A stretch of DNA of 64,000 bases, from the NCBI GenBank assembly GCA_900473045.1, contig UCKS01000006.1:1-64000 (forward strand), written 5' to 3'. Of this stretch, positions 1 to 64,000 are shown piece by piece. Below the pieces are notes generated by a model. The model was not told the DNA's origin, did no database searches, and was given only the letters and a program-made list of their open reading frames with translations. Made by a program: the position numbers and the translations under genes. The number at the start of each line of letters is the position of its first letter. Positions within the stretch are counted from its first letter, which is position 1. Source of the DNA: Hyphomicrobiales bacterium (GTDB taxonomy: Bacteria; Pseudomonadota; Alphaproteobacteria; Rhizobiales; Rhizobiaceae).

Positions 1-319
1 GCATCGAAAATCGCGCTTACCTATCAGCGGACAAGCTATTGTTTCATAATGGAATTATAGAAAACGGGCATCGGCACGGTAAACTGTCCGGCTCACGTCA
101 GAGCACGAAACCATGGCGAAGCCCGTCCTCGAAGAAGGTCTCTCCAGTCTTGAGTTAGTGAAACACCACCAAATATGGAGCAGCCCGATCAGCCAATCCT
201 GTCCGCGGACACGCACGAAGTGGCCCTCGAATGCTGGCGCGGGGATAAAACGATACCGCAGACTCAATGCCCCGTGCAGATGAAGGCGCAGTATGGGTAT
301 TCGATAGTTTCTGGGAAAA
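1..319. other. gene-free stretch at window start
   Basis: No reading frame here has a credible ribosome site, codon pattern or recognisable protein. I see no RNA gene or repeat before the tRNA that begins at 320. It could hold the 3' flank of a gene lying outside the window. Confidence 0.5.
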
Positions 320-394
320 TGGTGCTGCTAGAGAGATTTGAACTCTCGGCCTCTCCCTTACCAAGGGAGTGCTCTACCCCTGAGCTATAGCAGC
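320..394 (-). tRNA. tRNA-Thr (anticodon GGT)
   Basis: Read on the minus strand, the seven-base acceptor arms GCTGCTA and TAGCAGC pair and the 3' CCA is encoded. The anticodon arm CTCCC/GGGAG encloses the loop TTGGTAA, giving anticodon GGT (threonine). The T-loop GTTCAAATC is canonical. The gene is 75 nt including CCA. Confidence 0.95.
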
Positions 395-552
395 ATCGTG
401 CGGTCGGATCAGTGTTTGTCCGGCGCGAGCGAGGGCCTATTGCCATAGCTTGTTGCGGAGCGCAAGCCGCAAATCGAAGTTTTCATTGGATGTCACACTC
501 GAAAGACAAGTGACACTTCCGAAGCCTGTGGTTTTGCGGTATCTGAGCGGTC

Positions 553-801
553 ATGCAAGATAACAACGATCAGACACGCAAAATCGCTGTACCCCCTGCT
601 GCGGCTGGCAAGCTCGAACCGGGCCATCTCGAACCGGGGCATGAGGCCGAGCGGCAGGCCGAGGCGCGCCGCGAGCGGGCGGCAAAGACGCTGCGCGACA
701 ATCTTTTGCGGCGCAAGCAACAGGGACGGGCGCGGCGTGCGGGTGCCGCCGATGAAACATCTGGCCTGCCTGCCGCAAAAACGGACGAATCTGCGGAATA
801 A
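553..801 (+). CDS. small conserved-looking hypothetical protein
   Basis: This 82-residue protein has no recognised domain. It is rich in Ala, Arg and Glu, with a charged, probably helical centre (residues about 30-65, motif TLRDNLLRRKQQ) and no signal peptide or membrane segment. It lies upstream of murA on the same strand. From memory, small proteins with an LRxNLxRRK block occur at this place in other rhizobia, which is why I keep it. The ribosome site is weak (GAGCGG just upstream of the ATG) and no function can be proposed. Confidence 0.6.
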   Translation: MQDNNDQTRKIAVPPAAAGKLEPGHLEPGHEAERQAEARRERAAKTLRDNLLRRKQQGRARRAGAADETSGLPAAKTDESAE

Positions 802-1062
802 ACTGCGCCAGCACCATCGACCGGATCCGGGGGCGGGTCGCGATGGTCGGTAATGTCATCCCCGCAAGTTTGATGTCTCATCGGATTGGATGAAACATCA
901 AGACGCGCCCAGTCACTACCCGTGTTGCTGCTGCATCCATGCGGATGCGCGTTCGGCATCGGTTCAATTTGCTTCTCATTTCACGGTGTATCCTTTATGG
1001 AGGCGCCAATCTCTTAAAGTTCGGACTATCAGGAAAGGCGGGCGGCGCCCGTAAGGTACCCT

Positions 1063-2355
1063 ATGGATCGCATCAGAATTACCGGCGGCAACGAGTTGCG
1101 CGGCATCATCCCGATTTCCGGCGCAAAAAACGCCGCGCTGCCGCTGATGATCGCGTCGCTTCTGACCGATGACACGCTGACGCTCGAAAACGTGCCGCAT
1201 CTGGCCGATGTCGAGCAGCTGATCCGCATCCTTGGCAACCATGGCGCCGACATTTCCGTCAATGGCCGCCGCGAGCGCCAGGGCGAAGGTTATTCGCGCA
1301 CCATCCATTTCACCTCGCGCAACATCGTCGATACGACCGCCCCTTATGAGCTGGTCTCGAAGATGCGCGCCAGCTTCTGGGTCATCGCGCCGCTTCTGGC
1401 CCGCGAAGGCAAGGCCCGCGTCTCGCTGCCGGGCGGTTGCGCCATCGGCACGCGGCCGGTTGACCTGTTCATCGAGGGCCTGACGGCGCTCGGCGCCAAT
1501 ATCGAGATCGATAGCGGCTATATCAATGCGACGGCGCCGAAGGGCGGCCTGGTCGGCGCGCGTTATGTCTTCCCGAAGGTTTCGGTCGGTGCCACCCACG
1601 TGATGATGATGGCGGCAACGCTTGCCAATGGCACGACGGTGATCGGCAATGCCGCCCGCGAGCCGGAAGTCGTTGATCTCGCCAACTGCCTGAATGCCAT
1701 GGGTGCCAAGGTCACGGGCGCCGGCACCTCGACGATCACCATCGAAGGCGTCACATCGCTGTCCGGCGCGCGCCACCGCGTTCTGCCGGACCGGATCGAG
1801 ACCGGCACCTATGCCATGGCCGTTGCCATGACCGGTGGTGACGTCGTGCTTGAGGGCACCAATGCCAAGCTGCTCGACACGGCGATCGAAGCCATTCGCC
1901 GCGCCGGTGCCGAAATCACCGAAACCGAGAGCGGCCTGCGCGTCGTGCGCAACGGCGGCGGCATCCGGCCGGTGGATGTGGTGACCGATCCCTTCCCCGG
2001 TTTCCCGACCGACCTGCAGGCACAGTTCATGGGCCTGATGACCAAGGCATCCGGCACGTCACACATCACCGAGACGATCTTTGAAAACCGTTTCATGCAC
2101 GTGCAGGAACTCGCCCGTCTCGGCGCCAAGATCACACTGTCGGGCCAGACGGCCAAGATCGAGGGTGTCGAGCGCCTGAAGGGTGCCCCGGTCATGGCAA
2201 CCGACCTGCGTGCGTCGGTATCCCTGGTGATCGCCGGCCTGGTGGCCGAAGGCGAGACGATGGTGTCGCGCGTCTATCACCTTGATCGCGGTTTCGAGCG
2301 GCTGGAAGAAAAGCTCAACAATTGCGGCGCCCAAGTCGAACGCGTCAGCGATTGA
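1063..2355 (+). CDS. murA: UDP-N-acetylglucosamine 1-carboxyvinyltransferase MurA
   Basis: MurA transfers enolpyruvate from phosphoenolpyruvate to UDP-GlcNAc, the first committed cytoplasmic step of peptidoglycan synthesis, and is the fosfomycin target. The 430-residue length is normal for the family. The N-terminal ITGGNELRG and [10 protein letters not shown] blocks are the EPSP-synthase fold signature. The active-site loop reads [11 protein letters not shown] with the catalytic cysteine at residue 126, so this is the fosfomycin-sensitive Cys form. [10 protein letters not shown] in the C-terminal lobe is also typical. An AAGG ribosome site lies a few bases before the ATG. The gene stands alone ahead of a DUF2948 gene about 100 bp downstream. 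Confidence 0.97.
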
Positions 2356-2461
2356 TCTGACACTGGCATCGGGTCTCGCTGTTGCGGATTCGGTGCCGGC
2401 GTCCTATGTCCATTGTCATGATGATGGCGGCCACTGGCTGCGCAGGCAAGGGATGAATGGC

Positions 2462-2902
2462 ATGGACGGTTTGAAGCTGATGGGGCTGGACCCTGAAGAT
2501 CTGGAGATCGTCTCCGCCCATGTGCAGGACGCGGTCTTCAAGGTTTCGGGCCTTGATTACGCGCCGCGCTCGAAACAGCTGTCCCTGGTGATCAATCGCT
2601 TCGTCTGGGAAACCGCCGAAGGCCGCGGCAAGTCGTTCGAGCGCCGCCGCAGCCTGCTCGCCTTCAAACGCGTCTCGGCCGTCCGTTCGATCGGTTTCGA
2701 TCGGAAGGACGACGAGACAGTGCTGTCGCTGCTCGCCATCCAGTTCGAACCGAACGGCGAAGGACCGGATGGAACCGTCGAATTCATCCTGTCGGGCGAA
2801 GCCTCGATCATGCTCGATGTGGAATGTATCGAGGTTCAGCTTGCAGATACCGGTGGCGCATGGGAAACCGGTTTCAAGCCGCGCCATCCCGCCGGTGCCT
2901 GA
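2462..2902 (+). CDS. DUF2948 family protein
   Basis: This 146-residue protein begins MDGLKLMGLDPEDLEIVSAHV, the usual opening of the alphaproteobacterial DUF2948 family, whose function is unknown. I chose the ATG at 2462 because AAGGGA lies eight bases upstream and the family starts close to this motif; an ATG at 2453 would add three residues. Arginine-rich ERRRSLLAFKRV and acidic FDRKDDE segments are visible, with no signal peptide. The position between murA and hisD is conserved in rhizobia as far as I recall and suggests only a housekeeping role. Confidence 0.88.
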   Translation: MDGLKLMGLDPEDLEIVSAHVQDAVFKVSGLDYAPRSKQLSLVINRFVWETAEGRGKSFERRRSLLAFKRVSAVRSIGFDRKDDETVLSLLAIQFEPNGEGPDGTVEFILSGEASIMLDVECIEVQLADTGGAWETGFKPRHPAGA

Positions 2903-2965
2903 TATCCTGATCGCCGGCCCCAAAGGGCTGTGCATTACCGCCGACCATCCATAAGGACGTTTTCA

Positions 2966-4270
2966 TTGGCTCTCCGTCTCGACTATCTGACCCCCGGCTT
3001 CGAAGCCGAGTTCGCAGCTTTTCTGACAACCAAGCGGGAAGTGTCCGAAGACGTCAATGCGGTGGTCAAGACCATCATCGATGACGTGCGCCTGCGGGGT
3101 GATGCGGCGCTTGCCGACTATACCAAGAAATTCGACGGGCTCGATTTTGCCGTTAGCGGCATGGCCGTGACGGCCGACGAGATCGATGCGGCGATCAATG
3201 CCGTGCCGTCCGAAGTGCTGGGCGCGCTCAAGGTCGCCGCCGTTCGCATCGAGGCGCACCACACCCGCCAGCGGCCGAAGGACGATATCTACGAGGATTC
3301 GATGGGCGTCGGCCTCGGCTCCCGCTGGACGGCCATCGATGCCGTTGGTCTCTATGTGCCGGGCGGTACCGCAAGCTATCCGAGTTCGGTGCTGATGAAT
3401 GCACTCCCGGCCAAGGTTGCCGGTGTAGAGCGCATCGTCATGGTGGTTCCGGCCAATGGCGGCGTGATCAATCCCGCCGTTCTGGCCGCCGCCCGCATGG
3501 CCGGCGTCGAGGAAATCTACCGCATCGGCGGCGCCCAGGCGATCGCGGCCCTTGCCTATGGCACGGCGTCGATCGCGCCGGTTGCCAAGATCATGGGCCC
3601 GGGCAACGCCTATGTCGCCGCTGCCAAGCGCCAGGTGTTCGGTACCGTCGGTATCGACATGATCGCCGGGCCTTCGGAAGTGCTTGTCATCGCCGATCGC
3701 GACAACGATCCGGACTGGATCGCCGCCGACCTTCTCGCCCAGGCCGAACACGATGTCGGCGCGCAGTCGATCCTGATTACGGACGACGCAGCCTTTGCAG
3801 CTGCGGTCGAAGCCGCAGTCGGCCGCCAGTTGCGCACACTTCCCCGGGCTGAAACGGCCAGCGCCAGCTGGCGCGATTTTGGCGCGATTATCCTTGTGCC
3901 CGATTTTGACGTGGCCGTGCCGCTTGCCAACCGGATTGCAGCCGAGCATCTGGAGCTCGCTCTTGCCGATGCCGATGCGATGATCCCGAAGATCCGCAAT
4001 GCCGGCGCCATCTTCGTCGGCCGCCACACGCCGGAAGTCATCGGCGATTATGTCGGCGGCTCCAACCATGTGCTGCCGACGGCCCGCTCGGCCCGATTCT
4101 CGTCCGGCCTCGGCGTGCTCGATTACATGAAGCGCACCTCGATCCTGCGTCTCGGCGCCGACCAGCTGCGCGATCTCGGACCGGCGGCCATCGCGCTTGC
4201 CCGGTCCGAAGGTCTTGAAGCCCATGCGCGCTCTGTTGCCATCCGCCTCAATCTCGGGGGCGAGGGATGA
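2966..4270 (+). CDS. hisD: histidinol dehydrogenase HisD
   Basis: HisD is the zinc- and NAD-dependent enzyme that oxidises L-histidinol to L-histidine in two steps, the end of histidine synthesis. The protein is 434 residues, as in the family. Signature blocks are present: [32 protein letters not shown], and the zinc/catalytic LLAQAEHD and [12 protein letters not shown] segments. I chose the TTG at 2966 because AAGGAC sits eight bases upstream; the ATG at 2930 would add twelve unrelated residues. The stop overlaps the next ATG by four bases (ATGA), so hisD is translationally coupled to the UPF0262 gene. Confidence 0.96.
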
Positions 4271-4737
4271 CATCCAGCCACCGTCTCTGCGATGTTGTGC
4301 TGGATGAAACCATCGGCCGCTCGACGCCCGATGTCGAGCACGAACGCGCGGTGGCGATCTTCGACCTGATCGAGGAGAATTTTTTCGAGCCGGCCGGTCA
4401 CATCGGCGGTCCCTATCAGCTCAAGCTGTCTTTGGTGGATGCCAAACTCGTCTTTGTGATTACCACCGAGGCAGGCACCGGCGTTGCTACCCATATCCTG
4501 TCGCTGACGCCGTTCCGGCGGATCGTGAAGGATTACTTCATGATCTGCGAAAGCTATTACGAGGCCATCCGCTCCTCGACGCCGAGCCAGATCGAGGCGA
4601 TCGACATGGGGCGGCGCGGCATTCACAACGAGGGCTCGCAGACCCTGATGGACCGGCTGTCAGGCAAGATCAAGCTCGATTTCGATACGGCGCGGCGTCT
4701 GTTCACGCTTGTCTGCGTGCTCTACTGGCGGGGATGA
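4267..4737 (+). CDS. UPF0262 family protein
   Basis: This 156-residue protein is recognised as UPF0262 from its overall sequence (for example [22 protein letters not shown] and the closing region on [14 protein letters not shown]). It is a family of unknown function found next to hisD in alphaproteobacteria. It overlaps hisD by four bases and the following phosphatase gene by four bases, so the three genes form one coupled operon. No signal peptide or membrane helix is visible. A role linked to histidine synthesis or the neighbouring phosphatase is only inferred from gene order. Confidence 0.9.
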
Positions 4738-5222
4738 CGGTGACGGTCGCTGCCTCCCCCAACGAACCGCAGCGGAGCGCGAAATCGCCGGGTTCGGTGC
4801 TGTTCATGTGCGGGATGAATGCGATCCGTTCGCCGATGGCCGAGGTTCTGGCCAAGGCGATGCTGCCGGCTGGCACCTATGTTGCTTCCGCCGGTGTCCG
4901 GCCGGGGGAACGCGACCCCTTCGTCGATGTGGTGCTGGAAGAGATCGGACTGACGGCCGGGCGGCATCAACCCCATACACTGGACGAACTGGAAGACGAC
5001 TATTTCGACCTGATCATTACGCTGGCGCCGGAGGCCCATCATGCGGCGCTGGAACTGACACGGTCGATGGCGATCGATGTCGTGTACTGGCCGACGCCGG
5101 ACCCGACGGTCGCCACCGGCACGCGTGAGCAGATCGTTTCGGCCTATCGCGAGGTTCGAAATCACATTGCTAGCCTGCTCAAGCATCGTTTGCTTGGACA
5201 AATGCCGGACAAGATGGCATAG
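4734..5222 (+). CDS. low-molecular-weight tyrosine phosphatase family protein
   Basis: This 162-residue cytoplasmic protein has the phosphatase loop CGMNAIRS near residues 26-33, which keeps the CX5R(S/T) signature of low-molecular-weight phosphotyrosine phosphatases and arsenate reductases. A downstream WPTPDPT segment occupies the place of the usual general-acid DP loop. The second glycine-containing position of the loop is changed compared with the classic CxGNxCRS form, so substrate specificity cannot be stated. It starts inside the end of the UPF0262 gene (4-bp overlap), marking it as the last gene of the hisD operon. Confidence 0.85.
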
Positions 5223-5348
5223 GGCACATGCAAAACCGGAAAATGAGCTCGCTGCTGTTCACAAAACAGCGGCGATTGTGTAGTTTCCGCCAAATTTTTA
5301 AAAGGTGCGATACGCGCCTCTATCGAAGCACAGAAAGAAATACCCTAC

Positions 5349-5567
5349 ATGGCGAAAGAAGAAGTCCTCGAATTCCCGGGCGTCGTTACCGAATTGCTGC
5401 CCAATGCAACGTTCCGCGTCCAGCTCGAAAATCAGCATGAAATCATTGCCCATACGGCTGGCCGCATGCGCAAGAACCGCATCCGCGTTCTCGCCGGCGA
5501 CAAGGTGCTTGTCGAAATGACACCGTACGACCTGACCAAGGGCCGTATCACCTATCGCTTCAAGTAA
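5349..5567 (+). CDS. infA: translation initiation factor IF-1
   Basis: IF-1 occupies the ribosomal A site during initiation. The 72-residue length and the S1/OB-fold sequence are diagnostic: [20 protein letters not shown], then the [16 protein letters not shown] block and the C-terminal [12 protein letters not shown]. The gene is preceded by a 126-bp intergenic space and followed closely by maf, an arrangement common in rhizobia. No anomaly is seen. Confidence 0.98.
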
Positions 5568-5618
5568 GCGCATTGCGGCTTTGGTGCCGCAAAACTCGAG
5601 ATCGATGGCCCTGTTGCG

Positions 5619-6239
5619 ATGGCATTGACACATAAGCTGATCCTGGCCTCCGGCTCGCCGCGGCGCGTCGAACTGCTCGCGCAGGCGGGCATCGAACCGG
5701 CGCGTCTGATGCCGATGGATCTCGACGAGACGCCGAAGCGCACCGAGCATCCGCGCTCGCTTGCCTGGCGGCTGTCTGCCGAAAAGGCGAGAGCGGCACT
5801 GGCCGCCATCAAGGGCGAACCCGGCTGGGAGGGAAGCTATATCCTTGCCGCCGATACCGTCGTCTCCGTCGGCCGGCGCATCCTTGGGAAGCCCGAACTG
5901 GTCAGCGAAGCCTCAAGTGCGTTGCATCTTCTGTCCGGCCGCAGCCACCGCGTCTATACCGGCGTTTGCCTGATCACGCCGGACAAGACGGTGCGCCAGA
6001 AGGTCATCGATACCAAGGTGCGCTTCAAGCGCCTTTCCAGCCACGACATCGACAGCTACCTGGCGTCGGGCCAGTGGCGTGGCAAGGCGGGCGCCTACGG
6101 CATCCAGGGCATCGCTGGCAGCTTTGTCGTCAAGCTGGTGGGTTCCTACACCAATGTCGTCGGCCTGCCGCTCTATGAGACCGTCAGCCTGCTTTCAGGC
6201 GAGGGTTATGACGTGCATGACAGCTGGATGAAGGGCTAG
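5619..6239 (+). CDS. maf: Maf family nucleotide pyrophosphatase
   Basis: Maf proteins hydrolyse dTTP, UTP and modified nucleoside triphosphates to monophosphates. The 206-residue protein starts with the canonical [14 protein letters not shown] motif, followed by EKARA, AADTVV and the GAYGIQG block that binds substrate. The ADTVV plus QG(I)AGSF pattern matches the dTTP/UTP-type (YhdE-like) subgroup better than the YceF type, though that is judged by eye. It lies 51 bp after infA and seven bases before yacG, so maf and yacG are probably co-transcribed. Confidence 0.95.
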
Positions 6240-6245
6240 AAGGCC

Positions 6246-6452
6246 ATGAGCTCAGACGAAACCAAGAGCGCCTCCAACGTGGCGCCGCTGCGCAAGGCAG
6301 TGACCTGCCCCGAGTGCAAGCGCCCGTCGCACCGCGAACATTATCCATTCTGCTCGGACCGCTGCCGCAATATCGATCTCAACAGATGGCTGACCGGTTC
6401 CTATGCCATTCCAGTCGCCGATGATGAATCAAAGGCCGACGGCGAGGATTGA
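6246..6452 (+). CDS. yacG: DNA gyrase inhibitor YacG
   Basis: YacG is a small zinc protein that binds GyrB and inhibits gyrase. The 68-residue protein carries the CPEC and CSDRC zinc ligands (CxxC, then CxxxC) followed by the family signature NIDLNRWLTGSYAIPV. It follows maf with a seven-base gap. The acidic C-terminal tail (ADDESKADGED) is typical. Confidence 0.95.
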   Translation: MSSDETKSASNVAPLRKAVTCPECKRPSHREHYPFCSDRCRNIDLNRWLTGSYAIPVADDESKADGED

Positions 6453-6638
6453 GAACCACTGAATTTCGCGGGATATCCTTTGTTTTTCAATTATTTGCAC
6501 CAAATGATATTTTCCTGTCGAAAAAACGTCATTTGGTGCTGGACACCGTCGAACAAGATGTTATAACCCCGCTCGCTTCCGGGGCGCAACCAACCGCCCC
6601 ACGGTTCTTGAAAAGGAACCATCGCCGCAAGGCAGGAT

Positions 6639-6714
6639 GCCCGGATAGCTCAGTTGGTAGAGCAGCGGATTGAAAATCCGCGTGTCGGTGGTTCAAATCC
6701 GCCTCCGGGCACCA
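6639..6714 (+). tRNA. tRNA-Phe (anticodon GAA), attachment target of the phage element
   Basis: Acceptor arms GCCCGGA and TCCGGGC pair, and the discriminator A is followed by encoded CCA. The anticodon stem GCGGA/TCCGC holds the loop TTGAAAA with anticodon GAA. The gene is 76 nt including CCA. Its 3' part from 6667 onward is duplicated exactly at 24621, so the inserted element used this gene as its attachment site and left it intact. Confidence 0.97.
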
Positions 6715-6716
6715 TT
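6667..6716 (+). repeat. attL: left 50-bp direct repeat in tRNA-Phe
   Basis: From the second half of the anticodon stem through CCA plus two bases, this segment is identical to 24621-24670. The base before it differs (C here, G there), as does the base after it (C here, T there), so the repeat is exactly 50 bp. Confidence 0.95.
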
Positions 6717-6784
6717 CTAAGCCCTTGTTATTCCTTACGCTTTCCACATCCGCGTCCCTTCTAAATAAACAGAGTTTGACAAAA

Positions 6785-7882
6785 TCAGCCTGCGGGTTTG
6801 ACAACTTTCGTTTTTCGTTTGTTCATTTCGGCCTGCAAATCGGTCACTGCCGCAGTCGTTTTCTTTGTCATGTCGGCATGCTTAGAATAGTGCCGGGCCA
6901 TAGCCTCGGTGGCATGTCCCAACACAAGCTGAATGGTGGCGTAGTCCTGCCCCATCTCGCGAAGGATGGTTGCCACAGTATGGCGCAAGCCCTTCAGAGT
7001 GAGCCCCGGCTGTACGGCTCCGCTCTCCTCTAACTTGGTCTTTATCTTGTGCCAGTTCGTGCTGTAGCCGTTGTACGTCCAAGGCCTTCCACGGCTGTTG
7101 GCGCATAGCGTGATGGCATCATGCGCCTCGACACTGGCGAAGGCCTTGGAGACCGGCTCAACCAGCTCCAACATGACGGCCTGTCCAGTCTTGCCCCGGC
7201 GAGTGTCAATCTTCCCGTCACGGATGGCGGTTTTTGGCAGGCTCAGAGCGTCTTGCGGATCGAGGCCATAATACATCATCAGTGCCATAGGGGGCAGCAT
7301 GTGGGGCGGTAGCGCGGCCAGTACCGTATCCCGTTCCGCATCGGTCCAAGGTCGGTTCTGGGTGGGCGCACCTTTTTTGCGGCGAATCGCCTTGATGCCG
7401 AACGCCGGGTTTTCCTTCACGTGGCCGCGTTCCTTGCCCCAAGTGAATAAGAGCGAGAGGACGCGAACAAGGTAGTTAGCGAAATGGTCTTTGCGCGAGG
7501 CGCGGGCCTTGTCGCGGATCTTCACGATCAGGGGAGAGTTAAAGCGCACAAGAGGCGTGTCCTCGATTGAGCGCAGGTACTCAAAATACTTTTCGTAATC
7601 GGTGATGGTTCGTTGAGCCAGGTCGCCACTGGTGAAGGCTGTGGCGCGGTATAGTTTGATCAGCATACCGAGAGTTCCCGGCCGAGCTTCGACCACAGCA
7701 TGAGCCGTGTTGATCCGATGCACCTCCATATCGAAGGCGAGGGAATAAGGCTGAAAAGCCTCGCAATCGATTTTCTCTCCGGACTTGCGGTGATAGGCGC
7801 GCCAGCGGAAGGGCGGCTTTTTGTCCTGGAAGATCTGCCAGCCCTTGTAGCGGTTTTCGCGTTTCTGGCGATCTTGCGTCAT
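6785..7882 (-). CDS. tyrosine recombinase (phage integrase)
   Basis: This 365-residue protein should catalyse integration and excision at the tRNA-Phe site. It ends 68 bp from the attachment repeat, the usual int position. The C-terminal catalytic domain shows the lysine of the beta-hairpin (RRGKTG, K231), box II LKGLRHT (R300), LGHAT (H323) and the nucleophile HYSKHAD (Y332). Two positions are unusual: where most integrases have the box I arginine in a TGxRxxE-like segment, this one reads YYGLDPQDAL (D208), and the HxxR histidine is K297. I recall related rhizobial integrases with GLDP-type box I, so it may be a divergent subfamily. It overlaps the next gene by four bases. Confidence 0.9.
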   Translation of the reverse strand: MTQDRQKRENRYKGWQIFQDKKPPFRWRAYHRKSGEKIDCEAFQPYSLAFDMEVHRINTAHAVVEARPGTLGMLIKLYRATAFTSGDLAQRTITDYEKYFEYLRSIEDTPLVRFNSPLIVKIRDKARASRKDHFANYLVRVLSLLFTWGKERGHVKENPAFGIKAIRRKKGAPTQNRPWTDAERDTVLAALPPHMLPPMALMMYYGLDPQDALSLPKTAIRDGKIDTRRGKTGQAVMLELVEPVSKAFASVEAHDAITLCANSRGRPWTYNGYSTNWHKIKTKLEESGAVQPGLTLKGLRHTVATILREMGQDYATIQLVLGHATEAMARHYSKHADMTKKTTAAVTDLQAEMNKRKTKVVKPAG

Positions 7883-8109
7883 CCCAGCTTCCCGATGATA
7901 TCGTCGTCGCTGTCTGTTGCGCCGGCTTTCATTCCGTCGATCCAGTCGTCGAGGTCGCGCATGTCGTACAGTTTAGTGCCGCCTGGCATTTCGACCGGCG
8001 CAACACAACCAGCAAGCTTGCCAATCTTAAGGCCGCAATACTCTGCAGCCTCTCTTTCTTTCAGCATCCGTCTGGGAGACACCTTGATATTGAGGGTCGC
8101 GCTCGCCAT
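7879..8109 (-). CDS. AlpA/excisionase-like small DNA-binding protein
   Basis: This 76-residue protein has the layout of an excisionase or AlpA-type winged HTH: a basic start, RMLKEREAAEYCGLKIGKL as the helix-turn-helix, and LYDMRDLDDWIDGMKA, the common C-terminal helix of HTH_17/AlpA proteins. It lies directly upstream of int with a 4-bp overlap, so the two are co-expressed. It probably acts as a directionality factor or as activator of int. No experiment supports the exact role. Confidence 0.75.
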   Translation of the reverse strand: MASATLNIKVSPRRMLKEREAAEYCGLKIGKLAGCVAPVEMPGGTKLYDMRDLDDWIDGMKAGATDSDDDIIGKLG

Positions 8110-8294
8110 TATTTTCCACCGCCATTATTCAGATAGCGTGTGAGATCAACTGACCGCATCTTGATCGGGGACGTATTGTCACCAGCTTTGAACGTCTTTA
8201 TTTTTTCAGCTCTGTGCAAACGACGGACGGTTCTCGTGCTGCAACCCAATCGATGAGCAATTTCTTTGAGATTAATGGTTCGATCATTTTTCAT
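8109..8294 (-). CDS. small helix-turn-helix protein
   Basis: This 61-residue protein contains INLKEIAHRLGCSTRTVRRLHRAEKI, a MerR/excisionase-type helix-turn-helix, and a short C-terminal VDLTRYLNNGG. I chose the ATG at 8294 because a GGGGGT ribosome site precedes it; a longer start would sit deeper in the upstream gene. It overlaps its neighbours by 1 and 11 bases, so it is part of the int operon. It could be the true Xis or a second regulator. Confidence 0.7.
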   Translation of the reverse strand: MKNDRTINLKEIAHRLGCSTRTVRRLHRAEKIKTFKAGDNTSPIKMRSVDLTRYLNNGGGK

Positions 8295-9066
8295 CGTTCG
8301 ACCCCCGATTTTTCGCAATAACCGCGTTTATGGCTTCCACGGCGTCATCGAAGCGGACGTTTAAGGCCGCTTCACTTAGACGCTCTTTGAAGCTCTCCTT
8401 TTTGGGCTGAATGGGGGCTAACGAATAAAGATGGATCATGCCATCGACAGACACTGCCGCCGCGTAAGCATTTCCCTTTTTCTCCTTGGTGTTGGCGGGA
8501 AACCCAAGTTTCCCCCAATCTTCGCCCTCTTCGTCCATGGCCTGAAGGGTAAAATCCATCACGGTGCGAGCAATCATTTCATCAACCGGGACCATGAGAT
8601 ATGGCGAGCTTTGAAACCGTTCGAGCGTGAATTTTTCATCGTTGTAGCCCAGGTCGAATTCTACCTCCCCGTCATCTCTAAATGTTCCTTCGTGACCAAA
8701 CGGGCCATCACTTCCAGCCGTCACAACGAAGCACTTCCGCCCCTTTGGCGTGCCGATTCGAAGCTCGCTCACAATGGGATAAGTCCCGTCCGCGTTGGGC
8801 GTCACCAGCTCCCTGTAGCGAACGACGAGACGATGCGCGATCTTATGAGCCTCGTTTGGCGGCATCATCGCCATAGCTGTCAGGCTTTGAACAACCCGGA
8901 TCTTAATGATGTCAGATATCGAGAATAACCAGCGCCCTAATTTGTGCTTCTGGCCCACAATTAGGACGTCTCTCGCCATCCAATTCCGGAGGTTGGTTGC
9001 GTTAATGGTCGAGTCGCCAACGACCTCGGCCATGGTAAAGCGGTGCTCATCAGGGTTTATCAACAT
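8284..9066 (-). CDS. putative MerR-like DNA-binding regulator of the element
   Basis: This 260-residue protein has an N-terminal winged-helix-like segment (TMAEVVGDSTINATNLRNWMAR, then LGRWLFSISDIIKI), resembling MerR-type HTH domains in rhizobial prophages. It is followed by an uncharacterised domain of about 150 residues with PYLMVPVDEMIARTVMDF and a charged C-terminus. The start at 9066 has GGAGAG seven bases upstream; an ATG at 9081 lacks a site. It heads the regulator-int operon and is the best candidate for the control protein of the element, since no classical phage repressor is found. Function is inferred only. Confidence 0.65.
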   Translation of the reverse strand: MLINPDEHRFTMAEVVGDSTINATNLRNWMARDVLIVGQKHKLGRWLFSISDIIKIRVVQSLTAMAMMPPNEAHKIAHRLVVRYRELVTPNADGTYPIVSELRIGTPKGRKCFVVTAGSDGPFGHEGTFRDDGEVEFDLGYNDEKFTLERFQSSPYLMVPVDEMIARTVMDFTLQAMDEEGEDWGKLGFPANTKEKKGNAYAAAVSVDGMIHLYSLAPIQPKKESFKERLSEAALNVRFDDAVEAINAVIAKNRGSNDEK

Positions 9067-9102
9067 CACTGGACTCTCCATTTGTCACATGACTAACACA
9101 GA

Positions 9103-9131
9103 GTCGAGCGTGACACAATATCACGCTCGAC
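9103..9131. promoter_or_regulatory. perfect 11-bp inverted repeat, 7-nt spacer
   Basis: GTCGAGCGTGA and TCACGCTCGAC are perfect complements around CACAATA. It sits between the end of the small-gene operon (9142) and the start codon of the regulator gene (9066), 37 bp upstream of that start. There is no T-run on the minus side, so an operator is as likely as a terminator. Confidence 0.6.
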
Positions 9132-9141
9132 AGTGATTTTC

Positions 9142-9324
9142 CTATTCGAACATGTTCCGTGCCTTTAGAACGTGGTTCTGAGCTTCCGCAAGAACGGCGG
9201 CAAGCGGGGTCGCATATGCCCTCTCAACATGCGCCGTGATGAGCAGCAGGAGCGCCTGCAACAAGTCATCAGCCGCGTCCAACTCATCGACACAATCAAG
9301 AAGCTTGGATGGTATCTGGGTCAT
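9142..9324 (-). CDS. hypothetical phage-element protein (60 aa)
   Basis: This is a small acidic, leucine-rich, probably all-helical protein (DELDAADDLLQALLLLITAHVERA) with no recognised family. Its start overlaps the stop of the upstream gene by four bases (ATGA), which supports it as a real, coupled gene. Confidence 0.55.
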   Translation of the reverse strand: MTQIPSKLLDCVDELDAADDLLQALLLLITAHVERAYATPLAAVLAEAQNHVLKARNMFE

Positions 9325-9575
9325 TGAGTGAACTCCCCACGATGAGCACGCGACTCCAAATCGCTCATGAACTCCGAGACAAAGGACAACTCAGTTATCG
9401 CCAAAGCCAAAGCCCGCGCCATATCTGAGAGGTCGCCCGGATGGCTTTTGACCTGAGCGGGAAGATTGTCTGCAACCTCTTCGGCCACAATTTGCGCAAG
9501 TCGGCAGATAGAAGATGCCGCCAATACGGAGTTGTATACTCCCGCGATCGTTGCTTTTTCGAGCTTCATCACCAT
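9321..9575 (-). CDS. hypothetical phage-element protein (84 aa)
   Basis: This small helical protein of unknown family has a good ribosome site (AGGAG eight bases before the ATG at 9575). It overlaps both neighbours (7 bp upstream, 4 bp downstream), so the genes at 9142-9766 form one operon. It has no membrane segment or nucleic-acid-binding motif. Confidence 0.6.
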   Translation of the reverse strand: MVMKLEKATIAGVYNSVLAASSICRLAQIVAEEVADNLPAQVKSHPGDLSDMARALALAITELSFVSEFMSDLESRAHRGEFTQ

Positions 9576-9766
9576 GATGCAAACTCCTGCGGCTCGGCAT
9601 CGCAGCCGTCCTCAAGGTCTGCGCGATCATCTTCATAGTCGCAATCGCCGTCCACATTATCGAGCAAGGCGATTAGCCGCTCGATTTCGTTCTCAATAGT
9701 TTGTCGGAAAAGGCGCTGATTATTAGCGGGCACGTGGCCCCGTTCATGAGGTTTCATGTTCTTCAC
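9569..9766 (-). CDS. hypothetical acidic phage-element protein (65 aa)
   Basis: This is the first gene of a three-gene minus-strand operon. It has a basic start (MKNMKPHERG) and a strongly acidic second half (DGDCDYEDDRADLEDGCDAEP). Small acidic phage proteins sometimes mimic DNA or inhibit host enzymes, but nothing here shows that. Confidence 0.55.
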   Translation of the reverse strand: MKNMKPHERGHVPANNQRLFRQTIENEIERLIALLDNVDGDCDYEDDRADLEDGCDAEPQEFASW

Positions 9767-10194
9767 TCTCGGTTTAGAACCGGCTTCTCACGGCCGGCGA
9801 AAATGTCGCGGCTGGCGACATTTTCAACGTCGGTGACGGACCGACAGCCGGGGGGTGAGAACAAGCCGAGAGACTTGCGCGACGTTTTTAAGGGTTACCC
9901 CTCTGGACAGAACGGCGCACCCCGGCCATATTGGTCGGGTCGCATCCGTGCCGCCAAGCACGCGCGTCTGTCGCAAGCGAAAGCCTGCAACAATTCAACC
10001 GCCGCCAACGCTGCCAAGCGTCAGCTTTCCTGCCAAGGAAATATGCGGTCTATCTCGGTCCGGGTTCTCACGCCCACGGACATGCTGCCTGATTTGCCAC
10101 CATATGACAAGCGCACCCTCGCCAAAGGGTGATTGCTTGCGTCTTGACACCGGCGCACGCCATGTCACTTTGCGCCTTACCAGGGGGGCGTTGG
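9767..10194. other. 428-bp regulatory-looking intergenic region
   Basis: No convincing gene is present. It separates the divergent small-gene operon (minus) and the small membrane-protein gene (plus), so it should hold promoters for both. A perfect inverted repeat at 9799-9825 is the main structure. A TTGACA hexamer at 10144 may be a -35 element for the plus-strand gene. An open frame at 9701-10132 has no ribosome site or plausible protein. Confidence 0.5.
9799..9825. promoter_or_regulatory. perfect 11-bp inverted repeat, possible operator
   Basis: GAAAATGTCGC and GCGACATTTTC flank GGCTG. The centre is about 45-50 bp upstream of the start at 9766, a position where a repressor would block the minus-strand small-gene operon. 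Confidence 0.6.
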
Positions 10195-10467
10195 ATGCAT
10201 CATATTGTAATGTGGCTTGGCGGCATCACAGCTGCCATCGGAGCGTTCTTCTTTTTGATGGTGTTGATCACCGCAGGCAAAGGCAACGCTGGCGCGTTGA
10301 TTGGGTCCATCACGATCGGTGGCGGGCTGATCGTATCCGGCGCGATGCTTTACTGTTTCGGCACTATCGTCGATCATCTCGCGGCGATCAGGGCGGCCAC
10401 CGAGGCCCAGGCAAAGCTCTTTACAGACCGAGCAGCAAAACCTGCAGCCCAGACCGCCACGTCATAA
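10195..10467 (+). CDS. small two-helix membrane protein, possible moron
   Basis: This 90-residue protein has two hydrophobic helices (about residues 5-27 and 36-58) and a hydrophilic, alanine-rich C-terminal tail. I chose the ATG at 10195 because AGGGGGG precedes it. It is the only gene on the plus strand inside the element and has its own terminator, as moron genes expressed from the integrated state do. A holin-like role is conceivable because of the two helices, but it lies far from any lysis gene and none is visible, so no function is assigned. Confidence 0.65.
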   Translation: MHHIVMWLGGITAAIGAFFFLMVLITAGKGNAGALIGSITIGGGLIVSGAMLYCFGTIVDHLAAIRAATEAQAKLFTDRAAKPAAQTATS

Positions 10468-10488
10468 ACGTTCCCATCGAGAACATTT

Positions 10489-10511
10489 AACCTTTCCGTC
10501 TGGAAGGTTTT
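10489..10511 (+). terminator. hairpin terminator after the small membrane-protein gene
   Basis: AACCTTTCC and GGAAGGTT pair with one bulge around GTCT and are followed by a short T-run (TTTT). It lies 21 bp after the stop of the plus-strand gene. Confidence 0.65.
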
Positions 10512-10584
10512 AGGGGCAGCCAATTTGCTGACCCTCGGAAGCGTTCTAGTGCGGAACACTTTCGGGTCTGCAAATCTGCGTACC

Positions 10585-10613
10585 CGTAGAGTCGCCAACT
10601 TGGCAACTCTACG
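10585..10613. repeat. 29-bp palindrome with core TCGCCAACTTGGCAA
   Basis: CGTAGAGT and ACTCTACG flank GCCAA-C-TTGGC, with one mismatch. It overlaps the stop codon of the zinc-module gene (10609-10611). The 15-base core is repeated exactly at 19644-19658, just past the capsid gene stop. Two weaker palindromes lie in the preceding 75 bases. Confidence 0.75.
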
Positions 10614-11646
10614 CCGCCTCCCGAAACCAGCTATCGAAGATCTCGGCCGTCAGATAGATCACGTTTGATGGCGGCTTGGTTCGCTGCTTAAGGCGCAGAC
10701 GCTCTGCGCCCCGCTTGCACTTATCACCGCAGTACCGAGGCTTGGCGGTTTTCGCTTCAAACGGCAGTTCGCAGTGTTCGCATGTGACGATGCGCACCAC
10801 CCCCGCAGCAATAAACGAGCGCCCCTTTTCGGCCGCCTCTTTAGCGCGCCGGGCGTTCACGGTGCACCGCCAGCTGCAATAGAGCGCCTTAGGTGATCTG
10901 GTCATAAAGTCGGTTTTACAAAAGACGCAGCAAGCGGTTCGCTCAATCGAGGCAACACACTCGCGCGAGCAGAACCGGTGTTCGGCCGACAACGGGGAAA
11001 ACGGAGAACCGCAAGCCTCACACGCGCGCCTCTGGTAGATCCGCCTGGCATCATCGACACATCGTTTCGAGCAAAACCGTTGGTCAGTTTTATCACCAAA
11101 CGGAACATACTGCTGTTTGCAGCACTGGCAGGTTTGAGGCCTCCTTTTCGCACGGTTGATGACGGCGCGAGCCCGGGCGTCAATCACATCGCCTTTTCTC
11201 TCTTCGCTGATCGCCCGCCCCTCAATAAACAGGTGAGCGCATACCGTGCTACAGAACCTGTCGTTACGGCCGCCTTCCGTGACCTCGGCGGGCATTTCGC
11301 CGTTGCACCAGAAACAGTTGGCATCACGCTCTGTATATTCAGGCTGCCCCTGCAACCAGCTGGGACGCTTCGCACCCATCAGACGCAAAGCCTCACCTAC
11401 CAAGGCGTAGCCTTCCATGTCGGCAAGTATCCAGCGGTGCCCTTCCAGACATAACGTGGATCGCAGCCCGGCATAGCAAGCGCCCTCATGCTCGAAGTGG
11501 CTGAATCGCCAATCTCGAAGGATATCCATCACGCGGTTGATAACGTGCTGCCGCCGCGCGCCCTTTATGATCTGCCGCGGCTTGGCTTTGTGCCGCTGTT
11601 GCAAGCGTTCGTTTCGAGCTTCAAGATAATGATCAAGATAGGCCAT
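10609..11646 (-). CDS. protein with five tandem CxxC...CxxxC zinc modules
   Basis: This 345-residue protein has an N-terminal basic helix region (residues 1-60) and then five copies of a treble-clef-like unit: C111/C114-C132/C136, C173/C176-C192/C196, C209/C212-C226/C230, C240/C243-C257/C261 and C289/C292-C306/C310. Each has the form CxxC, 12-17 residues, then R(F/Y)CSxxC or a close variant. Linkers are basic. Such modules usually bind zinc and often nucleic acid; the family is not one I can name. The start at 11646 is five bases after the upstream stop; an ATG at 11667 would add seven residues. It is the last gene of the structural operon, where tail-tip or fibre genes would be expected. Confidence 0.75.
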   Translation of the reverse strand: MAYLDHYLEARNERLQQRHKAKPRQIIKGARRQHVINRVMDILRDWRFSHFEHEGACYAGLRSTLCLEGHRWILADMEGYALVGEALRLMGAKRPSWLQGQPEYTERDANCFWCNGEMPAEVTEGGRNDRFCSTVCAHLFIEGRAISEERKGDVIDARARAVINRAKRRPQTCQCCKQQYVPFGDKTDQRFCSKRCVDDARRIYQRRACEACGSPFSPLSAEHRFCSRECVASIERTACCVFCKTDFMTRSPKALYCSWRCTVNARRAKEAAEKGRSFIAAGVVRIVTCEHCELPFEAKTAKPRYCGDKCKRGAERLRLKQRTKPPSNVIYLTAEIFDSWFREAA

Positions 11647-11650
11647 GGGA

Positions 11651-11998
11651 TCACCCAAACAATGCATCGAACATCGCGCCCGTCATCGGATGTTCGGAGA
11701 GTGGTGGAAGCGTCTTGACGCCCTCCGGCGCGCCCTGCCGTTTGGCATAGGCATGCTCCAGGTAAGCGTCATCGAGCTGGCGAAGGGCTGTGATGTGATC
11801 GGGGCGCAGCGGCCAGCGGTGAAGCCGGGCATAGGCCTCGATCTCACCATATGCGATGGGGTTCGGCCCGGCCGCATTGTACGTGCGGGCGCGGCTTAGA
11901 TCGGTGAACCACTGCCACAGCAGTTCGCGGCCAGCTGGAAGCATATGGCCTGTCTTGAGGTCCAGCGTGCTTTTGAGAAACTCTATCAGCAACTTCAT
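11651..11998 (-). CDS. phage protein, tail-assembly-chaperone-like
   Basis: This 115-residue protein contains PIAYGEIEAYARLHRWPLRP and ALRQLDDAYLEH, resembling a family of small tail-module proteins (often called tail assembly chaperones) in phages of Proteobacteria. I use the ATG at 11998, which overlaps the upstream stop as ATGA. In most siphophages the chaperone is encoded before the tape measure; here it is two genes after it, so the family call is tentative. It ends five bases before the zinc-module gene. Confidence 0.65.
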   Translation of the reverse strand: MKLLIEFLKSTLDLKTGHMLPAGRELLWQWFTDLSRARTYNAAGPNPIAYGEIEAYARLHRWPLRPDHITALRQLDDAYLEHAYAKRQGAPEGVKTLPPLSEHPMTGAMFDALFG

Positions 11999-12633
11999 CG
12001 GACATCCTGCATTGCAGAGAAGCTGATACTGGTGTGAAGCCCACCGAGGGGCGTCTTGACGATGGAGCCAGGCAGCATGGTCATGGGGATGGATGGCTTT
12101 TTGAAACGCACCAGCTGCCCGACAAGAGTGCCGGGCCAAAGGTGCGGGCGAACTTCAAAGAGAGCGAGGACGCCGCCGGCGTTCGCCGTCCTCGTTTCGC
12201 TGACCTGATGGAGCTTCTTTTCGCCTGCGATATCGATAGTGAGATAATCGCCGCGTGAGACCTGAAACCCCGGATCAACGCCCGAAACCGCAATGGACTT
12301 GTTGTTAGCGCCAACGGTCGAGATAACGCCGGTATCCGAAAACACGCCGTCCGAATGCTGTCTCGGATACGGCCGACGAAGATCATAGGCCATAAAAGGC
12401 TGAACGCCGCCTTCCAGCGTTTCGAGAAGGGCTTCATAGTCGAGTGCGTCATCGAGGCGAAGCGCCGCCGTTGTCGCCTTCAGCGACCAGAGCGGACTTC
12501 CGAAATCTTTGACGAACGTCACGCCGCCCGCCGAGCGGGATTGCTCCTGCCGGTAGTTGAGACGGAACTCATAGCCATCGGCGACAAAGCCAACGGTCGA
12601 GAGAACGTCGGTGCGAGGGTAAGAAATTGACAT
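11995..12633 (-). CDS. phage tail protein downstream of the tape measure
   Basis: This 212-residue protein is mostly beta-rich, with WSLKATTAALRLDDALDYEALL, a glycine-rich centre and LFEVRPHLWPGTLVGQLVRF near the end. Its place directly after the tape-measure gene (1-bp overlap, TGATG) is that of the distal-tail or tail-tip component, and similar proteins are encoded there in rhizobial siphophages as far as I recall. I cannot assign a Pfam family by eye. Confidence 0.7.
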   Translation of the reverse strand: MSISYPRTDVLSTVGFVADGYEFRLNYRQEQSRSAGGVTFVKDFGSPLWSLKATTAALRLDDALDYEALLETLEGGVQPFMAYDLRRPYPRQHSDGVFSDTGVISTVGANNKSIAVSGVDPGFQVSRGDYLTIDIAGEKKLHQVSETRTANAGGVLALFEVRPHLWPGTLVGQLVRFKKPSIPMTMLPGSIVKTPLGGLHTSISFSAMQDVR

Positions 12634-14678
12634 CAGCGAAACTTTCCAAGCTTGACGCCACGCTGATTAGCGCTGCGGATCGTGTTGAGCGTTCGCGCTT
12701 CAAAATCCGCGCGATCCTGTGTCATCTGGCGCCGCAGAGCCGCAATATCTTCGCCATTGCCGGTGACGTTGTAAGAGGGTGAAAAGCTGAAGGACGGAGC
12801 CACATCGCGGCTGGCGCCACCGAGATCGACAGGGATGCGCCGCCCATCCGGCAGGGGAACCGCAGCCTCGGACGTTGGGCCATCACCGAAGATCGAAGGG
12901 CTCGATGCTACGCCACCCTTGGCAAATTTCGGCAGACCGATGTCGAAACCGTTATCGAGGAAGCCAGGCGCTTTAGCGCCGCCGCCGAATAATGACCCGA
13001 TGCCGGAAAACAATATACTGAGGAGGCCGCCGCCCCCGCCGCCACCTCCGGCCGCCCCGTTGACTTTGAAGATGCTGTCGAGCACGTCATCGATCATCGT
13101 GTCTGCGATACGCTTCAAGGCGTTCACCCCAGCATCACCAAGGGATTCCCAGAGGCTCTTATTGTTTTCGAGACCGGCCGTGAGATCATCGATCGCGCCG
13201 CGTGTCAGGTCTTTGCCGAAATCCATCGCATCGACCTGGCGCTGTCTGGCTTCCTCTTCCTGATAGATGGCCTCCGATAGCGCGACGATCTTCTGGCGCT
13301 CGGCATCCGTGGCCGCAGCGCCAGCCTGCCGGGATGCTATCGATGCACGCTTGGCGGCATCGGAAAGATTGACGATGCGCAGCTCTTCCTCAAGATCCGC
13401 AATCAGCTCGCGGATATTCTCCCGTTCGGTGTCGGCCTGCTTGGCTGATTTTTCGCGGGATGCGCCCAGCTTCTTTGCGGCGGCATCGCCCTCGTCGCGT
13501 GCCACCTTTTCGCGGGCAAGCGCCTCGGCTTGTTCCTGAGTGACTTTCAGGCCACGTGATGCAGCATCGGAAAGGATCTTCTCGGATTCCGCTGCAATAG
13601 CCCGCTCTTGATTGGTGAGAGCCAACTCGGTGCGATACTTCTTAAGATACTCGGCCGACAGCTGATCTTGCGATGGCAGGGAGGGAGGTGTTGCCGGAAG
13701 GCGGCCGGTCTTTGGTGTCGTCTTAGCTCCGGTCGGCTTGAACTCCTCGCCGTACATTCCGCCGATTGCCGCGCCGTTCTCGGCAGCTGCCTTCCGCCTT
13801 TCATACTCCTGCATGAAGCCTTGGAATGATGCGATGAAATTTTGTAGCTCGGTAGCCGCCGCCACAATGGCGGTCTTCAGGCCTGTGCCAACTGAGGTCG
13901 TGATAGCGTTGAACTTCTTATCCAGTTCGTCAGCTCGGGTGACAAGCTCATCCGACATGACGTTGCCGAGGGTGTGCGCCTGCCGGATCGTCGCGCGGAT
14001 GCCTTTTTCCCCTTGCTCGATCAGTTGCACGAACTGCTCGCCGCCGCTGCCGCCGAATAGCTCATCGGCGATACGGATCTGCGCCGCGCGGTCGAGCTGC
14101 TGCAGCTTGCCGATAATTTCGGTAAACAGCTCGGATGGGTCTTTCAGTTTACGCTGAAGTTCCTCGGCTCCATAGCCGAGGCGGCCAATCGCTTCCGCTG
14201 CCGAACCCGAGCCAGTTGAGATAAATTCGTCGGCGCGAAGATTAAGTTCCTTGATGCCATCGACCAGGGCATCCACCCCGACCCGGTTTTGCTCGGCTAC
14301 AAACTTCAGCTCCTGAAACGCCTGAATGCTCAGACCGGCTTGCTTGGCCTCGTCGCCAATCTCGGCAACGCCTTTGGCGACTTGCTGGATCTGCGACAGG
14401 ATACCGGCCACGCCCATGCCGACGACACCGCCCACCAGGCCGCCGGCAAACGCCTTGCTGAAGGCCCCCACCTTTGTCGTGACAGTCGCCAAAGCCTGAT
14501 TGATCCGCGTCGTCGAGCGGACCATATCGCGCTCCATCTGCGCAGTAGCCGTTTTTGAGCCTTGCGACATGCTCCTGTAGGTTCGGGCGGTTACGCCGGA
14601 TGCTTTCGCCATGTTCTTTTCGAGGTCGCGAATGCGCGCCTCCATAAGAATTACCAGACGCTCTTCATCATCAGCCAT
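12633..14678 (-). CDS. phage tail tape measure protein
   Basis: This 681-residue protein sets siphovirus tail length and is ejected with DNA. The first 110 residues are coiled-coil rich. A hydrophobic glycine-rich stretch follows (AFAGGLVGGVVGMGVAGIL), then long Ala/Glu/Lys helices (residues 330-480) and a glycine run (GGGGGGGGLLSILFSGIG). The C-terminal FAKGGVASSPSIFGDGPTSE block is common in rhizobial tape measures. I start at the ATG at 14678, which overlaps the terminase stop by one base. If length scales as in other siphophages the tail would be rather short (roughly 100 nm, an inference). Confidence 0.9.
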   Translation of the reverse strand: MADDEERLVILMEARIRDLEKNMAKASGVTARTYRSMSQGSKTATAQMERDMVRSTTRINQALATVTTKVGAFSKAFAGGLVGGVVGMGVAGILSQIQQVAKGVAEIGDEAKQAGLSIQAFQELKFVAEQNRVGVDALVDGIKELNLRADEFISTGSGSAAEAIGRLGYGAEELQRKLKDPSELFTEIIGKLQQLDRAAQIRIADELFGGSGGEQFVQLIEQGEKGIRATIRQAHTLGNVMSDELVTRADELDKKFNAITTSVGTGLKTAIVAAATELQNFIASFQGFMQEYERRKAAAENGAAIGGMYGEEFKPTGAKTTPKTGRLPATPPSLPSQDQLSAEYLKKYRTELALTNQERAIAAESEKILSDAASRGLKVTQEQAEALAREKVARDEGDAAAKKLGASREKSAKQADTERENIRELIADLEEELRIVNLSDAAKRASIASRQAGAAATDAERQKIVALSEAIYQEEEARQRQVDAMDFGKDLTRGAIDDLTAGLENNKSLWESLGDAGVNALKRIADTMIDDVLDSIFKVNGAAGGGGGGGGLLSILFSGIGSLFGGGAKAPGFLDNGFDIGLPKFAKGGVASSPSIFGDGPTSEAAVPLPDGRRIPVDLGGASRDVAPSFSFSPSYNVTGNGEDIAALRRQMTQDRADFEARTLNTIRSANQRGVKLGKFR

Positions 14679-16270
14679 CAGACACAGCTCCAATCATCAA
14701 TGTCACCTTCGAAGGTGTCGTAGGTGGAAAGCCCGTTGTCGCCAGCAGCGCAGCGCGCCACGGCCATCGCGGCAGCAACAGCGCCATCGATCTTGTTTTT
14801 GCTCTTGCCCTTGTGGAAGGATTTGTTCCCAGCCTTGTCGGTCTCGACGGCAATGTTTTCGAAGTTCCAGCGAAGAACGGGATTGCCACCATGGCGGAAG
14901 CGACGGCCGAGAATGGCCCGCTCCAATTCTTTGATGGCTGGCGCCATCGTCACCCAGCCCTGCCTCATCTCCACGGCTGGGAAACCATCTTCCAGCAAGT
15001 TGTTCATGATATTGCGGGCCATGTGCGGATCGAAGGCGATTTCCCGAACTTCGAAGCGGGCGCAGAATTCGCGGATATGATCTTCGACGGCGCGATAATC
15101 GACGACATTGCCCGGCGTCGGAATTATGAATTCCTGCTCTTCCCAGAGCGGATAAGGAACACCTTCGCGATCCGCCTTGCCGCGCAGGTTATCGGCCGGG
15201 CAGAAGAACATGGGATGGACCACAAAACCGTCCTCGCCATCGCGCCAGGCAGCAACGACTGTTGTCAGGTCGGACGTGGAAGAGAGATCGACGCCGAGCC
15301 AGCAAGGCTTGCCTTCGAGGTCGTCGAGATCCACGGCGGCCGAGCCCTCGTCATAAACCATCATGTCGACGAACGGGCTGGCGGTCTGGTCGAGCCAGAT
15401 ATTCAGATTAAGCTGGCGGAATGAATCCCGCTCGGAAGGGATTTCAGCCGCCTCCCGCGCCAACTGGCGCAGACCATCGATATCGGGATAGCCGTGAGCA
15501 AGGCCGGGATTGACCTGATGCCATAGCGCCTCGTCGCGCCAGTCCGCGTCTCTCGGCGCTTCAAACAGAATAGGCAGCCAGGTCTCATCAATGACTTCGC
15601 CACGCGCTACCTTGCGGGCATAGTCATAGAACTCATAGGCGACATTCTCTTGGCCCCGCCCGGCCGTGCTGATGACCATCAGGAGGGAGTTGGGAACCTT
15701 GATCAGACCGCTCTTGATAGCCTCCCACAGATCGCGTTTCGGCCACGCGTGCAGCTCATCCACCAGCGCAAAGACTGGCGTATGACCGTGGGCGGTTCTG
15801 GCGTCGGCCGAGATCGCTTCAAAGAACGCTTTCGTTTTTTCGTTCTGGATACGGTTCTTTGAATCCGTCAGGCGAAGCTTTCCTTCAAAGCGCGCCTCCG
15901 CTTCGATGATGCTGTAGGCCTCGGCATAGGCGATGCGGGCCTGCGAGCGGTCGGAGGCCGCAACCATGCATTCACCGCCAAGTGTGCTTTCCGGCCCTAC
16001 CGTGTGCAACAGCGCTAGCGCCGCGCCGAGGGAGGTTTTCCGGTTCCCGCGTGGCAGCATCATCGCCACGGTGCGAACGATACGCCGCTTGTCTGGATGA
16101 CGCGGCCCATAGATTGCCCGAACGATACGCTCCTGCCACGGATCGAGTTGAAACGCCTTATCGTCACGGGTGGATTTCGGGTGCTTAAGGATGCGCAGAA
16201 ACTTCACTGCGCGCTCGCCATACCCGAACGGATCGGGAATTTCGGAATCGTCAAATATCCATGAGGTCAC
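14678..16270 (-). CDS. phage terminase large subunit (HK97/Terminase_1 type)
   Basis: This is the DNA-packaging motor and nuclease. In its 530 residues, a Walker A variant MLPRGNRKTS lies near residue 72, Walker B is FALVDELHAW, and the C-terminal RNase H-like nuclease has LGVDLSSTSDLT and IAFDPHMARNI. I chose the GTG at 16270 because GAGGGAGA is seven bases upstream; ATGs at 16288 or 16306 lack a site and overlap terS more. The position after the head-tail genes and directly before the tape measure is unusual, since terminases normally precede the portal. Confidence 0.93.
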   Translation of the reverse strand: MTSWIFDDSEIPDPFGYGERAVKFLRILKHPKSTRDDKAFQLDPWQERIVRAIYGPRHPDKRRIVRTVAMMLPRGNRKTSLGAALALLHTVGPESTLGGECMVAASDRSQARIAYAEAYSIIEAEARFEGKLRLTDSKNRIQNEKTKAFFEAISADARTAHGHTPVFALVDELHAWPKRDLWEAIKSGLIKVPNSLLMVISTAGRGQENVAYEFYDYARKVARGEVIDETWLPILFEAPRDADWRDEALWHQVNPGLAHGYPDIDGLRQLAREAAEIPSERDSFRQLNLNIWLDQTASPFVDMMVYDEGSAAVDLDDLEGKPCWLGVDLSSTSDLTTVVAAWRDGEDGFVVHPMFFCPADNLRGKADREGVPYPLWEEQEFIIPTPGNVVDYRAVEDHIREFCARFEVREIAFDPHMARNIMNNLLEDGFPAVEMRQGWVTMAPAIKELERAILGRRFRHGGNPVLRWNFENIAVETDKAGNKSFHKGKSKNKIDGAVAAAMAVARCAAGDNGLSTYDTFEGDIDDWSCV

Positions 16271-16682
16271 GGAACAGGTCTCCCTCATCTGGATCACGGC
16301 GGCCATCGCCGCCCTTCATCTTGCTGCGCGAACGGGATGCCGGTGTCAGGCCGAGTTCGGCCGCCAGACGCAACATGGTCGATTGAGCCTTGCCGAGCAT
16401 GCTGGACGCTGGATTGACTTTGAGAATGCCCTTGCCCGCATCGATCAGCGCGCCGTGCTTGTCGAGCGCCTCCTGCGCTTGGCGCATGTTCCACATTGCC
16501 AGCACGTAGGAATCAATCGAGCCGAACATCGCCTCGTTCAAAACCTGGCGTTCCCTGAGATCGGCAACAACCGAAAGCCATTCGCTGCGCATCCCATCTG
16601 GAATGTGAGCGGGAATTTCCGGCTCCGATTTCAATCCACCCTCGATAACCTGCAGCTCTGCCTTCCGGCCGCGCGTGCTCAT
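16251..16682 (-). CDS. phage terminase small subunit (P27 family)
   Basis: This 143-residue DNA-recognition subunit of the packaging terminase starts MSTRGRKAELQVIEGG, has a helical core (EAMFGSIDSYVLAMWNM) and the NPASSMLGKAQSTMLRLAAELGLTPASRSR segment typical of P27-type small terminases. It overlaps the head-tail adaptor gene (4 bp) and the large subunit, so the pair is translated together. Confidence 0.9.
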   Translation of the reverse strand: MSTRGRKAELQVIEGGLKSEPEIPAHIPDGMRSEWLSVVADLRERQVLNEAMFGSIDSYVLAMWNMRQAQEALDKHGALIDAGKGILKVNPASSMLGKAQSTMLRLAAELGLTPASRSRSKMKGGDGRRDPDEGDLFRDLMDI

Positions 16683-16999
16683 GATGCACCCATGCCAAGC
16701 GTGCGGATCTCCAGACCGTCGCGACGGCCGATTTCCTTGATCTCTTTGATGTTGTGGAACGCCCCGCGATAGACGACACGGTCGGCGGTATCGATGCCGT
16801 CAAAGAACCGGGTGCGGAAGATGATGACGGTCTCGTCACTGGCCCCATAGGCCCGAATGAATTCTTCAGTGCTGGCCTGGACGAGTTCCGCGCGCAACGT
16901 CGCGAGATCGAGCCAGGTATAAACCGGCACGCCGGATTCATCGACGACATAGCTGGATCGCTGCACGGTGATGATGCGGTCGAGTTTCCCGGCTTTCAT
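16679..16999 (-). CDS. phage head-tail adaptor (head closure) protein
   Basis: This 106-residue protein has the family opening MKAGKLDRIITVQRSSYVVDESG, then W-D-L-A-T-L-R-A and a C-terminal YRGAFHNIKEIKEIGRRDGLEI, matching SPP1 gp16/HK97-type head closure proteins that plug the filled capsid. It overlaps both neighbours by four bases. Confidence 0.88.
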   Translation of the reverse strand: MKAGKLDRIITVQRSSYVVDESGVPVYTWLDLATLRAELVQASTEEFIRAYGASDETVIIFRTRFFDGIDTADRVVYRGAFHNIKEIKEIGRRDGLEIRTLGMGAS

Positions 17000-17409
17000 G
17001 CTGCCTCCTCGACGATGGTTTCGACGGTAACGACCGCGTGGCTGGTCACTCCATCCGGGTCGCGCATGAACCGCGTAGCCGAGACAAAGGCATCGACACA
17101 GTGAAACCCGGCATCGAGCGCCAGGCGGGATTGCTTCAGGGCGGTGCGGATCTCACCTGCAATCTGCTTGACGCCGGTAAGGCTCTCTTCCTTTTTCCAG
17201 ACATGCAGTTCGGAATAGACACGCGTCAGGCTGCGCTTGATGCTGTTGCCCTCGTCACGGCTCAACCCCTCGCCAATGACGATGGAAGGGTTTGGAACCG
17301 GCCGCTGGTTTCGATCAAGGATGGAGCGTACTGGCACCAGATCCGTGACGGCAGGGCTGATGACAAGCCGGGCAACGATGGCTTTTTGAACGATGGTTTC
17401 CGGGCTCAT
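16996..17409 (-). CDS. DUF3168 tail-completion protein
   Basis: This 137-residue protein is recognised as DUF3168 from VYSELHVWKKEESLTGVKQIAGEIRTAL and the length. These are tail terminator or completion proteins in siphophages of the HK97 type. Four-base overlaps on both sides place it in the connector operon. Confidence 0.82.
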   Translation of the reverse strand: MSPETIVQKAIVARLVISPAVTDLVPVRSILDRNQRPVPNPSIVIGEGLSRDEGNSIKRSLTRVYSELHVWKKEESLTGVKQIAGEIRTALKQSRLALDAGFHCVDAFVSATRFMRDPDGVTSHAVVTVETIVEEAA

Positions 17410-17831
17410 CTTTTCCCCCAGGTATCGCGGACGGCTTTAGCGATCGCGCGCTTGATACGGTTCCGTTCTCGCTTGCCGACAGTGCGGACGGCGGGCCAGA
17501 AGAACGGTTGCGCCGGCGCTTTTGCCGTGCCGTATTCGACCAGGTGCGGATAGCGGACATCGGCATTCCCGGCCGTCACGGCGACCGAGTTTTCCGGCAC
17601 CACGGTAGAGCCGCCCGGCTGGGAATATGGCGGGGTCGATTGCCCCGCCTCGGTAACCTCTATGCTTTCGATCAGTGCGCCGCTGTCTTTGCTGGACGCG
17701 GCATAGAGCTTCATCACGGCGGCCATTTCGTCACCGGATTTCTTGAGCGCAGGCTTAACCGCCTCGCGAACCCGCTTGGGGATCATCGCCATGCGCTGCT
17801 GAATACGGGACAGGCCGCCATCGTCAGACAT
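17406..17831 (-). CDS. HK97 gp10-like neck/tail-joining protein
   Basis: This 141-residue protein starts MSDDGGLSRIQQRM. It has KRVREAVKPALKKSGDEMAAVMKLYA, then RYPHLVEYGTAKAPAQPFFWPAVR, the hallmark of the HK97 gp10 family (Y..EYGT..MPAQPF..PA). The ATG at 17831 overlaps the upstream connector gene by eight bases. It joins the neck to the tail during assembly. Confidence 0.88.
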   Translation of the reverse strand: MSDDGGLSRIQQRMAMIPKRVREAVKPALKKSGDEMAAVMKLYAASSKDSGALIESIEVTEAGQSTPPYSQPGGSTVVPENSVAVTAGNADVRYPHLVEYGTAKAPAQPFFWPAVRTVGKRERNRIKRAIAKAVRDTWGKR

Positions 17832-18153
17832 CGAAGCTATACTCCCGGTACTCACGGACGATTTCCCACACACCGAACGGCAGCTCCTGCGCCGAGACAC
17901 CCACAAGGGTCGCCTCACGGTTCTCGTACCAGTGCCCCGCCAGTTGGCAGACGGCTTCCACCAGTTCGGCCGGAACCGTCGAAACCGGCGGTTCTCCCGC
18001 CGGTGGATACTTCGGTTCGATCTGGTAGCCGAGAAGGCGCTCGACATGGCCTTGCGCCGCCGAAACCATGCGACCGATCAAGGCATCATCGGCCGTGCCG
18101 AGGTCGGCCGTGATGTTCAAATGTTCCTTCATCTCCGCAATGGTGACGATCAT
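17824..18153 (-). CDS. gp6-like head-tail connector protein
   Basis: This 109-residue protein begins MIVTIAEMKEHLNI and has DDALIGRMVSAAQGHVERLLGY, the pattern of phage gp6-like connectors that ring the portal (EVK.HLRID...D..I..LI.AA..YVE...). It is followed by an all-helical C-terminus with VCQLAGHWYENREA. Confidence 0.88.
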   Translation of the reverse strand: MIVTIAEMKEHLNITADLGTADDALIGRMVSAAQGHVERLLGYQIEPKYPPAGEPPVSTVPAELVEAVCQLAGHWYENREATLVGVSAQELPFGVWEIVREYREYSFDV

Positions 18154-18175
18154 GGCAAGAGCCGCCTTTCAGGGA

Positions 18176-18664
18176 TTAGGTTGCCGAGGCAGCGACAAAG
18201 ACCACGTTGCTGTTGACGGCCAGAGAGAAGTTCCGCTTCATCACGCTGTTGGCCGTGTCGTACTGCTCGCTGGCAGACATGACCTTGGCGATGAACAAAC
18301 GCTGGCTGTTTTTCGGGCTGGCACCCGCCGCAGGCTTGTCGTTCATCTCCAGCTTGAAGGCGTAGTCGAACGGCGTCTTTTCGGCCGCAATGGCCGCCAC
18401 TTGGCCGAGATCGGCGTTGTTGATCGCGGCTACGATTTCCAAGTTACCGGCCGAGCGCGTGCCCTTCAGCACCTTGTCGCGACCCTCGCCGATGATTTCC
18501 TGCGTAATCGCCTTGGCGGTATCGCCGAGCGAACCAAGGTTTTCGAGGCTGCCGATCTCTTCCCAGTCCTCAGCAGCAAAATCGGCCGCGACGAAATTGG
18601 TGCTCTTCTGTTCCTGCGCCGAGCCGATGAACAGTTTCATCCCGGCAGTAGCGTAAAGGGTCAT
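18176..18664 (-). CDS. major tail tube protein
   Basis: This 162-residue protein starts MTLYATAGMKLFIG with a strong AGGAAAGG site upstream. The sequence (SLENLGSLGDTAKAIT, KGTRSAGNLEIVAAI, FKLEMNDKP) fits the tail tube family that polymerises around the tape measure. It lies upstream of the connector genes rather than after them, another sign of rearranged gene order. Confidence 0.82.
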   Translation of the reverse strand: MTLYATAGMKLFIGSAQEQKSTNFVAADFAAEDWEEIGSLENLGSLGDTAKAITQEIIGEGRDKVLKGTRSAGNLEIVAAINNADLGQVAAIAAEKTPFDYAFKLEMNDKPAAGASPKNSQRLFIAKVMSASEQYDTANSVMKRNFSLAVNSNVVFVAASAT

Positions 18665-18669
18665 GATGG

Positions 18670-19017
18670 TTACCTTTCCTGCCGCTCTTGCGCGGCTTCT
18701 TTTGCGTTGCAGCGCTGGCAACCAGGCCGCCAGTTAGAGCGCACCATGCGGAGATCCGGACGGGCGCGAATGGACTTGATGTGCATGACGACGGTTGCCG
18801 GGTCGCCACAACGGGCGCAGTGGCTCTTGCCGGGTTCGGAGAGGAAAGCTTTTGCCTCTCGCTCCCATTCCGCCGTGTAGCCCCGCTGGCGGGCCGTAGG
18901 GCGCTTCTTGTCAAAGCGTTCCTTGCGTTCCCGATTGCGGCGCGCCTCGCATTCGCAGACCGCTCCCGAGGGAACGACCTTGCCGCAGCTGCAAATGCGA
19001 GGCGCTTTGATTGGCAT
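18670..19017 (-). CDS. HNH-type endonuclease, divergent
   Basis: This 115-residue protein has paired zinc cysteines (CSCG near the start, CARCG and CQRCN) and TVVMHIKSIRARPDLRMVRSNWRPGCQRCNAKEA, the HNH fold. The first H (in MHI) and central N (NWRP) are present, but the final histidine of the usual CxxCH is N. HNH proteins next to terminase genes assist cos cleavage in HK97-like phages. Here it sits between capsid-side genes and the tail tube instead. Activity is uncertain. Confidence 0.78.
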   Translation of the reverse strand: MPIKAPRICSCGKVVPSGAVCECEARRNRERKERFDKKRPTARQRGYTAEWEREAKAFLSEPGKSHCARCGDPATVVMHIKSIRARPDLRMVRSNWRPGCQRCNAKEAAQERQER

Positions 19018-19019
19018 GG

Positions 19020-19181
19020 CTACTTCTGAAGCCCTCTGATGGCGACCGTCATCACCCCGAAAGCGAGTGCCAGTTCATTGTGAGAAAAACGGAGATTTTC
19101 GAGGGAGGCCCTAAGCGCCAGAACGACCGCTTCAAGCTCTTCGATCTTTTCCTTCTTCGATCTTGCTTTCGGTTTTTTCAT
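19020..19181 (-). CDS. small charged coiled-coil protein (53 aa)
   Basis: This short ORF reads MKKPKARSKKEKIEELEAVV and ends AIRGLQK. It has a lysine-rich head, one amphipathic helix (EELEAVVLALRASLENL) and a short tail. The ATG at 19181 is two bases after the stop of the upstream gene, and its stop ends two bases before the HNH start. Tight packing is the main reason to call it real. Function is unknown. Confidence 0.65.
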   Translation of the reverse strand: MKKPKARSKKEKIEELEAVVLALRASLENLRFSHNELALAFGVMTVAIRGLQK

Positions 19182-19183
19182 GA

Positions 19184-19564
19184 TCAGGCGACCGGCTTAT
19201 CGGCGGCGTTGCCCTTGATGGCGATGACGCTGGCGAAGATCGACGTGCCGCTGCCCTTGGTGAGGACTGGCCGCACGTAACGCTTGAAGCCGCGATAGCC
19301 GACCTTGGCGGTGCTGTTGGCGGCAAGGTTGCCGGCGAAAGGCGCCTGATAGTGGTCGGCATCCACGGCGGCAAAGGTCGCGTTGTCGTCGCTTTCTTCA
19401 AGCGACAGGACGAAGGCACCGGATGCGGTGCGGACGCCGGTCGTGGCGACGAATGCAACGCTGTCAAAGCCGAGCAGATCGATGGAGGTGCCGGTAGTGC
19501 TGGCTGCGAGGTCGGCCGGGGCGATGCTCTGCACCACTCCGATATTGTGTACGATGTCACGCAT
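19184..19564 (-). CDS. phage structural-module protein, capsid-proximal
   Basis: This 126-residue beta-rich protein (SIDLLGFDSVAFVATTGV, SGAFVLSLEESDDNATFAAV, RGFKRYVRPVLTKGSGTS) belongs to a type often found just after the HK97 capsid gene. The pattern of a delocalised mean with an error-like term (LEESDDNATFAAVDA) is common in these proteins. It may be a head decoration or a neck component; the family name cannot be fixed by eye. Confidence 0.7.
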   Translation of the reverse strand: MRDIVHNIGVVQSIAPADLAASTTGTSIDLLGFDSVAFVATTGVRTASGAFVLSLEESDDNATFAAVDADHYQAPFAGNLAANSTAKVGYRGFKRYVRPVLTKGSGTSIFASVIAIKGNAADKPVA

Positions 19565-19589
19565 GATGAAATTCTCCGGTTGAGGGGAT

Positions 19590-19660
19590 CAAGTCGCCAG
19601 CTTTGCGACTTGAAATTCAGGGTTCGCCAGATTGGCGAAAGCTTCGCCAACTTGGCAAGC
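19590..19660. repeat. three adjacent palindromes after the capsid gene
   Basis: The hairpins are 19590-19612 (CAAGTCGC/GCGACTTG), 19623-19639 (TTCGCCA/TGGCGAA) and 19641-19660 (GCTT-GCCAA/TTGGC-AAGC). All share a TCGCCA-nn-TTGGC-like core. The third contains the same 15 bases as the palindrome at 10592-10606. They fill the only sizeable gap in the structural operon, directly 3' of the capsid stop. Confidence 0.75.
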
Positions 19661-20841
19661 TATGCAGCCATCTTCAGCTTGCGGAGCGCTTCGATCAGGA
19701 CCGGGCCACCGCCGACGCGACGGCGCGCGTGGAAGCGAACAAGGCCCTTGGTTGCCTGCGTATAGGGATCACGAAGGATCGACATGCCGACGCGGTCGTA
19801 GATCCGGTAGGCCTTGGAGAAATCCCCGTACATGATCGGGAATGTGCCGTTGGCGATGTCTGGCATGGTCGGATCTTCGATGACCGGACGGCCGAGCAGC
19901 GTGGACGGCTGGCCTGCCTGAAGGCCCGGCTGCCAGATGTAGTTGCCCTGACCATCCTTCATCGTGCGAACGAGGCCGAGGGTAGTGCCATTCATCAACC
20001 AGGAGCCGTTGTTTCGATAGACCGCCGGCATGGCGTACATCAGGCTGATCAGCTTATCAGCATTGAGGTTGGTAGCGTGGCCGTTGACCACTTCGATAAT
20101 ACCGGGAACCTTCTGCAGACCGACTGGCTTTTTCGCGCCATCGCCATTCGAGAAGGCTGAGCCTTCCTTCAGGGCGAATTCCTGCGCTACTTCGGAGGCC
20201 ACTTCGCTTTCAACGTTGATTGCGGAGTCTTCGAGAAGACGGTTCGACACATCGATGTAGCAGGCCAGTTCGTGAACCGGAATTTCCAGCTGACCATAGG
20301 TCATGGTCGTTTCGTCGCGTTCCTCGTCCTCGCCGACCCAGCTGGCGGTCGGGCGGCCGGTCAGTTTCGGCAGGATGACGGAACCGGCCGAGGTCGAGCC
20401 GACGCGAACAGCCTGGCGGATCGGGGAGATTTCCACGATGCCCTTGATCACTTCCGCCTGAAATTCAGCAGGCGCAAGATATCCGCCCTTGGTGTCGTCA
20501 CCCACGATCAGGGCGCGAACCTCTTCAGCGTCCATCCGCTGTTCGCCCAGGCGGAGGAAATTGGAGAAGGCGCGGCGCTCGATGGTAATTTCGACAGGGC
20601 CACTGCCACCGCCGCCAGGACGGTTCATTCGGGTTTCGAGGCCGTTGATCGTTGCGCGCAACTCGGCAATCGTGGCGTCGGCGCCAGTCCGATATTCGGT
20701 AAAGCCAGCACGGATCTCTTCGACTGCGGCGGTTGCGGCGAGCAAGGGATCGTCCTCCGGCTCGGCACGAGTCTCCAGCGGATGCATGCGGCTGGACATC
20801 ATCAGGCTTGCGGCGGCGCAAGCGAGGGCGGCGTGTTTCAT
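19660..20841 (-). CDS. HK97-family major capsid protein
   Basis: This 393-residue protein forms the icosahedral head. The N-terminal 100 residues include a helical delta-domain-like region (AAVEEIRAGFTEYRTGADATIAEL). The shell part starts around RAFSNFLRLGEQ, with GGYLAPAEFQAEVIKGIVEISPIRQAV, SWVGEDEERDET and YIDVSNRLLEDSAINVES, all hallmarks of the HK97 fold. I chose the ATG at 20841 with AAGGAAAG upstream. It follows the protease gene by two bases and should be cleaved after the delta domain. Confidence 0.95.
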   Translation of the reverse strand: MKHAALACAAASLMMSSRMHPLETRAEPEDDPLLAATAAVEEIRAGFTEYRTGADATIAELRATINGLETRMNRPGGGGSGPVEITIERRAFSNFLRLGEQRMDAEEVRALIVGDDTKGGYLAPAEFQAEVIKGIVEISPIRQAVRVGSTSAGSVILPKLTGRPTASWVGEDEERDETTMTYGQLEIPVHELACYIDVSNRLLEDSAINVESEVASEVAQEFALKEGSAFSNGDGAKKPVGLQKVPGIIEVVNGHATNLNADKLISLMYAMPAVYRNNGSWLMNGTTLGLVRTMKDGQGNYIWQPGLQAGQPSTLLGRPVIEDPTMPDIANGTFPIMYGDFSKAYRIYDRVGMSILRDPYTQATKGLVRFHARRRVGGGPVLIEALRKLKMAA

Positions 20842-20843
20842 GG

Positions 20844-21389
20844 TCACTTTCCTTTTGCTGTGAGAGCGCGAGTTGCCTTCCGGCAAGCGTCGATGAAGGC
20901 CGCTGCGCTCTCGGTAGAGCGGCCGTTGTTGCGAACAGAGTTGATGCGGGCACCGCCAGCGGACGGCGAACCCACGACTGAAATTTCAGCGAGATCGATC
21001 GAGGTGAGATACCGGATACCGGCACTGCGCTTTTCGCCACCGGGATAGACGCGGAAGCCAATGGACAGCCCGGAGACCGCACCGGACTTCATCCGGACAT
21101 GGGCATTCTTGCCTTCGATGATTTCCGTGAGGAGATGGCCGCGAACGAAAAGACCTTTGTCATCTTCGCGGACCTCATCCCAAACTCCGATGATTTCGGC
21201 CGAACGGTGCGAATACAACATGACAGGCCGAGTGCCCGCCGTGCGGTGATCGGCAATGCTTTTCGCGAAGGCCCCACGCTGAATGATTTCGTTATGCGCA
21301 TTACGCTCGCCCCAGATCGCGGCGTAACCGGAGAATTCTGCAGTGTCCTCGGAAGGTGCAAACCGGAAGGAAATATCATGGTGATCCAT
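20844..21389 (-). CDS. HK97-family prohead protease
   Basis: This 181-residue serine protease (peptidase family U35/S78) cuts the capsid delta domain. It has FSGYAAIWGERNAHNEIIQRGAF, the catalytic histidine in MLYSHRS, the serine in AVSGLSIGFRV and the SIDLAEISVVGSPS motif. It lies directly before the capsid gene, as is usual. Confidence 0.93.
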   Translation of the reverse strand: MDHHDISFRFAPSEDTAEFSGYAAIWGERNAHNEIIQRGAFAKSIADHRTAGTRPVMLYSHRSAEIIGVWDEVREDDKGLFVRGHLLTEIIEGKNAHVRMKSGAVSGLSIGFRVYPGGEKRSAGIRYLTSIDLAEISVVGSPSAGGARINSVRNNGRSTESAAAFIDACRKATRALTAKGK

Positions 21390-21391
21390 GG

Positions 21392-21781
21392 TCAGGCCTC
21401 CGAACCGAACTGCGCGCGGTCACCGGCAAAGCCATCGACCTGCGCCTGTATCCAGGCACCGGCACGAAACACGCGAACGATGTTCTTCTGCGAGAATGGC
21501 AGCTGGCGACCACCCTCTGAAACATCCCAGCGCAACACGCACTTCGCCAGGCACGTCAACCGGGCGGCTTCGCGGACTTCGGAGGATACCTTGCCGTCAG
21601 ATCCGGCCGCGTCCGCCAGTTCGTCCATCATCTCGATGCGGGCACGGCGCTGGGTGTCGCTGTCCGGACCGGCAATCCAGAATTTCATATCGGTGATTTC
21701 GCCGGTCCAAGGATTGACGATTGCCAATTCCCGGCCGCGATCCTGATCCGCCACGTTGGCGAGAACGTCACTCAGATCCAT
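21392..21781 (-). CDS. phage protein of unknown role between portal and protease
   Basis: This 129-residue protein starts MDLSDVLANVADQDRG, with GGGAGA upstream, and overlaps the portal end by 14 bases. The segment VNPWTGEITDMKFWIAGPDSDTQRRARIEMM resembles small phage proteins annotated as tail assembly chaperones (NP.TGE.T...I.L.G.DSD). That would be out of place here, so the role is left open. Confidence 0.65.
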   Translation of the reverse strand: MDLSDVLANVADQDRGRELAIVNPWTGEITDMKFWIAGPDSDTQRRARIEMMDELADAAGSDGKVSSEVREAARLTCLAKCVLRWDVSEGGRQLPFSQKNIVRVFRAGAWIQAQVDGFAGDRAQFGSEA

Positions 21782-23003
21782 TTTCGGCGTCTCCCGTTTT
21801 GTCGTCGTCGAGCGCCAGGCCGCCATTGTGGCCGATACCAGAAGCGTCGGTGTTGATGTGAGGATTGGAAAACTCTTCGCCGCCAGCGTATGGCGCGAGG
21901 TCGAGCCAGCTGCGGCCTTCGTTCGGGTTGATGACCTTGGCGCTTATCAGGCTGGAAATCGCCGTGGCGCGGGCCGTCAGGTCGGCGCGTGTGAGGTCAT
22001 CGCGGTCGAACACGATGCGGAAGCGAGCCCGCTCCTCACGTGAAAACAGCACGCGGGACAGGGCAGCTTCGAGCGCGCGCAGCCACGGCTCAAGGGTGTA
22101 GGTCAGGAACTCGAAACCCATCTGCTCGGAGTTCGACCAGGTGGCGCGGTCAAGCTCGAAAAGCATCGACGGCGGGACGCGGAAGGCGCGGGCGATTTCG
22201 AGGATTTGGAAAGTCCGCAGCTCAAGGAATTGGCTGTCCACACTGTTGAGGGACATCTGCTTGAAGGTCGTTCCATCCCACAGGATAGGCGTTTTGCCCG
22301 CATTTGCGGAACCTTCCTGAGATGCCTTCCAGCCCTTGAGCATCTTTTTGACGCCCTCGTCACCAAGGGGCTTGCTGGTTTCGAGGACGCCACCCGGCCG
22401 GGCCGCATTCTTGAACAGGCTTCCGGCGTGCCGTTCCATCTCTTTCGCAACCCCAATCGCATCGGCGGCAAGGGTCAGAGGGCAGCGGTCGAACGGCCCG
22501 CGCACGTGGATGATGTTGGCGCTGTCCATGATCCGGCCGTCGAAGCGATAGGTCGGCTCACCCGACCAGGTGTCGTAAGCGACTGTGATTGCGGTCGAGT
22601 AGCGGATGACTTCGCGGATCTCGCCGCCGATGCGGTTGACCCATGCCATGCCGCCCCAATCGCGCGTCAGGGCGTCGGCTGTGAGGTCGCGCACCAACTC
22701 AAAACCGCCGGTCCAGCTGTTGACATCACCACGCAACAGGACGCCGACAGCATGATTTTTATCCTCGGTTTCCGTGCCGTCCTCGGCACGCTCCATCACT
22801 CGGATGTACAGCGTGGCCGCAGCTTCGGAGATCACGCGGACGGCGGCGGCAACAGCGGGAACCCGCAAGGCCGATGCGCCCGACAGCGCCGAGGCACCGG
22901 ACGCGCTGCCGGTCCACAAGGCTTCCATCACGGCGTCGGGAGCCGACACGGAACTGTCGCGGTTTTCGGTCGGAGCGGAGCGGGAAAAGGGCCAAATCTT
23001 CAT
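21768..23003 (-). CDS. HK97-family portal protein
   Basis: The portal forms the dodecameric DNA gate of the head. The 411 residues show LRVPAVAAAVRVISEAAATLYIRVM, LFKNAARPGGVLETSK, the long helix ELRTFQILEIARAFRVPPSMLFEL, and TLEPWLRALEAALSRVLFS, all typical of HK97 portals. It is the first structural gene of the minus-strand operon, with an AT-rich and then C-rich 213-bp region upstream. Confidence 0.94.
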   Translation of the reverse strand: MKIWPFSRSAPTENRDSSVSAPDAVMEALWTGSASGASALSGASALRVPAVAAAVRVISEAAATLYIRVMERAEDGTETEDKNHAVGVLLRGDVNSWTGGFELVRDLTADALTRDWGGMAWVNRIGGEIREVIRYSTAITVAYDTWSGEPTYRFDGRIMDSANIIHVRGPFDRCPLTLAADAIGVAKEMERHAGSLFKNAARPGGVLETSKPLGDEGVKKMLKGWKASQEGSANAGKTPILWDGTTFKQMSLNSVDSQFLELRTFQILEIARAFRVPPSMLFELDRATWSNSEQMGFEFLTYTLEPWLRALEAALSRVLFSREERARFRIVFDRDDLTRADLTARATAISSLISAKVINPNEGRSWLDLAPYAGGEEFSNPHINTDASGIGHNGGLALDDDKTGDAENGSE

Positions 23004-23216
23004 CCCGATTTTATGCCGCAGAAAAATGTTTGCGGGAATTAGACAACTGCGGACAGCAGAAACCGACCTAACAAATTGAATTCAAACAAAAAATCATCTC
23101 AATTCGAAAAATTACCGAGCGTTCCTCCCCCCGCCGGTCCCTAGGAAGAGTGGAAAGATCCAGACCACCCCCCCCGCCCCTCGATCCGTGGCGTCGGTTC
23201 GGCCGACGTCATCAGA
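23004..23216. other. intergenic region upstream of the structural operon: late promoter and possible cos site
   Basis: The half next to the portal (about 23040-23110) is AT-rich against a GC-rich background and could hold the promoter for the long structural operon. The half next to the replication gene has two C-runs (six C at about 23127, eight C at about 23167). Such runs occur at cohesive-end sites of many siphophages, but cos is usually beside terS, which is 6 kb away here. No specific cut site can be shown. Confidence 0.4.
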
Positions 23217-24179
23217 TCAGCGACCGGCACCAATCCGAACAACGTTCTTCGATCCTTCAACAGCACTGTCGATCTTCGATCGAATGACCTTCGACAGGAA
23301 CGCATCGAGCTTCATCGGCCCGCCTTCAGGGAAGCAGGCAAGGCCGTCGAGTGGAACGGGCATAGGCCAGCCTCTCCGTCGATACTCAGCCTTCCATGCC
23401 TGCCATTGCTCACCATCCGAGGCCACAGGCTCCATCTCCAGAGCCAATCTTGCTAACGCCTCGCTCCGTAAGGACTGGTCTTGGCATCGGGCATGCAGGT
23501 CAGGCCAGCCGTGTTCTGCCTGATGATCCATCACCAGTTCGGGAAACATCGCTTCCTTGCCACGCATGAACGGTGGCAGCGGGGGAAGCCTTGCCGGTCC
23601 ACCGGCAAGGATCGAAAGAACGATGACGCCGACAGGCGACCGCGCTGGTGAGGCTTCCACAGGTTCGCGCGCATCCTCAAGGATTTCATCAGGGATTTTA
23701 TTCAAAGAGGTTTGTAGGACATGGGTGTCCACCTTTCGGGGCTTCAAATGTCCACCTTTAGGGACTGAGATGTCCACCTTTACGTCACGGTTGTCACGCG
23801 TGACATCTAAAGGTGGACATGGGTGTCCTCGTTTTTCCGTGTCATTGTTGCTATCTTCGGTGGATTGAGCACCCTTCACAATCGCGTAATAAGTGAGGGA
23901 GCAGTGCCGCCCGCCGACACCCTTTGTCACCAGATGACCGCGCTGCTTGAGTAGCATCACAGCGCGCTGAACAGTCTTACTGGACACCCCACCTTCATTG
24001 GCTAGGGTGTCATAGGACGGCCACGCCGAACACGCGCCGCTCTCTATGTAGCGCTTCCGATTGAACCGGCTGCTGATCCGCATAGCAATATCCCGAGTGG
24101 TAGCAGTAAGCTCCCTATCGGCCCATATCTGATCAAGCCATGTCATGCGGAACCGGGTGAAATTATCACTCACGGCCAC
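23217..24179 (-). CDS. replication-initiator-like DNA-binding protein
   Basis: This 320-residue protein has an N-terminal winged HTH (ATTRDIAMRISSRFNRK, then SYDTLANEGGVSSKTVQRAVMLLKQRGHLVTK), like lambda O-type and plasmid initiators. A low-complexity linker (residues about 105-175) follows, then a C-terminal helical domain with GWPDLHARCQDQSLRSEALARL and PMKLDAFLSKVIRSKI. The linker-coding DNA contains iteron-like repeats at 23717-23828, as lambda ori does inside gene O, which supports the replication call. It overlaps the small upstream gene by 14 bases. No helicase or primase gene is seen in the element. Confidence 0.75.
   Translation of the reverse strand: MAVSDNFTRFRMTWLDQIWADRELTATTRDIAMRISSRFNRKRYIESGACSAWPSYDTLANEGGVSSKTVQRAVMLLKQRGHLVTKGVGGRHCSLTYYAIVKGAQSTEDSNNDTEKRGHPCPPLDVTRDNRDVKVDISVPKGGHLKPRKVDTHVLQTSLNKIPDEILEDAREPVEASPARSPVGVIVLSILAGGPARLPPLPPFMRGKEAMFPELVMDHQAEHGWPDLHARCQDQSLRSEALARLALEMEPVASDGEQWQAWKAEYRRRGWPMPVPLDGLACFPEGGPMKLDAFLSKVIRSKIDSAVEGSKNVVRIGAGR
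23717..23828. repeat. iteron-like array inside the initiator gene (candidate origin)
   Basis: TGTCCACCTTT occurs as direct copies at 23726, 23749 and 23771 (spacing 23 and 22 bp, about two helical turns) and inverted at 23809-23819. The palindrome GGACATGGGTGTCC occurs at both ends of the array (23717-23730 and 23815-23828). The direct copies fall in different reading frames, so a repeated peptide does not explain them. Confidence 0.75.
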
Positions 24180-24366
24180 CTTCTCTCTGACGCGCCAACA
24201 AGGCGGCTTTGTCTTTCGGGAGACGTTTCTGAGCGTTCGCGATTAGCTTTTCCCGCTCGGCAAGCAAGGCCGCCATTTGGTGTGGCTTGGCGTTGTCCAG
24301 GTTGATCGCAGCGACGGCCGCTTGCTTTTTCGCGATCTTGCGACGGAGTGCTGAGTTCTTGCCCAT
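24166..24366 (-). CDS. small basic phage-element protein (66 aa)
   Basis: This lysine- and alanine-rich helical protein (MGKNSALRRKIAKKQAAVAA, then HQMAALLAEREKLIANAQKRLPKDKAALL) has no recognised family. The ATG at 24366 overlaps the upstream stop by one base and the gene overlaps the initiator gene by 14 bases, so it belongs to the early operon. The basic charge would suit nucleic-acid binding. Confidence 0.6.
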   Translation of the reverse strand: MGKNSALRRKIAKKQAAVAAINLDNAKPHQMAALLAEREKLIANAQKRLPKDKAALLARQREGGRE

Positions 24367-24539
24367 CACATAGCCCTCGCCATGCGGAGCACATGCGAAC
24401 GCTTCAGGGCTTCGATAGCTTCAAGATTGGTGAGGGAAAAACGCACTCGCACCTGCGGAATGAGGGCACCAGTGCACTCGCTCCGATGGGCCGCAAGCCA
24501 TTCTGCGGCTACATCGACGGGGTTGCGATCGTTTGACAA
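24366..24539 (-). CDS. small phage-element protein at the right end (about 57 aa)
   Basis: The segment DRNPVDVAAEWLAAHRSECTGALIPQVRVRF, ending SLTNLEAIEAL, resembles short proteins encoded at the start of early operons in rhizobial prophages (D-P-V-D-V-A-A-E-W-L, then L-xx-RFGL-x-A-x-EA). The start is uncertain: the TTG at 24539 is my choice. The open frame continues upstream into the attachment repeat, where an ATG at 24650 would lie in tRNA-derived sequence. Confidence 0.55.
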   Translation of the reverse strand: MSNDRNPVDVAAEWLAAHRSECTGALIPQVRVRFSLTNLEAIEALKRSHVLRMARAM

Positions 24540-24620
24540 ATCGCCGCTAAGTGATTGTTTTCCAGCATCAGGTTTGACAGTTTTTCCGTCAGAAGGTATT
24601 GAACAACCAGCGATAGCACG

Positions 24621-24670
24621 GGATTGAAAATCCGCGTGTCGGTGGTTCAAATCCGCCTCCGGGCACCATT
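24621..24670 (+). repeat. attR: right 50-bp direct repeat (tRNA-Phe 3' fragment)
   Basis: This exact copy of 6667-6716 holds the 3' half of tRNA-Phe from the anticodon loop to CCA. The 5' half is absent, so it is a partial tRNA left by site-specific integration and not a gene. Confidence 0.95.
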
Positions 24671-24849
24671 TTTCTCCTGGTGACGCAATCCTTCTTATTC
24701 AGAATAGAGCGCATGGCTCAGCGCCGCTCTCGCCTTGACTCTCAGCCGAAAATAGAACATAAAGTGAACATATGGAACTGTGCAGGCCAAGTAGGCGTTG
24801 TGTCTTTGCTTGGCAAGCTCACTCCACCGGACAACCGTTGAGGCAAGAC

Positions 24850-25032
24850 ATGAGCCATGTTGATGAAGTTACGGCGCGGACGCAGGCAGTGCTGGCGCGT
24901 TCGAGGGCGTTCCGGGAACGGTCTCAGGCCATGCGGGAAGAGCACAAGGCATTGATCGAACGCGCCTCGATCAAGTCGGGTCAGCTTCATTTCGTCTTTC
25001 CCGTCTCAAGCCCGGACAGACCGAAACATTAA
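24850..25032 (+). CDS. small hypothetical protein (60 aa)
   Basis: MSHVDEVTARTQAVLARSRA is followed by a continuous charged helix (FRERSQAMREEHKALIERAS) and a short hydrophobic tail. It has no recognised family. The ATG at 24850 has a GAGGC-like site upstream. It lies just outside the phage element on the plus strand and is kept as a possible gene on codon use only. Confidence 0.45.
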   Translation: MSHVDEVTARTQAVLARSRAFRERSQAMREEHKALIERASIKSGQLHFVFPVSSPDRPKH

Positions 25033-25247
25033 GACGCTTGCCCGGTGGCTGGCACCGCCTCGCAGGCGGCCCAGCGGCGCGCCCACGACATTCAGGGCGT
25101 GACGGGCATACCTTCTGGCAAGCGGGCCTCCTGCCGCCTCGGCACGAACCGTGCGGACCAGACCACTGATTGATTGCATTGATATTGATTGCGCGCCGGT
25201 ACCGGTTTACTTAGAGCGATATTGAAATGAAGCACTGAGTTCCGATA

Positions 25248-25634
25248 ATGGCAATTTCCGATTTGATCCTGCAACTCCAGAACGCCAAGGAGCCGAGCAA
25301 GGAACTCGATATCTCCATCGGGATCGTCATGGGTTACAAGCGCCATGAGAAGACGGACAAGGAGAATGGCAGCGAACAGGAACGAAACGTCGTTTGGCTC
25401 TACCCCAACAATGGTGACGAAAGCAGTCTGCCCGCTTTTACCGCCGGGCTCGATGACGCCTATCTTCTGGCGCAAAGCCTTGCACCCGGTTGCATCGGCG
25501 GGGTCAGCTGGGATTCACAAGGTGGAACCGCCAAGATCGACGACGGCCCGTATTTCACTGCCCATACGCCTGCCATTGCGCTTTGCATTGCCGCGCTCAG
25601 CGTCAAGCTGAAGAAGGTCCCGGAAGCCAAATAG
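25248..25634 (+). CDS. hypothetical protein, ABA-sandwich-like C-terminus
   Basis: This 128-residue cytoplasmic protein has LPAFTAGLDDAYLLAQSLAPG in the middle and AHTPAIALCIAALSVKL at the end, reminiscent of the small phage ABA-sandwich domain (PAFT.SLDAA..L...G.....AATPALALC.AAL). The N-terminal half has no match I can name. It is an orphan between the phage element and a lipoprotein gene, so it may be a remnant of an older phage. Confidence 0.65.
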   Translation: MAISDLILQLQNAKEPSKELDISIGIVMGYKRHEKTDKENGSEQERNVVWLYPNNGDESSLPAFTAGLDDAYLLAQSLAPGCIGGVSWDSQGGTAKIDDGPYFTAHTPAIALCIAALSVKLKKVPEAK

Positions 25635-25758
25635 AACCGGCCGGCCTTGAAGGGTCTTCAGGCTCCGACCATGGAACGAAACGCAATGCCGGCCAAACTT
25701 GAAAGCACCAGCGTTCACATTACATGCTGTCGATAGACATCCTTGCGGAGTAGGTTCG

Positions 25759-26019
25759 ATGAAATCTCTCGTTTTCCTCAGTGCAGTCTTGCTGATGCTG
25801 GCCTCGTGCACAACGCCGGATGTCGAGCCGATCCCCGGCAGCATCACCTACGGCGGCCAGCCGCGCACGAAACTGACGAAATCACCGATCGGCAGCGTCG
25901 TGCACAATTCATTCCGCACGGTGACCGGGGTGGCCTATGAGACCTATAAGATCCAGCCAGACCGCTCGCTGAAGCTGATCCGCCGTGAAATCCGCAGCGA
26001 TTTTTTTGATCAGAACTAA
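25759..26019 (+). CDS. small lipoprotein
   Basis: This 86-residue protein begins MKSLVFLSAVLLMLASCTTP, a signal peptide ending in a lipobox (LASC), so it should be lipid-modified at the cysteine. The mature part has ITYGGQPRTKLTKSPIGSVV and SLKLIRREIRSDFFDQN. No family is recognised. It converges on the pdxA2-like gene, 14 bp away. I chose the ATG at 25759 over an upstream ATG that lacks a signal peptide. Confidence 0.75.
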   Translation: MKSLVFLSAVLLMLASCTTPDVEPIPGSITYGGQPRTKLTKSPIGSVVHNSFRTVTGVAYETYKIQPDRSLKLIRREIRSDFFDQN

Positions 26020-26033
26020 GGCCAGCCCTCGCA

Positions 26034-27017
26034 TCAAGCGGCGGGGACAGCCCTTGGCGACCGCGCCACCAGTCGCGCATAGTCGATCGCCGACAGCATA
26101 TTGACGTGATTGGCCTTGCCGGTCCCAGCAATGTCGAAGGCGGTTCCGTGATCGACCGATACCCGGTCGATCGGCAGGCCGAGGGAAACGTTGACGGCGG
26201 TCTCGAAGGCCACCAGCTTGATCGGGATATGCCCCTGGTCATGATATTGCGCCACGACGAGATCGAAGGCGCCGCCATAGGCGCGGGCATAGACGGTATC
26301 GGCGGAAATCGGGCCAACGACATCGATACCCCTGGCCTGCGCCAGTTCGACGGCCGGCGCCAGGAATTTCGTGTCCTCATCGCCGAACAGGCCGCCCTCG
26401 CCGCAGTGCGGATTGATACCGGCGACCGCTATACGCGCCTTGCGGCCGAGACGCAGGAAATGCCGGTGCCCCGCCTCGATCGTTGCCAGCACCCGTTCGA
26501 CGGTCGCCCGTTCGATGGCGGTGCGCAGCGAGACATGCGTGGAGACATGGATGGTGTTCAGACGCTCGGACGCCAGAAGCATGAAGGAGCTTTTCGACCC
26601 GGTCAGATGGGCGAGAAGGCCGGTATGGCCGTCGAAATGATGGCCGGCGAGGTTCATCGCTTCCTTGTTGATCGGCGCCGTGACAATGCAATCGACTGCG
26701 CCGGACAGTGCCAGCTCGACTGCGCGTTTGATATAGCGCACCGAGGCATCACCGGCGACCGGACTGACCTTGCCGATCTCCGGCAGCTTACCATCGATCA
26801 CAACCTCCTCGACGGCGATCGTGCCTGCAGCCGGGGAGGTTGAAAAATGCAATTCCGTCCCCGTCACCCGGTTCGCCCGCTCCAGCGCCTCGATATTGCC
26901 GACGACGACGAAGTTCGCCCGATCCGTTTCGGGAAGTGCAGCCAGTGCCTTGACGATGACCTCCGGGCCAACGCCTGCCGGATCTCCCAGCGTGACAGCT
27001 ACGCGCGATGTGCTCAT
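26034..27017 (-). CDS. pdxA2: PdxA2-type 4-phospho-acid-sugar dehydrogenase
   Basis: This 327-residue member of the PdxA family oxidises a phosphorylated hydroxy acid and decarboxylates it. The family signature is seen: [25 protein letters not shown], the metal ligands in [22 protein letters not shown], and [11 protein letters not shown]. PdxA2 proteins act on D-threonate or D-erythronate 4-phosphate to give dihydroxyacetone phosphate, working with DUF1537 kinases. Such a kinase is encoded in the opposite arm of this locus (36789-37892), which is why PdxA2 is preferred over the vitamin B6 enzyme. A strong GGAGGA site precedes the start. Confidence 0.88.
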
Positions 27018-27085
27018 GTTCGGTCCTCCGTGCGGCGCTCAGGCCGTCCCTGCACTGCGGATCTCCCGTGGCAGGATATTTCCAA

Positions 27086-28219
27086 TCAATAGGCGGCTTG
27101 ATAGATCGACAGAATGTCGGCGCGCGCAAGATCGCGCGGATTGTTGTCGAGCAGGCGGCGGATGGCAAAGGCATCATCGGCCATGACGCCGAGATCCGCC
27201 TCGGGTACGCCCAAGGCCGAGAGCCGCATCTCGATGCCGAGCCCGGCGCAGAAACCGAAAGCCGCATCGAAAACCGAGGCCTGATCGGCGCCGGCCTTCA
27301 GATCGAGCGCTGCAATCACCATCGCCGTCTTTTCTGCAGCCGATGGCGTGTTGAAAGCCAGCACATGTGGAAAGATCAGGGCATTGGCGGCACCATGCGC
27401 CACATGCCAGCGGGTCCCAAGCGGATAGGCGAGCGCGTGGCCGCCGGCAGTATTGACCGGGCCGAGGCAGAAACCGCCATAAAGCGAGGCGAGCGACAAT
27501 CCTGCCCGCGCCTCGGCATCCGAACCATCGGCAACCGCACGCCCAAGATAACGGCCGACGAGGCGCACGCCTTCGAGGGCGTAGAGGTCGATCATCGGAT
27601 GCGCCTTGCGATTGGTAAAAGCCTCGACACAATGGGCCATGGCATCGACGCCAGTCGCTGCGGTCGTCGCACTAGGCACGGTGAAGGTCAGGCTGGGATC
27701 GATGACGGCGATATCGGCAAGCATATGGATGCTTTCCACCGCCAGCTTTGCCTGCGTTGCCGGATCTGTGACCAGGGCACGAATACCGGCTTCGCTGCCG
27801 GTCCCGGACGTGGTCGGCACCTGTGCCAGCCCAACGCGGCGGCGTCCCGCTACCTTGCCTGCGCCGACCACGTCGCGCAACGTTTGCGTAGAACCGGACA
27901 GCACCGAAACCAACTTGGCCAGGTCCATGGCGCTACCGCCGCCGAAGCCAACGATCAGATCAGCCTGCACCGCATCGGCTGCTGCCAGCACGAGATCAAG
28001 ATTGTCGGCATCCGGCTCGGGCTTTACCTGTGAAAAAATGGTGACATTCCCCGGCAGCTCAAGGATATCGACGCGGGATGCATTGAAGGCATCCGACACA
28101 ACGAGAATACGTCCAAATCCTCGGTCGTCAGCCCATTTTCCAAGTCTATCCGCCACACCGACGCCAAACTCGATGATATCCGGGCGGATGATCGTGATGG
28201 GTGCGCTCAAGCTAGTCAT
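27086..28219 (-). CDS. iron-containing (class III) alcohol dehydrogenase
   Basis: This 377-residue NAD(P)-dependent dehydrogenase has GGGSAMDLAK for the nucleotide, VPTTSGTGSEAG, and metal ligands in AHCVEAF and GGHALAYPLGTRWHVAHG. The second domain is helical. The family reduces or oxidises many small alcohols and maleylacetate; the substrate here is not known. It is upstream of pdxA2 in one operon (68-bp gap). I start at 28219 because GAGGAC is seven bases before it. It may oxidise the sugar acid or a lactaldehyde-like product of the pathway. Confidence 0.9.
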   Translation of the reverse strand: MTSLSAPITIIRPDIIEFGVGVADRLGKWADDRGFGRILVVSDAFNASRVDILELPGNVTIFSQVKPEPDADNLDLVLAAADAVQADLIVGFGGGSAMDLAKLVSVLSGSTQTLRDVVGAGKVAGRRRVGLAQVPTTSGTGSEAGIRALVTDPATQAKLAVESIHMLADIAVIDPSLTFTVPSATTAATGVDAMAHCVEAFTNRKAHPMIDLYALEGVRLVGRYLGRAVADGSDAEARAGLSLASLYGGFCLGPVNTAGGHALAYPLGTRWHVAHGAANALIFPHVLAFNTPSAAEKTAMVIAALDLKAGADQASVFDAAFGFCAGLGIEMRLSALGVPEADLGVMADDAFAIRRLLDNNPRDLARADILSIYQAAY

Positions 28220-28638
28220 GGACATGTCCTCGTTGTTTCGTCGCCACATCCATCGAGGATCGCAACCAACATGTAAATTTGTTATATAAAACTACCTTTC
28301 TTGGCAAGACCAAAGGCGCATCGAAGCCCTGTTTTATCGCCGCCGCCTCTCAATCCCACAGTTTGGTTTAGAACAACTAACTCTTTCTATTGATGAAACT
28401 AGGGTTCTCCGAACTTTTAAGCTCATCAAAGAATTCAGAAGTCCCGGGATGGTTCCGGCTGAAACCGGGGGAGATGTCTTGTAAATAATTTAAAAAACCC
28501 CGCACAGATCGGGATGGGAACCGGGAAAAAGATGCATATCCGCCCGTTTTCTGTTCGATTGGCGTCCGATTTTCACAGTTGTAAAAATTACTGCTTCACA
28601 GCAGCAGGAAATCCCTGCCTTAGGCGCGCAGGAGGCCT
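28220..28638. other. intergenic region between two minus-strand operons
   Basis: It is relatively AT-rich. The part next to 28219 should hold the promoter of the dehydrogenase operon: TTGCCA at about 28302-28307 (read on the minus strand) with TATAAC downstream. The part next to 28639 has the terminator of the upstream operon. No protein gene is supported. Confidence 0.5.
28581..28604 (-). terminator. terminator after the BNR-repeat gene
   Basis: On the minus strand CTGCT and AGCAG pair around GTGA, followed by TAATTTTT. It lies about 35 bp beyond the stop of the BNR-repeat gene. Confidence 0.65.
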
Positions 28639-29841
28639 TCAGAAACCGTAACCGGGCACCAGCCGCACATATTTGATCGCCCGGCGATAATAGGTATAGG
28701 CGATATGGAGCGCGCCATCCGGCCCTTCGGCGATTGAAGGGTAGGAGTATTCGCGATTGAGGGCATCCTTGGAATTGTTGGTGAGACAATAGCCGTCGCC
28801 GGTTTCCAGATGAGCAGGATTGCCAAAAGTCTCTCCACCATCACTGGAAGAGACAAGGCTCATCGGCGCCCGGGGAACGCCCCAGATCGCCTTCTGCCTG
28901 CCATCGGCAGCAGACACTGTCTCCGCCGTCACGGCGGACGCGCCCTCCTCCGCCTCGATCTCATCGTAGAGAGAATGGCGCCGATCGCTGGATGTCAGGG
29001 CATTGGAATGATTATAGATTATTGCAATCCGGCCATCCTTGAGGGCAATGGCCTGGATCGATGAATTGTTGTTGGGAAGGCCGGTTGAAACCGGTTCGCT
29101 CCAGGTAACGCCGTCATCCTCGGAATGGCTGCGCAGGATCTGCGTGGCAAACCGATTGCGGAAAAAAGCCACCATGCGCCTGTTACCACGCGGGACGATG
29201 TTCATATGGACGGCGCCGACGCTGCCGGGCAGATCGATCATCTGCCAGCTTGACCCGGCATCCTGCGAGAGCAAAACCGCGGCCGTATCGGCGTCGCCGG
29301 TCCAGCGCTGGCCGGGCAGGCCAATGCAGCGGAACACCGGCAACAACCACTCACCCTTCGTGTTGACGACGATCGGCTGACGCACGAATGTGCCGGGAGT
29401 ATCGCAGAGAACCTCAACGGAGCCGAATGTGCGCCCGCCATCTGCGGAAATCCGCCGCTTGACGATGGCGCCATCCTGGTTCCCCGAGGTCTGCGACGTG
29501 AAGATCAGCCAGACCTTGCCATCCGGCGCCGTAAAGACCAGCGGGTTCTGTTCGGATTTCTGTGGATCGTCCGACATTTTCTCCGGCACCGACCACACCT
29601 CAGATCCGGCTGCCAGCCGCGACATGTAAATGGAGATATCGCCCATGCCCTCCATCGTGCCGCCAAACCAGACGCAGGTCAGCGTGCCATCGGGAAGGAA
29701 GGCGAGATTGGCGGCATGGTTCTGCACACAAGGCGACGGCAGAAAGGCATCGAAACGGTGTTTCTCCGCCGCGTGAGGCTGGATAGCACCATTCATAAGC
29801 GGCGGAATTTGCTCAGGTTTCAGCCCGGAACCGGATGTCAT
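28639..29841 (-). CDS. cytoplasmic BNR/Asp-box repeat protein, sialidase-like fold
   Basis: This 400-residue predicted six-bladed beta-propeller has at least four Asp-boxes: SADGGRTFG, SQDAGSSW, SEDDGVTWS and SSDGGETFG. The FRIP-like start of true sialidases is not evident and there is no signal peptide, so it is not a secreted neuraminidase. The BNR_2 family includes proteins found in sugar-acid catabolic operons whose reaction is unknown. It follows the DHDPS-family gene by 12 bp and precedes the dehydrogenase operon. A role as an intracellular hydrolase, isomerase or lyase on the imported compound is inferred. Confidence 0.8.
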   Translation of the reverse strand: MTSGSGLKPEQIPPLMNGAIQPHAAEKHRFDAFLPSPCVQNHAANLAFLPDGTLTCVWFGGTMEGMGDISIYMSRLAAGSEVWSVPEKMSDDPQKSEQNPLVFTAPDGKVWLIFTSQTSGNQDGAIVKRRISADGGRTFGSVEVLCDTPGTFVRQPIVVNTKGEWLLPVFRCIGLPGQRWTGDADTAAVLLSQDAGSSWQMIDLPGSVGAVHMNIVPRGNRRMVAFFRNRFATQILRSHSEDDGVTWSEPVSTGLPNNNSSIQAIALKDGRIAIIYNHSNALTSSDRRHSLYDEIEAEEGASAVTAETVSAADGRQKAIWGVPRAPMSLVSSSDGGETFGNPAHLETGDGYCLTNNSKDALNREYSYPSIAEGPDGALHIAYTYYRRAIKYVRLVPGYGF

Positions 29842-29853
29842 GGCTCACTCCCT

Positions 29854-30759
29854 TTATGGCAATTGCGCAAACTTCACCGCGAGATCTGCCTGATCGGCAG
29901 CGCTCAGCGCCATCAGCGGCGGGCGCGGCCGTGCCCAGGCTGCGTTGCCATTCTTAAGGCCGACCATCGCCTTGATCGTCGGGATCTGGACGTAGGCATT
30001 GGACAGCGAGCGATAGGCATTGATGCGCGCCTGAGCCGCCTCGACCTCGGCCGCGCGGGCCGGATCGTTGCCATGGTCGTAGACCGTGCGCAGCGAGTTT
30101 GCGACCAGGTTGGATGTTGCAGTAATGCAGCCTGCGCCGCCGGCCTTAATCAGCGGCAAGAGCAGAGGATCAGCACCTGCAAGCACCGAAAAGCCCGGGA
30201 ATGCGGCGAGAAGCGCTTCCATATTGGCGAAATCACCAGCTGAATCCTTGATACCGACCACTGTATCGGGAAACGCCTCGATCAACCGGCGGATCAGCGG
30301 CAGGGTCAGCGGAATGCCGGAAACCTGGGGAATGTGATAGAGCACGACCTGCAGCCGGTCGTCGGCGATCGTTTCGATGATGCGGGCATAGGCGGCAAAC
30401 AGGCCGTCGTCCGATATGCCTTTGTAGTAGAAGGGCGGCAGCATGACGACGCTCCTAACACCGACCGACAGCGCATGCCGCGTCAGCTCGACCGTCTCCG
30501 GAATGGCGGCAACGCCGGTACCGGGCATCAGTTGATCGCCGGATATGCCAGCCTTCAACGCCGCCTCGAGAATGTCGCGGCGCTCCGTGGACGAAAAGGA
30601 ATTGGCCTCGCCGGTCGTGCCCAGCAATGCCACACCATGACAGCCTTCGCTCAAAAGCTGCTGGCAATGGGCGGTGAACAGGCCAAGATCGGGCGTGTCG
30701 TCAACGTTGAGCGGCGTCGTGGCGGCGCTATAGACGCCGGTGATCCTGTGAATCGTCAT
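29854..30759 (-). CDS. DHDPS/N-acetylneuraminate lyase family aldolase or dehydratase
   Basis: This 301-residue TIM-barrel class I lyase has GVALLGTTGEANSFS (the GTTGE motif that binds the carboxylate), VVLYHIPQVSGIPL with the catalytic tyrosine, and VVGIKDSAGDF with the Schiff-base lysine. Family members condense or split pyruvate adducts or dehydrate sugar acids. Since lysine synthesis genes are not near, a catabolic role on a keto sugar acid fits. I chose the ATG at 30759. It heads the minus arm of the island and is divergent from the ABC importer. Confidence 0.87.
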   Translation of the reverse strand: MTIHRITGVYSAATTPLNVDDTPDLGLFTAHCQQLLSEGCHGVALLGTTGEANSFSSTERRDILEAALKAGISGDQLMPGTGVAAIPETVELTRHALSVGVRSVVMLPPFYYKGISDDGLFAAYARIIETIADDRLQVVLYHIPQVSGIPLTLPLIRRLIEAFPDTVVGIKDSAGDFANMEALLAAFPGFSVLAGADPLLLPLIKAGGAGCITATSNLVANSLRTVYDHGNDPARAAEVEAAQARINAYRSLSNAYVQIPTIKAMVGLKNGNAAWARPRPPLMALSAADQADLAVKFAQLP

Positions 30760-31051
30760 TTCCGCAAACTCCTCCGCGCGCATCCGGCCATTTGGCCGCC
30801 GTCATTCTCCTGCTTCTTCCGCAATCATGACAAGTTGTCAAGAAAAAATGGACATCCAAAATTACAGATGAAAATTATATCATTGAAAAATATATGTTTT
30901 ATTTCCGATCGCGCGAGCAAAGTGAATATGACCGAGAATTAATGTTGACATATTTACAATAACGATCCAGTGTCCGGCCTCATCATGGCGCGGCAAGCTG
31001 TCCGGAACCGGCAGAAGGAGGGCGCGATGACAGCATCTATTGGAGGATCAG
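30760..31051. promoter_or_regulatory. divergent control region of the catabolic island, with a 13-bp palindrome
   Basis: This AT-rich region lies between the lyase gene and the ABC importer. The perfect palindrome TGACAA-G-TTGTCA at 30828-30840 is a candidate operator for the GntR/FadR-type regulator encoded at the far end of the island. A TTGACA hexamer at 30945-30950 may be the -35 box for the importer operon. Confidence 0.5.
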
Positions 31052-32704
31052 ATGTCTAATCAAAACAATGAAGCTGGCGCGTCGCAGCCGCAGATTACGC
31101 GCCGCAACGCCCTGAAACTTGGCCTCGGCACCAGCGTGGCTCTCAGCCTGTTCGGCCTTAACGCCCGCATTGTCACGGCTCAGGAAGGTCAGGTGCTCAA
31201 AGTTGCGAACCCTGCCTTCAACCAGGACTGGTCGCCGTTGCGCGGCGGCGGCGTACCGTATCGCTGGAATTCCGCTTGGTGGGCATCACCGATGTATTTC
31301 GACAGCAAGGGCGATTTGCACCCTTACGTCTTTACAAGCTGGGAACCGGCCGCCGACAACAAGACCTGGACCTTCAAGATCGACCCGAAGGCTGTGTTCT
31401 CGGACGGCAGCAAGATCACTGCCGAAGACGTCAAGGGCTCCTGGAACGTTTCGGCCATGCCGAACACCAAGAACCAGCGCGCCGACCAGGTGCTGAGCAA
31501 GGTCGCAGGCTATGCAGAAGTCGGCGCCGGCAAGGCCAAGGAAATTTCCGGCATTGCCACACCCGACGAAGCCACGGTTGTCGTCACCCTGTCTGAAGCC
31601 GATCCGATCTTCTTCATGCGCCTTGGCAACCATATCGCGCCGATCACCAAGGCCTCGCAGTCGCGCGGCGAAGACGGCGAGGAAGTCGCCGACTGGTACA
31701 TGCCGACGAGCGATGCCGTCTATTCCGGCCCGTTCAAGCTGACCAGCATCGATCTCGATGCCGGCAAGCTGGTGTTCGAACCGAATGAGAACTTCTTCGG
31801 ACCGAAGCCGAAACTGGCGCGCATCGAGATCGATTCGATCGAAGACAACGTCACCGCGACATCGCTTTTGAAGTCCGGCGAATACAATGCCCATACCGAG
31901 CTTGTCACCTCGACGATCATTCAGGATCTTGGTGCCAGCTTTGCCGAAGGTCCGCTGATCCCGACCAGCCAGCATTTCTGGTTCAATTCGGCGCGCGCGC
32001 CGATGGACGATCCGAAGGTCCGCCAGGCGCTGATCATGGCTGTCGATCGCGAAGGCCTGATGAAGGCGTCGTTCCCGGATGGTCCGCACAAGAAGACCGA
32101 CCAGGTCATCAACTCTGTTCCCGGCGCCGATAAGTCCGGCTTCGAGCCCTACCCATACGATCCGGAAGGCGCCAAGAAGCTTTTGGCCGAATCGACCTAT
32201 GGTGGCCCTGAACGCCTGCCAAAACTGCTTTTCGTCGGCATTTCCGGTCCGGCCATCGAAGCTGCCGCCCAGTTCATCGCCGAACAATGGCGCCAGAACC
32301 TCGGCATTACCGCCGTCGACATGAAGCCGCAGCAGGATGCCTATGCAGGGCCCGACCAGAACGCGGTGCAGATCTTCCGCGACGACGTCGGCACCCGCGT
32401 GCCGGATGCCGTGTCCTATCTCGCTGGCTCCATCGCCTCGACCTCGTCGAACGCGCAGAACAAGCTGGGCGGTTACAAGAACGACAAGGTCGATAGCCTG
32501 CTGGCAGAAGCCGCCACCAAGTCGGTGGACGATCCGCAGCGCGTGGCGCTGGCGCTGGAAGCCCAGAAGGCGTTCCGAGAGGACTGGAGCTTCATCCCCT
32601 GGTACGCGCAGGCCATGTCGCGCTGGGCCACCGACAAGGTGTCCGGGATGGACAAGAACCTTGACTGGCAGGTCGTGGCTCCCTGGGACATCTCGGTCGC
32701 TTGA
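31052..32704 (+). CDS. ABC transporter substrate-binding protein (dipeptide/oligopeptide type, SBP family 5)
   Basis: This 550-residue periplasmic binding protein has a twin-arginine-like signal (TRRNALKLGLGTSVALSLFG) and is probably cut after ARIVTAQ. Mature signatures include TWTFKIDPKAVFSDGSKITAEDVKGSW, PMDDPKVRQALIMAVDR and DPEGAKKLLAES, all of SBP_bac_5. The ATG at 31052 has GGAGG upstream. It is the first gene of a complete importer (31052-36792). In rhizobia such systems carry peptides but also sugar acids and oligosaccharides, and the sugar-acid kinase in the same operon argues for the latter. Confidence 0.93.
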   Translation: MSNQNNEAGASQPQITRRNALKLGLGTSVALSLFGLNARIVTAQEGQVLKVANPAFNQDWSPLRGGGVPYRWNSAWWASPMYFDSKGDLHPYVFTSWEPAADNKTWTFKIDPKAVFSDGSKITAEDVKGSWNVSAMPNTKNQRADQVLSKVAGYAEVGAGKAKEISGIATPDEATVVVTLSEADPIFFMRLGNHIAPITKASQSRGEDGEEVADWYMPTSDAVYSGPFKLTSIDLDAGKLVFEPNENFFGPKPKLARIEIDSIEDNVTATSLLKSGEYNAHTELVTSTIIQDLGASFAEGPLIPTSQHFWFNSARAPMDDPKVRQALIMAVDREGLMKASFPDGPHKKTDQVINSVPGADKSGFEPYPYDPEGAKKLLAESTYGGPERLPKLLFVGISGPAIEAAAQFIAEQWRQNLGITAVDMKPQQDAYAGPDQNAVQIFRDDVGTRVPDAVSYLAGSIASTSSNAQNKLGGYKNDKVDSLLAEAATKSVDDPQRVALALEAQKAFREDWSFIPWYAQAMSRWATDKVSGMDKNLDWQVVAPWDISVA

Positions 32705-32728
32705 GGCAATTGCCATAACCAAGATCTG

Positions 32729-32759
32729 CTGTGCGGAGGCGCAAACCGCTTCCGCACAG
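32729..32759. promoter_or_regulatory. intercistronic hairpin between binding-protein and permease genes
   Basis: CTGTGCGGAGGCG pairs with CGCTTCCGCACAG (13 bp, one G-T pair) around CAAAC. It starts 25 bases after the binding-protein stop and has no T-run. Such structures commonly protect the upstream mRNA so that binding protein is made in excess of membrane subunits. Confidence 0.65.
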
Positions 32760-32847
32760 ATTGCCATTGCTGGAGTATGATTGCGGACCTTTGCCGCAGG
32801 GCAGAGCTCGAAGCGTCATCTTCTGAAACCAAGGGTGGGAGACTGCC

Positions 32848-33804
32848 ATGCTGCGTTACATCGCGACCCGTTTCGTCGTCTGGGTCCCCTCCGTCCTTCT
32901 CGTCATGCTCGGCGTCTATGCGCTGGCCTATTATGGCGCCGGCGACCCGATCAAGCTGATCTTCCTGCGCGCGCCCGGCGACGTCGCCTATAATCCCGAA
33001 CGCATCGAGGCAATCCGCGAAAGTGCGGGCCTCAACCGGCCATTCCTCGTCCAGTTCGGCAGCTATATCTGGAACCTGCTGCATGGCAATTTCGGCAATT
33101 CACTAAGCTCCGGCCGTTCCGTCTGGGCAATGATCTCGGCCGCAGCTCCCGTTTCCTTCAAACTGGCGCTCTGTTCCGTCATCCTGACTGCCGTCGTCGC
33201 CATTCCGCTCGGGCTGATCGCGGCACTCAACCAGAACACCCGTACCGATTATGCCATCCTCGGCTCGGCGCTGTTTCTCTGGGCAATCCCGGCTTACGTC
33301 GCCGGCCCGATGCTGATGGTCATGCTGATCATGATCCTGCCCGGTTCGGCAGTGCCCTATGGCTGGGGCGGCGTTTTCGACGTGCGCATCATCCTGCCGC
33401 TGCTTGTCCTTTCTTTCCAGCCGATCGCGCTGATCGTGCGCCAGACCCGCGCCGCCGTGATCGAGGTGCTTTCGGAAGATTTTGTCCGCACGGCCCGGGC
33501 CAAGGGCGTTCCGGAAGTGATCGTCGCATTGCGGCATATTCTGCGCCCGGTACTGACGCCGGTGGTGACCCAGCTTGGCCTGATCATGATCACCATCGTC
33601 AACGGGGCGATCTTCGTCGAGCTGGTCTTCGGCCTGCCCGGTCTTGGCCGCCTGACCGTTCAGGCACTGACCAATACCGATTATCCCGTCATTCTGGCCA
33701 TCACACTGATCGGCTCGTTCCTGGTGATGATCTCCAACCTTTTGGTCGATGTGCTCTATCCGCTGCTCGATCCCCGCGCCAACGACACCAGAAGGAGCCG
33801 CTGA
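32848..33804 (+). CDS. ABC transporter permease, DppB/OppB type
   Basis: This 318-residue inner-membrane subunit has six predicted helices. It starts MLRYIATRFVVWVPSVLLVM, with FLVQFGSYIWNLLHGNFGNSL in the periplasmic loop as in DppB. The EAA-type loop is VLSEDFVRTARAKGVPEVIVALRHILRPVL, which contacts the ATPases. It is followed by the second permease after two bases. Confidence 0.94.
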   Translation: MLRYIATRFVVWVPSVLLVMLGVYALAYYGAGDPIKLIFLRAPGDVAYNPERIEAIRESAGLNRPFLVQFGSYIWNLLHGNFGNSLSSGRSVWAMISAAAPVSFKLALCSVILTAVVAIPLGLIAALNQNTRTDYAILGSALFLWAIPAYVAGPMLMVMLIMILPGSAVPYGWGGVFDVRIILPLLVLSFQPIALIVRQTRAAVIEVLSEDFVRTARAKGVPEVIVALRHILRPVLTPVVTQLGLIMITIVNGAIFVELVFGLPGLGRLTVQALTNTDYPVILAITLIGSFLVMISNLLVDVLYPLLDPRANDTRRSR

Positions 33805-33806
33805 CC

Positions 33807-34765
33807 ATGTCCGTCGTTCCCATGACCACCACGCCCATCGAGATCGAGCCGCCCGTCAGCCTCTGGCGTGACGCCTGGCACCGGCTGCGGCGCAACAAGC
33901 TCGCCGTCTTCGGGCTCATTGTCGTTGTCATCCTTGCCTTCGCGGCAATCTTCGGGCCGTATCTGACGCCTTACGACTTTCTCAGCCAGGATCTGAATTC
34001 GCGCAATATCGCCCCGTCTTTGTCGCATCTGTTCGGCACCGACGACCTCGGCCGCGATGTCTTCAGCCGCGTCGTCTATGGCACGCGCACAGCCTTCCTG
34101 GTGGCGATCGTCGTCACCTTCATCGCCGTTCTGATCGGTGTGACGCTCGGCGCGCTCGCCGGCTTCTTCGGCGGCTGGCTGGACCGGATCGTCATGTGGC
34201 TGACCGACATGACCATGTCGATCCCCAACCTTCTGCTCGTCGTCGTCATCAATGCCTCGCTGAAATCGCCGATCACCAGCTGGATGGAAGGCCGTTACCT
34301 CGCGACGCTCAATCCGATCTATCGCGAAACCATCTGGGTCGACTTCCTGCTCGTCTTCGGCTCGATGGCACTGATCTCCTGGCCGCCCTATGCCCGCCTC
34401 GTCCGCGCCCAGGTCCTGTCGATCCGCTCGCGGCCCTATATCACCGCCGCCCAGGCGCTGGGGCTGACCAACCGCATCATCCTGATGCGCTATGTCGTGC
34501 CGAATGCGCTGGGACCGCTGATCGTCGCCGTCAGCGCCGGGCTCGGCACCGCCATGGTTCTGGAAAGCGCATTTTCGTTCCTCGGCGTCGGCGTCAATCC
34601 GCCAACCCCCAGCTGGGGCAACATGATCTCCGACGGCCTGCGCGTCTGGCAGCATTATCCACACCTGCTGGCCGCCCCTGCTGCCGTTCTCGGCCTTGCC
34701 TCCGTTGCCTTTTCCTTCCTCGGCGACGGCCTCAACGATGCCCTCAATCCGCGCGGAGCGAAGTG

Positions 34766-34766
<1 letters not shown>
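33807..34766 (+). CDS. ABC transporter permease, DppC/OppC type
   Basis: This 319-residue inner-membrane subunit has the N-terminal cytoplasmic RDAWHRLRRNKLAVFGLIVVV, then HLFGTDDLGRDVFSRVVYGTR (the DppC signature), and the EAA loop YITAAQALGLTNRIILMRYVVPN. An AAGGAGCC site precedes it. An extra cytoplasmic or periplasmic stretch around WMEGRYLATLNPIYRETIW is longer than in E. coli DppC. Its stop overlaps the next start (TGATG). Confidence 0.94.
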
Positions 34767-35799
<1,033 letters not shown>

Positions 35800-35800
<1 letters not shown>

Positions 35801-36792
35801 TGGCTGCCCAACCCCTAATGCGCATCGAACATCTGGTGAAGCATTTCCATGTCCGTCTCGGCGCTTTTGGCGAGCGCGCTGCTACAGTGCATGCGCTGGA
35901 CGATGTCAATTTCGATATTTTCGAAGGCGAGACGCTGAGCCTCGTCGGCGAATCCGGCTGCGGCAAGTCCACCACCGGCTTCACGCTGCTCAACCTGCAC
36001 CGGGCCACCGAAGGCAAGGTGATCTATCAGGGCAAGAATATCGTCGAGCTCGACGAAAAGGCGATGCGGCCCTACCGCCGCCAATTGCAGATCGTCTTTC
36101 AGGATCCCTATTCGACGCTCAATCCGCGCATGACGATCGGTGAGGCCGTCGGCGAGCCGATCCTGTTCCACAAGCTTGCGACCAAGGCCGAATTGAAGGA
36201 CCGGATCGCGACACTGCTCGCCGATGTCGGCTTACCGCCACGCTTTGCGTCGCGCTATCCACACGAACTATCCGGCGGCCAGCGTCAGCGCGTGGCGATT
36301 GCCCGGGCGCTCGCCTGCCAGCCGAAATTCATCGTCTGCGACGAGGCGATCTCGGCGCTCGACGTTTCCGTGCAGGCACAGATCATCAACCTGTTGCTCG
36401 ATCTGCAGCAGAAATATGGGCTGACCTATCTGTTCATTGCTCATGACCTTGCCGTCGTCCGCCATATCAGCGACCGGGTCGGCGTCATGTATCTCGGCCG
36501 TCTCGCCGAGCTTGCGACCCGCGAGGAGCTGTTCGAACATCCGCTGCATCCCTACACCAAGGCGCTGCTTTCTGCCGTGCCGGAAGCCGACCCCGCGCAT
36601 GAGCGCAGCCGCAAACGGCAGATCCTGCAGGGCGACGTGCCGAGCCCACTGTCGCCGCCTGCCGGTTGCCGGTTCCATACACGTTGCCCGATCGCCATGA
36701 AGGTCTGCGGCAAGGTGGTGCCGGAATGGCGCGAAGCCCGGCCGGGCCACATGGTCGCCTGTCATGCCGTCACCGAGGGCCTGCCCGGATGA
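35800..36792 (+). CDS. ABC transporter ATP-binding protein, DppF/OppF type
   Basis: This 330-residue protein is the partner of the preceding ATPase. It has Walker A GESGCGKST, Q-loop IVFQDPYSTLNPRM, LSGGQRQRVAIARAL, Walker B FIVCDEAISALDVS, the H-loop IAHDLAVV, and a C-terminal CRFHTRCPIAMKVC motif. The ATG at 35800 lies seven bases after GGAGG and shares a base with the previous stop. Its end overlaps the kinase gene (ATGA), tying transport to phosphorylation. Confidence 0.94.
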
Positions 36793-37892
36793 TGCTGCAA
36801 GTTGCCATCATTGCCGACGACCTGACAGGTGCGCTCGATACCGGCACGCCCTTTGTCGAGGCCGGCTTGACGGTGGCGGTGGCAATCGATGTTGAAGCGG
36901 TGGCCGAAGCGCTGGCGCGCAACCCGGATGTCATCGTGATCAACACAGCATCGCGGGCGCTTTCCGCCGGAGCAGCCGCCCAGCAGATGCAGGCGGCTCT
37001 TGCCGCGCTGGGTCCGACCAAGCCACCTATTCTGTTCAAGAAGATCGATTCCCGGCTCAAGGGCAATGTCGCTGCGGAAAGCATAGCGCTTGGCGAATTG
37101 ACCGGTCGCAGCCGGATCATCGTGGCGCCGGCAATTCCGGATCAGCAGCGCTTCACCATCAATGGCGCCGTCGCCGGCCGGGGCGTCGAGACACCGCTGC
37201 CAATCCGCACCCTGTTTCCTGTGACCCCCCTGGCGATCGATGTTTACGATGCCAGCACCGATGCCGACTTGGACGATCTGGTTCGGCAAACCGACTGGTC
37301 CGCTGCGATCGCCGTTGGCGCGCGCGGCCTTGGCAGCGCCTTTGCCCGGTGCCTGGCGAGGACGGCTGGTGTTCGCCCGACATTCCCGCCATCGACCGAA
37401 ACCTTGTTTGCCTTCGGATCGCGCGATCCCATTACATCAGCCCAGATCGAACATCTCGCTGAATACCGGCAGCTTGTGGCGATCGCGGATGCTCCCGCCG
37501 GCGAATTGTCAGCAGTGGAGGTCCACGGGCTTCCAGCGGTGGCCCGGTGCTCCGGCGAGCAGACCTCAAACCCCGAACACGTCGTTGCCCGCTTTGCCGA
37601 CGGTATTGGCCAGGTGGTCGAGCAAACCCGGCCGGAGGTCCTGATGATGGGCGGCGGCGATACGGCTCTGGCGATCCTGAAGGCGCTTGGCGCCAAAGTT
37701 CTCATCCCCAATGGCGAGATCGAGGCGGGCATTCCGTGGTTTGAGATCAAGGCGACGGACGGCAGGACAATCTGCTGTGCGGTCAAATCGGGGGGCTTCG
37801 GGACTATCGATTCTTTGCTAAAACTCGTGCCCGAGAATCTGTTAAGTCAAACGATGTCCCACAGGACAAGGATCGAAAAACAGGCGTGGTGA
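36789..37892 (+). CDS. four-carbon acid sugar kinase (DUF1537 family)
   Basis: This 367-residue kinase of the OtnK/DtnK type phosphorylates D-threonate, D-erythronate or similar acids at O-4. It has the N-terminal substrate domain IIADDLTGALDTGTPF and KKIDSRLKGNVAAE, and the C-terminal ATP domain with MMGGGDTALAILKALG and CCAVKSGGFG. The length is a little under the usual 400-430 residues. It is coupled to the ABC importer (4-bp overlap) and to the regulator (7-bp overlap). With the PdxA2 homologue it makes the recognised route from C4 acid to dihydroxyacetone phosphate. Confidence 0.9.
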   Translation: MMLQVAIIADDLTGALDTGTPFVEAGLTVAVAIDVEAVAEALARNPDVIVINTASRALSAGAAAQQMQAALAALGPTKPPILFKKIDSRLKGNVAAESIALGELTGRSRIIVAPAIPDQQRFTINGAVAGRGVETPLPIRTLFPVTPLAIDVYDASTDADLDDLVRQTDWSAAIAVGARGLGSAFARCLARTAGVRPTFPPSTETLFAFGSRDPITSAQIEHLAEYRQLVAIADAPAGELSAVEVHGLPAVARCSGEQTSNPEHVVARFADGIGQVVEQTRPEVLMMGGGDTALAILKALGAKVLIPNGEIEAGIPWFEIKATDGRTICCAVKSGGFGTIDSLLKLVPENLLSQTMSHRTRIEKQAW

Positions 37893-38656
37893 AAAAAATA
37901 GCGCAGGATGCCCCCGCAATCGAAGAGCCCGGCCCAAACGCCAAACCAGAGCGCGTCAAATCCGTGCGGCTGGTCGATCGCGTCTTCGACCAGCTGCGCG
38001 AGCGCATCCGTTCCGGCAACTATCCGCCGGACTCCCGCCTGCCCGGCGAACACGAGCTGGCATCAATCATGGGGGTTTCACGCCCGATCGTGCGCGATGC
38101 GCTTGGCCGGTTGCGCGAAGAAGGCATGGTCTATTCGCGCCAGGGAGCCGGCACCTTCGTCAGCGCCCAGGCATCGCCAGCCACGCACCTTGCCTATTCG
38201 CCGGTCAAGACGATCGCCGATATCCAGCGCTGCTACGAGTTTCGCCTGACGATCGAGCCGGTCGCCGCTTTCTTTGCCGCCCAGCGTCGCGACGAGGCCG
38301 CCATCCAGAAGATCGCCGCCGCCCTTGCCGACCTGCGCGAGGCAACCAGCCACCAACTGCATCGCACCGACGCCGACTTCGTTTTCCACCGGAGCGTCAC
38401 CGAGGCAGCCAACAATCATTATTACACCGCTTCCATTGAAGCCCTGAAACCACACATCGCCGTCGGCATGCATCTGCATGGGCTGTCACTGATGGGCCCG
38501 CGCCTCGGCCTGGAAAAGGTCTTCGAAGAACACAACGCCATCTATCAGGCCATCGCCGATGGCCGCGCCGACGATGCGCAGAAGGCCATGCGCCTCCACC
38601 TCGAAGGATCCCGCAACCGCCTGTTCGAAGACCGGGTGCTGGATCTGTCTTTCTAA
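37886..38656 (+). CDS. GntR-family regulator, FadR/FCD subgroup
   Basis: In this 256-residue protein the wHTH spans about residues 28-92 (YPPDSRLPGEHELASIMGVSRPIVRDAL, then GMVYSRQGAGTFVS). The FCD ligand domain follows with helices, DADFVFHRSV and EEHNAIYQAIADGRADDAQKAM, whose D/H residues bind metal. It starts at GTG 37886 inside the kinase end and closes the operon, so it most likely controls the whole island through ligand-induced release. The palindrome at 30828 is a candidate target. Confidence 0.92.
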   Translation: MVKKIAQDAPAIEEPGPNAKPERVKSVRLVDRVFDQLRERIRSGNYPPDSRLPGEHELASIMGVSRPIVRDALGRLREEGMVYSRQGAGTFVSAQASPATHLAYSPVKTIADIQRCYEFRLTIEPVAAFFAAQRRDEAAIQKIAAALADLREATSHQLHRTDADFVFHRSVTEAANNHYYTASIEALKPHIAVGMHLHGLSLMGPRLGLEKVFEEHNAIYQAIADGRADDAQKAMRLHLEGSRNRLFEDRVLDLSF

Positions 38657-38668
38657 TCGAACTCAAGG

Positions 38669-38703
38669 AAAAAGCCGGCGCTCTGTCTGAACGCCGGCTT
38701 TTC
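38669..38703. terminator. bidirectional terminator
   Basis: AAAGCCGGCG and CGCCGGCTTT form a 10-bp stem around CTCTGTCTGAA, with A-run before and TTTT after. It separates the catabolic operon (plus) from the export lipoprotein gene (minus), whose 3' end is 31 bp away. Confidence 0.9.
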
Positions 38704-38733
38704 AAGTCTGGAAGAATGCTCCGTCGAACGTAA

Positions 38734-39921
38734 TCAGTTCTCGAGGTCCTGAACATCCTGCGCGACATTGGTGACACCATTTGCAATGCCGATCGGCCGG
38801 GCCACAAATGCCAAGAATTTCGTAATGTCGACGGACGGATGGCGCGATGCATAGATCACGTCACGGCTCTTGACCGGGAATGTCTGTCCCACGATCAGGC
38901 TATCGGGCTGGGTCATGTTGAGACGGTAAACGATCGGATAACGCCCAACGCTGTCCGGAGCCATGCCCTTGCGTAACATGGCATTGAACCGTTCGGTGCC
39001 CAGCAGGCTCATGACGACATCCGGCTCTTCATAACGGAAGACAAAATAACCCTTGGCATCAATGGTGGTGTCATTACCGCCGCCGGCAAGCGCCACAGCT
39101 TCGAGCAGATTAAGTTCGCTCGCGCCGAATTCCACGCGCTTGTTGATCTTGGTCGAACCGAGAACCGTGAAGGTGCGGGGCTCGCGTGTCACGAAAATCT
39201 GGTCACCGGGCTGGACCCGAACATTTTCGGACGGATTTTCGATGATCGATTTCAGCAGCGCCGTGCCGGTCTTCTTGCCACGGACCAATGTCACGTAGGT
39301 TTCGTAAGGCTGAGCAACCGGGCCGCCCGCCTTGGCAATAACTTCGTTAATCGTCTCGCTGACCAGGCTCAAAGGCACGACGGATGCGCGGCCGACTGCA
39401 CCTGACACGGTCACGTTGCGCGATGCTGTCGACAGGCTCGTAACGATCACATCCGGTTCGACAGCTTTTTTCACAAGAGCAGCGAGAATTGTCTCGCGGG
39501 CCTGCTCCAGTGTCTTGCCGGCGAACTGAACCTGACCAACATAGGGGATCGTCGCCATGCCATTGGGCTGCACGACCAGGTCCATATTCGTCTGCTTCGA
39601 ATCTGTTGTGGAAAACAAGCCGTCGCTGCCGGCTTCGAAGATCGTCACTTTGAGCGCGTCGCCAACACCGATAACGACGCGGCCAACGCCGCCACCGATA
39701 CCGAAGCGGCGGTTGAGCGCCGTTGCCACATACTCGGACACGAGACGCGCCGAACGGGCATCTACGTCGACAATGTCATAAGCGACTGTGTTCTGCCGGC
39801 CGATTTCCTGCGCCGAAAGGCCGGCATCCTTGGTAATTGCGGAAGAAAGAGGGCCTTCGCCCGGAACAGCCTGACATCCCGTGAGAAGGGCGCAAACCAG
39901 GATTGCATTCAAACGGTTCAA
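38734..39921 (-). CDS. rkpU: capsule export outer-membrane lipoprotein (Wza/KpsD type), RkpU-like
   Basis: This 395-residue protein has an N-terminal lipoprotein signal (ALLTGCQA), a polysaccharide biosynthesis/export domain (VGDALKVTIFEAGSDGLF, VQPNGMATIPYVGQVQFAGKTLEQA) and soluble ligand-binding SLBB-like repeats (VTVSGAVGRASVVPL, FTVLGSTKINKRVEFG). Such proteins form the periplasm-spanning or outer-membrane channel for capsule. In S. meliloti rkpU lies next to rkpA, which matches the divergent position here. It should work with the KpsE/M/T transporter further along. Confidence 0.88.
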   Translation of the reverse strand: MNRLNAILVCALLTGCQAVPGEGPLSSAITKDAGLSAQEIGRQNTVAYDIVDVDARSARLVSEYVATALNRRFGIGGGVGRVVIGVGDALKVTIFEAGSDGLFSTTDSKQTNMDLVVQPNGMATIPYVGQVQFAGKTLEQARETILAALVKKAVEPDVIVTSLSTASRNVTVSGAVGRASVVPLSLVSETINEVIAKAGGPVAQPYETYVTLVRGKKTGTALLKSIIENPSENVRVQPGDQIFVTREPRTFTVLGSTKINKRVEFGASELNLLEAVALAGGGNDTTIDAKGYFVFRYEEPDVVMSLLGTERFNAMLRKGMAPDSVGRYPIVYRLNMTQPDSLIVGQTFPVKSRDVIYASRHPSVDITKFLAFVARPIGIANGVTNVAQDVQDLEN

Positions 39922-40333
39922 TTAACGCACTCCGAAATCGACCCTATTTGGTATTCGTATGACCAAAGGTGCCGCTGCATTCTAATAACCGGAATTCCGA
40001 TCGCCCCTTGAAAAGCACAATCATTGTCCCACAACAAGCCATTTGCGGTCACATCCGCTTAAATAATTCGCAGTGCGCCTTTCTGGCAATAGGTTCTCCA
40101 CAATGGGTTACGGCCTGTCTTCATAATTGTCTTGGGCCGCACAGTACCCCGTGTATGTTCCCGGGAAAGGGTTGAAACCTCGTGAACATAATTTAAAAAA
40201 AATGCTAATATAGCGGAAATCCAAAAAATACCGCGAGACTCAGTGACCCCGGGGAAGAAGTTCAGGTTGCTTTTTCGTGCATCAGGTGCAATCAGCAAGA
40301 TCATTCACAGCAGTTCAGAGCGTTCGATATAAT
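39922..40333. other. divergent promoter region rkpU/rkpA
   Basis: This 412 bp between two divergent genes must hold both promoters. The section 40185-40250 is strongly AT-rich (runs of A and T, TAATATAG), which suits the rkpA promoter. I cannot fix -35/-10 boxes with confidence. A weak reading frame on the minus strand (40059-40304) has no supporting feature. Confidence 0.5.
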
Positions 40334-43300
40334 ATGACAGTTGAAATCATAGGGCGCGCATGTCTCGCTCCTGGCGCGAATTCGCCGCAGGCGTTGTTTC
40401 GAATCTTGCGTCAGGGCAAATGCACGGTCACGCGTATTCCATCTGATCGTTGGGACCTTGCACGCTTCTGGCACCCAGTCATCGGCAATCCGGGCAAGAC
40501 CTATTCCTTTGCTGCCGGCGTGCTCGATAGTATCTATGATTTCGACCCGGCAGCCTTTGGCATGTCGCAGCGCGAAGCGATGCACATGGACCCGCAGCAG
40601 CGGGTGTTGCTGCAACTGGCCTGGCGCGCGCTGGAAGATGCCAACATCTCGGTCCCGTCGCTGCATGGTGAAAATGTCGGCGTTTATATCGGTGCGTCCA
40701 GCCTCGACCACGCCAACCTGACCGTTGAGGATCCCGCTGCCGCCGGTCCCTATTTCATGACTGGAAACACGCTTTCGATCGTTTCCAACCGTATTTCCCA
40801 TATTTTCGGCCTAAGCGGCCCGAGCATGACGGTCGATACCGCCTGCTCGTCGTCACTGGTCGCGCTCGATCAGGCGATGCGCGCGTTGAACGCAGGTGAA
40901 ATCGATACGGCGATCGTTGGCGGCATCAATGTTCTTGCCCACCCGCTGCCGTTTGTCGGCTTTGCGCAGGCGCGCATGCTGTCGCCGGAAGGGCTCTGCC
41001 GCGCCTATGACAATGACGGCGCCGGTTACGTCCGCGCCGAGGGTGGTGTGGTGTTCGTTCTGCGCCGTTCCGACAGGGCACGGCAGGAAAAAGACCGCAG
41101 CTATGCCAAGATCGTTGCGACCGGCGTCAATTCTGCCGGACGCACCAACGGTATTTCGCTGCCGTCGCGTGAGGCACAGGCCAATCTGCTGCGCGCCATC
41201 TATGAAGGCAACAATATCGATTCCAACCAGGTTGCTTTCGTCGAAGGCCACGGCACGGGCACCAAGGTTGGCGACCCCTCCGAAGTCTGGTCAATCGGTA
41301 CGGTGATCGGTGCCAACCGGCGCGCGCCGGTACCGATCGGCTCGATCAAGTCGAACATCGGCCATACGGAGCCGGCATCCGGCCTGTTCGGCATGCTCAA
41401 GGCCGTCATGGCGCTTGAAAACAACTATCTGCCAGCGTCGCTGCATTTCGACACACCGAACGAAAACATCGATTTCGATGGTCTGAACGTCCGCGTGACC
41501 GGCAACCCGATCGAACTGCTGCGCGGCAAGCGCGCGCGTCTGGCAGGCATCAATTCCTTCGGTTTTGGCGGCGCCAATGCCCACGTCGTCATCAGCGATC
41601 CAGACCCTGTCCAGGACGAACGCAGCCGCAACAACGCCACTGGCCATGTTTTCATGGCAAGCGCCCATACTGTAGGCAGCCTTGAGGAATTGCTGAAGTC
41701 GTACAAATCGACCTTTGCCAAGACCTCCAAGGATGAAGCCCGGGCCGTCATTGCCGCGTCCGGTGCCAACCGTACGCAGATGCGCCACCGTTTTGCCGCA
41801 CGCAGCGACCATCCCGAAGACATTATTCGTGCTATTGCCAGCCACCTTGAAAAGCCGGCATCCGACATCGGCGAGACCGGCGAAGCGGTGACGAAGGACG
41901 CAAAGGTTGCGTTCGTCTTCTCCGGCAACGGCTCGCAATGGGCCGGCATGGGTGTCGAGGCCTTCCGCGAGAACCTGCATTTCCGCCAGTGCTTCACCTC
42001 GGTGAGTGCGTTGTTCAAGTTCCATTCGGACATCGTGCTGACAGATCTGCTGACAGATCCGGATCTGGACAAGAAGCTGTCCGACACCAAATACGCACAG
42101 CCGCTCTTGTTTGCGGTCCAGGCGGCGCTGTCGGATTCGCTTGTCGCCATGGGCATCAAGCCCACGGCCGTGTTCGGTCATTCCGTCGGTGAAATCGCTG
42201 CAGCCTATGCTGCCGGTGCTCTATCGCTCGTGGATGCGGTCTCGATCGTTGCCAAGCGCTCGCTGCACCAGGACCTCCTGGCCGGTCAGGGCACGATGGC
42301 CGCCGCCATGCTCAGTGAAGATGCGGCAAATGCCTTTGCCAAGTCGCGCGGTCTTGAGCAAATCTGCGTCGCCGCAATCAACGCGCATAACTCCGTAACG
42401 ATTTCCGGCCCTGCACACGAGGTTTCCGCCTTCCGCGACGCTGCCCGCAAGGCGAAGATCCCCGTCCAGATTCTCGATATCAACTATCCGTTCCACCACC
42501 CGATCATCGATCGCGCCAAGAAGGCCTTCCTTGCCGATATCCCGGATATCGCGCCGCGCAAATCGGAGCTTGCCTACCTGTCCACCGTTACCGGTGCGCG
42601 CATGGATGGGACGCAGCTCGATCCCGATTACTGGTGGAAGAACGTTCGCGAACCCGTCCGCTTCCAGGCTGCGACCGAGGCAGCCATCGAACTCGGCTGC
42701 AGCCTGTTCATTGAAATCTCACCGCGGCCGATCCTTTCCTCCTATCTCAAGGAAACGGTCAAGCAAGCGTCGATCCCAGGAACCGTGGTTCCGACCTTGC
42801 TGCGCGACGGCGGCGAAAAGGGCCAGGATCCGATCTCACGCGCCATGGCGCGTGCGATCGCCCATGGCGCGGCTTTCGACGAGGCACGCCTGTTCGGCAA
42901 ACGCAACGCGTTTGTCCGCCTTCCGAACCTGCCGTTCGAACAGACCGAACTGCGCCCGGCATCGACGAGCGACTCCACCGACCTGTTCGGCCGTGGCTCG
43001 AAAACTCCCTATACGCTGGCTGGCTGGCGGGCCGATCTCAACAGCGGCAGTTGGAAGAACCATATCGACGCGCATCTGTTCCCCGATCTGGCGGAGCATA
43101 TTGTCGATGGCAAGGCTATCTTGCCGGGCAGTGGTTTCATCGAGATCGCCATTTCGGCTGCGCAGCAATATTACGGCACCACAGAAGTCGATATTACCAA
43201 TCTGGAGATCGTGCGGCCGCTGGAGCTAGCCGACAACCGGATGATGGAGCTATCGACCATCCTGTCGCCGGAAACCGGCGATATCGAAATCCGCTCTCGT

Positions 43301-46300
43301 GAGCGTCTCTCCGAAGACGACTGGGCTGTGCATGCGGTTGCACGCAGCCGCAAGCCGATCCCGTCCGACGAGATTGCTTCCGGGAACGCCTTTGCCAGCC
43401 TGGAAAAAACCGCCACCGTAACGCCTGCGAAAGCCTACGAGACTGCCCGTCAATTCGGCCTGGATTACGGTCCGCGCTTCCAGTTGATGGTGAAGGCCGT
43501 CTCCTATGGCGACCGTTTCATCGATGTCGAACTGAAAGAGCCCGAGAAGACGGGTAACCCCTTTGTCACCTACAGCCTCAATCCGATTTCCGTGGATGCA
43601 ACCTTCCATGGAATGGTCGCGCTGTTTGACCGCTTTACCGGTGATGCCGGCGGGGCACCCTATATTCCGGTGCGCTTCGGGTCAGTTCGCCTCACGAATT
43701 CCGGCCTGATCATCAAGCGGGCTGTGGTTGAAATCGAGCGCATCAGCGCAAATTCGATCAAGGCAAAGTTCCGTTTCTTCGGCAAGGCCGGTGAATTGAT
43801 TGCAGCATTCGACGATTGTCGCTTCCGCCGGACCTATCTGCGCCAGCACAAGACACTGGACATGCTGTCCTTCCACTACGAAGCCGTGTCTTCCGACCGT
43901 GCTGCGCCGCTTGCGGCATTGGAGCGATCGAAGACACTGCCGCTGCCGCTGCTTCCCGCAACGGAAGAGAACGGCATCGACAACACGACACTCCTGTTCA
44001 ACGCGGCAATCTACCGCGCCTGTCACGAAATCGCGCTTAAGCTCGGCAAGGACACGGCCAAGATCGATACACGGTCACTACCCGGCGATTTTGCGTTCCG
44101 CTGCTTCCTGGCCAATTGTCTCTATGTCCTTGAAGATGCAGGTCTGTGTGAACACAAGGCCGGCAGCTGGAAGATCGCCGAAGAATACTCGCTACCTCCG
44201 GTCGGCGATATCCTCAAGGAGCTCTATGGCGAATGCTCCGAGCGCGCCGTTGAGGCGGTGCTGATCAACAACTCCTACGCCGAGGCGCTTGACAGGATCG
44301 ACGACCTCTTTGCCTCCGAACTATCGGGCAATGAGATTGAAGCGGCGAGCAAGCAGCAAAGCTTCATCAGCGATGCAACGCTTGACCATCAGACCGTTCA
44401 CTCCCAATCCACACGCCAACGCATGGATCTGGTTTTGGCGGCGGTCGAAAAGGCGCTGACCAGCGAAAGCGGCAAAAGCGACCTGCGGATTGTCGAGGCG
44501 GGCACCGTCTCTGCCGGTTTCACCCGCAAGCTTGCAACGCTGGCTGCAAAATACCGTGCCAGCCTGATCGTTGTCGAACCACGCGAAAATGCCCAGCGCA
44601 ACCTCGAAATCGCCTTCGAGGAAGACGCACATGTCCGTGTTCTGAAGAAGGACGCTTTCTCAACGCTTCCCGCTTTCGATCTCGTTGTCAGTGCATCAGA
44701 TACGATTTTTACACTGATCGATGAAGATGGCGCCATTCGCAATGCACTGCGCGTCTGCCTGCAGGAAAATGGGGCACTTATCGCTGCCACCAATGCACCG
44801 ACAGTGTTCAGCGATTTTGCTTTCGGATTGACCGAGAGCTGGTTCGCCCGCACCCAGGCCGTCGAGTTTCCGATCGGCAAACTGGCAACGGTGACGCAAT
44901 GGCAGAAAGACCTGACCGATCTGGGCTTGCGCAATATCACTGTTGAAGACCGCGAGTTGTCGCACGGAAACATCATTACCGTCGAAGCGCAGGGTGGTCA
45001 GTTTACCGACGCCGCCCAGACGAACGATGCGCAGCTTGTGGGTGTTGCAAGGCCGGTACTCGTTCTGCATGAAGGCAGTGTTTCGAGCCTGCAAAGCAAA
45101 CTGCCGTCGGGCAAGGATGCCGTTCAGGCACCTCTTATCCAGGTACAGTTGACGGGTGATTTTGAAACCGACAAGGATAAGATCGCCGAGGCGATCGAGG
45201 GATTGAACGAGAAGCCGGTACGGGCGGTCTATCTGTCCGCCCCGACAACCGCGGATCGTAGTCGAGATTCGGCGGCTCTGCAGAATCGTGTCCTGTCGCT
45301 CAGTGCCTTTGCCGAGGCGCTTCGCCAGCATTATGCCCATGCGGAGCCTGCAGCCGATCAACGTCCCTGCTTGGTGATCGCGGCTCAAGGTGGCGCGCCC
45401 GTCACGCTGAGCACGCGCGACAAGGATGTGTCCGGTTCAAGCGTCAACAGCGGCCTGTGGGCATTCGCCCGCGTGCTGCAGAACGAATATGATTTCCTCG
45501 ATATCCATTCGCTCGATTTCACCGGCCCGAAGGCCAGCGCCGGCAATCAGCTTGCCGCTGCGATCTCGATGCTTGGCGATGCCAGCGGAAACCGCGAATG
45601 GCTGCTGGACGGAAAGAGCGGTATCCTTTCGGAGATCCGTGCCGTCCCCGGCCCGGTCGACCAAAGCTTGCGCAAGACGACCGATTTCAAGGCCGCAACG
45701 ATCCGCCAGCGTGTCAGTTCGCAGGTCGGCAGCATTGCCTGGGAGCAATCCGAAGTCCCGCAGGCAGGGCCGAACGATGTCGTCGTTGCGGTTGCTGCAA
45801 CCGGTCTGAACTTCCGCGACGTGATGTGGGCGATGGGGCTTCTGCCGGAAGAAGCGCTCGAAGACGGCTTTGCCGGAGCAACGATCGGCATGGAGCTTTC
45901 CGGCCATGTCGTTGCCATCGGCAGCGGCGTCAAGGATCTTTCGGTTGGCGATGCCGTGATGGCGATCGCGCCGGCGGCTTTTTCCACCCACGTTGTTGTT
46001 TCGCGCTCGGGTGTCGCCCGACTGCCGGAAACCGTCAGCCCCGTTGCGGCAGCAACCGTTCCGGTTGCCTTCCTCACTGCCTATTACGCAATGATCGAGC
46101 TTGGCCGCATCCGGGCAGGCGAAACGATCCTGATCCACGGCGCTGCCGGCGGTGTTGGCCTGGCTGCCTTGCAGGTTGCCAAGCTTGCCGGAGCCAAGGT
46201 CATCGCCACGGCTGGAACACGTGAGAAGCGTCGTTTCCTGAAAATGCTCGGCGCCGATCACGTCTTTGATTCACGTTCGCTGGCCTTCGTCAACGACATC

Positions 46301-47920
46301 CTCGGCGTCACCGGCGGCGAAGGCGTCGATCTGGTTCTGAACTCGCTGTTTGCCGAAGCCATGGAACAGAGCCTATCGCTGGTAAAGCCGTTCGGCCGCT
46401 TCCTCGAACTGGGTAAGCGAGACTACTATGCCGACAGCAAAATTGGCCTGCGGCCCTTCCGCCGCAACATCAGCTATTTCGGCATCGATGCCGACCAACT
46501 GCTGGTCAATGCGCCGGATCTGACGAAACGGATTTTCACCGAAATCGGTGCACTGTTCGAAGAAGGCAAGCTTGTGCCGCTGCCCTACCGTGCTTTCGGG
46601 TTCGACGAGATTGGCAATGCCTTCCGCCTGATGCAGAACGCCGGCCATATCGGCAAGATCGTCGTACTGCCTCCCGTTGCCGGACGCGATGAGGTTTCCA
46701 ACCGGCCTACCGGCCGCATGTCTATCGATGGCCTCGGCGTGCATCTGGTCGTCGGCGGTATCGGCGGGTTTGGTCTCGCCGCAGCCAACTGGCTGGTCGA
46801 AAAGGGCGCGCGCAATATCGCGCTTGCTACCCGGCGCGGCATTGCGGACATCGAGACCCTCGAAGTCATCAAGCGCTGGGAGAACATGGGCGTTTCGGCA
46901 ACCATTCATGCCTGTGACGTGACCGACGAGACCGCTGCGGGTGGTTTGTTGAAAGCCCTTCGCCAGATCGGTCCGCTGAAAACCGTTGTTCACGCAGCGA
47001 TGGTTCTCGATGACGCATTGATCAACAATCTCAACCGCGAGCGCAACCGCCCGGTTATCGACGTGAAGGCGCAAGGGGCAGCCGTTCTCGACCGCTTGAC
47101 ACGCACTGACGCGCTCGAACACTTCATCATGTTCTCGTCGGCAACGACATTGGTCGGCAATCCAGGTCAGGCCAACTACGTGGCTGCCAACGGTTATCTT
47201 GAGGGTCTTGCACGTGCACGGCGGCTTGAAGGCCTGCCGGGGCTGGCGATCGGCTTCGGTGCAATTGCCGACAAGGGCTATCTGGCACAAAACACCGACG
47301 TCAACGATCTGCTCTCCAAGCGCATCGGCAAGACGGCGCTGAAGGCGCAATCCGCCCTCAACCAAGTCGAGAGCTATATCCGCTCCGATCCGGGCACGGT
47401 GGATGCCGCTGTGGCAATGATCTCCGAACTTGATTGGGCTGCGGCGCGCAATCTGCCGGTTGTTCGCAACGCCCTCTTCGAGGTCATCCTGCGAACGGCT
47501 GACCAGCACACCGCAGGCAGCGATGGCACGACCATGGATCTCGTGGCCATGATCGATGGTAAATCGCCACAGGAAGCCGAAGACATTCTCTATGATCTGG
47601 TGGCGAGCGAGATTGCCGCCATCCTGCGCGTGTCGAAGGATACGATCTCACGCAACAAGATCCTCAAGGAAATCGGCCTCGACAGTTTGATGGCCGTGGA
47701 ACTGGGGATCAGCTTCCAGCAGAATACCGGCTTTGACATGCCGTTGAGCGGCGTCGCGGATAACACGACCGTCGGCGATGTGGCGCGCAAGCTTTATGAC
47801 AAAGTCAGCAAGCGGGATCAGGGCAGCAGCGAAGACAGCGAGCCAGCCGACAACAAGATTGTCAACGAGCTCACCCAGCGTCATACCGGCAACGGTGTGG
47901 AGAAGGCAGTCGGCCAATGA
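40334..47920 (+). CDS. rkpA: giant reducing polyketide/fatty-acid synthase RkpA
   Basis: This 2528-residue type I synthase has domains in this order: ketosynthase (1-430; C171 in DTACSSS, H306, H344), acyltransferase (520-830; S617 in GHSVGE), dehydratase (890-1190; H922 in HIVDGKAILPG, D1088), a degenerate methyltransferase-like region (1380-1540), a linker, enoylreductase (1790-2110; ILIHGAAGGVG), ketoreductase (2135-2380; VVGGIGGFG, Y2282) and ACP (2416-2490; S2451 in GLDSLMAVEL). All reductive domains look active, so it should make a saturated chain iteratively. There is no thioesterase; release is probably by the next protein, RkpG. In S. meliloti rkpA is needed for K-antigen. I chose the ATG at 40334, though the ribosome site is weak. 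Confidence 0.93.
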   Translation: MTVEIIGRACLAPGANSPQALFRILRQGKCTVTRIPSDRWDLARFWHPVIGNPGKTYSFAAGVLDSIYDFDPAAFGMSQREAMHMDPQQRVLLQLAWRALEDANISVPSLHGENVGVYIGASSLDHANLTVEDPAAAGPYFMTGNTLSIVSNRISHIFGLSGPSMTVDTACSSSLVALDQAMRALNAGEIDTAIVGGINVLAHPLPFVGFAQARMLSPEGLCRAYDNDGAGYVRAEGGVVFVLRRSDRARQEKDRSYAKIVATGVNSAGRTNGISLPSREAQANLLRAIYEGNNIDSNQVAFVEGHGTGTKVGDPSEVWSIGTVIGANRRAPVPIGSIKSNIGHTEPASGLFGMLKAVMALENNYLPASLHFDTPNENIDFDGLNVRVTGNPIELLRGKRARLAGINSFGFGGANAHVVISDPDPVQDERSRNNATGHVFMASAHTVGSLEELLKSYKSTFAKTSKDEARAVIAASGANRTQMRHRFAARSDHPEDIIRAIASHLEKPASDIGETGEAVTKDAKVAFVFSGNGSQWAGMGVEAFRENLHFRQCFTSVSALFKFHSDIVLTDLLTDPDLDKKLSDTKYAQPLLFAVQAALSDSLVAMGIKPTAVFGHSVGEIAAAYAAGALSLVDAVSIVAKRSLHQDLLAGQGTMAAAMLSEDAANAFAKSRGLEQICVAAINAHNSVTISGPAHEVSAFRDAARKAKIPVQILDINYPFHHPIIDRAKKAFLADIPDIAPRKSELAYLSTVTGARMDGTQLDPDYWWKNVREPVRFQAATEAAIELGCSLFIEISPRPILSSYLKETVKQASIPGTVVPTLLRDGGEKGQDPISRAMARAIAHGAAFDEARLFGKRNAFVRLPNLPFEQTELRPASTSDSTDLFGRGSKTPYTLAGWRADLNSGSWKNHIDAHLFPDLAEHIVDGKAILPGSGFIEIAISAAQQYYGTTEVDITNLEIVRPLELADNRMMELSTILSPETGDIEIRSRERLSEDDWAVHAVARSRKPIPSDEIASGNAFASLEKTATVTPAKAYETARQFGLDYGPRFQLMVKAVSYGDRFIDVELKEPEKTGNPFVTYSLNPISVDATFHGMVALFDRFTGDAGGAPYIPVRFGSVRLTNSGLIIKRAVVEIERISANSIKAKFRFFGKAGELIAAFDDCRFRRTYLRQHKTLDMLSFHYEAVSSDRAAPLAALERSKTLPLPLLPATEENGIDNTTLLFNAAIYRACHEIALKLGKDTAKIDTRSLPGDFAFRCFLANCLYVLEDAGLCEHKAGSWKIAEEYSLPPVGDILKELYGECSERAVEAVLINNSYAEALDRIDDLFASELSGNEIEAASKQQSFISDATLDHQTVHSQSTRQRMDLVLAAVEKALTSESGKSDLRIVEAGTVSAGFTRKLATLAAKYRASLIVVEPRENAQRNLEIAFEEDAHVRVLKKDAFSTLPAFDLVVSASDTIFTLIDEDGAIRNALRVCLQENGALIAATNAPTVFSDFAFGLTESWFARTQAVEFPIGKLATVTQWQKDLTDLGLRNITVEDRELSHGNIITVEAQGGQFTDAAQTNDAQLVGVARPVLVLHEGSVSSLQSKLPSGKDAVQAPLIQVQLTGDFETDKDKIAEAIEGLNEKPVRAVYLSAPTTADRSRDSAALQNRVLSLSAFAEALRQHYAHAEPAADQRPCLVIAAQGGAPVTLSTRDKDVSGSSVNSGLWAFARVLQNEYDFLDIHSLDFTGPKASAGNQLAAAISMLGDASGNREWLLDGKSGILSEIRAVPGPVDQSLRKTTDFKAATIRQRVSSQVGSIAWEQSEVPQAGPNDVVVAVAATGLNFRDVMWAMGLLPEEALEDGFAGATIGMELSGHVVAIGSGVKDLSVGDAVMAIAPAAFSTHVVVSRSGVARLPETVSPVAAATVPVAFLTAYYAMIELGRIRAGETILIHGAAGGVGLAALQVAKLAGAKVIATAGTREKRRFLKMLGADHVFDSRSLAFVNDILGVTGGEGVDLVLNSLFAEAMEQSLSLVKPFGRFLELGKRDYYADSKIGLRPFRRNISYFGIDADQLLVNAPDLTKRIFTEIGALFEEGKLVPLPYRAFGFDEIGNAFRLMQNAGHIGKIVVLPPVAGRDEVSNRPTGRMSIDGLGVHLVVGGIGGFGLAAANWLVEKGARNIALATRRGIADIETLEVIKRWENMGVSATIHACDVTDETAAGGLLKALRQIGPLKTVVHAAMVLDDALINNLNRERNRPVIDVKAQGAAVLDRLTRTDALEHFIMFSSATTLVGNPGQANYVAANGYLEGLARARRLEGLPGLAIGFGAIADKGYLAQNTDVNDLLSKRIGKTALKAQSALNQVESYIRSDPGTVDAAVAMISELDWAAARNLPVVRNALFEVILRTADQHTAGSDGTTMDLVAMIDGKSPQEAEDILYDLVASEIAAILRVSKDTISRNKILKEIGLDSLMAVELGISFQQNTGFDMPLSGVADNTTVGDVARKLYDKVSKRDQGSSEDSEPADNKIVNELTQRHTGNGVEKAVGQ

Positions 47921-49332
47921 GCGATAACGAGGAACATAACAACGTTTCGAAGATGAACAGCAGCCTGAAGGAAAACCTTCTGGACAAGATGCGCAATGCG
48001 CATCTATCGTCGGAACGCAACCGCATGGCTCGTTCCGAACGCGACGTTCCTCCGCCGGTCAGGCGCAAGCAGACGCGGTTCGAGGATTTGCCGGAATACA
48101 AGCAGGTCCAGACCCAGAAAGTTGCCAGTGAACAGCTGGGCATCGACAACCCGTTCTACCGCGCGCACCAGACTGCAGCCGGCGCAACGACGGTGATTGA
48201 CGGCCGCAAGCTGATCAACTTCGCGTCCTATGATTACCTCGGTCTCAACCGGCATCCCCATGTTCTGGCTCAAGCGCGCGACACCATCAACACTTTCGGC
48301 ATCTCGGCATCGGCCAGCCGGCTGGTGGCGGGAGAACGCCCGGCCCATGCCGAACTGGAAGAGCGCATAGCCGCCTTCTATGGCGTCGAAGCGTCCGTCT
48401 GTTTCGTCAGCGGCTACCTCACCAATGTCGCGGCAATCAGCTGCCTGATGGGTCCGAAAGACCTCGTCGTGCATGACGAGTTCATCCACAACAGTGCGCT
48501 TGCCGGCATCAAGCTCTCCGGCGCCACCCGGCGCCTGTTCAAGCACAATGATGCGAACGATCTGGAACACGTGCTGCGCACGGTTGCAGGCGACTACCGG
48601 CGTATTCTGGTGATCGTAGAGGGCGTCTATTCGATGGATGGCGATATCGCCAACCTGCCGGCCATTGTGAAGTTGAAGAGCGAATATGGCTTCTGGCTGA
48701 TGGTTGACGAAGCCCATTCACTCGGCATTCTCGGCAAACGCGGCAAAGGCACGTTTGAGCATTTTGGCATCGATCCACGCCAGATCGACATCTGGATGGG
48801 AACGCTCTCCAAGACGACATCAAGCTGCGGCGGCTATATCGCCGGTAGCGGCGCTCTGGCGGCCGTGCTGAAGGCAACCGCTGGCGGCTTCGTCTACAGC
48901 GTCGGCCTTGCACCTGTTCTGACGGCATCGGCCATTGCCAGCCTCGACATTCTGGAAGGCGAGCCGGAACGCGTCGCCGCCTTGAGGCGCAACGGCGCGC
49001 TTTTCCTCAAGCTTGCCCAGGAAGCCGGCCTCGATACGGGTCTGAGCGCTGGTTTTTCCGTGGTTCCGGTTCTGGTCGGCGATTCGCTGCGTGCGGTGCA
49101 ACTGTCGAACGATCTTCTTGCCGCCGGTATCAATGCGTTGCCGATCATCCATCCTGCAGTTCCAGAAGGGATGGCACGTTTGCGGTTCTTCATCACCAGC
49201 GAACACACCGAGGAACAGATCCGCCAGACGGTGGCGATGACCGCTGAGAAGCTCAAGGAGCTGACCGAGCGGAATTTCGGTCTCGCATCGATCGATGTCC
49301 AGCAGATGATGAAGATGCTCGCCTCCCGATAA
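47917..49332 (+). CDS. rkpG: alpha-oxoamine synthase RkpG (KBL/serine palmitoyltransferase family)
   Basis: This 471-residue PLP enzyme condenses an acyl thioester with an amino acid to give an alpha-amino ketone. It has an N-terminal charged extension of about 80 residues, then INFASYDYLGLNRHP, the cofactor-binding DEAH (D264, H267) and the PLP lysine K299 in GTLSKTTSSCGGYIAG. The family includes 8-amino-7-oxononanoate synthase and serine palmitoyltransferase. Overlap with the synthase stop (ATGA) and lack of a thioesterase in RkpA suggest it takes the chain from the RkpA ACP. Biotin synthesis genes are not nearby, so BioF is unlikely. Confidence 0.92.
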   Translation: MSDNEEHNNVSKMNSSLKENLLDKMRNAHLSSERNRMARSERDVPPPVRRKQTRFEDLPEYKQVQTQKVASEQLGIDNPFYRAHQTAAGATTVIDGRKLINFASYDYLGLNRHPHVLAQARDTINTFGISASASRLVAGERPAHAELEERIAAFYGVEASVCFVSGYLTNVAAISCLMGPKDLVVHDEFIHNSALAGIKLSGATRRLFKHNDANDLEHVLRTVAGDYRRILVIVEGVYSMDGDIANLPAIVKLKSEYGFWLMVDEAHSLGILGKRGKGTFEHFGIDPRQIDIWMGTLSKTTSSCGGYIAGSGALAAVLKATAGGFVYSVGLAPVLTASAIASLDILEGEPERVAALRRNGALFLKLAQEAGLDTGLSAGFSVVPVLVGDSLRAVQLSNDLLAAGINALPIIHPAVPEGMARLRFFITSEHTEEQIRQTVAMTAEKLKELTERNFGLASIDVQQMMKMLASR

Positions 49333-49386
49333 CGCGCACACCCGAAACGGCTAGGCACCATCCATGAACCGAACCGGTCCTGCGGC

Positions 49387-50196
49387 ATGACTCATGTGAT
49401 CATTACCGGCGGCTCAAGTGGGATCGGCTTGGCGCTGGCGCATATCTACGCTGCACGCGGCGCACGTTTGTCGCTTCTGGCACGCTCACTGCCTGCGCTT
49501 GAAGCAGTGCAAGCAGAACTCGCAAGAGATCACCGCGAAACATCCATTCATATCGAAAGTGCCGACGTTACCGACGAAGATCAGACATTTGCGGCAATCC
49601 GGAGATGCGAGGATGCCTTCGGCCCCTGTGCCATCTTGATTACATCTGCGGGGATCGTCGAGCCCGGACGGTTCGAAGCGCTATCCTCAGCCGCCTTCAA
49701 CCGGCAGATTCGGACGAACCTGTTGGGCAGCGTCCATGCGGTGCGTGCTGTTTATGCGGCCATGAAAGAACGGCGCTCCGGCCGGATCATGCTGGTATCG
49801 TCCGGCGCGGGCTTGATCGGTATCTACGGATACACGGCCTATTGTGCCTCGAAGTTCGCCTTGCATGGGTTTGCCGACGCTCTCCGCTCGGAAGCGAAGC
49901 CGCATGGTGTCAGTGTTTCCGTCTGTTTCCCGCCGGATACAGAAACACCGCAGTTTTCCCGAGAATTGGAACATCGGCCATTGGAAGCAACGGTGATTAT
50001 GGGGCGCGTTGCTCCCTGGTCCTCCGCGACTGTTGCGCTCCGGATCGCACGCGCCATCGACAAAGGCCAATTCGAGGTGTTTTTCGGCTGGACGCTGTGG
50101 GCGCTGGGGCGCTTCGGCTCGGCGGTGAAGCCTGTTCTCAACTGGTGGTTCGACAGGGGTATTCGACGGATCGGCGGCGGTGGTGAACGGCCATAG
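49387..50196 (+). CDS. rkpH: short-chain dehydrogenase RkpH, 3-ketosphinganine-reductase-like
   Basis: This 269-residue SDR has the NAD(P) motif GGSSGIG at residues 8-14, NNAG-equivalent ITSAGIV, and catalytic Y152/K156 in YTAYCASKFALHGF. The segment CFPPDTETPQF near residue 182 is the hallmark of 3-ketodihydrosphingosine reductases (PPDTxTP). A C-terminal hydrophobic stretch (FFGWTLWALGRFGSAVKPVLNWWF) could anchor it to the membrane, as in that family. After RkpG makes an amino ketone, RkpH would reduce the 3-keto group, giving a sphinganine-like amino alcohol. Confidence 0.9.
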   Translation: MTHVIITGGSSGIGLALAHIYAARGARLSLLARSLPALEAVQAELARDHRETSIHIESADVTDEDQTFAAIRRCEDAFGPCAILITSAGIVEPGRFEALSSAAFNRQIRTNLLGSVHAVRAVYAAMKERRSGRIMLVSSGAGLIGIYGYTAYCASKFALHGFADALRSEAKPHGVSVSVCFPPDTETPQFSRELEHRPLEATVIMGRVAPWSSATVALRIARAIDKGQFEVFFGWTLWALGRFGSAVKPVLNWWFDRGIRRIGGGGERP

Positions 50197-50289
50197 CTGC
50201 TTGTGTCCGCAGCGAATAGGATTTAAGTGTCGCTCTGTCGCGGCGGTGCATGACGCGTCGGCGACCGATGAAAGATCGAAGGTATCCGT

Positions 50290-51891
50290 TTGGCGTTGAC
50301 GTCGCTCCACATGCACTACCATCCGCTGACGCTGACCTTTTTCTGCTACGCGCTGGCCTGTGCTGTCATCCTGTATACGGATAAGTTTGCCCTGCCCGCA
50401 CGCGAGCGCCGCAGACACCGGCCGCCAATCAGCCGCCGGCGTACTGCCGTCGATATCCTGGCGCGGCTGCCGATCATCGCGCTGGTGTTTGCCGGCTTCT
50501 TCTCGATCTCCTGGCGCCCTCTCTATGCCAGCGCCGGCGCTATGAGCTTCTTCGTCATCTTCACCGGCATATCGCGGGCCAAATACAAATTCATTCGCGA
50601 ACCTCTGGTCTTTTCGGACATCGCCCTGGTCGCGGATGTCTTCAAGTACAAGTCGATCTTCTACGCCAACTCGCTCAATATCGTTTTCTGGCTCGTCGCC
50701 TTCCTGTACGTCTTCGGCGTCTCGGCGCTGTATATGTATTTCGAGCCCAGCGTCCTGCCCACCAGTCACAAGCTCCTGTGGATCACTCTGATGATCCTGA
50801 TCGCGGATCTGCCCTGGATTTTGCTGTTTTATGGCCCGGTGAACAGGCCGGTCGCTGACTTCGTGCAACATCTCGTCGGCAAACCGAACGTCAAGGTCAG
50901 CACCATCCGCTTTGGAACCTTCGCGTCCGTCATTTTCCATTTCATCCTCTGGCTCGGCCGCCGCCGTGAAAAAATCGTTGCCGAATTGCAGGAGCGCTTC
51001 TTCGCCGCCGTCCAGGACCTGATCGGTCACGACGCCGACAACAAAGCGCCGCTGGTCATTGTCTGGCAGTCGGAATCCTTCATCGACATGCGCCATTGCG
51101 GGGTAGACAGCATCAAGCTGCCGACCATCGACAGGCTGCAGAAACTTGCCGTGCAATGGGGCCGCCTGGCGACGGTCTTCGAGGGCGGTTATACGCTGCG
51201 CACCGAGTTCGCCGTCTTGAGCGGCCTTGTCCCCGACGACCTGCATATCGATGCGAGCTATCCCTACCTGCGGGCAAGCCACTATACCGATGTGGTCTGG
51301 CCGACGAAGCTGAAGAATGCGGGCTGGAGCACGCATTTCATGCACCCGTATGACCGGACATTCTTCCTTCGCCATAAAGCCATGCCGCAGCTCGGCTTTG
51401 AAAAGATGACCATGCTCGACGAGTTCGACCACGATCCCGTCCGCGATGGCCCCTATGTCTCGGATGCGGCCCTGACCCGCAAGGTTATCGCTGACGTGGA
51501 AGGCCAGGCGGACGACAAGGGCAGCTTTCTGTTCGTCGCATCTATGGCCAACCATGGTCCGTGGGAGCCCAACCGCGTTGACGGAATGGCCGATCCTGTC
51601 GCGATCTACCTCGAAATCCTCCAGCAATCCGACAAGGCACTGGGTGAGCTTGTCGACCACCTGAACAGGCTCGACCGCCCCGTCTGGCTGGTTTTCTATG
51701 GCGACCACGCACCCTTGCTGAAATCCTTCGCCGATCCTTTCCCCGATCCCCGCACCGATTATTTCATCGTCCCCTTGGCGGCCGCGCGTAAACCACAGAA
51801 TACACCGTCATTCCCGCGCAACGAGGAACCCTGGAAACTGCTCGAAGCCATGCTGAAACATGCCAATCTGCAGAAGGATGATCTGCGATAG
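50290..51891 (+). CDS. rkpI: membrane phosphatase/phosphoglycerol-transferase-like protein RkpI
   Basis: This 533-residue protein has an N-terminal membrane part with four or five helices (residues about 8-30, 52-100, 128-195). A large periplasmic alkaline-phosphatase-superfamily domain of LtaS/MdoB type follows: VIVWQSESFIDMR (metal), the nucleophile threonine in GGYTLRTEFAVLSG, MHPYDRTFFLR, ASMANHGPWEPN and FYGDHAPLL. Such enzymes transfer phosphoglycerol or phosphoethanolamine groups from lipids. I use the TTG at 50290 with GAAGG upstream; an ATG at 50311 is the alternative. Position matches S. meliloti rkpI. The substrate, capsule or lipid, is not known. Confidence 0.87.
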   Translation: MALTSLHMHYHPLTLTFFCYALACAVILYTDKFALPARERRRHRPPISRRRTAVDILARLPIIALVFAGFFSISWRPLYASAGAMSFFVIFTGISRAKYKFIREPLVFSDIALVADVFKYKSIFYANSLNIVFWLVAFLYVFGVSALYMYFEPSVLPTSHKLLWITLMILIADLPWILLFYGPVNRPVADFVQHLVGKPNVKVSTIRFGTFASVIFHFILWLGRRREKIVAELQERFFAAVQDLIGHDADNKAPLVIVWQSESFIDMRHCGVDSIKLPTIDRLQKLAVQWGRLATVFEGGYTLRTEFAVLSGLVPDDLHIDASYPYLRASHYTDVVWPTKLKNAGWSTHFMHPYDRTFFLRHKAMPQLGFEKMTMLDEFDHDPVRDGPYVSDAALTRKVIADVEGQADDKGSFLFVASMANHGPWEPNRVDGMADPVAIYLEILQQSDKALGELVDHLNRLDRPVWLVFYGDHAPLLKSFADPFPDPRTDYFIVPLAAARKPQNTPSFPRNEEPWKLLEAMLKHANLQKDDLR

Positions 51892-51922
51892 TGCCCGCGC
51901 CGTTCTTCAAGGACCTGTGACG

Positions 51923-53221
51923 ATGGCTTTGCCGGAAGCGCCGGAGCGGCGCGTCTTCCTTTTTCTACAGGGACCATCCTCGCCGATCTTTGCCAAGATC
52001 GCCGACCGGCTCGAGGCCAGAGGTCATCACTGCCTGCGGATCAACCTCAATCCGGGCGATCAGATCTTCTGGCGCCGCAAGGGCGGATACAATTACCGTG
52101 GCCGGGGCGGCAATGATTGGCGCGACTACCTTGCCTCTTTCATGGATCGGCATGCGGTCACCGATCTCGTTCTGCTGGGCGAGGAGCGTCCCTACCATCT
52201 CATTGCTCTAAAGGCTGCCAAAGACCGCGGCATAGCGGTATCGGTCGTTGAAATGGGTTATCTGAGGCCGGATTGGTTGACACTTGAACGCAATGGAATG
52301 TCGTCCAATTCACATTTTCCCAACGATCCGCAGCAGATCGTCGATGCGGCCCGTACCCTTCCCGAACCGGACTGGAAGAGACGGTATACGCAGAGTTTTA
52401 CCGTCGATGCGGCCTACGACCTTCTCTATAATCTGCCGAACGTTTTCCTGTGGTTTCTCTTTCCGCACTACCGCCGCCACGCGTTGTTTCATCCTCTGGC
52501 AGAATATGCCGGCTGGATGATGCGACTGGCGGGGAGCCGGAAAAGAGCATTGGCGGCAACAACGCTCGTCCAACACGTGCTTGCTGACGACGCCCCGTTT
52601 TTTGTTTTCCCCTTGCAATTGCAAACTGATTTTCAGCTGCGGGCACACTCGCCTTACAACGATCAGCGTGAGGCGATTACCGAGGTGATCACCTCCTTCG
52701 CCACTCATGCCCCGCGCACAGCCCGTCTCGTGGTCAAGGTGCATCCTCTCGACAACGGGCTCATCGATTGGAAAGCTTACACCGAGGCACTGGCAACCAA
52801 GGTTCATATTGGTGAGCGTGTCCAGTTCCTCGATGGCGGCGACCTGAATACGCTGCTGTCAAGGACCGCAGGTGTCGTCACCATCAACTCGACGGTCGGG
52901 CTTCATGCCTTGCAATTGGGTAAACCCGTGAAAGTGCTGGGAACCGCCGTATTCGACATTGCCGACCTCAGCGACCAGAGAGCGCTTGATCAATTCTGGG
53001 AAACTCCGGAAAACCCGCACGAAGTGGTCCGCACATCCTTTTTCCGTCTGCTTGCGGCGGCAATCCAGGTTCGGGGCAATTTCTACTCGGCCAGCGGCAC
53101 GGATGCCGGGGCGGACGCGATTGCGGAAAGGTTACATAACCGGTCGATCAATCAACCCGGCGGATTCATCGCCCCACCGCCGCGCAGCAAGCCACGCAAA
53201 ATCAGTCCTCGTCCTCACTGA
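51923..53221 (+). CDS. rkpJ: KpsS-like capsule Kdo transferase RkpJ
   Basis: This 432-residue Capsule_synth-family glycosyltransferase has RVFLFLQGPSSPIFAKIAD at the start, LRINLNPGDQIFW, YFE-like EMGYLRPDWLTLE, PFFVFPLQLQTDFQL, VKVHPLDNGLIDW and the nucleotide-sugar motif INSTVGLHALQLGKPV. KpsS adds the first beta-Kdo to the phospholipid anchor of group 2 capsules in E. coli. Here the acceptor might be the lipid made by RkpA/G/H. I chose the ATG at 51923 with AAGGAC upstream. It is the last plus-strand gene and converges on kpsE. Confidence 0.9.
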   Translation: MALPEAPERRVFLFLQGPSSPIFAKIADRLEARGHHCLRINLNPGDQIFWRRKGGYNYRGRGGNDWRDYLASFMDRHAVTDLVLLGEERPYHLIALKAAKDRGIAVSVVEMGYLRPDWLTLERNGMSSNSHFPNDPQQIVDAARTLPEPDWKRRYTQSFTVDAAYDLLYNLPNVFLWFLFPHYRRHALFHPLAEYAGWMMRLAGSRKRALAATTLVQHVLADDAPFFVFPLQLQTDFQLRAHSPYNDQREAITEVITSFATHAPRTARLVVKVHPLDNGLIDWKAYTEALATKVHIGERVQFLDGGDLNTLLSRTAGVVTINSTVGLHALQLGKPVKVLGTAVFDIADLSDQRALDQFWETPENPHEVVRTSFFRLLAAAIQVRGNFYSASGTDAGADAIAERLHNRSINQPGGFIAPPPRSKPRKISPRPH

Positions 53222-53330
53222 CCGGTTCGGCGATACGCCAGGCGTCCATTTCTTCCTGCGACCAACGGAGAACGGAAGCTAGGCAAATGGGCTTGCCTGG
53301 CTTGAAGTCATCCTCGCTATCAACCAGAGC

Positions 53331-54668
53331 TTAAGTACGGTCGCGAATGTTATAATAGCCCATGACAAAAACCGCCCATGCGAAGAGCAGGCCCAGTCCC
53401 ACCAGGAATGAATTCAGGAAGCGCGCCGGGTACTGAGCCAATTGGGACAGCGTCGGCTCGATGAAGACGGCCAGGTATCGCTGTTTGTTGTTCGCATCGA
53501 TACGCGCCTTTTCGAGGCTCCCCAGGGATGCCGTATAGGCACGCTCGGCAAATTCGCGTTCGGTTTCCAGAATTTCGTATTTCTGAATCCGACCGGCAAC
53601 ATCGCCAGTGGCTCCCGAGGATAGGCCGTCCGCACTGCCGCTACCCAAACGTTGACGCTCGGATGCGAGCTGTTCTTCCGCGCTGGCAATACGGGCTTTG
53701 AGCACACGCATGCGCGGCGTGTCGTCGCTCATTTGCGTTTTCGCCGTTGCGAGATCGGCATTCATCTGTACCAATTGCGCTTCCAACCCGCCAATTAGCT
53801 GGGCTGCAAGTTTAGCTCCTTCGACAGGATCCACCTCCTGTGAAGCATCGCGATATTGACGTACCCCCATTCGCGCCTTTGCAAGGCGGTTTTCTGCCAG
53901 GTACATTTCATCCCGCGCAGCTTTGAGGACGCCGTCACGGGCCGATGCAGAGAGATTGTTGATCACTATCTCACTTTGTTGGATAACAAATTTGGCGATC
54001 GCCTGCGATTGCTGGGGATCAAATGCCTTGACCTGCAACTGCATGATGCCCGACGCGTGATCGAAATTTATGTCGATCATCTTGCGCCAATAGTCGAGTT
54101 TACTTTCCAACGGTAGGCCGGGCGCCATCCCGTAGAAGTAGTCTAACCCCCGAGCTGCGTAGATTTTTTCGAGATCAAACTTTTTCTCGACTTCCGCCAG
54201 CATTCTTTCACTACGAACAAAGTCCATCAGGATGTAGCTATCGGAGAGCGTATTGCCCGTCGATGCCTGAGAAAACATCCCAAGAATATCAGGCGCGCCT
54301 GCTGCCTCGATGCTGCGGACAGAGAACGATGCCGAACTATGATACTGATCCGAGGCGATGAAAATCATATAGATTGACGCCAGTACCGCCGGCACTGCAA
54401 CAAAAGCCAAAAAACTGCCGATAATCATGGCATGCCGCAGCCGAAGCGAACCCAGCCAAGTCTGTTTTTTTACCTGCTGCGTTATAATCCTGTGAAATTT
54501 GTTGGGGCTCTTTGTTTTTAGCTTAGGCACAAGCATGCGATCAGCGTTGCCTAGCAGGCCTTCAAGCAGATGCACGCTTTTCGACTTGACGACATCGGTG
54601 TTTTTCAGCTGATCCACAGCGTCATCCTTCTGCACAGCTCCTGAAGCTGTATTTTTGACGATCGCCAT
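53331..54668 (-). CDS. kpsE: capsule export inner-membrane protein KpsE
   Basis: This 445-residue polysaccharide co-polymerase/export protein has a long cytoplasmic N-terminus, a first membrane helix around 80-105 (MIIGSFLAFVAVPAVLASIYMIF), and a periplasmic coiled-coil domain with SFSVRSIEAAGAPDILGMF, LQVKAFDPQQSQAIAKFVIQ and EYLAENRLAKARM-type heptads. A C-terminal helix (FLNSFLVGLGLLFAWAVFVM) follows. It bridges the ABC transporter to the outer-membrane channel. It directly follows kpsT with no gap. Confidence 0.9.
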   Translation of the reverse strand: MAIVKNTASGAVQKDDAVDQLKNTDVVKSKSVHLLEGLLGNADRMLVPKLKTKSPNKFHRIITQQVKKQTWLGSLRLRHAMIIGSFLAFVAVPAVLASIYMIFIASDQYHSSASFSVRSIEAAGAPDILGMFSQASTGNTLSDSYILMDFVRSERMLAEVEKKFDLEKIYAARGLDYFYGMAPGLPLESKLDYWRKMIDINFDHASGIMQLQVKAFDPQQSQAIAKFVIQQSEIVINNLSASARDGVLKAARDEMYLAENRLAKARMGVRQYRDASQEVDPVEGAKLAAQLIGGLEAQLVQMNADLATAKTQMSDDTPRMRVLKARIASAEEQLASERQRLGSGSADGLSSGATGDVAGRIQKYEILETEREFAERAYTASLGSLEKARIDANNKQRYLAVFIEPTLSQLAQYPARFLNSFLVGLGLLFAWAVFVMGYYNIRDRT

Positions 54669-55328
54669 CTATCGTTCCTTCATATTGCTATCGTGGGCGC
54701 GGATGGCGTCCTCAACATCATCGTAATAGGTTAATTTGCCATTTTCCATAACCACCCCGCAATCACAATAACTGCGAATGGTTGACGTACTGTGTGATAC
54801 CATGATCACATCGGAATCTTGAAGCCTGCTTTCAAAAACGACCTGGCACTTCTTTTTGAAGTTTGTATCGCCGACAGCGGTAATCTCGTCCACGAGATAA
54901 TAGTCGAAATTGACGCCCATGCTCAACCCAAAAGCAAGGCGGGCCTTCATCCCGGAGGAATAGGTCCCAACCGGCGCTTGGAAAAATTGCCCTAGATCGG
55001 CGAATTCCTCGACGTAGGCGATTAGTTCCCGCGTGTCGACGCCGTAAATACGTGCTACGAAGCGCACATTCTGCTCGCCCGTCATGGTGCCTTGAAAGCT
55101 CCCCTGAAACCCCAGCGGCCAAGAGATCTTACCTTTGCGAATGATCCTGCCGCTATCCAGCCGGATCGTACCCGCAATCAGGCGAAGCAACGTGGATTTT
55201 CCCGCACCATTGCGGCCAAGCAGGCCGATACTCTTGCCCCGTTGCAAAACAAGAGAAGCGCCATTGATAATTGGCTTTTTGATGCCTTTGGTACGCGCGA
55301 ACTTGGTCGCCTGCTCAAGCCTGATCAT
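54669..55328 (-). CDS. kpsT: capsule export ATPase KpsT
   Basis: This 219-residue ABC ATPase of polysaccharide exporters has Walker A GLLGRNGAGKSTLLRLIAG, Q-loop and WPLGFQGSFQGTMTGEQN, the signature YSSGMKARLAFGLSM, Walker B YYLVDEITAVGD and H-loop MVSHSTSTI. It powers export of lipid-linked capsule with KpsM. Its start overlaps the kpsM stop by four bases, the normal coupling, although kpsM itself is truncated. Confidence 0.93.
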   Translation of the reverse strand: MIRLEQATKFARTKGIKKPIINGASLVLQRGKSIGLLGRNGAGKSTLLRLIAGTIRLDSGRIIRKGKISWPLGFQGSFQGTMTGEQNVRFVARIYGVDTRELIAYVEEFADLGQFFQAPVGTYSSGMKARLAFGLSMGVNFDYYLVDEITAVGDTNFKKKCQVVFESRLQDSDVIMVSHSTSTIRSYCDCGVVMENGKLTYYDDVEDAIRAHDSNMKER

Positions 55329-55681
55329 TGGTCATTTCTCAATAATGCGGACGATGATGTGAAGATGACCATTCCAATAAACAATGTCAAAAATGCGAAT
55401 ATATAAACATAGGGCGATGCCCAGACATAACCGCCCGGTTTGCTTTCGAACCGCGCGTCCATTTCGTGAATGAGCAGGGCAGAAACGACCCGTATATGTG
55501 TTACGACATGTTCCAAATCTGGCTGCTTTCCTAACCACAGGATGCGTGAGTAGCGATCATGGCGACTCACATCCCGGAACGCCCTGCGGCTTACCTGACT
55601 AGCTCTTACTCTCTTGAAGCCAGTTTTCAAGTTGGCAAACAATTCGAGCCGTTGCCGATAACCGCATCCGCCGGACGTCAT
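55325..55681 (-). pseudogene. kpsM: kpsM with an apparent internal in-frame deletion
   Basis: The frame codes 118 residues, where KpsM (ABC-2 type capsule permease) has about 260 and six membrane helices. Residues about 64-88 (VVSALLIHEMDARFESKPGGYVWA) match the start of rhizobial KpsM before the first helix. The last 25-30 residues (YIFAFLTLFIGMVIFTSSSALLR) match its final helix and tail. The middle, about 170 residues with at least four helices, is missing and is not found in other frames. Start (2 bp after the kpsC-like stop) and end (4-bp overlap with kpsT) are normal, so only the centre was lost. The N-terminal 60 residues are longer than usual. Confidence 0.8.
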
Positions 55682-55683
55682 AG

Positions 55684-57048
55684 CTATCCAAAGGGATAGA
55701 GTATGCGCCCGATAAGCCTAAACATCGGGCTGGATAACTCCCGGAAGAACATGATCGGGTCCTGCCGGAATATCATGGCATCATGACTGTTGCCGACCTT
55801 GGAGATGATCAGCGCCAGAGGCGGCGTTATCAGATGTCGCCAGCCGAGGACGCCGTAGGGACCCCACGCCCGCCAGCGCGGACCAGATGCTTGCCGAGAC
55901 GGCTCAGCTTGCCTGGCCTTCGCGAAGTGCCGTGATATTCCATCTACCGTCTCTTCAAACGACAAGCTCTTCCCGCTCTGCGGATCATAGTAGCGTGGAT
56001 AAAGTAGATAGGCACCGGCAAACAGTGCTTCGATGCTGAGCGACCGGCCGCGCCGCTCGTTTGGCTGGCGATCATCCGTCAGTCCCCAGCCGGCGTAGAA
56101 CGGGCATCCATAGGTTGTCACCTTCAGGCCTCGAAGCAAAGCTTCAAAACCCGCAAGCGACGTGATCGTGTAGACGTGGTCGATCGTCTCGAATGCCTGG
56201 CTCATGGAAAGAGGCTGCGTAATGATCTGGCAGAGATCGCGAACATCCTGGGGGTCGGATTGTGCCAGACGAACCCGGTTGAGAATATCCGGATGCGGTT
56301 TGTAGATGATCTGTGCGCCCGGGTTCTCCCTAGCTGCCAATCGCACCAGGTCATTGTTGGTCACGGGAGAGAGGCAACCGAACTGGATGGATGCGTCGTC
56401 CTCGACCTGGCCGATGACCAGGATACGCTTGCCGGATTTCGGCCCGTAGAGGTGATCGAGATCGGCCCTGGTGTCACTGTTGTATTTACTGACGCCCGTT
56501 TCGAGCAGGAAACGAATGCCCGCCGATGCGCGCGCCAGAAGCTCCGGCGCGCCATCAAAATCATAGCTGCACAGCAGCCGTTCCAGATCGGACGGTTCGC
56601 GGCAATCGAAATAAGCCGTGCCCTGGTCAAGCGCCAGGGACAACGGCGGTGTGCGGCTGGCATTGGCTGCAACCGAACGAATAAAGCCATCTTCTATGTA
56701 GAAGACTGGAATATCATGCCGTGACGCAAAGGATTTGAGCTTTTTCGGTGCCCGCAAGCTCCAGACAAAAATCTCGGGATTGTCGTCGCGGAGGATGCGA
56801 GCGGCCCAATCCTCAAAATCCGTTTCGCGCGCGTACATCGGAACGAAAATAAACGCCCGATCAGGAAAATACCGCCGGAAAATCTCCTGTTTCCAGCCGT
56901 GAATATGGAAGGCGTAAGTCGTAATCATCTCGGCCGGCCTGGAGGCAGCAGACACTGCCTCGCTGGCCGGTTGCTCCGGGTGCGCTACCAAAAACTGTTG
57001 CTGCTCAGACAAGGATATTTGCTCGCAAGGCCATTTTCCGAACTCCAT
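55684..57048 (-). CDS. KpsC-like capsule glycosyltransferase (RkpZ/LpsZ-like)
   Basis: This 454-residue Capsule_synth-family protein has FYIEDGFIRSVAANASRTPPLSL, the KpsC signature, then ILVIGQVEDDASIQFG, IIYKPHPDIL, TITSLAGFEALLRGL and TYGCPFYAGWGLTDDR. Full KpsC proteins have two such Kdo-transferase modules in about 680 residues. This one has a single module plus a C-terminal tail, like RkpZ/LpsZ of S. meliloti, which affects K-antigen size. It lies 56 bp after kpsF and two bases before kpsM. The start at 57048 lacks a clear ribosome site; an ATG at 56928 is possible. Confidence 0.87.
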   Translation of the reverse strand: MEFGKWPCEQISLSEQQQFLVAHPEQPASEAVSAASRPAEMITTYAFHIHGWKQEIFRRYFPDRAFIFVPMYARETDFEDWAARILRDDNPEIFVWSLRAPKKLKSFASRHDIPVFYIEDGFIRSVAANASRTPPLSLALDQGTAYFDCREPSDLERLLCSYDFDGAPELLARASAGIRFLLETGVSKYNSDTRADLDHLYGPKSGKRILVIGQVEDDASIQFGCLSPVTNNDLVRLAARENPGAQIIYKPHPDILNRVRLAQSDPQDVRDLCQIITQPLSMSQAFETIDHVYTITSLAGFEALLRGLKVTTYGCPFYAGWGLTDDRQPNERRGRSLSIEALFAGAYLLYPRYYDPQSGKSLSFEETVDGISRHFAKARQAEPSRQASGPRWRAWGPYGVLGWRHLITPPLALIISKVGNSHDAMIFRQDPIMFFRELSSPMFRLIGRILYPFG

Positions 57049-57104
57049 CTATCAAAGGAGCAGGATCAGGCTGAGACCCCGCTCACCAAGACCATGCTTT
57101 CAAT

Positions 57105-58115
57105 TTACGCGACACCGGCGCGCAAAAGATCGTGGATATGCAGTATCCCGCTCGGGATACCGTTATCATCGACCAGGAATAGCACAGTCACTTTCTGTGC
57201 CTGCATGATTTCCATGGCAGCACTTGCCAAAATGCTCCCCTTGATGACCCGCGGGCTGTGCGACATGACCGTATCGACGGTTTCGACCAGCAGATCGTGC
57301 GACATATGCCTGCGCAAGTCGCCATCGGTGATCACGCCTGCGAGCTTGCCCGCTCCCTCGGTAATTCCGACGACGCCAAAGCCTTTCGACGACATCTGGA
57401 TAACCGCATCGCCCATCGGGCTGCCGAGCGGCAAAAGCGGGATCGCATCGCCGTGATGCGCCAGTTCTTGAACGAGAAGCAGTTGCGAACCGAGCTTGCC
57501 ACCGGGGTGGAATGTCTTGAAATCCTGCGCAGAAAAGCCACGCCGCTCGAGAAGCGCGATCGCCAGTGCATCGCCGACGGCCAGCTGCAGCATTGCCGAG
57601 GTGGTGGGCGCCAATCCGTGCGGGCAGGCTTCCTGCACCTTAGGAAGCGTGATGGCGACAGTGGAATTGCGCGCCAGCAGGCTTTCCGCATTGGATGTGA
57701 CCGAGACGACGGGAACATTGAAACGTTTGGCATAGGCGAGCATGTTTCCAAGCTCGATGGTCTCGCCCGACCAGGACAGCAGGATGAGCAAATCCTCGGA
57801 CGTGATCATGCCGAGATCGCCATGGCTGGCTTCGGTCGGATGCACGAAATAAGCCGATGTCCCCGTGGATGCCATCGTCGCTGCAATCTTGCGACCGATA
57901 TGGCCACTTTTGCCGATACCGGAGACCACCACGCGGCCTCGCCCCCCGGCGATCAGTTCAACCGCATCAACCAGGTTGCGCGCAAGGGCTTGATCCGCAG
58001 CGAACTGGGCTGCAAATGCGTTGATGCCGTCGACCGCCGTGGCGATCGACCGCCTCAGCGATTCAATGACAATTCCCTCTTGCGGAGGGTTCGTATCGAC
58101 TTGCCTGAGACCCAT
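57105..58115 (-). CDS. kpsF: arabinose-5-phosphate isomerase KpsF/KdsD
   Basis: This 336-residue enzyme converts ribulose 5-phosphate to arabinose 5-phosphate for Kdo synthesis, supplying the capsule's Kdo. An SIS domain (VVVSGIGKSGHIGRKIAATMASTGT, then VHPTEASHGDLGMI and LLSWSGETIEL) is followed by FHPGGKLGS and two CBS domains (GDAVIQMSSKGFGVVGI and VDTVMSHSPRVI). The ATG at 58115 has GGAG seven bases upstream. It is the first gene of the minus-strand capsule operon (kpsF, kpsC-like, kpsM, kpsT, kpsE). Confidence 0.94.
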   Translation of the reverse strand: MGLRQVDTNPPQEGIVIESLRRSIATAVDGINAFAAQFAADQALARNLVDAVELIAGGRGRVVVSGIGKSGHIGRKIAATMASTGTSAYFVHPTEASHGDLGMITSEDLLILLSWSGETIELGNMLAYAKRFNVPVVSVTSNAESLLARNSTVAITLPKVQEACPHGLAPTTSAMLQLAVGDALAIALLERRGFSAQDFKTFHPGGKLGSQLLLVQELAHHGDAIPLLPLGSPMGDAVIQMSSKGFGVVGITEGAGKLAGVITDGDLRRHMSHDLLVETVDTVMSHSPRVIKGSILASAAMEIMQAQKVTVLFLVDDNGIPSGILHIHDLLRAGVA

Positions 58116-58276
58116 GAGTGACACTCCAAAACCAAAACGAGGCATCCGGTTACAACCAGGACGCCTTTAGATCAAATCAAAACGGCCGATTTCGCTCTTT
58201 GCCGGCAAAAACAGGCAGAAACGCCAGGTCCCGGCACTTGGCCAGGTCCGGCACTTGGGAAGAGTGCCGGCCGGGA

Positions 58277-58741
58277 TCAGCTTGCGCGCTGCGCAACGAT
58301 CTCGTCTTCCCCGATAATCATCTGGCCGGGATTGCTGACAAACGCTTCCAGCGTCATCGTGTCGAGAATGTCGGCGATGGCATCGCGGACCGTCGTCATC
58401 GACCGGCGAACTTCGCAGGTATCCGGATCGTTGCAATCGTCGCAGATTTCGTAAGCCGTACGACTGGCACAGCGGATCGGCGCCAGAGGGCCGTCCAGCG
58501 TACGCACAACTTGGCCGATGCGGATTTCGGATGCGGGCCGCGACAGCGAATACCCGCCCCCAGGCCCTTTCTTCGAGCGCAGGATACCGGCATTGCGCAG
58601 TTCCAGCAGAATAGTGTCGAGAAACTTCTTCGGGATATTGTTCCGGCTAGCGATCTCGGTAATGAAAGCTGTTTCACCCGGATCAAGCCGCGCCAGATCA
58701 ACCAGCGCCTTCAATCCGTATTTTCCCTTTTTGGTCAGCAT
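58277..58741 (-). CDS. Rrf2-family transcription regulator with likely Fe-S cluster
   Basis: This 154-residue regulator has an N-terminal wHTH (MLTKKGKYGLKALVDLARL, FITEIASRNNIPKKFLDTILLELRNAGIL, SKKGPGGGYSLSRP), the standard Rrf2 frame. Four cysteines follow in the C-terminal loop (RCASRTAYEICDDCNDPDTCEVR), the right place for a [Fe-S] cluster as in IscR/NsrR types. Sequence differs from RirA (which starts MRLTRQT). It could sense iron, oxygen or sulphur supply. The region upstream of the neighbouring small gene contains a possible Rrf2-type operator. I start at 58741. Confidence 0.88.
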   Translation of the reverse strand: MLTKKGKYGLKALVDLARLDPGETAFITEIASRNNIPKKFLDTILLELRNAGILRSKKGPGGGYSLSRPASEIRIGQVVRTLDGPLAPIRCASRTAYEICDDCNDPDTCEVRRSMTTVRDAIADILDTMTLEAFVSNPGQMIIGEDEIVAQRAS

Positions 58742-58892
58742 CGCAGTTCGCTCTTTGAACAAACAGGCACTGAAAAGCGCGCCTGTCTGCTGATTGCCAT
58801 CACATAACCCGGCATATCACATGGGAAGCCGTGCCAATATACCGATTTAGTGAAAAGATGGCCAAACTGCGGTTTTCATACTTATTTGTGGC

Positions 58893-59123
58893 TTATGCGA
58901 CCGCATAGACCGGAGATGTGTCCTGAACCTGCAACACCGGCCGGCGGACAGCCTGCGCCGACATCAATTGACGCACCGCAGCCCTTGCTTCATCGGCCGA
59001 ATGGAAGTGCCGCGAATCAAGATCCCAGACATGATATTTAACGGCGACAAACTTCAGCCGGCCTGCGTCCGGAACGACGACACCGACAGCTTCTCCACCA
59101 AATTCTATGACCTGCTTGCTCAT
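58893..59123 (-). CDS. small conserved-looking protein of unknown function (76 aa)
   Basis: MSKQVIEFGGEAVGVVVPDA is followed by GRLKFVAVKYHVWDLDSRHFHSADEARAAVRQLM and a tail ending PVYAVA. It is a short alpha/beta protein with no cysteines and no signal peptide, and the family cannot be named. The ATG at 59123 has CAGGAG upstream. It lies between a leader ORF (59199-59294) and the Rrf2 gene on the same strand, which suggests control by that regulator. Confidence 0.75.
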   Translation of the reverse strand: MSKQVIEFGGEAVGVVVPDAGRLKFVAVKYHVWDLDSRHFHSADEARAAVRQLMSAQAVRRPVLQVQDTSPVYAVA

Positions 59124-59198
59124 GGGATAATACTCCTGCCGCGCCGTGACGCGGATCATTCAAATCGTGCAATATTCAAGGAAAAGACGGCGTAGAAT

Positions 59199-59294
59199 TT
59201 ACATTCGCCAGAAGGCGCGAATGCAAAGGTCTTTCATTGTGCGACAATAGGAATGCGTGCCTCGGAAAGCGGCGATGCGGGCATTGTCAGACAT
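59199..59294 (-). CDS. 31-codon leader ORF
   Basis: MSDNARIAAFRGTHSYCRTM, then KDLCIRAFWRM, stop TAA. It has an excellent ribosome site (GAAGGAGAG six bases before the ATG), better than that of most genes here, and sits about 80 nt after a strong promoter. A GCCCGG/CCGGGC hairpin lies in the 5' leader. It precedes the 76-residue gene by 75 bp. The product has two Cys and several Arg codons late in the frame, as attenuator peptides do, but attenuation is not shown. Confidence 0.55.
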   Translation of the reverse strand: MSDNARIAAFRGTHSYCRTMKDLCIRAFWRM

Positions 59295-59381
59295 GGCTCT
59301 CTCCTTCGGCAAGGCCCGGCGGATGCTCCCCGGGCGCGTTACAGGTCTCCGCTCCGGCCTCTGCCTTCAGCGAACAACCAC

Positions 59382-59410
59382 AAGATAGGATAGACCACAA
59401 ATTTAGTCAA
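59382..59410 (-). promoter_or_regulatory. strong sigma-70-type promoter with overlapping Rrf2-like site
   Basis: Read on the minus strand: TTGACT (59410-59405), a 17-bp spacer and TATCTT (59387-59382). The sequence from the -35 through the spacer (TTGACTAAATTT...GTCTAT) resembles an IscR/Rrf2-type operator. It drives the leader ORF and the 76-residue gene. The rest of 59411-59572 is AT-rich and shows no gene. Confidence 0.6.
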
Positions 59411-59572
59411 TTTAATTTATCTACCAACGCAAAATAATACTACTTAGTTCATCATTTCAGTCGAATGCAGCAAGGCGTATTCACAAGAGGCGATGCCGTA
59501 GAATGAAAAACTACATTCCGGCAGCAAACCGAATCATCTTTCACTGCCATTATGTAGGCGCATCATGAGACG

Positions 59573-59610
59573 AAAAAAGGGCAGCCGAAGCCGCCCTTTC
59601 GATTTTTCTC
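59573..59610. terminator. terminator after secDF
   Basis: AAAGGGC and GCCCTTT pair around AGCCGAAGCC, flanked by an A-run on one side and CGATTTTT on the other, so it can act in both directions. It lies about 15 bp beyond the secDF stop. Confidence 0.85.
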
Positions 59611-59624
59611 CATCGGGAAACCGA

Positions 59625-62156
<2,532 letters not shown>

Positions 62157-62262
62157 GTTGAGGTTCCATTATAGCCCGCGCCCATCCGGCAGAGCCTGGG
62201 ACGGCGGGTGTGATGCGTCAAGAAAAGGTGCGCCGAGGCGCAAAAGACTGCCAAAGGCAGTC

Positions 62263-62691
62263 TTAGGCGTCAAACGCCGGAGGTCCGCGAGCGCGGGTCG
62301 TGTAACCCTTCACGCCCGTTATCGCAGCATGAAAAGAGCCGGTGGATGGCATGCTGCCATAAGAAATTGACCCGACGAGAACGGGAACCGGCAGCAAGAA
62401 TGGTCCCGGCCCGCCTGGAGAAGACTTGCCGTCGTTGCGATCAGCCAGGAAACGCAGATCAGCAACCGGAAAAGCGCGAACCACATGACGCGCCAGTGCC
62501 GTGTCGGAGGTGCCGCCTTCCGGGGCGGCGACGTTTCCGGCGCTTGCCTCCGTCAGAAATCGCGACGAAAACCCTTGCGCCGAGGCGACGAACTGCATGG
62601 CAAGTGCCGCCGCCAGAATCCACAGCACGGCAAAAAGCTTGCCTGCCTGGTTCCTGTCGATGCTGTTGCCGTTCATGCCCATCGAGGACAT
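62263..62691 (-). CDS. exported hypothetical protein
   Basis: About 142 residues. A basic start (NGNSIDRNQAGK) precedes a hydrophobic signal (LFAVLWILAAALAMQFVASAQG), so the protein is probably exported. The mature part is Gly/Pro/Ala-rich without cysteines and ends RGPPAFDA, an ending seen in DUF2946 proteins, though the conserved cysteine-histidine parts are missing. GGAAGG lies three bases before the ATG at 62691; the ATG at 62682 is an alternative. It lies upstream of secDF on the same strand (106-bp gap). Confidence 0.6.
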   Translation of the reverse strand: MSSMGMNGNSIDRNQAGKLFAVLWILAAALAMQFVASAQGFSSRFLTEASAGNVAAPEGGTSDTALARHVVRAFPVADLRFLADRNDGKSSPGGPGPFLLPVPVLVGSISYGSMPSTGSFHAAITGVKGYTTRARGPPAFDA

Positions 62692-62840
62692 CGTCCTTCC
62701 CGTTGGCGCGCTGCTCTCACCGCAAATCGCCGAACTGCACGCCGATTCAGCGTACAAGCGCGCCTAAAAACCATCGCGCGCTACCAAAGTCAAATCTTAC
62801 CATCACACGGCGCCGTTGAACATGCTTACCGCCGGAACGC

Positions 62841-64000
62841 TCAAGCCGTGACGCCAGCCGTCCGCGTCTGGTGGATCTCGATCAACGAGGGGCCGCCGCG
62901 TTTGCGCCCGTCTGCCAGTGCCGCCGCCAGCTCATCCGCCTTTGCCAGCCGTACCGCCGGTACGCCATAGGCGCCGGCAGCGAGCAGGAAATCCGGGGCA
63001 GATGGTTTTACACCCTCCGGAGTGATGCCGGATTCGACCATGAAGCTCTCGATCTCCTGGTAACCGTCATTGTTCCAGACGACGAAGATGACATTGGCGT
63101 TGATATCGGCGGCCGATCCCAGTTCGGCCAGCGAAAATTGGATGCCGCCATCGCCGACAAGGCAGATGACCGGCTTGTCCGGATTGGCGACGGCGGCGCC
63201 GACAGCCGCCGGCGGCGCATAACCGAGCGCGCCGAAACCGGTCGCCGAGTTGAACCAGCTCTTTGCCCGTGGCGCATCGCAATAGAGGTTGCCGGCATAG
63301 ACGGCCTGGGTAGAATCTCCGACGATGACGCAATCCGGCAGCGCCTGGTAGATGGCGTCGATCACGGCGATTTCCGCACGCATCTTCGCCGTCAGTTCGG
63401 CCATGGCCGACTTGCGCGTTGCTGCCGCCCGCTCAGCGCCTCTTGCCGCCGGTTTCGCGGTGAGAAAGACGAGAATGCCCGATATCGCCGCCTTGGCGCC
63501 CGACAGGATCGACAGCGCCGCATGCGGTCCGCGCGCTAGCTGATCCGCGTCGATATCGGTGCGAATCAAATTACCAAGGATCGGAAAACCGCCATCGGCA
63601 TACATGTCATAGTCGGTCTGGCCCATCTCGGTACCGAGCGCAATAACCAGATCGGCATCGGAGATCAGCGAACGCACGGCCTTGAGGCTGGGGCTTGCGG
63701 GAACCCTGAGTGGATGACCGGCGAGCATGCCGCGCGCATTGACGGTCATGACAACGGGCGCGCCGATGCGCTCGGCGAATTCCTGGATTTCCGCTTCTGC
63801 GGTGATCGCGCCACCGCCGCAGATGATCACCGGGCGCTGTGCATCACCGCAGAGGATCGCGGCCTTCTGCAATGTCTCGGCATCCGCCCTTGGCCGCGTT
63901 GCCGTGGCCTTTCGAAGCGGGGGTGCTGCGATACGGGCCGTCATGACGTCTGTCGGGATTTCGATATGGACCGGGCCCGGCCTACCAGAGGTCAGGATGG
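62841..64000 (-). CDS. thiamine-pyrophosphate enzyme, acetolactate-synthase-like (partial)
   Basis: The 5' end is beyond the window: the frame stays open to base 64000, where it reads SGRPGPVHIEIPTDVM, the family's block before the central domain. The visible part has the central domain (RPVIICGGGAI) and the C-terminal TPP-binding domain with GDGGIQFSLAELGSA and the NN of FVVWNNDGYQEIE. The segments GDSTQAVYAGN and WFNSATGFGALGYAPPAAVGA resemble 5-guanidino-2-oxopentanoate decarboxylase (AruI) more than the biosynthetic IlvB. No IlvH-type small subunit is seen. Exact substrate is open. Confidence 0.85.
   Translation of the reverse strand, partial: ILTSGRPGPVHIEIPTDVMTARIAAPPLRKATATRPRADAETLQKAAILCGDAQRPVIICGGGAITAEAEIQEFAERIGAPVVMTVNARGMLAGHPLRVPASPSLKAVRSLISDADLVIALGTEMGQTDYDMYADGGFPILGNLIRTDIDADQLARGPHAALSILSGAKAAISGILVFLTAKPAARGAERAAATRKSAMAELTAKMRAEIAVIDAIYQALPDCVIVGDSTQAVYAGNLYCDAPRAKSWFNSATGFGALGYAPPAAVGAAVANPDKPVICLVGDGGIQFSLAELGSAADINANVIFVVWNNDGYQEIESFMVESGITPEGVKPSAPDFLLAAGAYGVPAVRLAKADELAAALADGRKRGGPSLIEIHQTRTAGVTA

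Follow-up and report, generated by a model that had tools for sequence, protein, structure and literature searches.

The rkp operon and its surroundings

RkpA, RkpG, RkpH, RkpI and RkpJ are encoded in one operon on the forward (+) strand of the window (the whole 64,000-nucleotide stretch of DNA that was analysed). RkpA (40334..47920, 2528 aa) is a fully reducing type I polyketide synthase (PKS), a single open reading frame that ends at 47920 and starts with the ATG at 40334 or with a GTG further 5' at 40277. The original prediction of a complete reducing set lacking a release domain was borne out by the Pfam domain order: ketosynthase (KS; 40340..41452, residues 3-373, PF00109/PF02801), acyltransferase (AT; 41912..42817, residues 527-828, PF00698), dehydratase (DH; 43049..43834, residues 906-1167, PF21089/PF14765), enoylreductase (ER; 45767..46666, residues 1812-2111, PF08240/PF00107/PF13602), ketoreductase (KR; 46736..47269, residues 2135-2312, PF08659) and acyl carrier protein (ACP; 47597..47788, residues 2422-2485, PF00550), with neither a thioesterase nor a reductase release domain in the list. 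The active-site motifs DTACSSS, EGHGTGT, NIGHT, GHSVGE, HxxxGxxxxP, GGxGGxG and GLDSL (the last in the ACP) are intact, and some 640 residues between DH and ER have no Pfam match. We take the GHSVGE...PFHH motifs of the AT to be of the malonyl type. The sponge PKS swf was considered as a relative and rejected, since a passage of PMC3908369 sets it apart from WcbR/RkpA.

The start of RkpG (47917..49332, +) overlaps the end of RkpA in an ATGA, as predicted, and is followed by RkpH (49387..50196, +), which carries PPDTETPQ. The PPDTxTP motif noted earlier in RkpH, which we take to be that of 3-ketosphinganine reductases (KDSR/TSC10), is extended to PPDTxTPQ in 11 of the 12 aligned relatives and reads PSDTDTPQ in the twelfth. 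Among 406 PDB sequences the top match of the RkpH family profile, by a small margin, was the yeast 3-ketodihydrosphingosine reductase TSC10; in a search with the single sequence TSC10 came far lower, with many FabG-like proteins above it. Based on TSC10 as the closest solved relative and on the motif, RkpH is predicted to be a KDSR-like SDR.

The gene directly after RkpH was not discussed in the original prediction. Its product RkpI (50290..51891, +; PF00884) is a homologue of LtaS/GacH-type phosphoglycerol transferases with an N-terminal membrane part; hydrophobicity averaged over a window gives about five segments. The best match of the RkpI profile is GacH (E 2e-33), with LTA primase and synthases next. 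E262, T302, H422, D472 and H473 are invariant in 14 of 14 sequences, presumably as the Thr nucleophile and metal ligands of an alkaline-phosphatase-type domain. The GacH/LtaS enzymes known so far work on Gram-positive cell-wall glycopolymers, and a sphingoid acceptor would, to our knowledge, be new for the family.

The next-but-one gene after RkpH encodes, as expected, a KpsS-like initiating Kdo transferase, RkpJ (51860..53221, +), with a PF05159 match of 320 bits and a KpsS match (NCBIfam NF050054) below the cut-off (217 bits vs 600). Further capsule genes are on the reverse strand (-): RkpU, a Wza/KpsD-like polysaccharide export protein (38734..39921; PF02563 and SLBB), a KpsE-like export protein (53331..54668; TIGR01010 below cut-off), a KpsT-like ABC ATPase (54669..55328; PF00005), a 454-aa KpsC-like Kdo transferase with one PF05159 match (55684..57048) and a KpsF/KdsD-type sugar-phosphate isomerase for Kdo supply (57105..58145; SIS+CBS, TIGR00393 over cut-off). 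The window does not hold a complete group-2-type export set, as the kpsM beside KpsT and KpsE is a remnant with its middle missing (55331..55516, -); uninterrupted relatives are found on another contig of the same genome (C94). The PF05159 Kdo transferases and the KpsE/T/F partners are shared with the E. coli group 2 capsule, where the acceptor is (lyso)phosphatidylglycerol. Over a 12.7-kb stretch of the capsule locus of E. coli HH97, the gene list shows no PKS paired with an alpha-oxoamine synthase (AOS), no SDR and no LtaS-like gene.

RkpG among the alpha-oxoamine synthases

RkpG is a PLP-dependent AOS by sequence, tree and fold comparison. Its earlier assignment to the serine palmitoyltransferase (SPT) family holds at the level of the superfamily, but not beyond it, as the protein scores below all three NCBIfam SPT cut-offs (NF047599, NF047600 and NF047603: 275/500, 303/640 and 214/670 bits). 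The best NCBIfam score is with bioF (TIGR00858), at 363 bits where 426 are needed. In the AOS tree RkpG groups with PKS-linked AOS from Pseudomonas and Burkholderiales in a 60-sequence clade (support 0.994) that leaves out the SPT, BioF and KBL references; a five-member alphaproteobacterial SPT group (support 1.0) does not contain RkpG. Members of the 60-sequence clade include 14 Pseudomonas-type relatives and a plasmid-borne AOS (L184), the sequence of PfSgaB (see below) not being in the tree; the PKS-linked subset by itself has a support of just 0.225, and a PKS-fused AOS (L137) lies outside the clade. AOS and PKS are likewise fused in L134, in Planktothrix (L188) and in Streptomyces (L189). 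On the curated cut-offs and the tree, RkpG was rejected both as a canonical SPT and as a canonical BioF. The idea of a biotin-type 8-amino-7-oxononanoate synthase acting on a pimeloyl thioester, for which the bioF score speaks, is scarcely credible for a protein outside the E. coli BioF and KBL branches whose gene adjoins that of a PKS in all 80 loci. Genome-wide, no canonical SPT scored above the cut-offs of NF047599 or NF047600, the two models used.

In fungal FUM1, FUM8 and SphA systems, a reducing PKS lacking a release domain has its chain released by an AOS. These clusters also share the KDSR-type reduction (FUM13 for fumonisin, SphF for sphingofungin); their sphinganine analogues are toxins or inhibitors, and the clusters hold no capsule genes. 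Our sequence comparison with them was limited to PDB matches, and SphA structures were among the matches in the RkpG structure and PDB searches.

A closer parallel is provided by Pseudomonas fluorescens MYb115, where PfSgaA and SgaB, with the presumed reductase SgaC (a presumed KDSR-like SDR), give C24-28 sphinganines (Peters 2025, PMC12134224). PfSgaB has SPT activity with acyl-CoA and L-serine, Ala or Gly being hardly used, and lipids 154 Da heavier than the sphinganines are "most likely" phosphoglycerol sphingolipids (PMC12134224). The rkp operon has counterparts of all three Sga proteins, namely a fully reducing (in Sga, iterative) type I PKS directly adjoining an AOS and a KDSR-like SDR in the cluster. 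By this analogy and the AOS clade shared with Pseudomonas PKS-linked AOS, the predicted sphingoid-type product of RkpA, RkpG and RkpH is well supported; the Sga products have been measured, those of Rkp are predicted from the genes. The two systems differ in setting: rkp is a capsule locus, whereas PMC12134224 treats sga as a cluster for secondary metabolites and mentions neither capsule, rhizobia, polysaccharide nor LTA synthase in the main text. They also differ in the SDR, which in the Pseudomonas relatives of Sga, as in the Burkholderiales loci, is of another subfamily than RkpH and lacks PPDTxTP.

Release of the acyl chain is predicted to fall to RkpG, which would condense it with an amino acid, probably L-serine. 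The same route with Ala, Gly, Thr or some other amino acid in place of serine, leading to a 1-deoxysphingoid or an aminoketone, appears improbable, even though RkpG lies outside the SPT clade and has a loop, LPIIHPAVPEG, unlike the PPATP-type one of the compared SPTs. The motif windows of the Pseudomonas PKS-linked AOS (46.6-49% identity to RkpG for three of them) are nearly the same as those of RkpG, and PfSgaB, whose sequence was not part of this comparison, uses serine almost exclusively; moreover, a product without the 1-OH would leave RkpI with no obvious site. The structural comparison with SPT and BioF suggested at the outset does not discriminate between these options, since KBL, SPT, ALAS and BioF all align to the RkpG model (pLDDT 68) with Z of about 30-34.

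Capsule genes around PKS-AOS pairs

The arrangement goes beyond chance: within flanks of up to 10 kb in 80 relatives from genome contigs, RkpA is accompanied by RkpG in 80/80, RkpH in 79/80, RkpI in 72/80 and RkpJ in 71/80. Seven loci that no contig end interrupts (L069, L070, L073-L076 and L080) have neither RkpI nor RkpJ in this range. The S. meliloti rkp-1 region (rkpA-J, pSymB locus L190), tied to the K-antigen, has the same genes in the same order. For a wider survey of 398 genomes, 20 were scored as positive for the PKS-AOS pair (19 genomes and the genome studied here), defined as an AOS with an adjacent or fused RkpA-type PKS; the PKS check covered 28 places around AOS genes, and lower-scoring AOS were counted as negative. 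PF05159 (E 1e-20 or better) was present in 14/20 pair-positive genomes vs 45/378 others (Fisher p 1e-8, relatedness ignored). Among the 59 PF05159-positive genomes, an RkpI-like protein (profile A1 score of 230 bits or more, at most three candidates scored per genome, so that weak members were possibly missed) was found in 11/14 with the pair vs 3/45 without it (Fisher p=4e-7, relatedness ignored). As these three genomes (G303, G327 and G317) combine RkpI and KpsS with no detected PKS-AOS, RkpI may serve another acceptor.

The linkage of Pseudomonas-type PKS-AOS loci to capsule genes is new here. Within 20 kb, KpsC-type and LtaS-like genes were found in 12 of 14 such loci, and KpsS and an SDR in addition in 10 of 14, as in rkp. 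The 14 include one locus cut by a contig end (L213), two partial ones (L203 and L215) and one with the PKS-AOS and no recognised capsule gene in 20 kb (L216); a fifteenth match with 44% identity (L217) was left out. We infer the genus from a protein of a named Pseudomonas plasmid, to which the identity is 76-81%.

The KpsS tree points in the same direction. It was built from 62 sequences, reduced to 58 (27 pair-positive) after removal of those >85% identical, plus one from E. coli; from the 45 genomes with PF05159 and no pair, 35 were sampled (L243, L245 and L254 gave no KpsS), and the pair-positive rows include plasmid, genome-contig and Pseudomonas-type loci beyond the 398 genomes. All 27 KpsS proteins from PKS-AOS loci fall into one group (bootstrap 97) that places RkpJ in a distinct KpsS clade, leaves E. 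coli KpsS outside and has three further members, which are exactly the RkpI-bearing exceptions mentioned above. For KpsS, the PKS-AOS labels change twice, vs a mean of 19.4 and a minimum of 11 in 1000 shuffles (species relatedness ignored).

A role of the PKS-AOS product as a secreted signal or secondary metabolite, with its genes in a capsule locus by mere coincidence of place, is very unlikely given this linkage and the tree, even though SgaAB products protect C. elegans and a PF05159 gene was not found in 6 of the 20 PKS-AOS genomes. This explanation is also largely contradicted by mutant phenotypes: an S. fredii exoA rkpH double mutant has neither EPS nor KPS (PMC8227245), and PMC5539429 lists rkpA among the genes with an effect on KPS in S. 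meliloti 1021.

A proposed route to the capsule anchor

We propose, with about even confidence, that the rkp operon makes a purpose-built lipid on which the capsule starts; the substrates, the product, the order of RkpI and RkpJ and the use as an anchor are all inferred. RkpA would iteratively assemble a long, saturated acyl chain on its own ACP, RkpG would take it off by decarboxylative condensation with the amino acid, most likely L-serine, to a 3-ketosphinganine-type ketone, and RkpH would reduce the ketone to a sphinganine-like base. RkpI would then add a phosphoglycerol head from phosphatidylglycerol, giving a single-chain lipid that resembles lyso-phosphatidylglycerol, and RkpJ, as an enzyme of the KpsS type, would place the first Kdo on it. 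The chain would be extended by KpsC-type enzymes and polymerases and exported by KpsMTE/RkpU. LtaS-type enzymes act outside the cytoplasm and KpsS at the inner face of the membrane; the route would therefore require a flip, or RkpI and RkpJ acting in a different order.

A lipid carrier made by rkp-1 was proposed in the 1990s. The gene linkage and the KpsS tree favor the predicted start of the K-antigen on a custom sphingoid-like lipid; the further claim, that this lipid is used rather than phosphatidylglycerol, is not established, since the title of Fraysse 2005 reports a "phospholipid anchor" for the poly-Kdo of S. meliloti 1021. If that anchor is an ordinary glycerophospholipid, the proposed anchor step is wrong in that strain. 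The RkpA-G-H lipid could then be a helper, regulator or membrane component for export, with ordinary (lyso)phosphatidylglycerol as the covalent anchor and RkpI decorating that lipid or the capsule. We regard this as rather unlikely, yet as an explanation to be taken seriously: besides the Fraysse title, it is in line with the rkp-1 region being described as needed for secretion and, in an idea attributed to Kiss 1997, as making a specific lipid carrier, and with PMC10148158, where nearly all Gram-negative capsule systems that depend on ABC transporters are said to share a conserved Kdo-(lyso)phosphatidylglycerol terminus. On the other hand, a helper role predicts neither a separate clade for the KpsS of PKS-AOS genomes nor the position of KpsS directly among the SDR and LtaS-like genes, and the anchor chemistry described in the passages considered is that of E. 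coli and of further species in which we know of no PKS-AOS. The sphingoid-anchor and phospholipid-anchor views may be reconcilable through RkpI.

Overall, the data suggest that the rhizobial sugar coat may be hung on a purpose-built lipid, not on an ordinary membrane lipid. If so, anchoring of capsules by a made-to-order sphingolipid would be a common trait of Proteobacteria that live with plants and animals, the near-universality of the Kdo-(lyso)phosphatidylglycerol terminus would need qualifying, and many genomes without a canonical SPT would make sphingolipids. In the titles and abstract openings of the open-licence literature we recognised no printed link between PKS-derived sphingolipids and capsules. 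More tentatively, and with somewhat less than even confidence, we suggest that capsules exported by ABC transporters form a second class, widespread across Alphaproteobacteria, Burkholderiales and Pseudomonas, in which a PKS-made sphingoid phosphoglycerol lipid serves as anchor, as a tailored substitute for lyso-phosphatidylglycerol, and a dedicated KpsS clade starts the capsule; the MYb115 sga locus would belong to it, and its LtaS-like gene would account for the phosphoglycerol sphingolipids.

As to gene order, four genes lie between the AOS and the SDR in the plasmid locus L184. In MYb115, the numbering of the locus tags RS19800 and RS19775 suggests the same count of intervening genes.

The rkp operon and the enzymes it encodes

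In the window, which is contig C64 of a 6.78-Mb genome with near relatives in Pararhizobium and Rhizobium, rkpU (minus strand) is followed by rkpA-G-H-I-J (plus strand) and then by kpsE, kpsT, a kpsM remnant, a kpsC-like gene and kpsF (minus strand). The original prediction of a complete reducing polyketide synthase (PKS) lacking a release domain was borne out: the Pfam domains of RkpA run KS-AT-DH-ER-KR-ACP, none of them a release domain, and the active-site motifs are intact; the predicted ATGA overlap coupling rkpG to rkpA was likewise confirmed. Some 640 residues between DH and ER (~43835-45766) are without a Pfam match, part of them resembling, as judged by eye, a degenerate methyltransferase. 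RkpG carries an N-terminal extension of ~75 residues (47917-48150) with a low-confidence predicted helix at 15-40, and RkpA has a tail C-terminal to the ACP; the two are possibly docking elements between the PKS and the α-oxoamine synthase (AOS).

The assignment of RkpG to the serine palmitoyltransferase (SPT) family held only at the level of AOS; RkpG scores below every NCBIfam cut-off listed for it. A tree of 82 AOS places it in a 60-sequence clade (support 0.994) together with AOS of Pseudomonas, Burkholderiales, one Planktothrix plasmid and one Streptomyces plasmid, with five alphaproteobacterial SPTs and E. coli BioF and KBL outside. An inner branch that would unite most PKS-linked AOS is poorly supported (0.225). 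RkpG is 46.6-49% identical to three Pseudomonas AOS vs 26.6-31.5% to two SPTs. At the PLP-stacking histidine, 34 of 35 core sequences have the motif HNS and one has HDS, vs HAS in 14 of the 20 references. In three loci (L134, Planktothrix L188 and Streptomyces L189) PKS and AOS form a single fused protein, which supports a direct handover of the acyl chain; another fused AOS (L137) lies outside the 60-sequence clade. Some AOS of the wider clade have no RkpA-type PKS nearby (L140, L142, also L136, L138 and L139). Near those of L140 and L142 there is an RkpH-type SDR (motif PSDTDTP/PPDTDTP), perhaps representing a PKS-free sphingoid route.

The proposed kinship of RkpH with ketosphinganine reductases was upheld by a profile of 12 relatives, for which the top match among 406 PDB sequences was yeast TSC10, a 3-ketodihydrosphingosine reductase (E 8e-44), albeit by a small lead, since the runner-up reached 1e-42. 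A profile of 14 RkpI relatives (rhizobia, Pseudomonas, Burkholderiales and other Proteobacteria) matched the phosphoglycerol transferase GacH best (E 2e-33), ahead of lipoteichoic acid primase and synthases, and the aligned catalytic residues are invariant (14/14).

Linkage of PKS-AOS pairs to capsule genes

Among the best 80 of 143 RkpG relatives found in genome contigs, RkpA lies directly next to RkpG in all 80, and flanks of up to 10 kb contain RkpH in 79, RkpI in 72 and RkpJ in 71. All three of RkpH, RkpI and RkpJ are missing from a 6-kb contig (L072), and RkpJ from one of 4.3 kb (L021). Seven loci uncut by contig ends (L069, L070, L073-L076 and L080) miss both RkpI and RkpJ; inspection by eye of the longest open frames downstream in L073 recognised no RkpI-like protein.

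A precedent is P. fluorescens MYb115, where, as described in Peters 2025 (PMC12134224), C24, C26 and C28 sphinganines depend on the PKS SgaA and the AOS SgaB, SgaB condensing L-serine with acyl-CoA, the ketone being presumably reduced by the SDR SgaC, and lipids of +154 Da being most likely phosphoglycerol sphingolipids. The terms capsul*, rhizob*, polysaccharide, lipoteichoic and LTA synthase are absent from its main text. What is new here is the linkage of PKS-AOS pairs of this kind to the capsule genes KpsC/KpsS and an LtaS-like gene. A Pseudomonas plasmid locus (L184) has the order PKS-AOS, PhyH, KpsC, GNAT, LTA-synthase family, SDR, KpsS, KpsC, with KpsF, kdsB and kdsA further on. Four genes separate its AOS from the SDR, and the MYb115 tags RS19800/RS19775 suggest the same number. 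AOS with 76-81% identity to that of L184 occur in 14 of 298 genomes of the genus of surveyed genome G054. Within the ≤20 kb fetched around each, LtaS-like and KpsC-type genes were found in 12/14 loci, KpsS and SDR in 10/14, GNAT in 12/14 and PhyH in 7/14; in these loci (L203-L216), as in L184, PhyH might hydroxylate and GNAT N-acylate the sphingoid base. Plasmids of Caballeronia insecticola and Paraburkholderia dioscoreae hold SDR, LTA-synthase family, PKS, LpxC-like deacetylase and AOS genes together with export or capsule genes, and a Shinella plasmid RkpI, KpsS, PKS, AOS and SDR with export genes. In Caballeronia and Paraburkholderia the genes for PKS and AOS have the deacetylase gene between them (L185 13907-14833; L186 13887-14801); its part in a sphingoid pathway would be unexplained.

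Among 398 Pseudomonadota genomes, 20 were scored with a PKS-AOS pair (AOS gene adjacent or fused to an RkpA-type PKS), 59 with the Kdo-transferase family PF05159 and 14 with both. PF05159 genes thus occur in 14/20 pair-positive vs 45/378 pair-negative genomes (p 1e-8, kinship ignored). Within the PF05159-positive genomes, RkpI-like genes (≥230 bits) accompany 11/14 with the pair vs 3/45 without (p 4e-7, kinship ignored); G265, G167 and G262 have pair and PF05159 without one. In the KpsS tree all 27/27 kept sequences from PKS-AOS loci form one group (bootstrap 97), with E. coli KpsS outside. The only others in it (L219, L220, L221) come from the three genomes in which RkpI occurs with no PKS-AOS pair detected (G303, G327 and G317); there the RkpI-like and KpsS genes are adjacent or close. 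Taxonomy contributes to the clustering on both sides; the group comprises rhizobia, other Proteobacteria, Paraburkholderia and Pseudomonas and is therefore not a single taxon. On the tree there are 2 label changes, whereas 1000 shuffles averaged 19.4 and never gave fewer than 11.

A possible sphingoid anchor for the capsule

The rkp-1 region has, according to PMC4881576, a role in K-antigen export and specific lipid carrier synthesis, and is needed there for poly-Kdo secretion in strain 1021. An S. fredii exoA rkpH double mutant is given as devoid of EPS and KPS in PMC8227245, and the rkpABCDEF genes of AK631 are, according to PMC7902896, annotated elsewhere as a single large rkpA.

Judged from the genes, the simplest account is one in which RkpA, RkpG and RkpH would build a sphinganine-like base, RkpI would add a phosphoglycerol head, and RkpJ would begin the Kdo chain on the phosphoglycerol-bearing base. 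The acceptor of E. coli KpsS is described as of the lyso-phosphatidylglycerol kind; the proposed lipid would share with it the single chain and the head. For S. meliloti 1021 a "phospholipid anchor" has reportedly been found, which a sphingoid phosphoglycerol lipid need not contradict, since it would itself count as a phospholipid. The weak points of a sphingoid anchor are the membrane side on which RkpI acts and the loci without RkpI.

The kpsM remnant (55331-55516, minus strand) adjoins kpsT and matches a 261-aa homologue at residues 6-53 and 234-261, the middle being gone; two other loci (L009 and L048) retain C-terminal parts only. Contig C94 of the same genome carries two uninterrupted relatives (88% and 52% identity) and a further PF05159 match.
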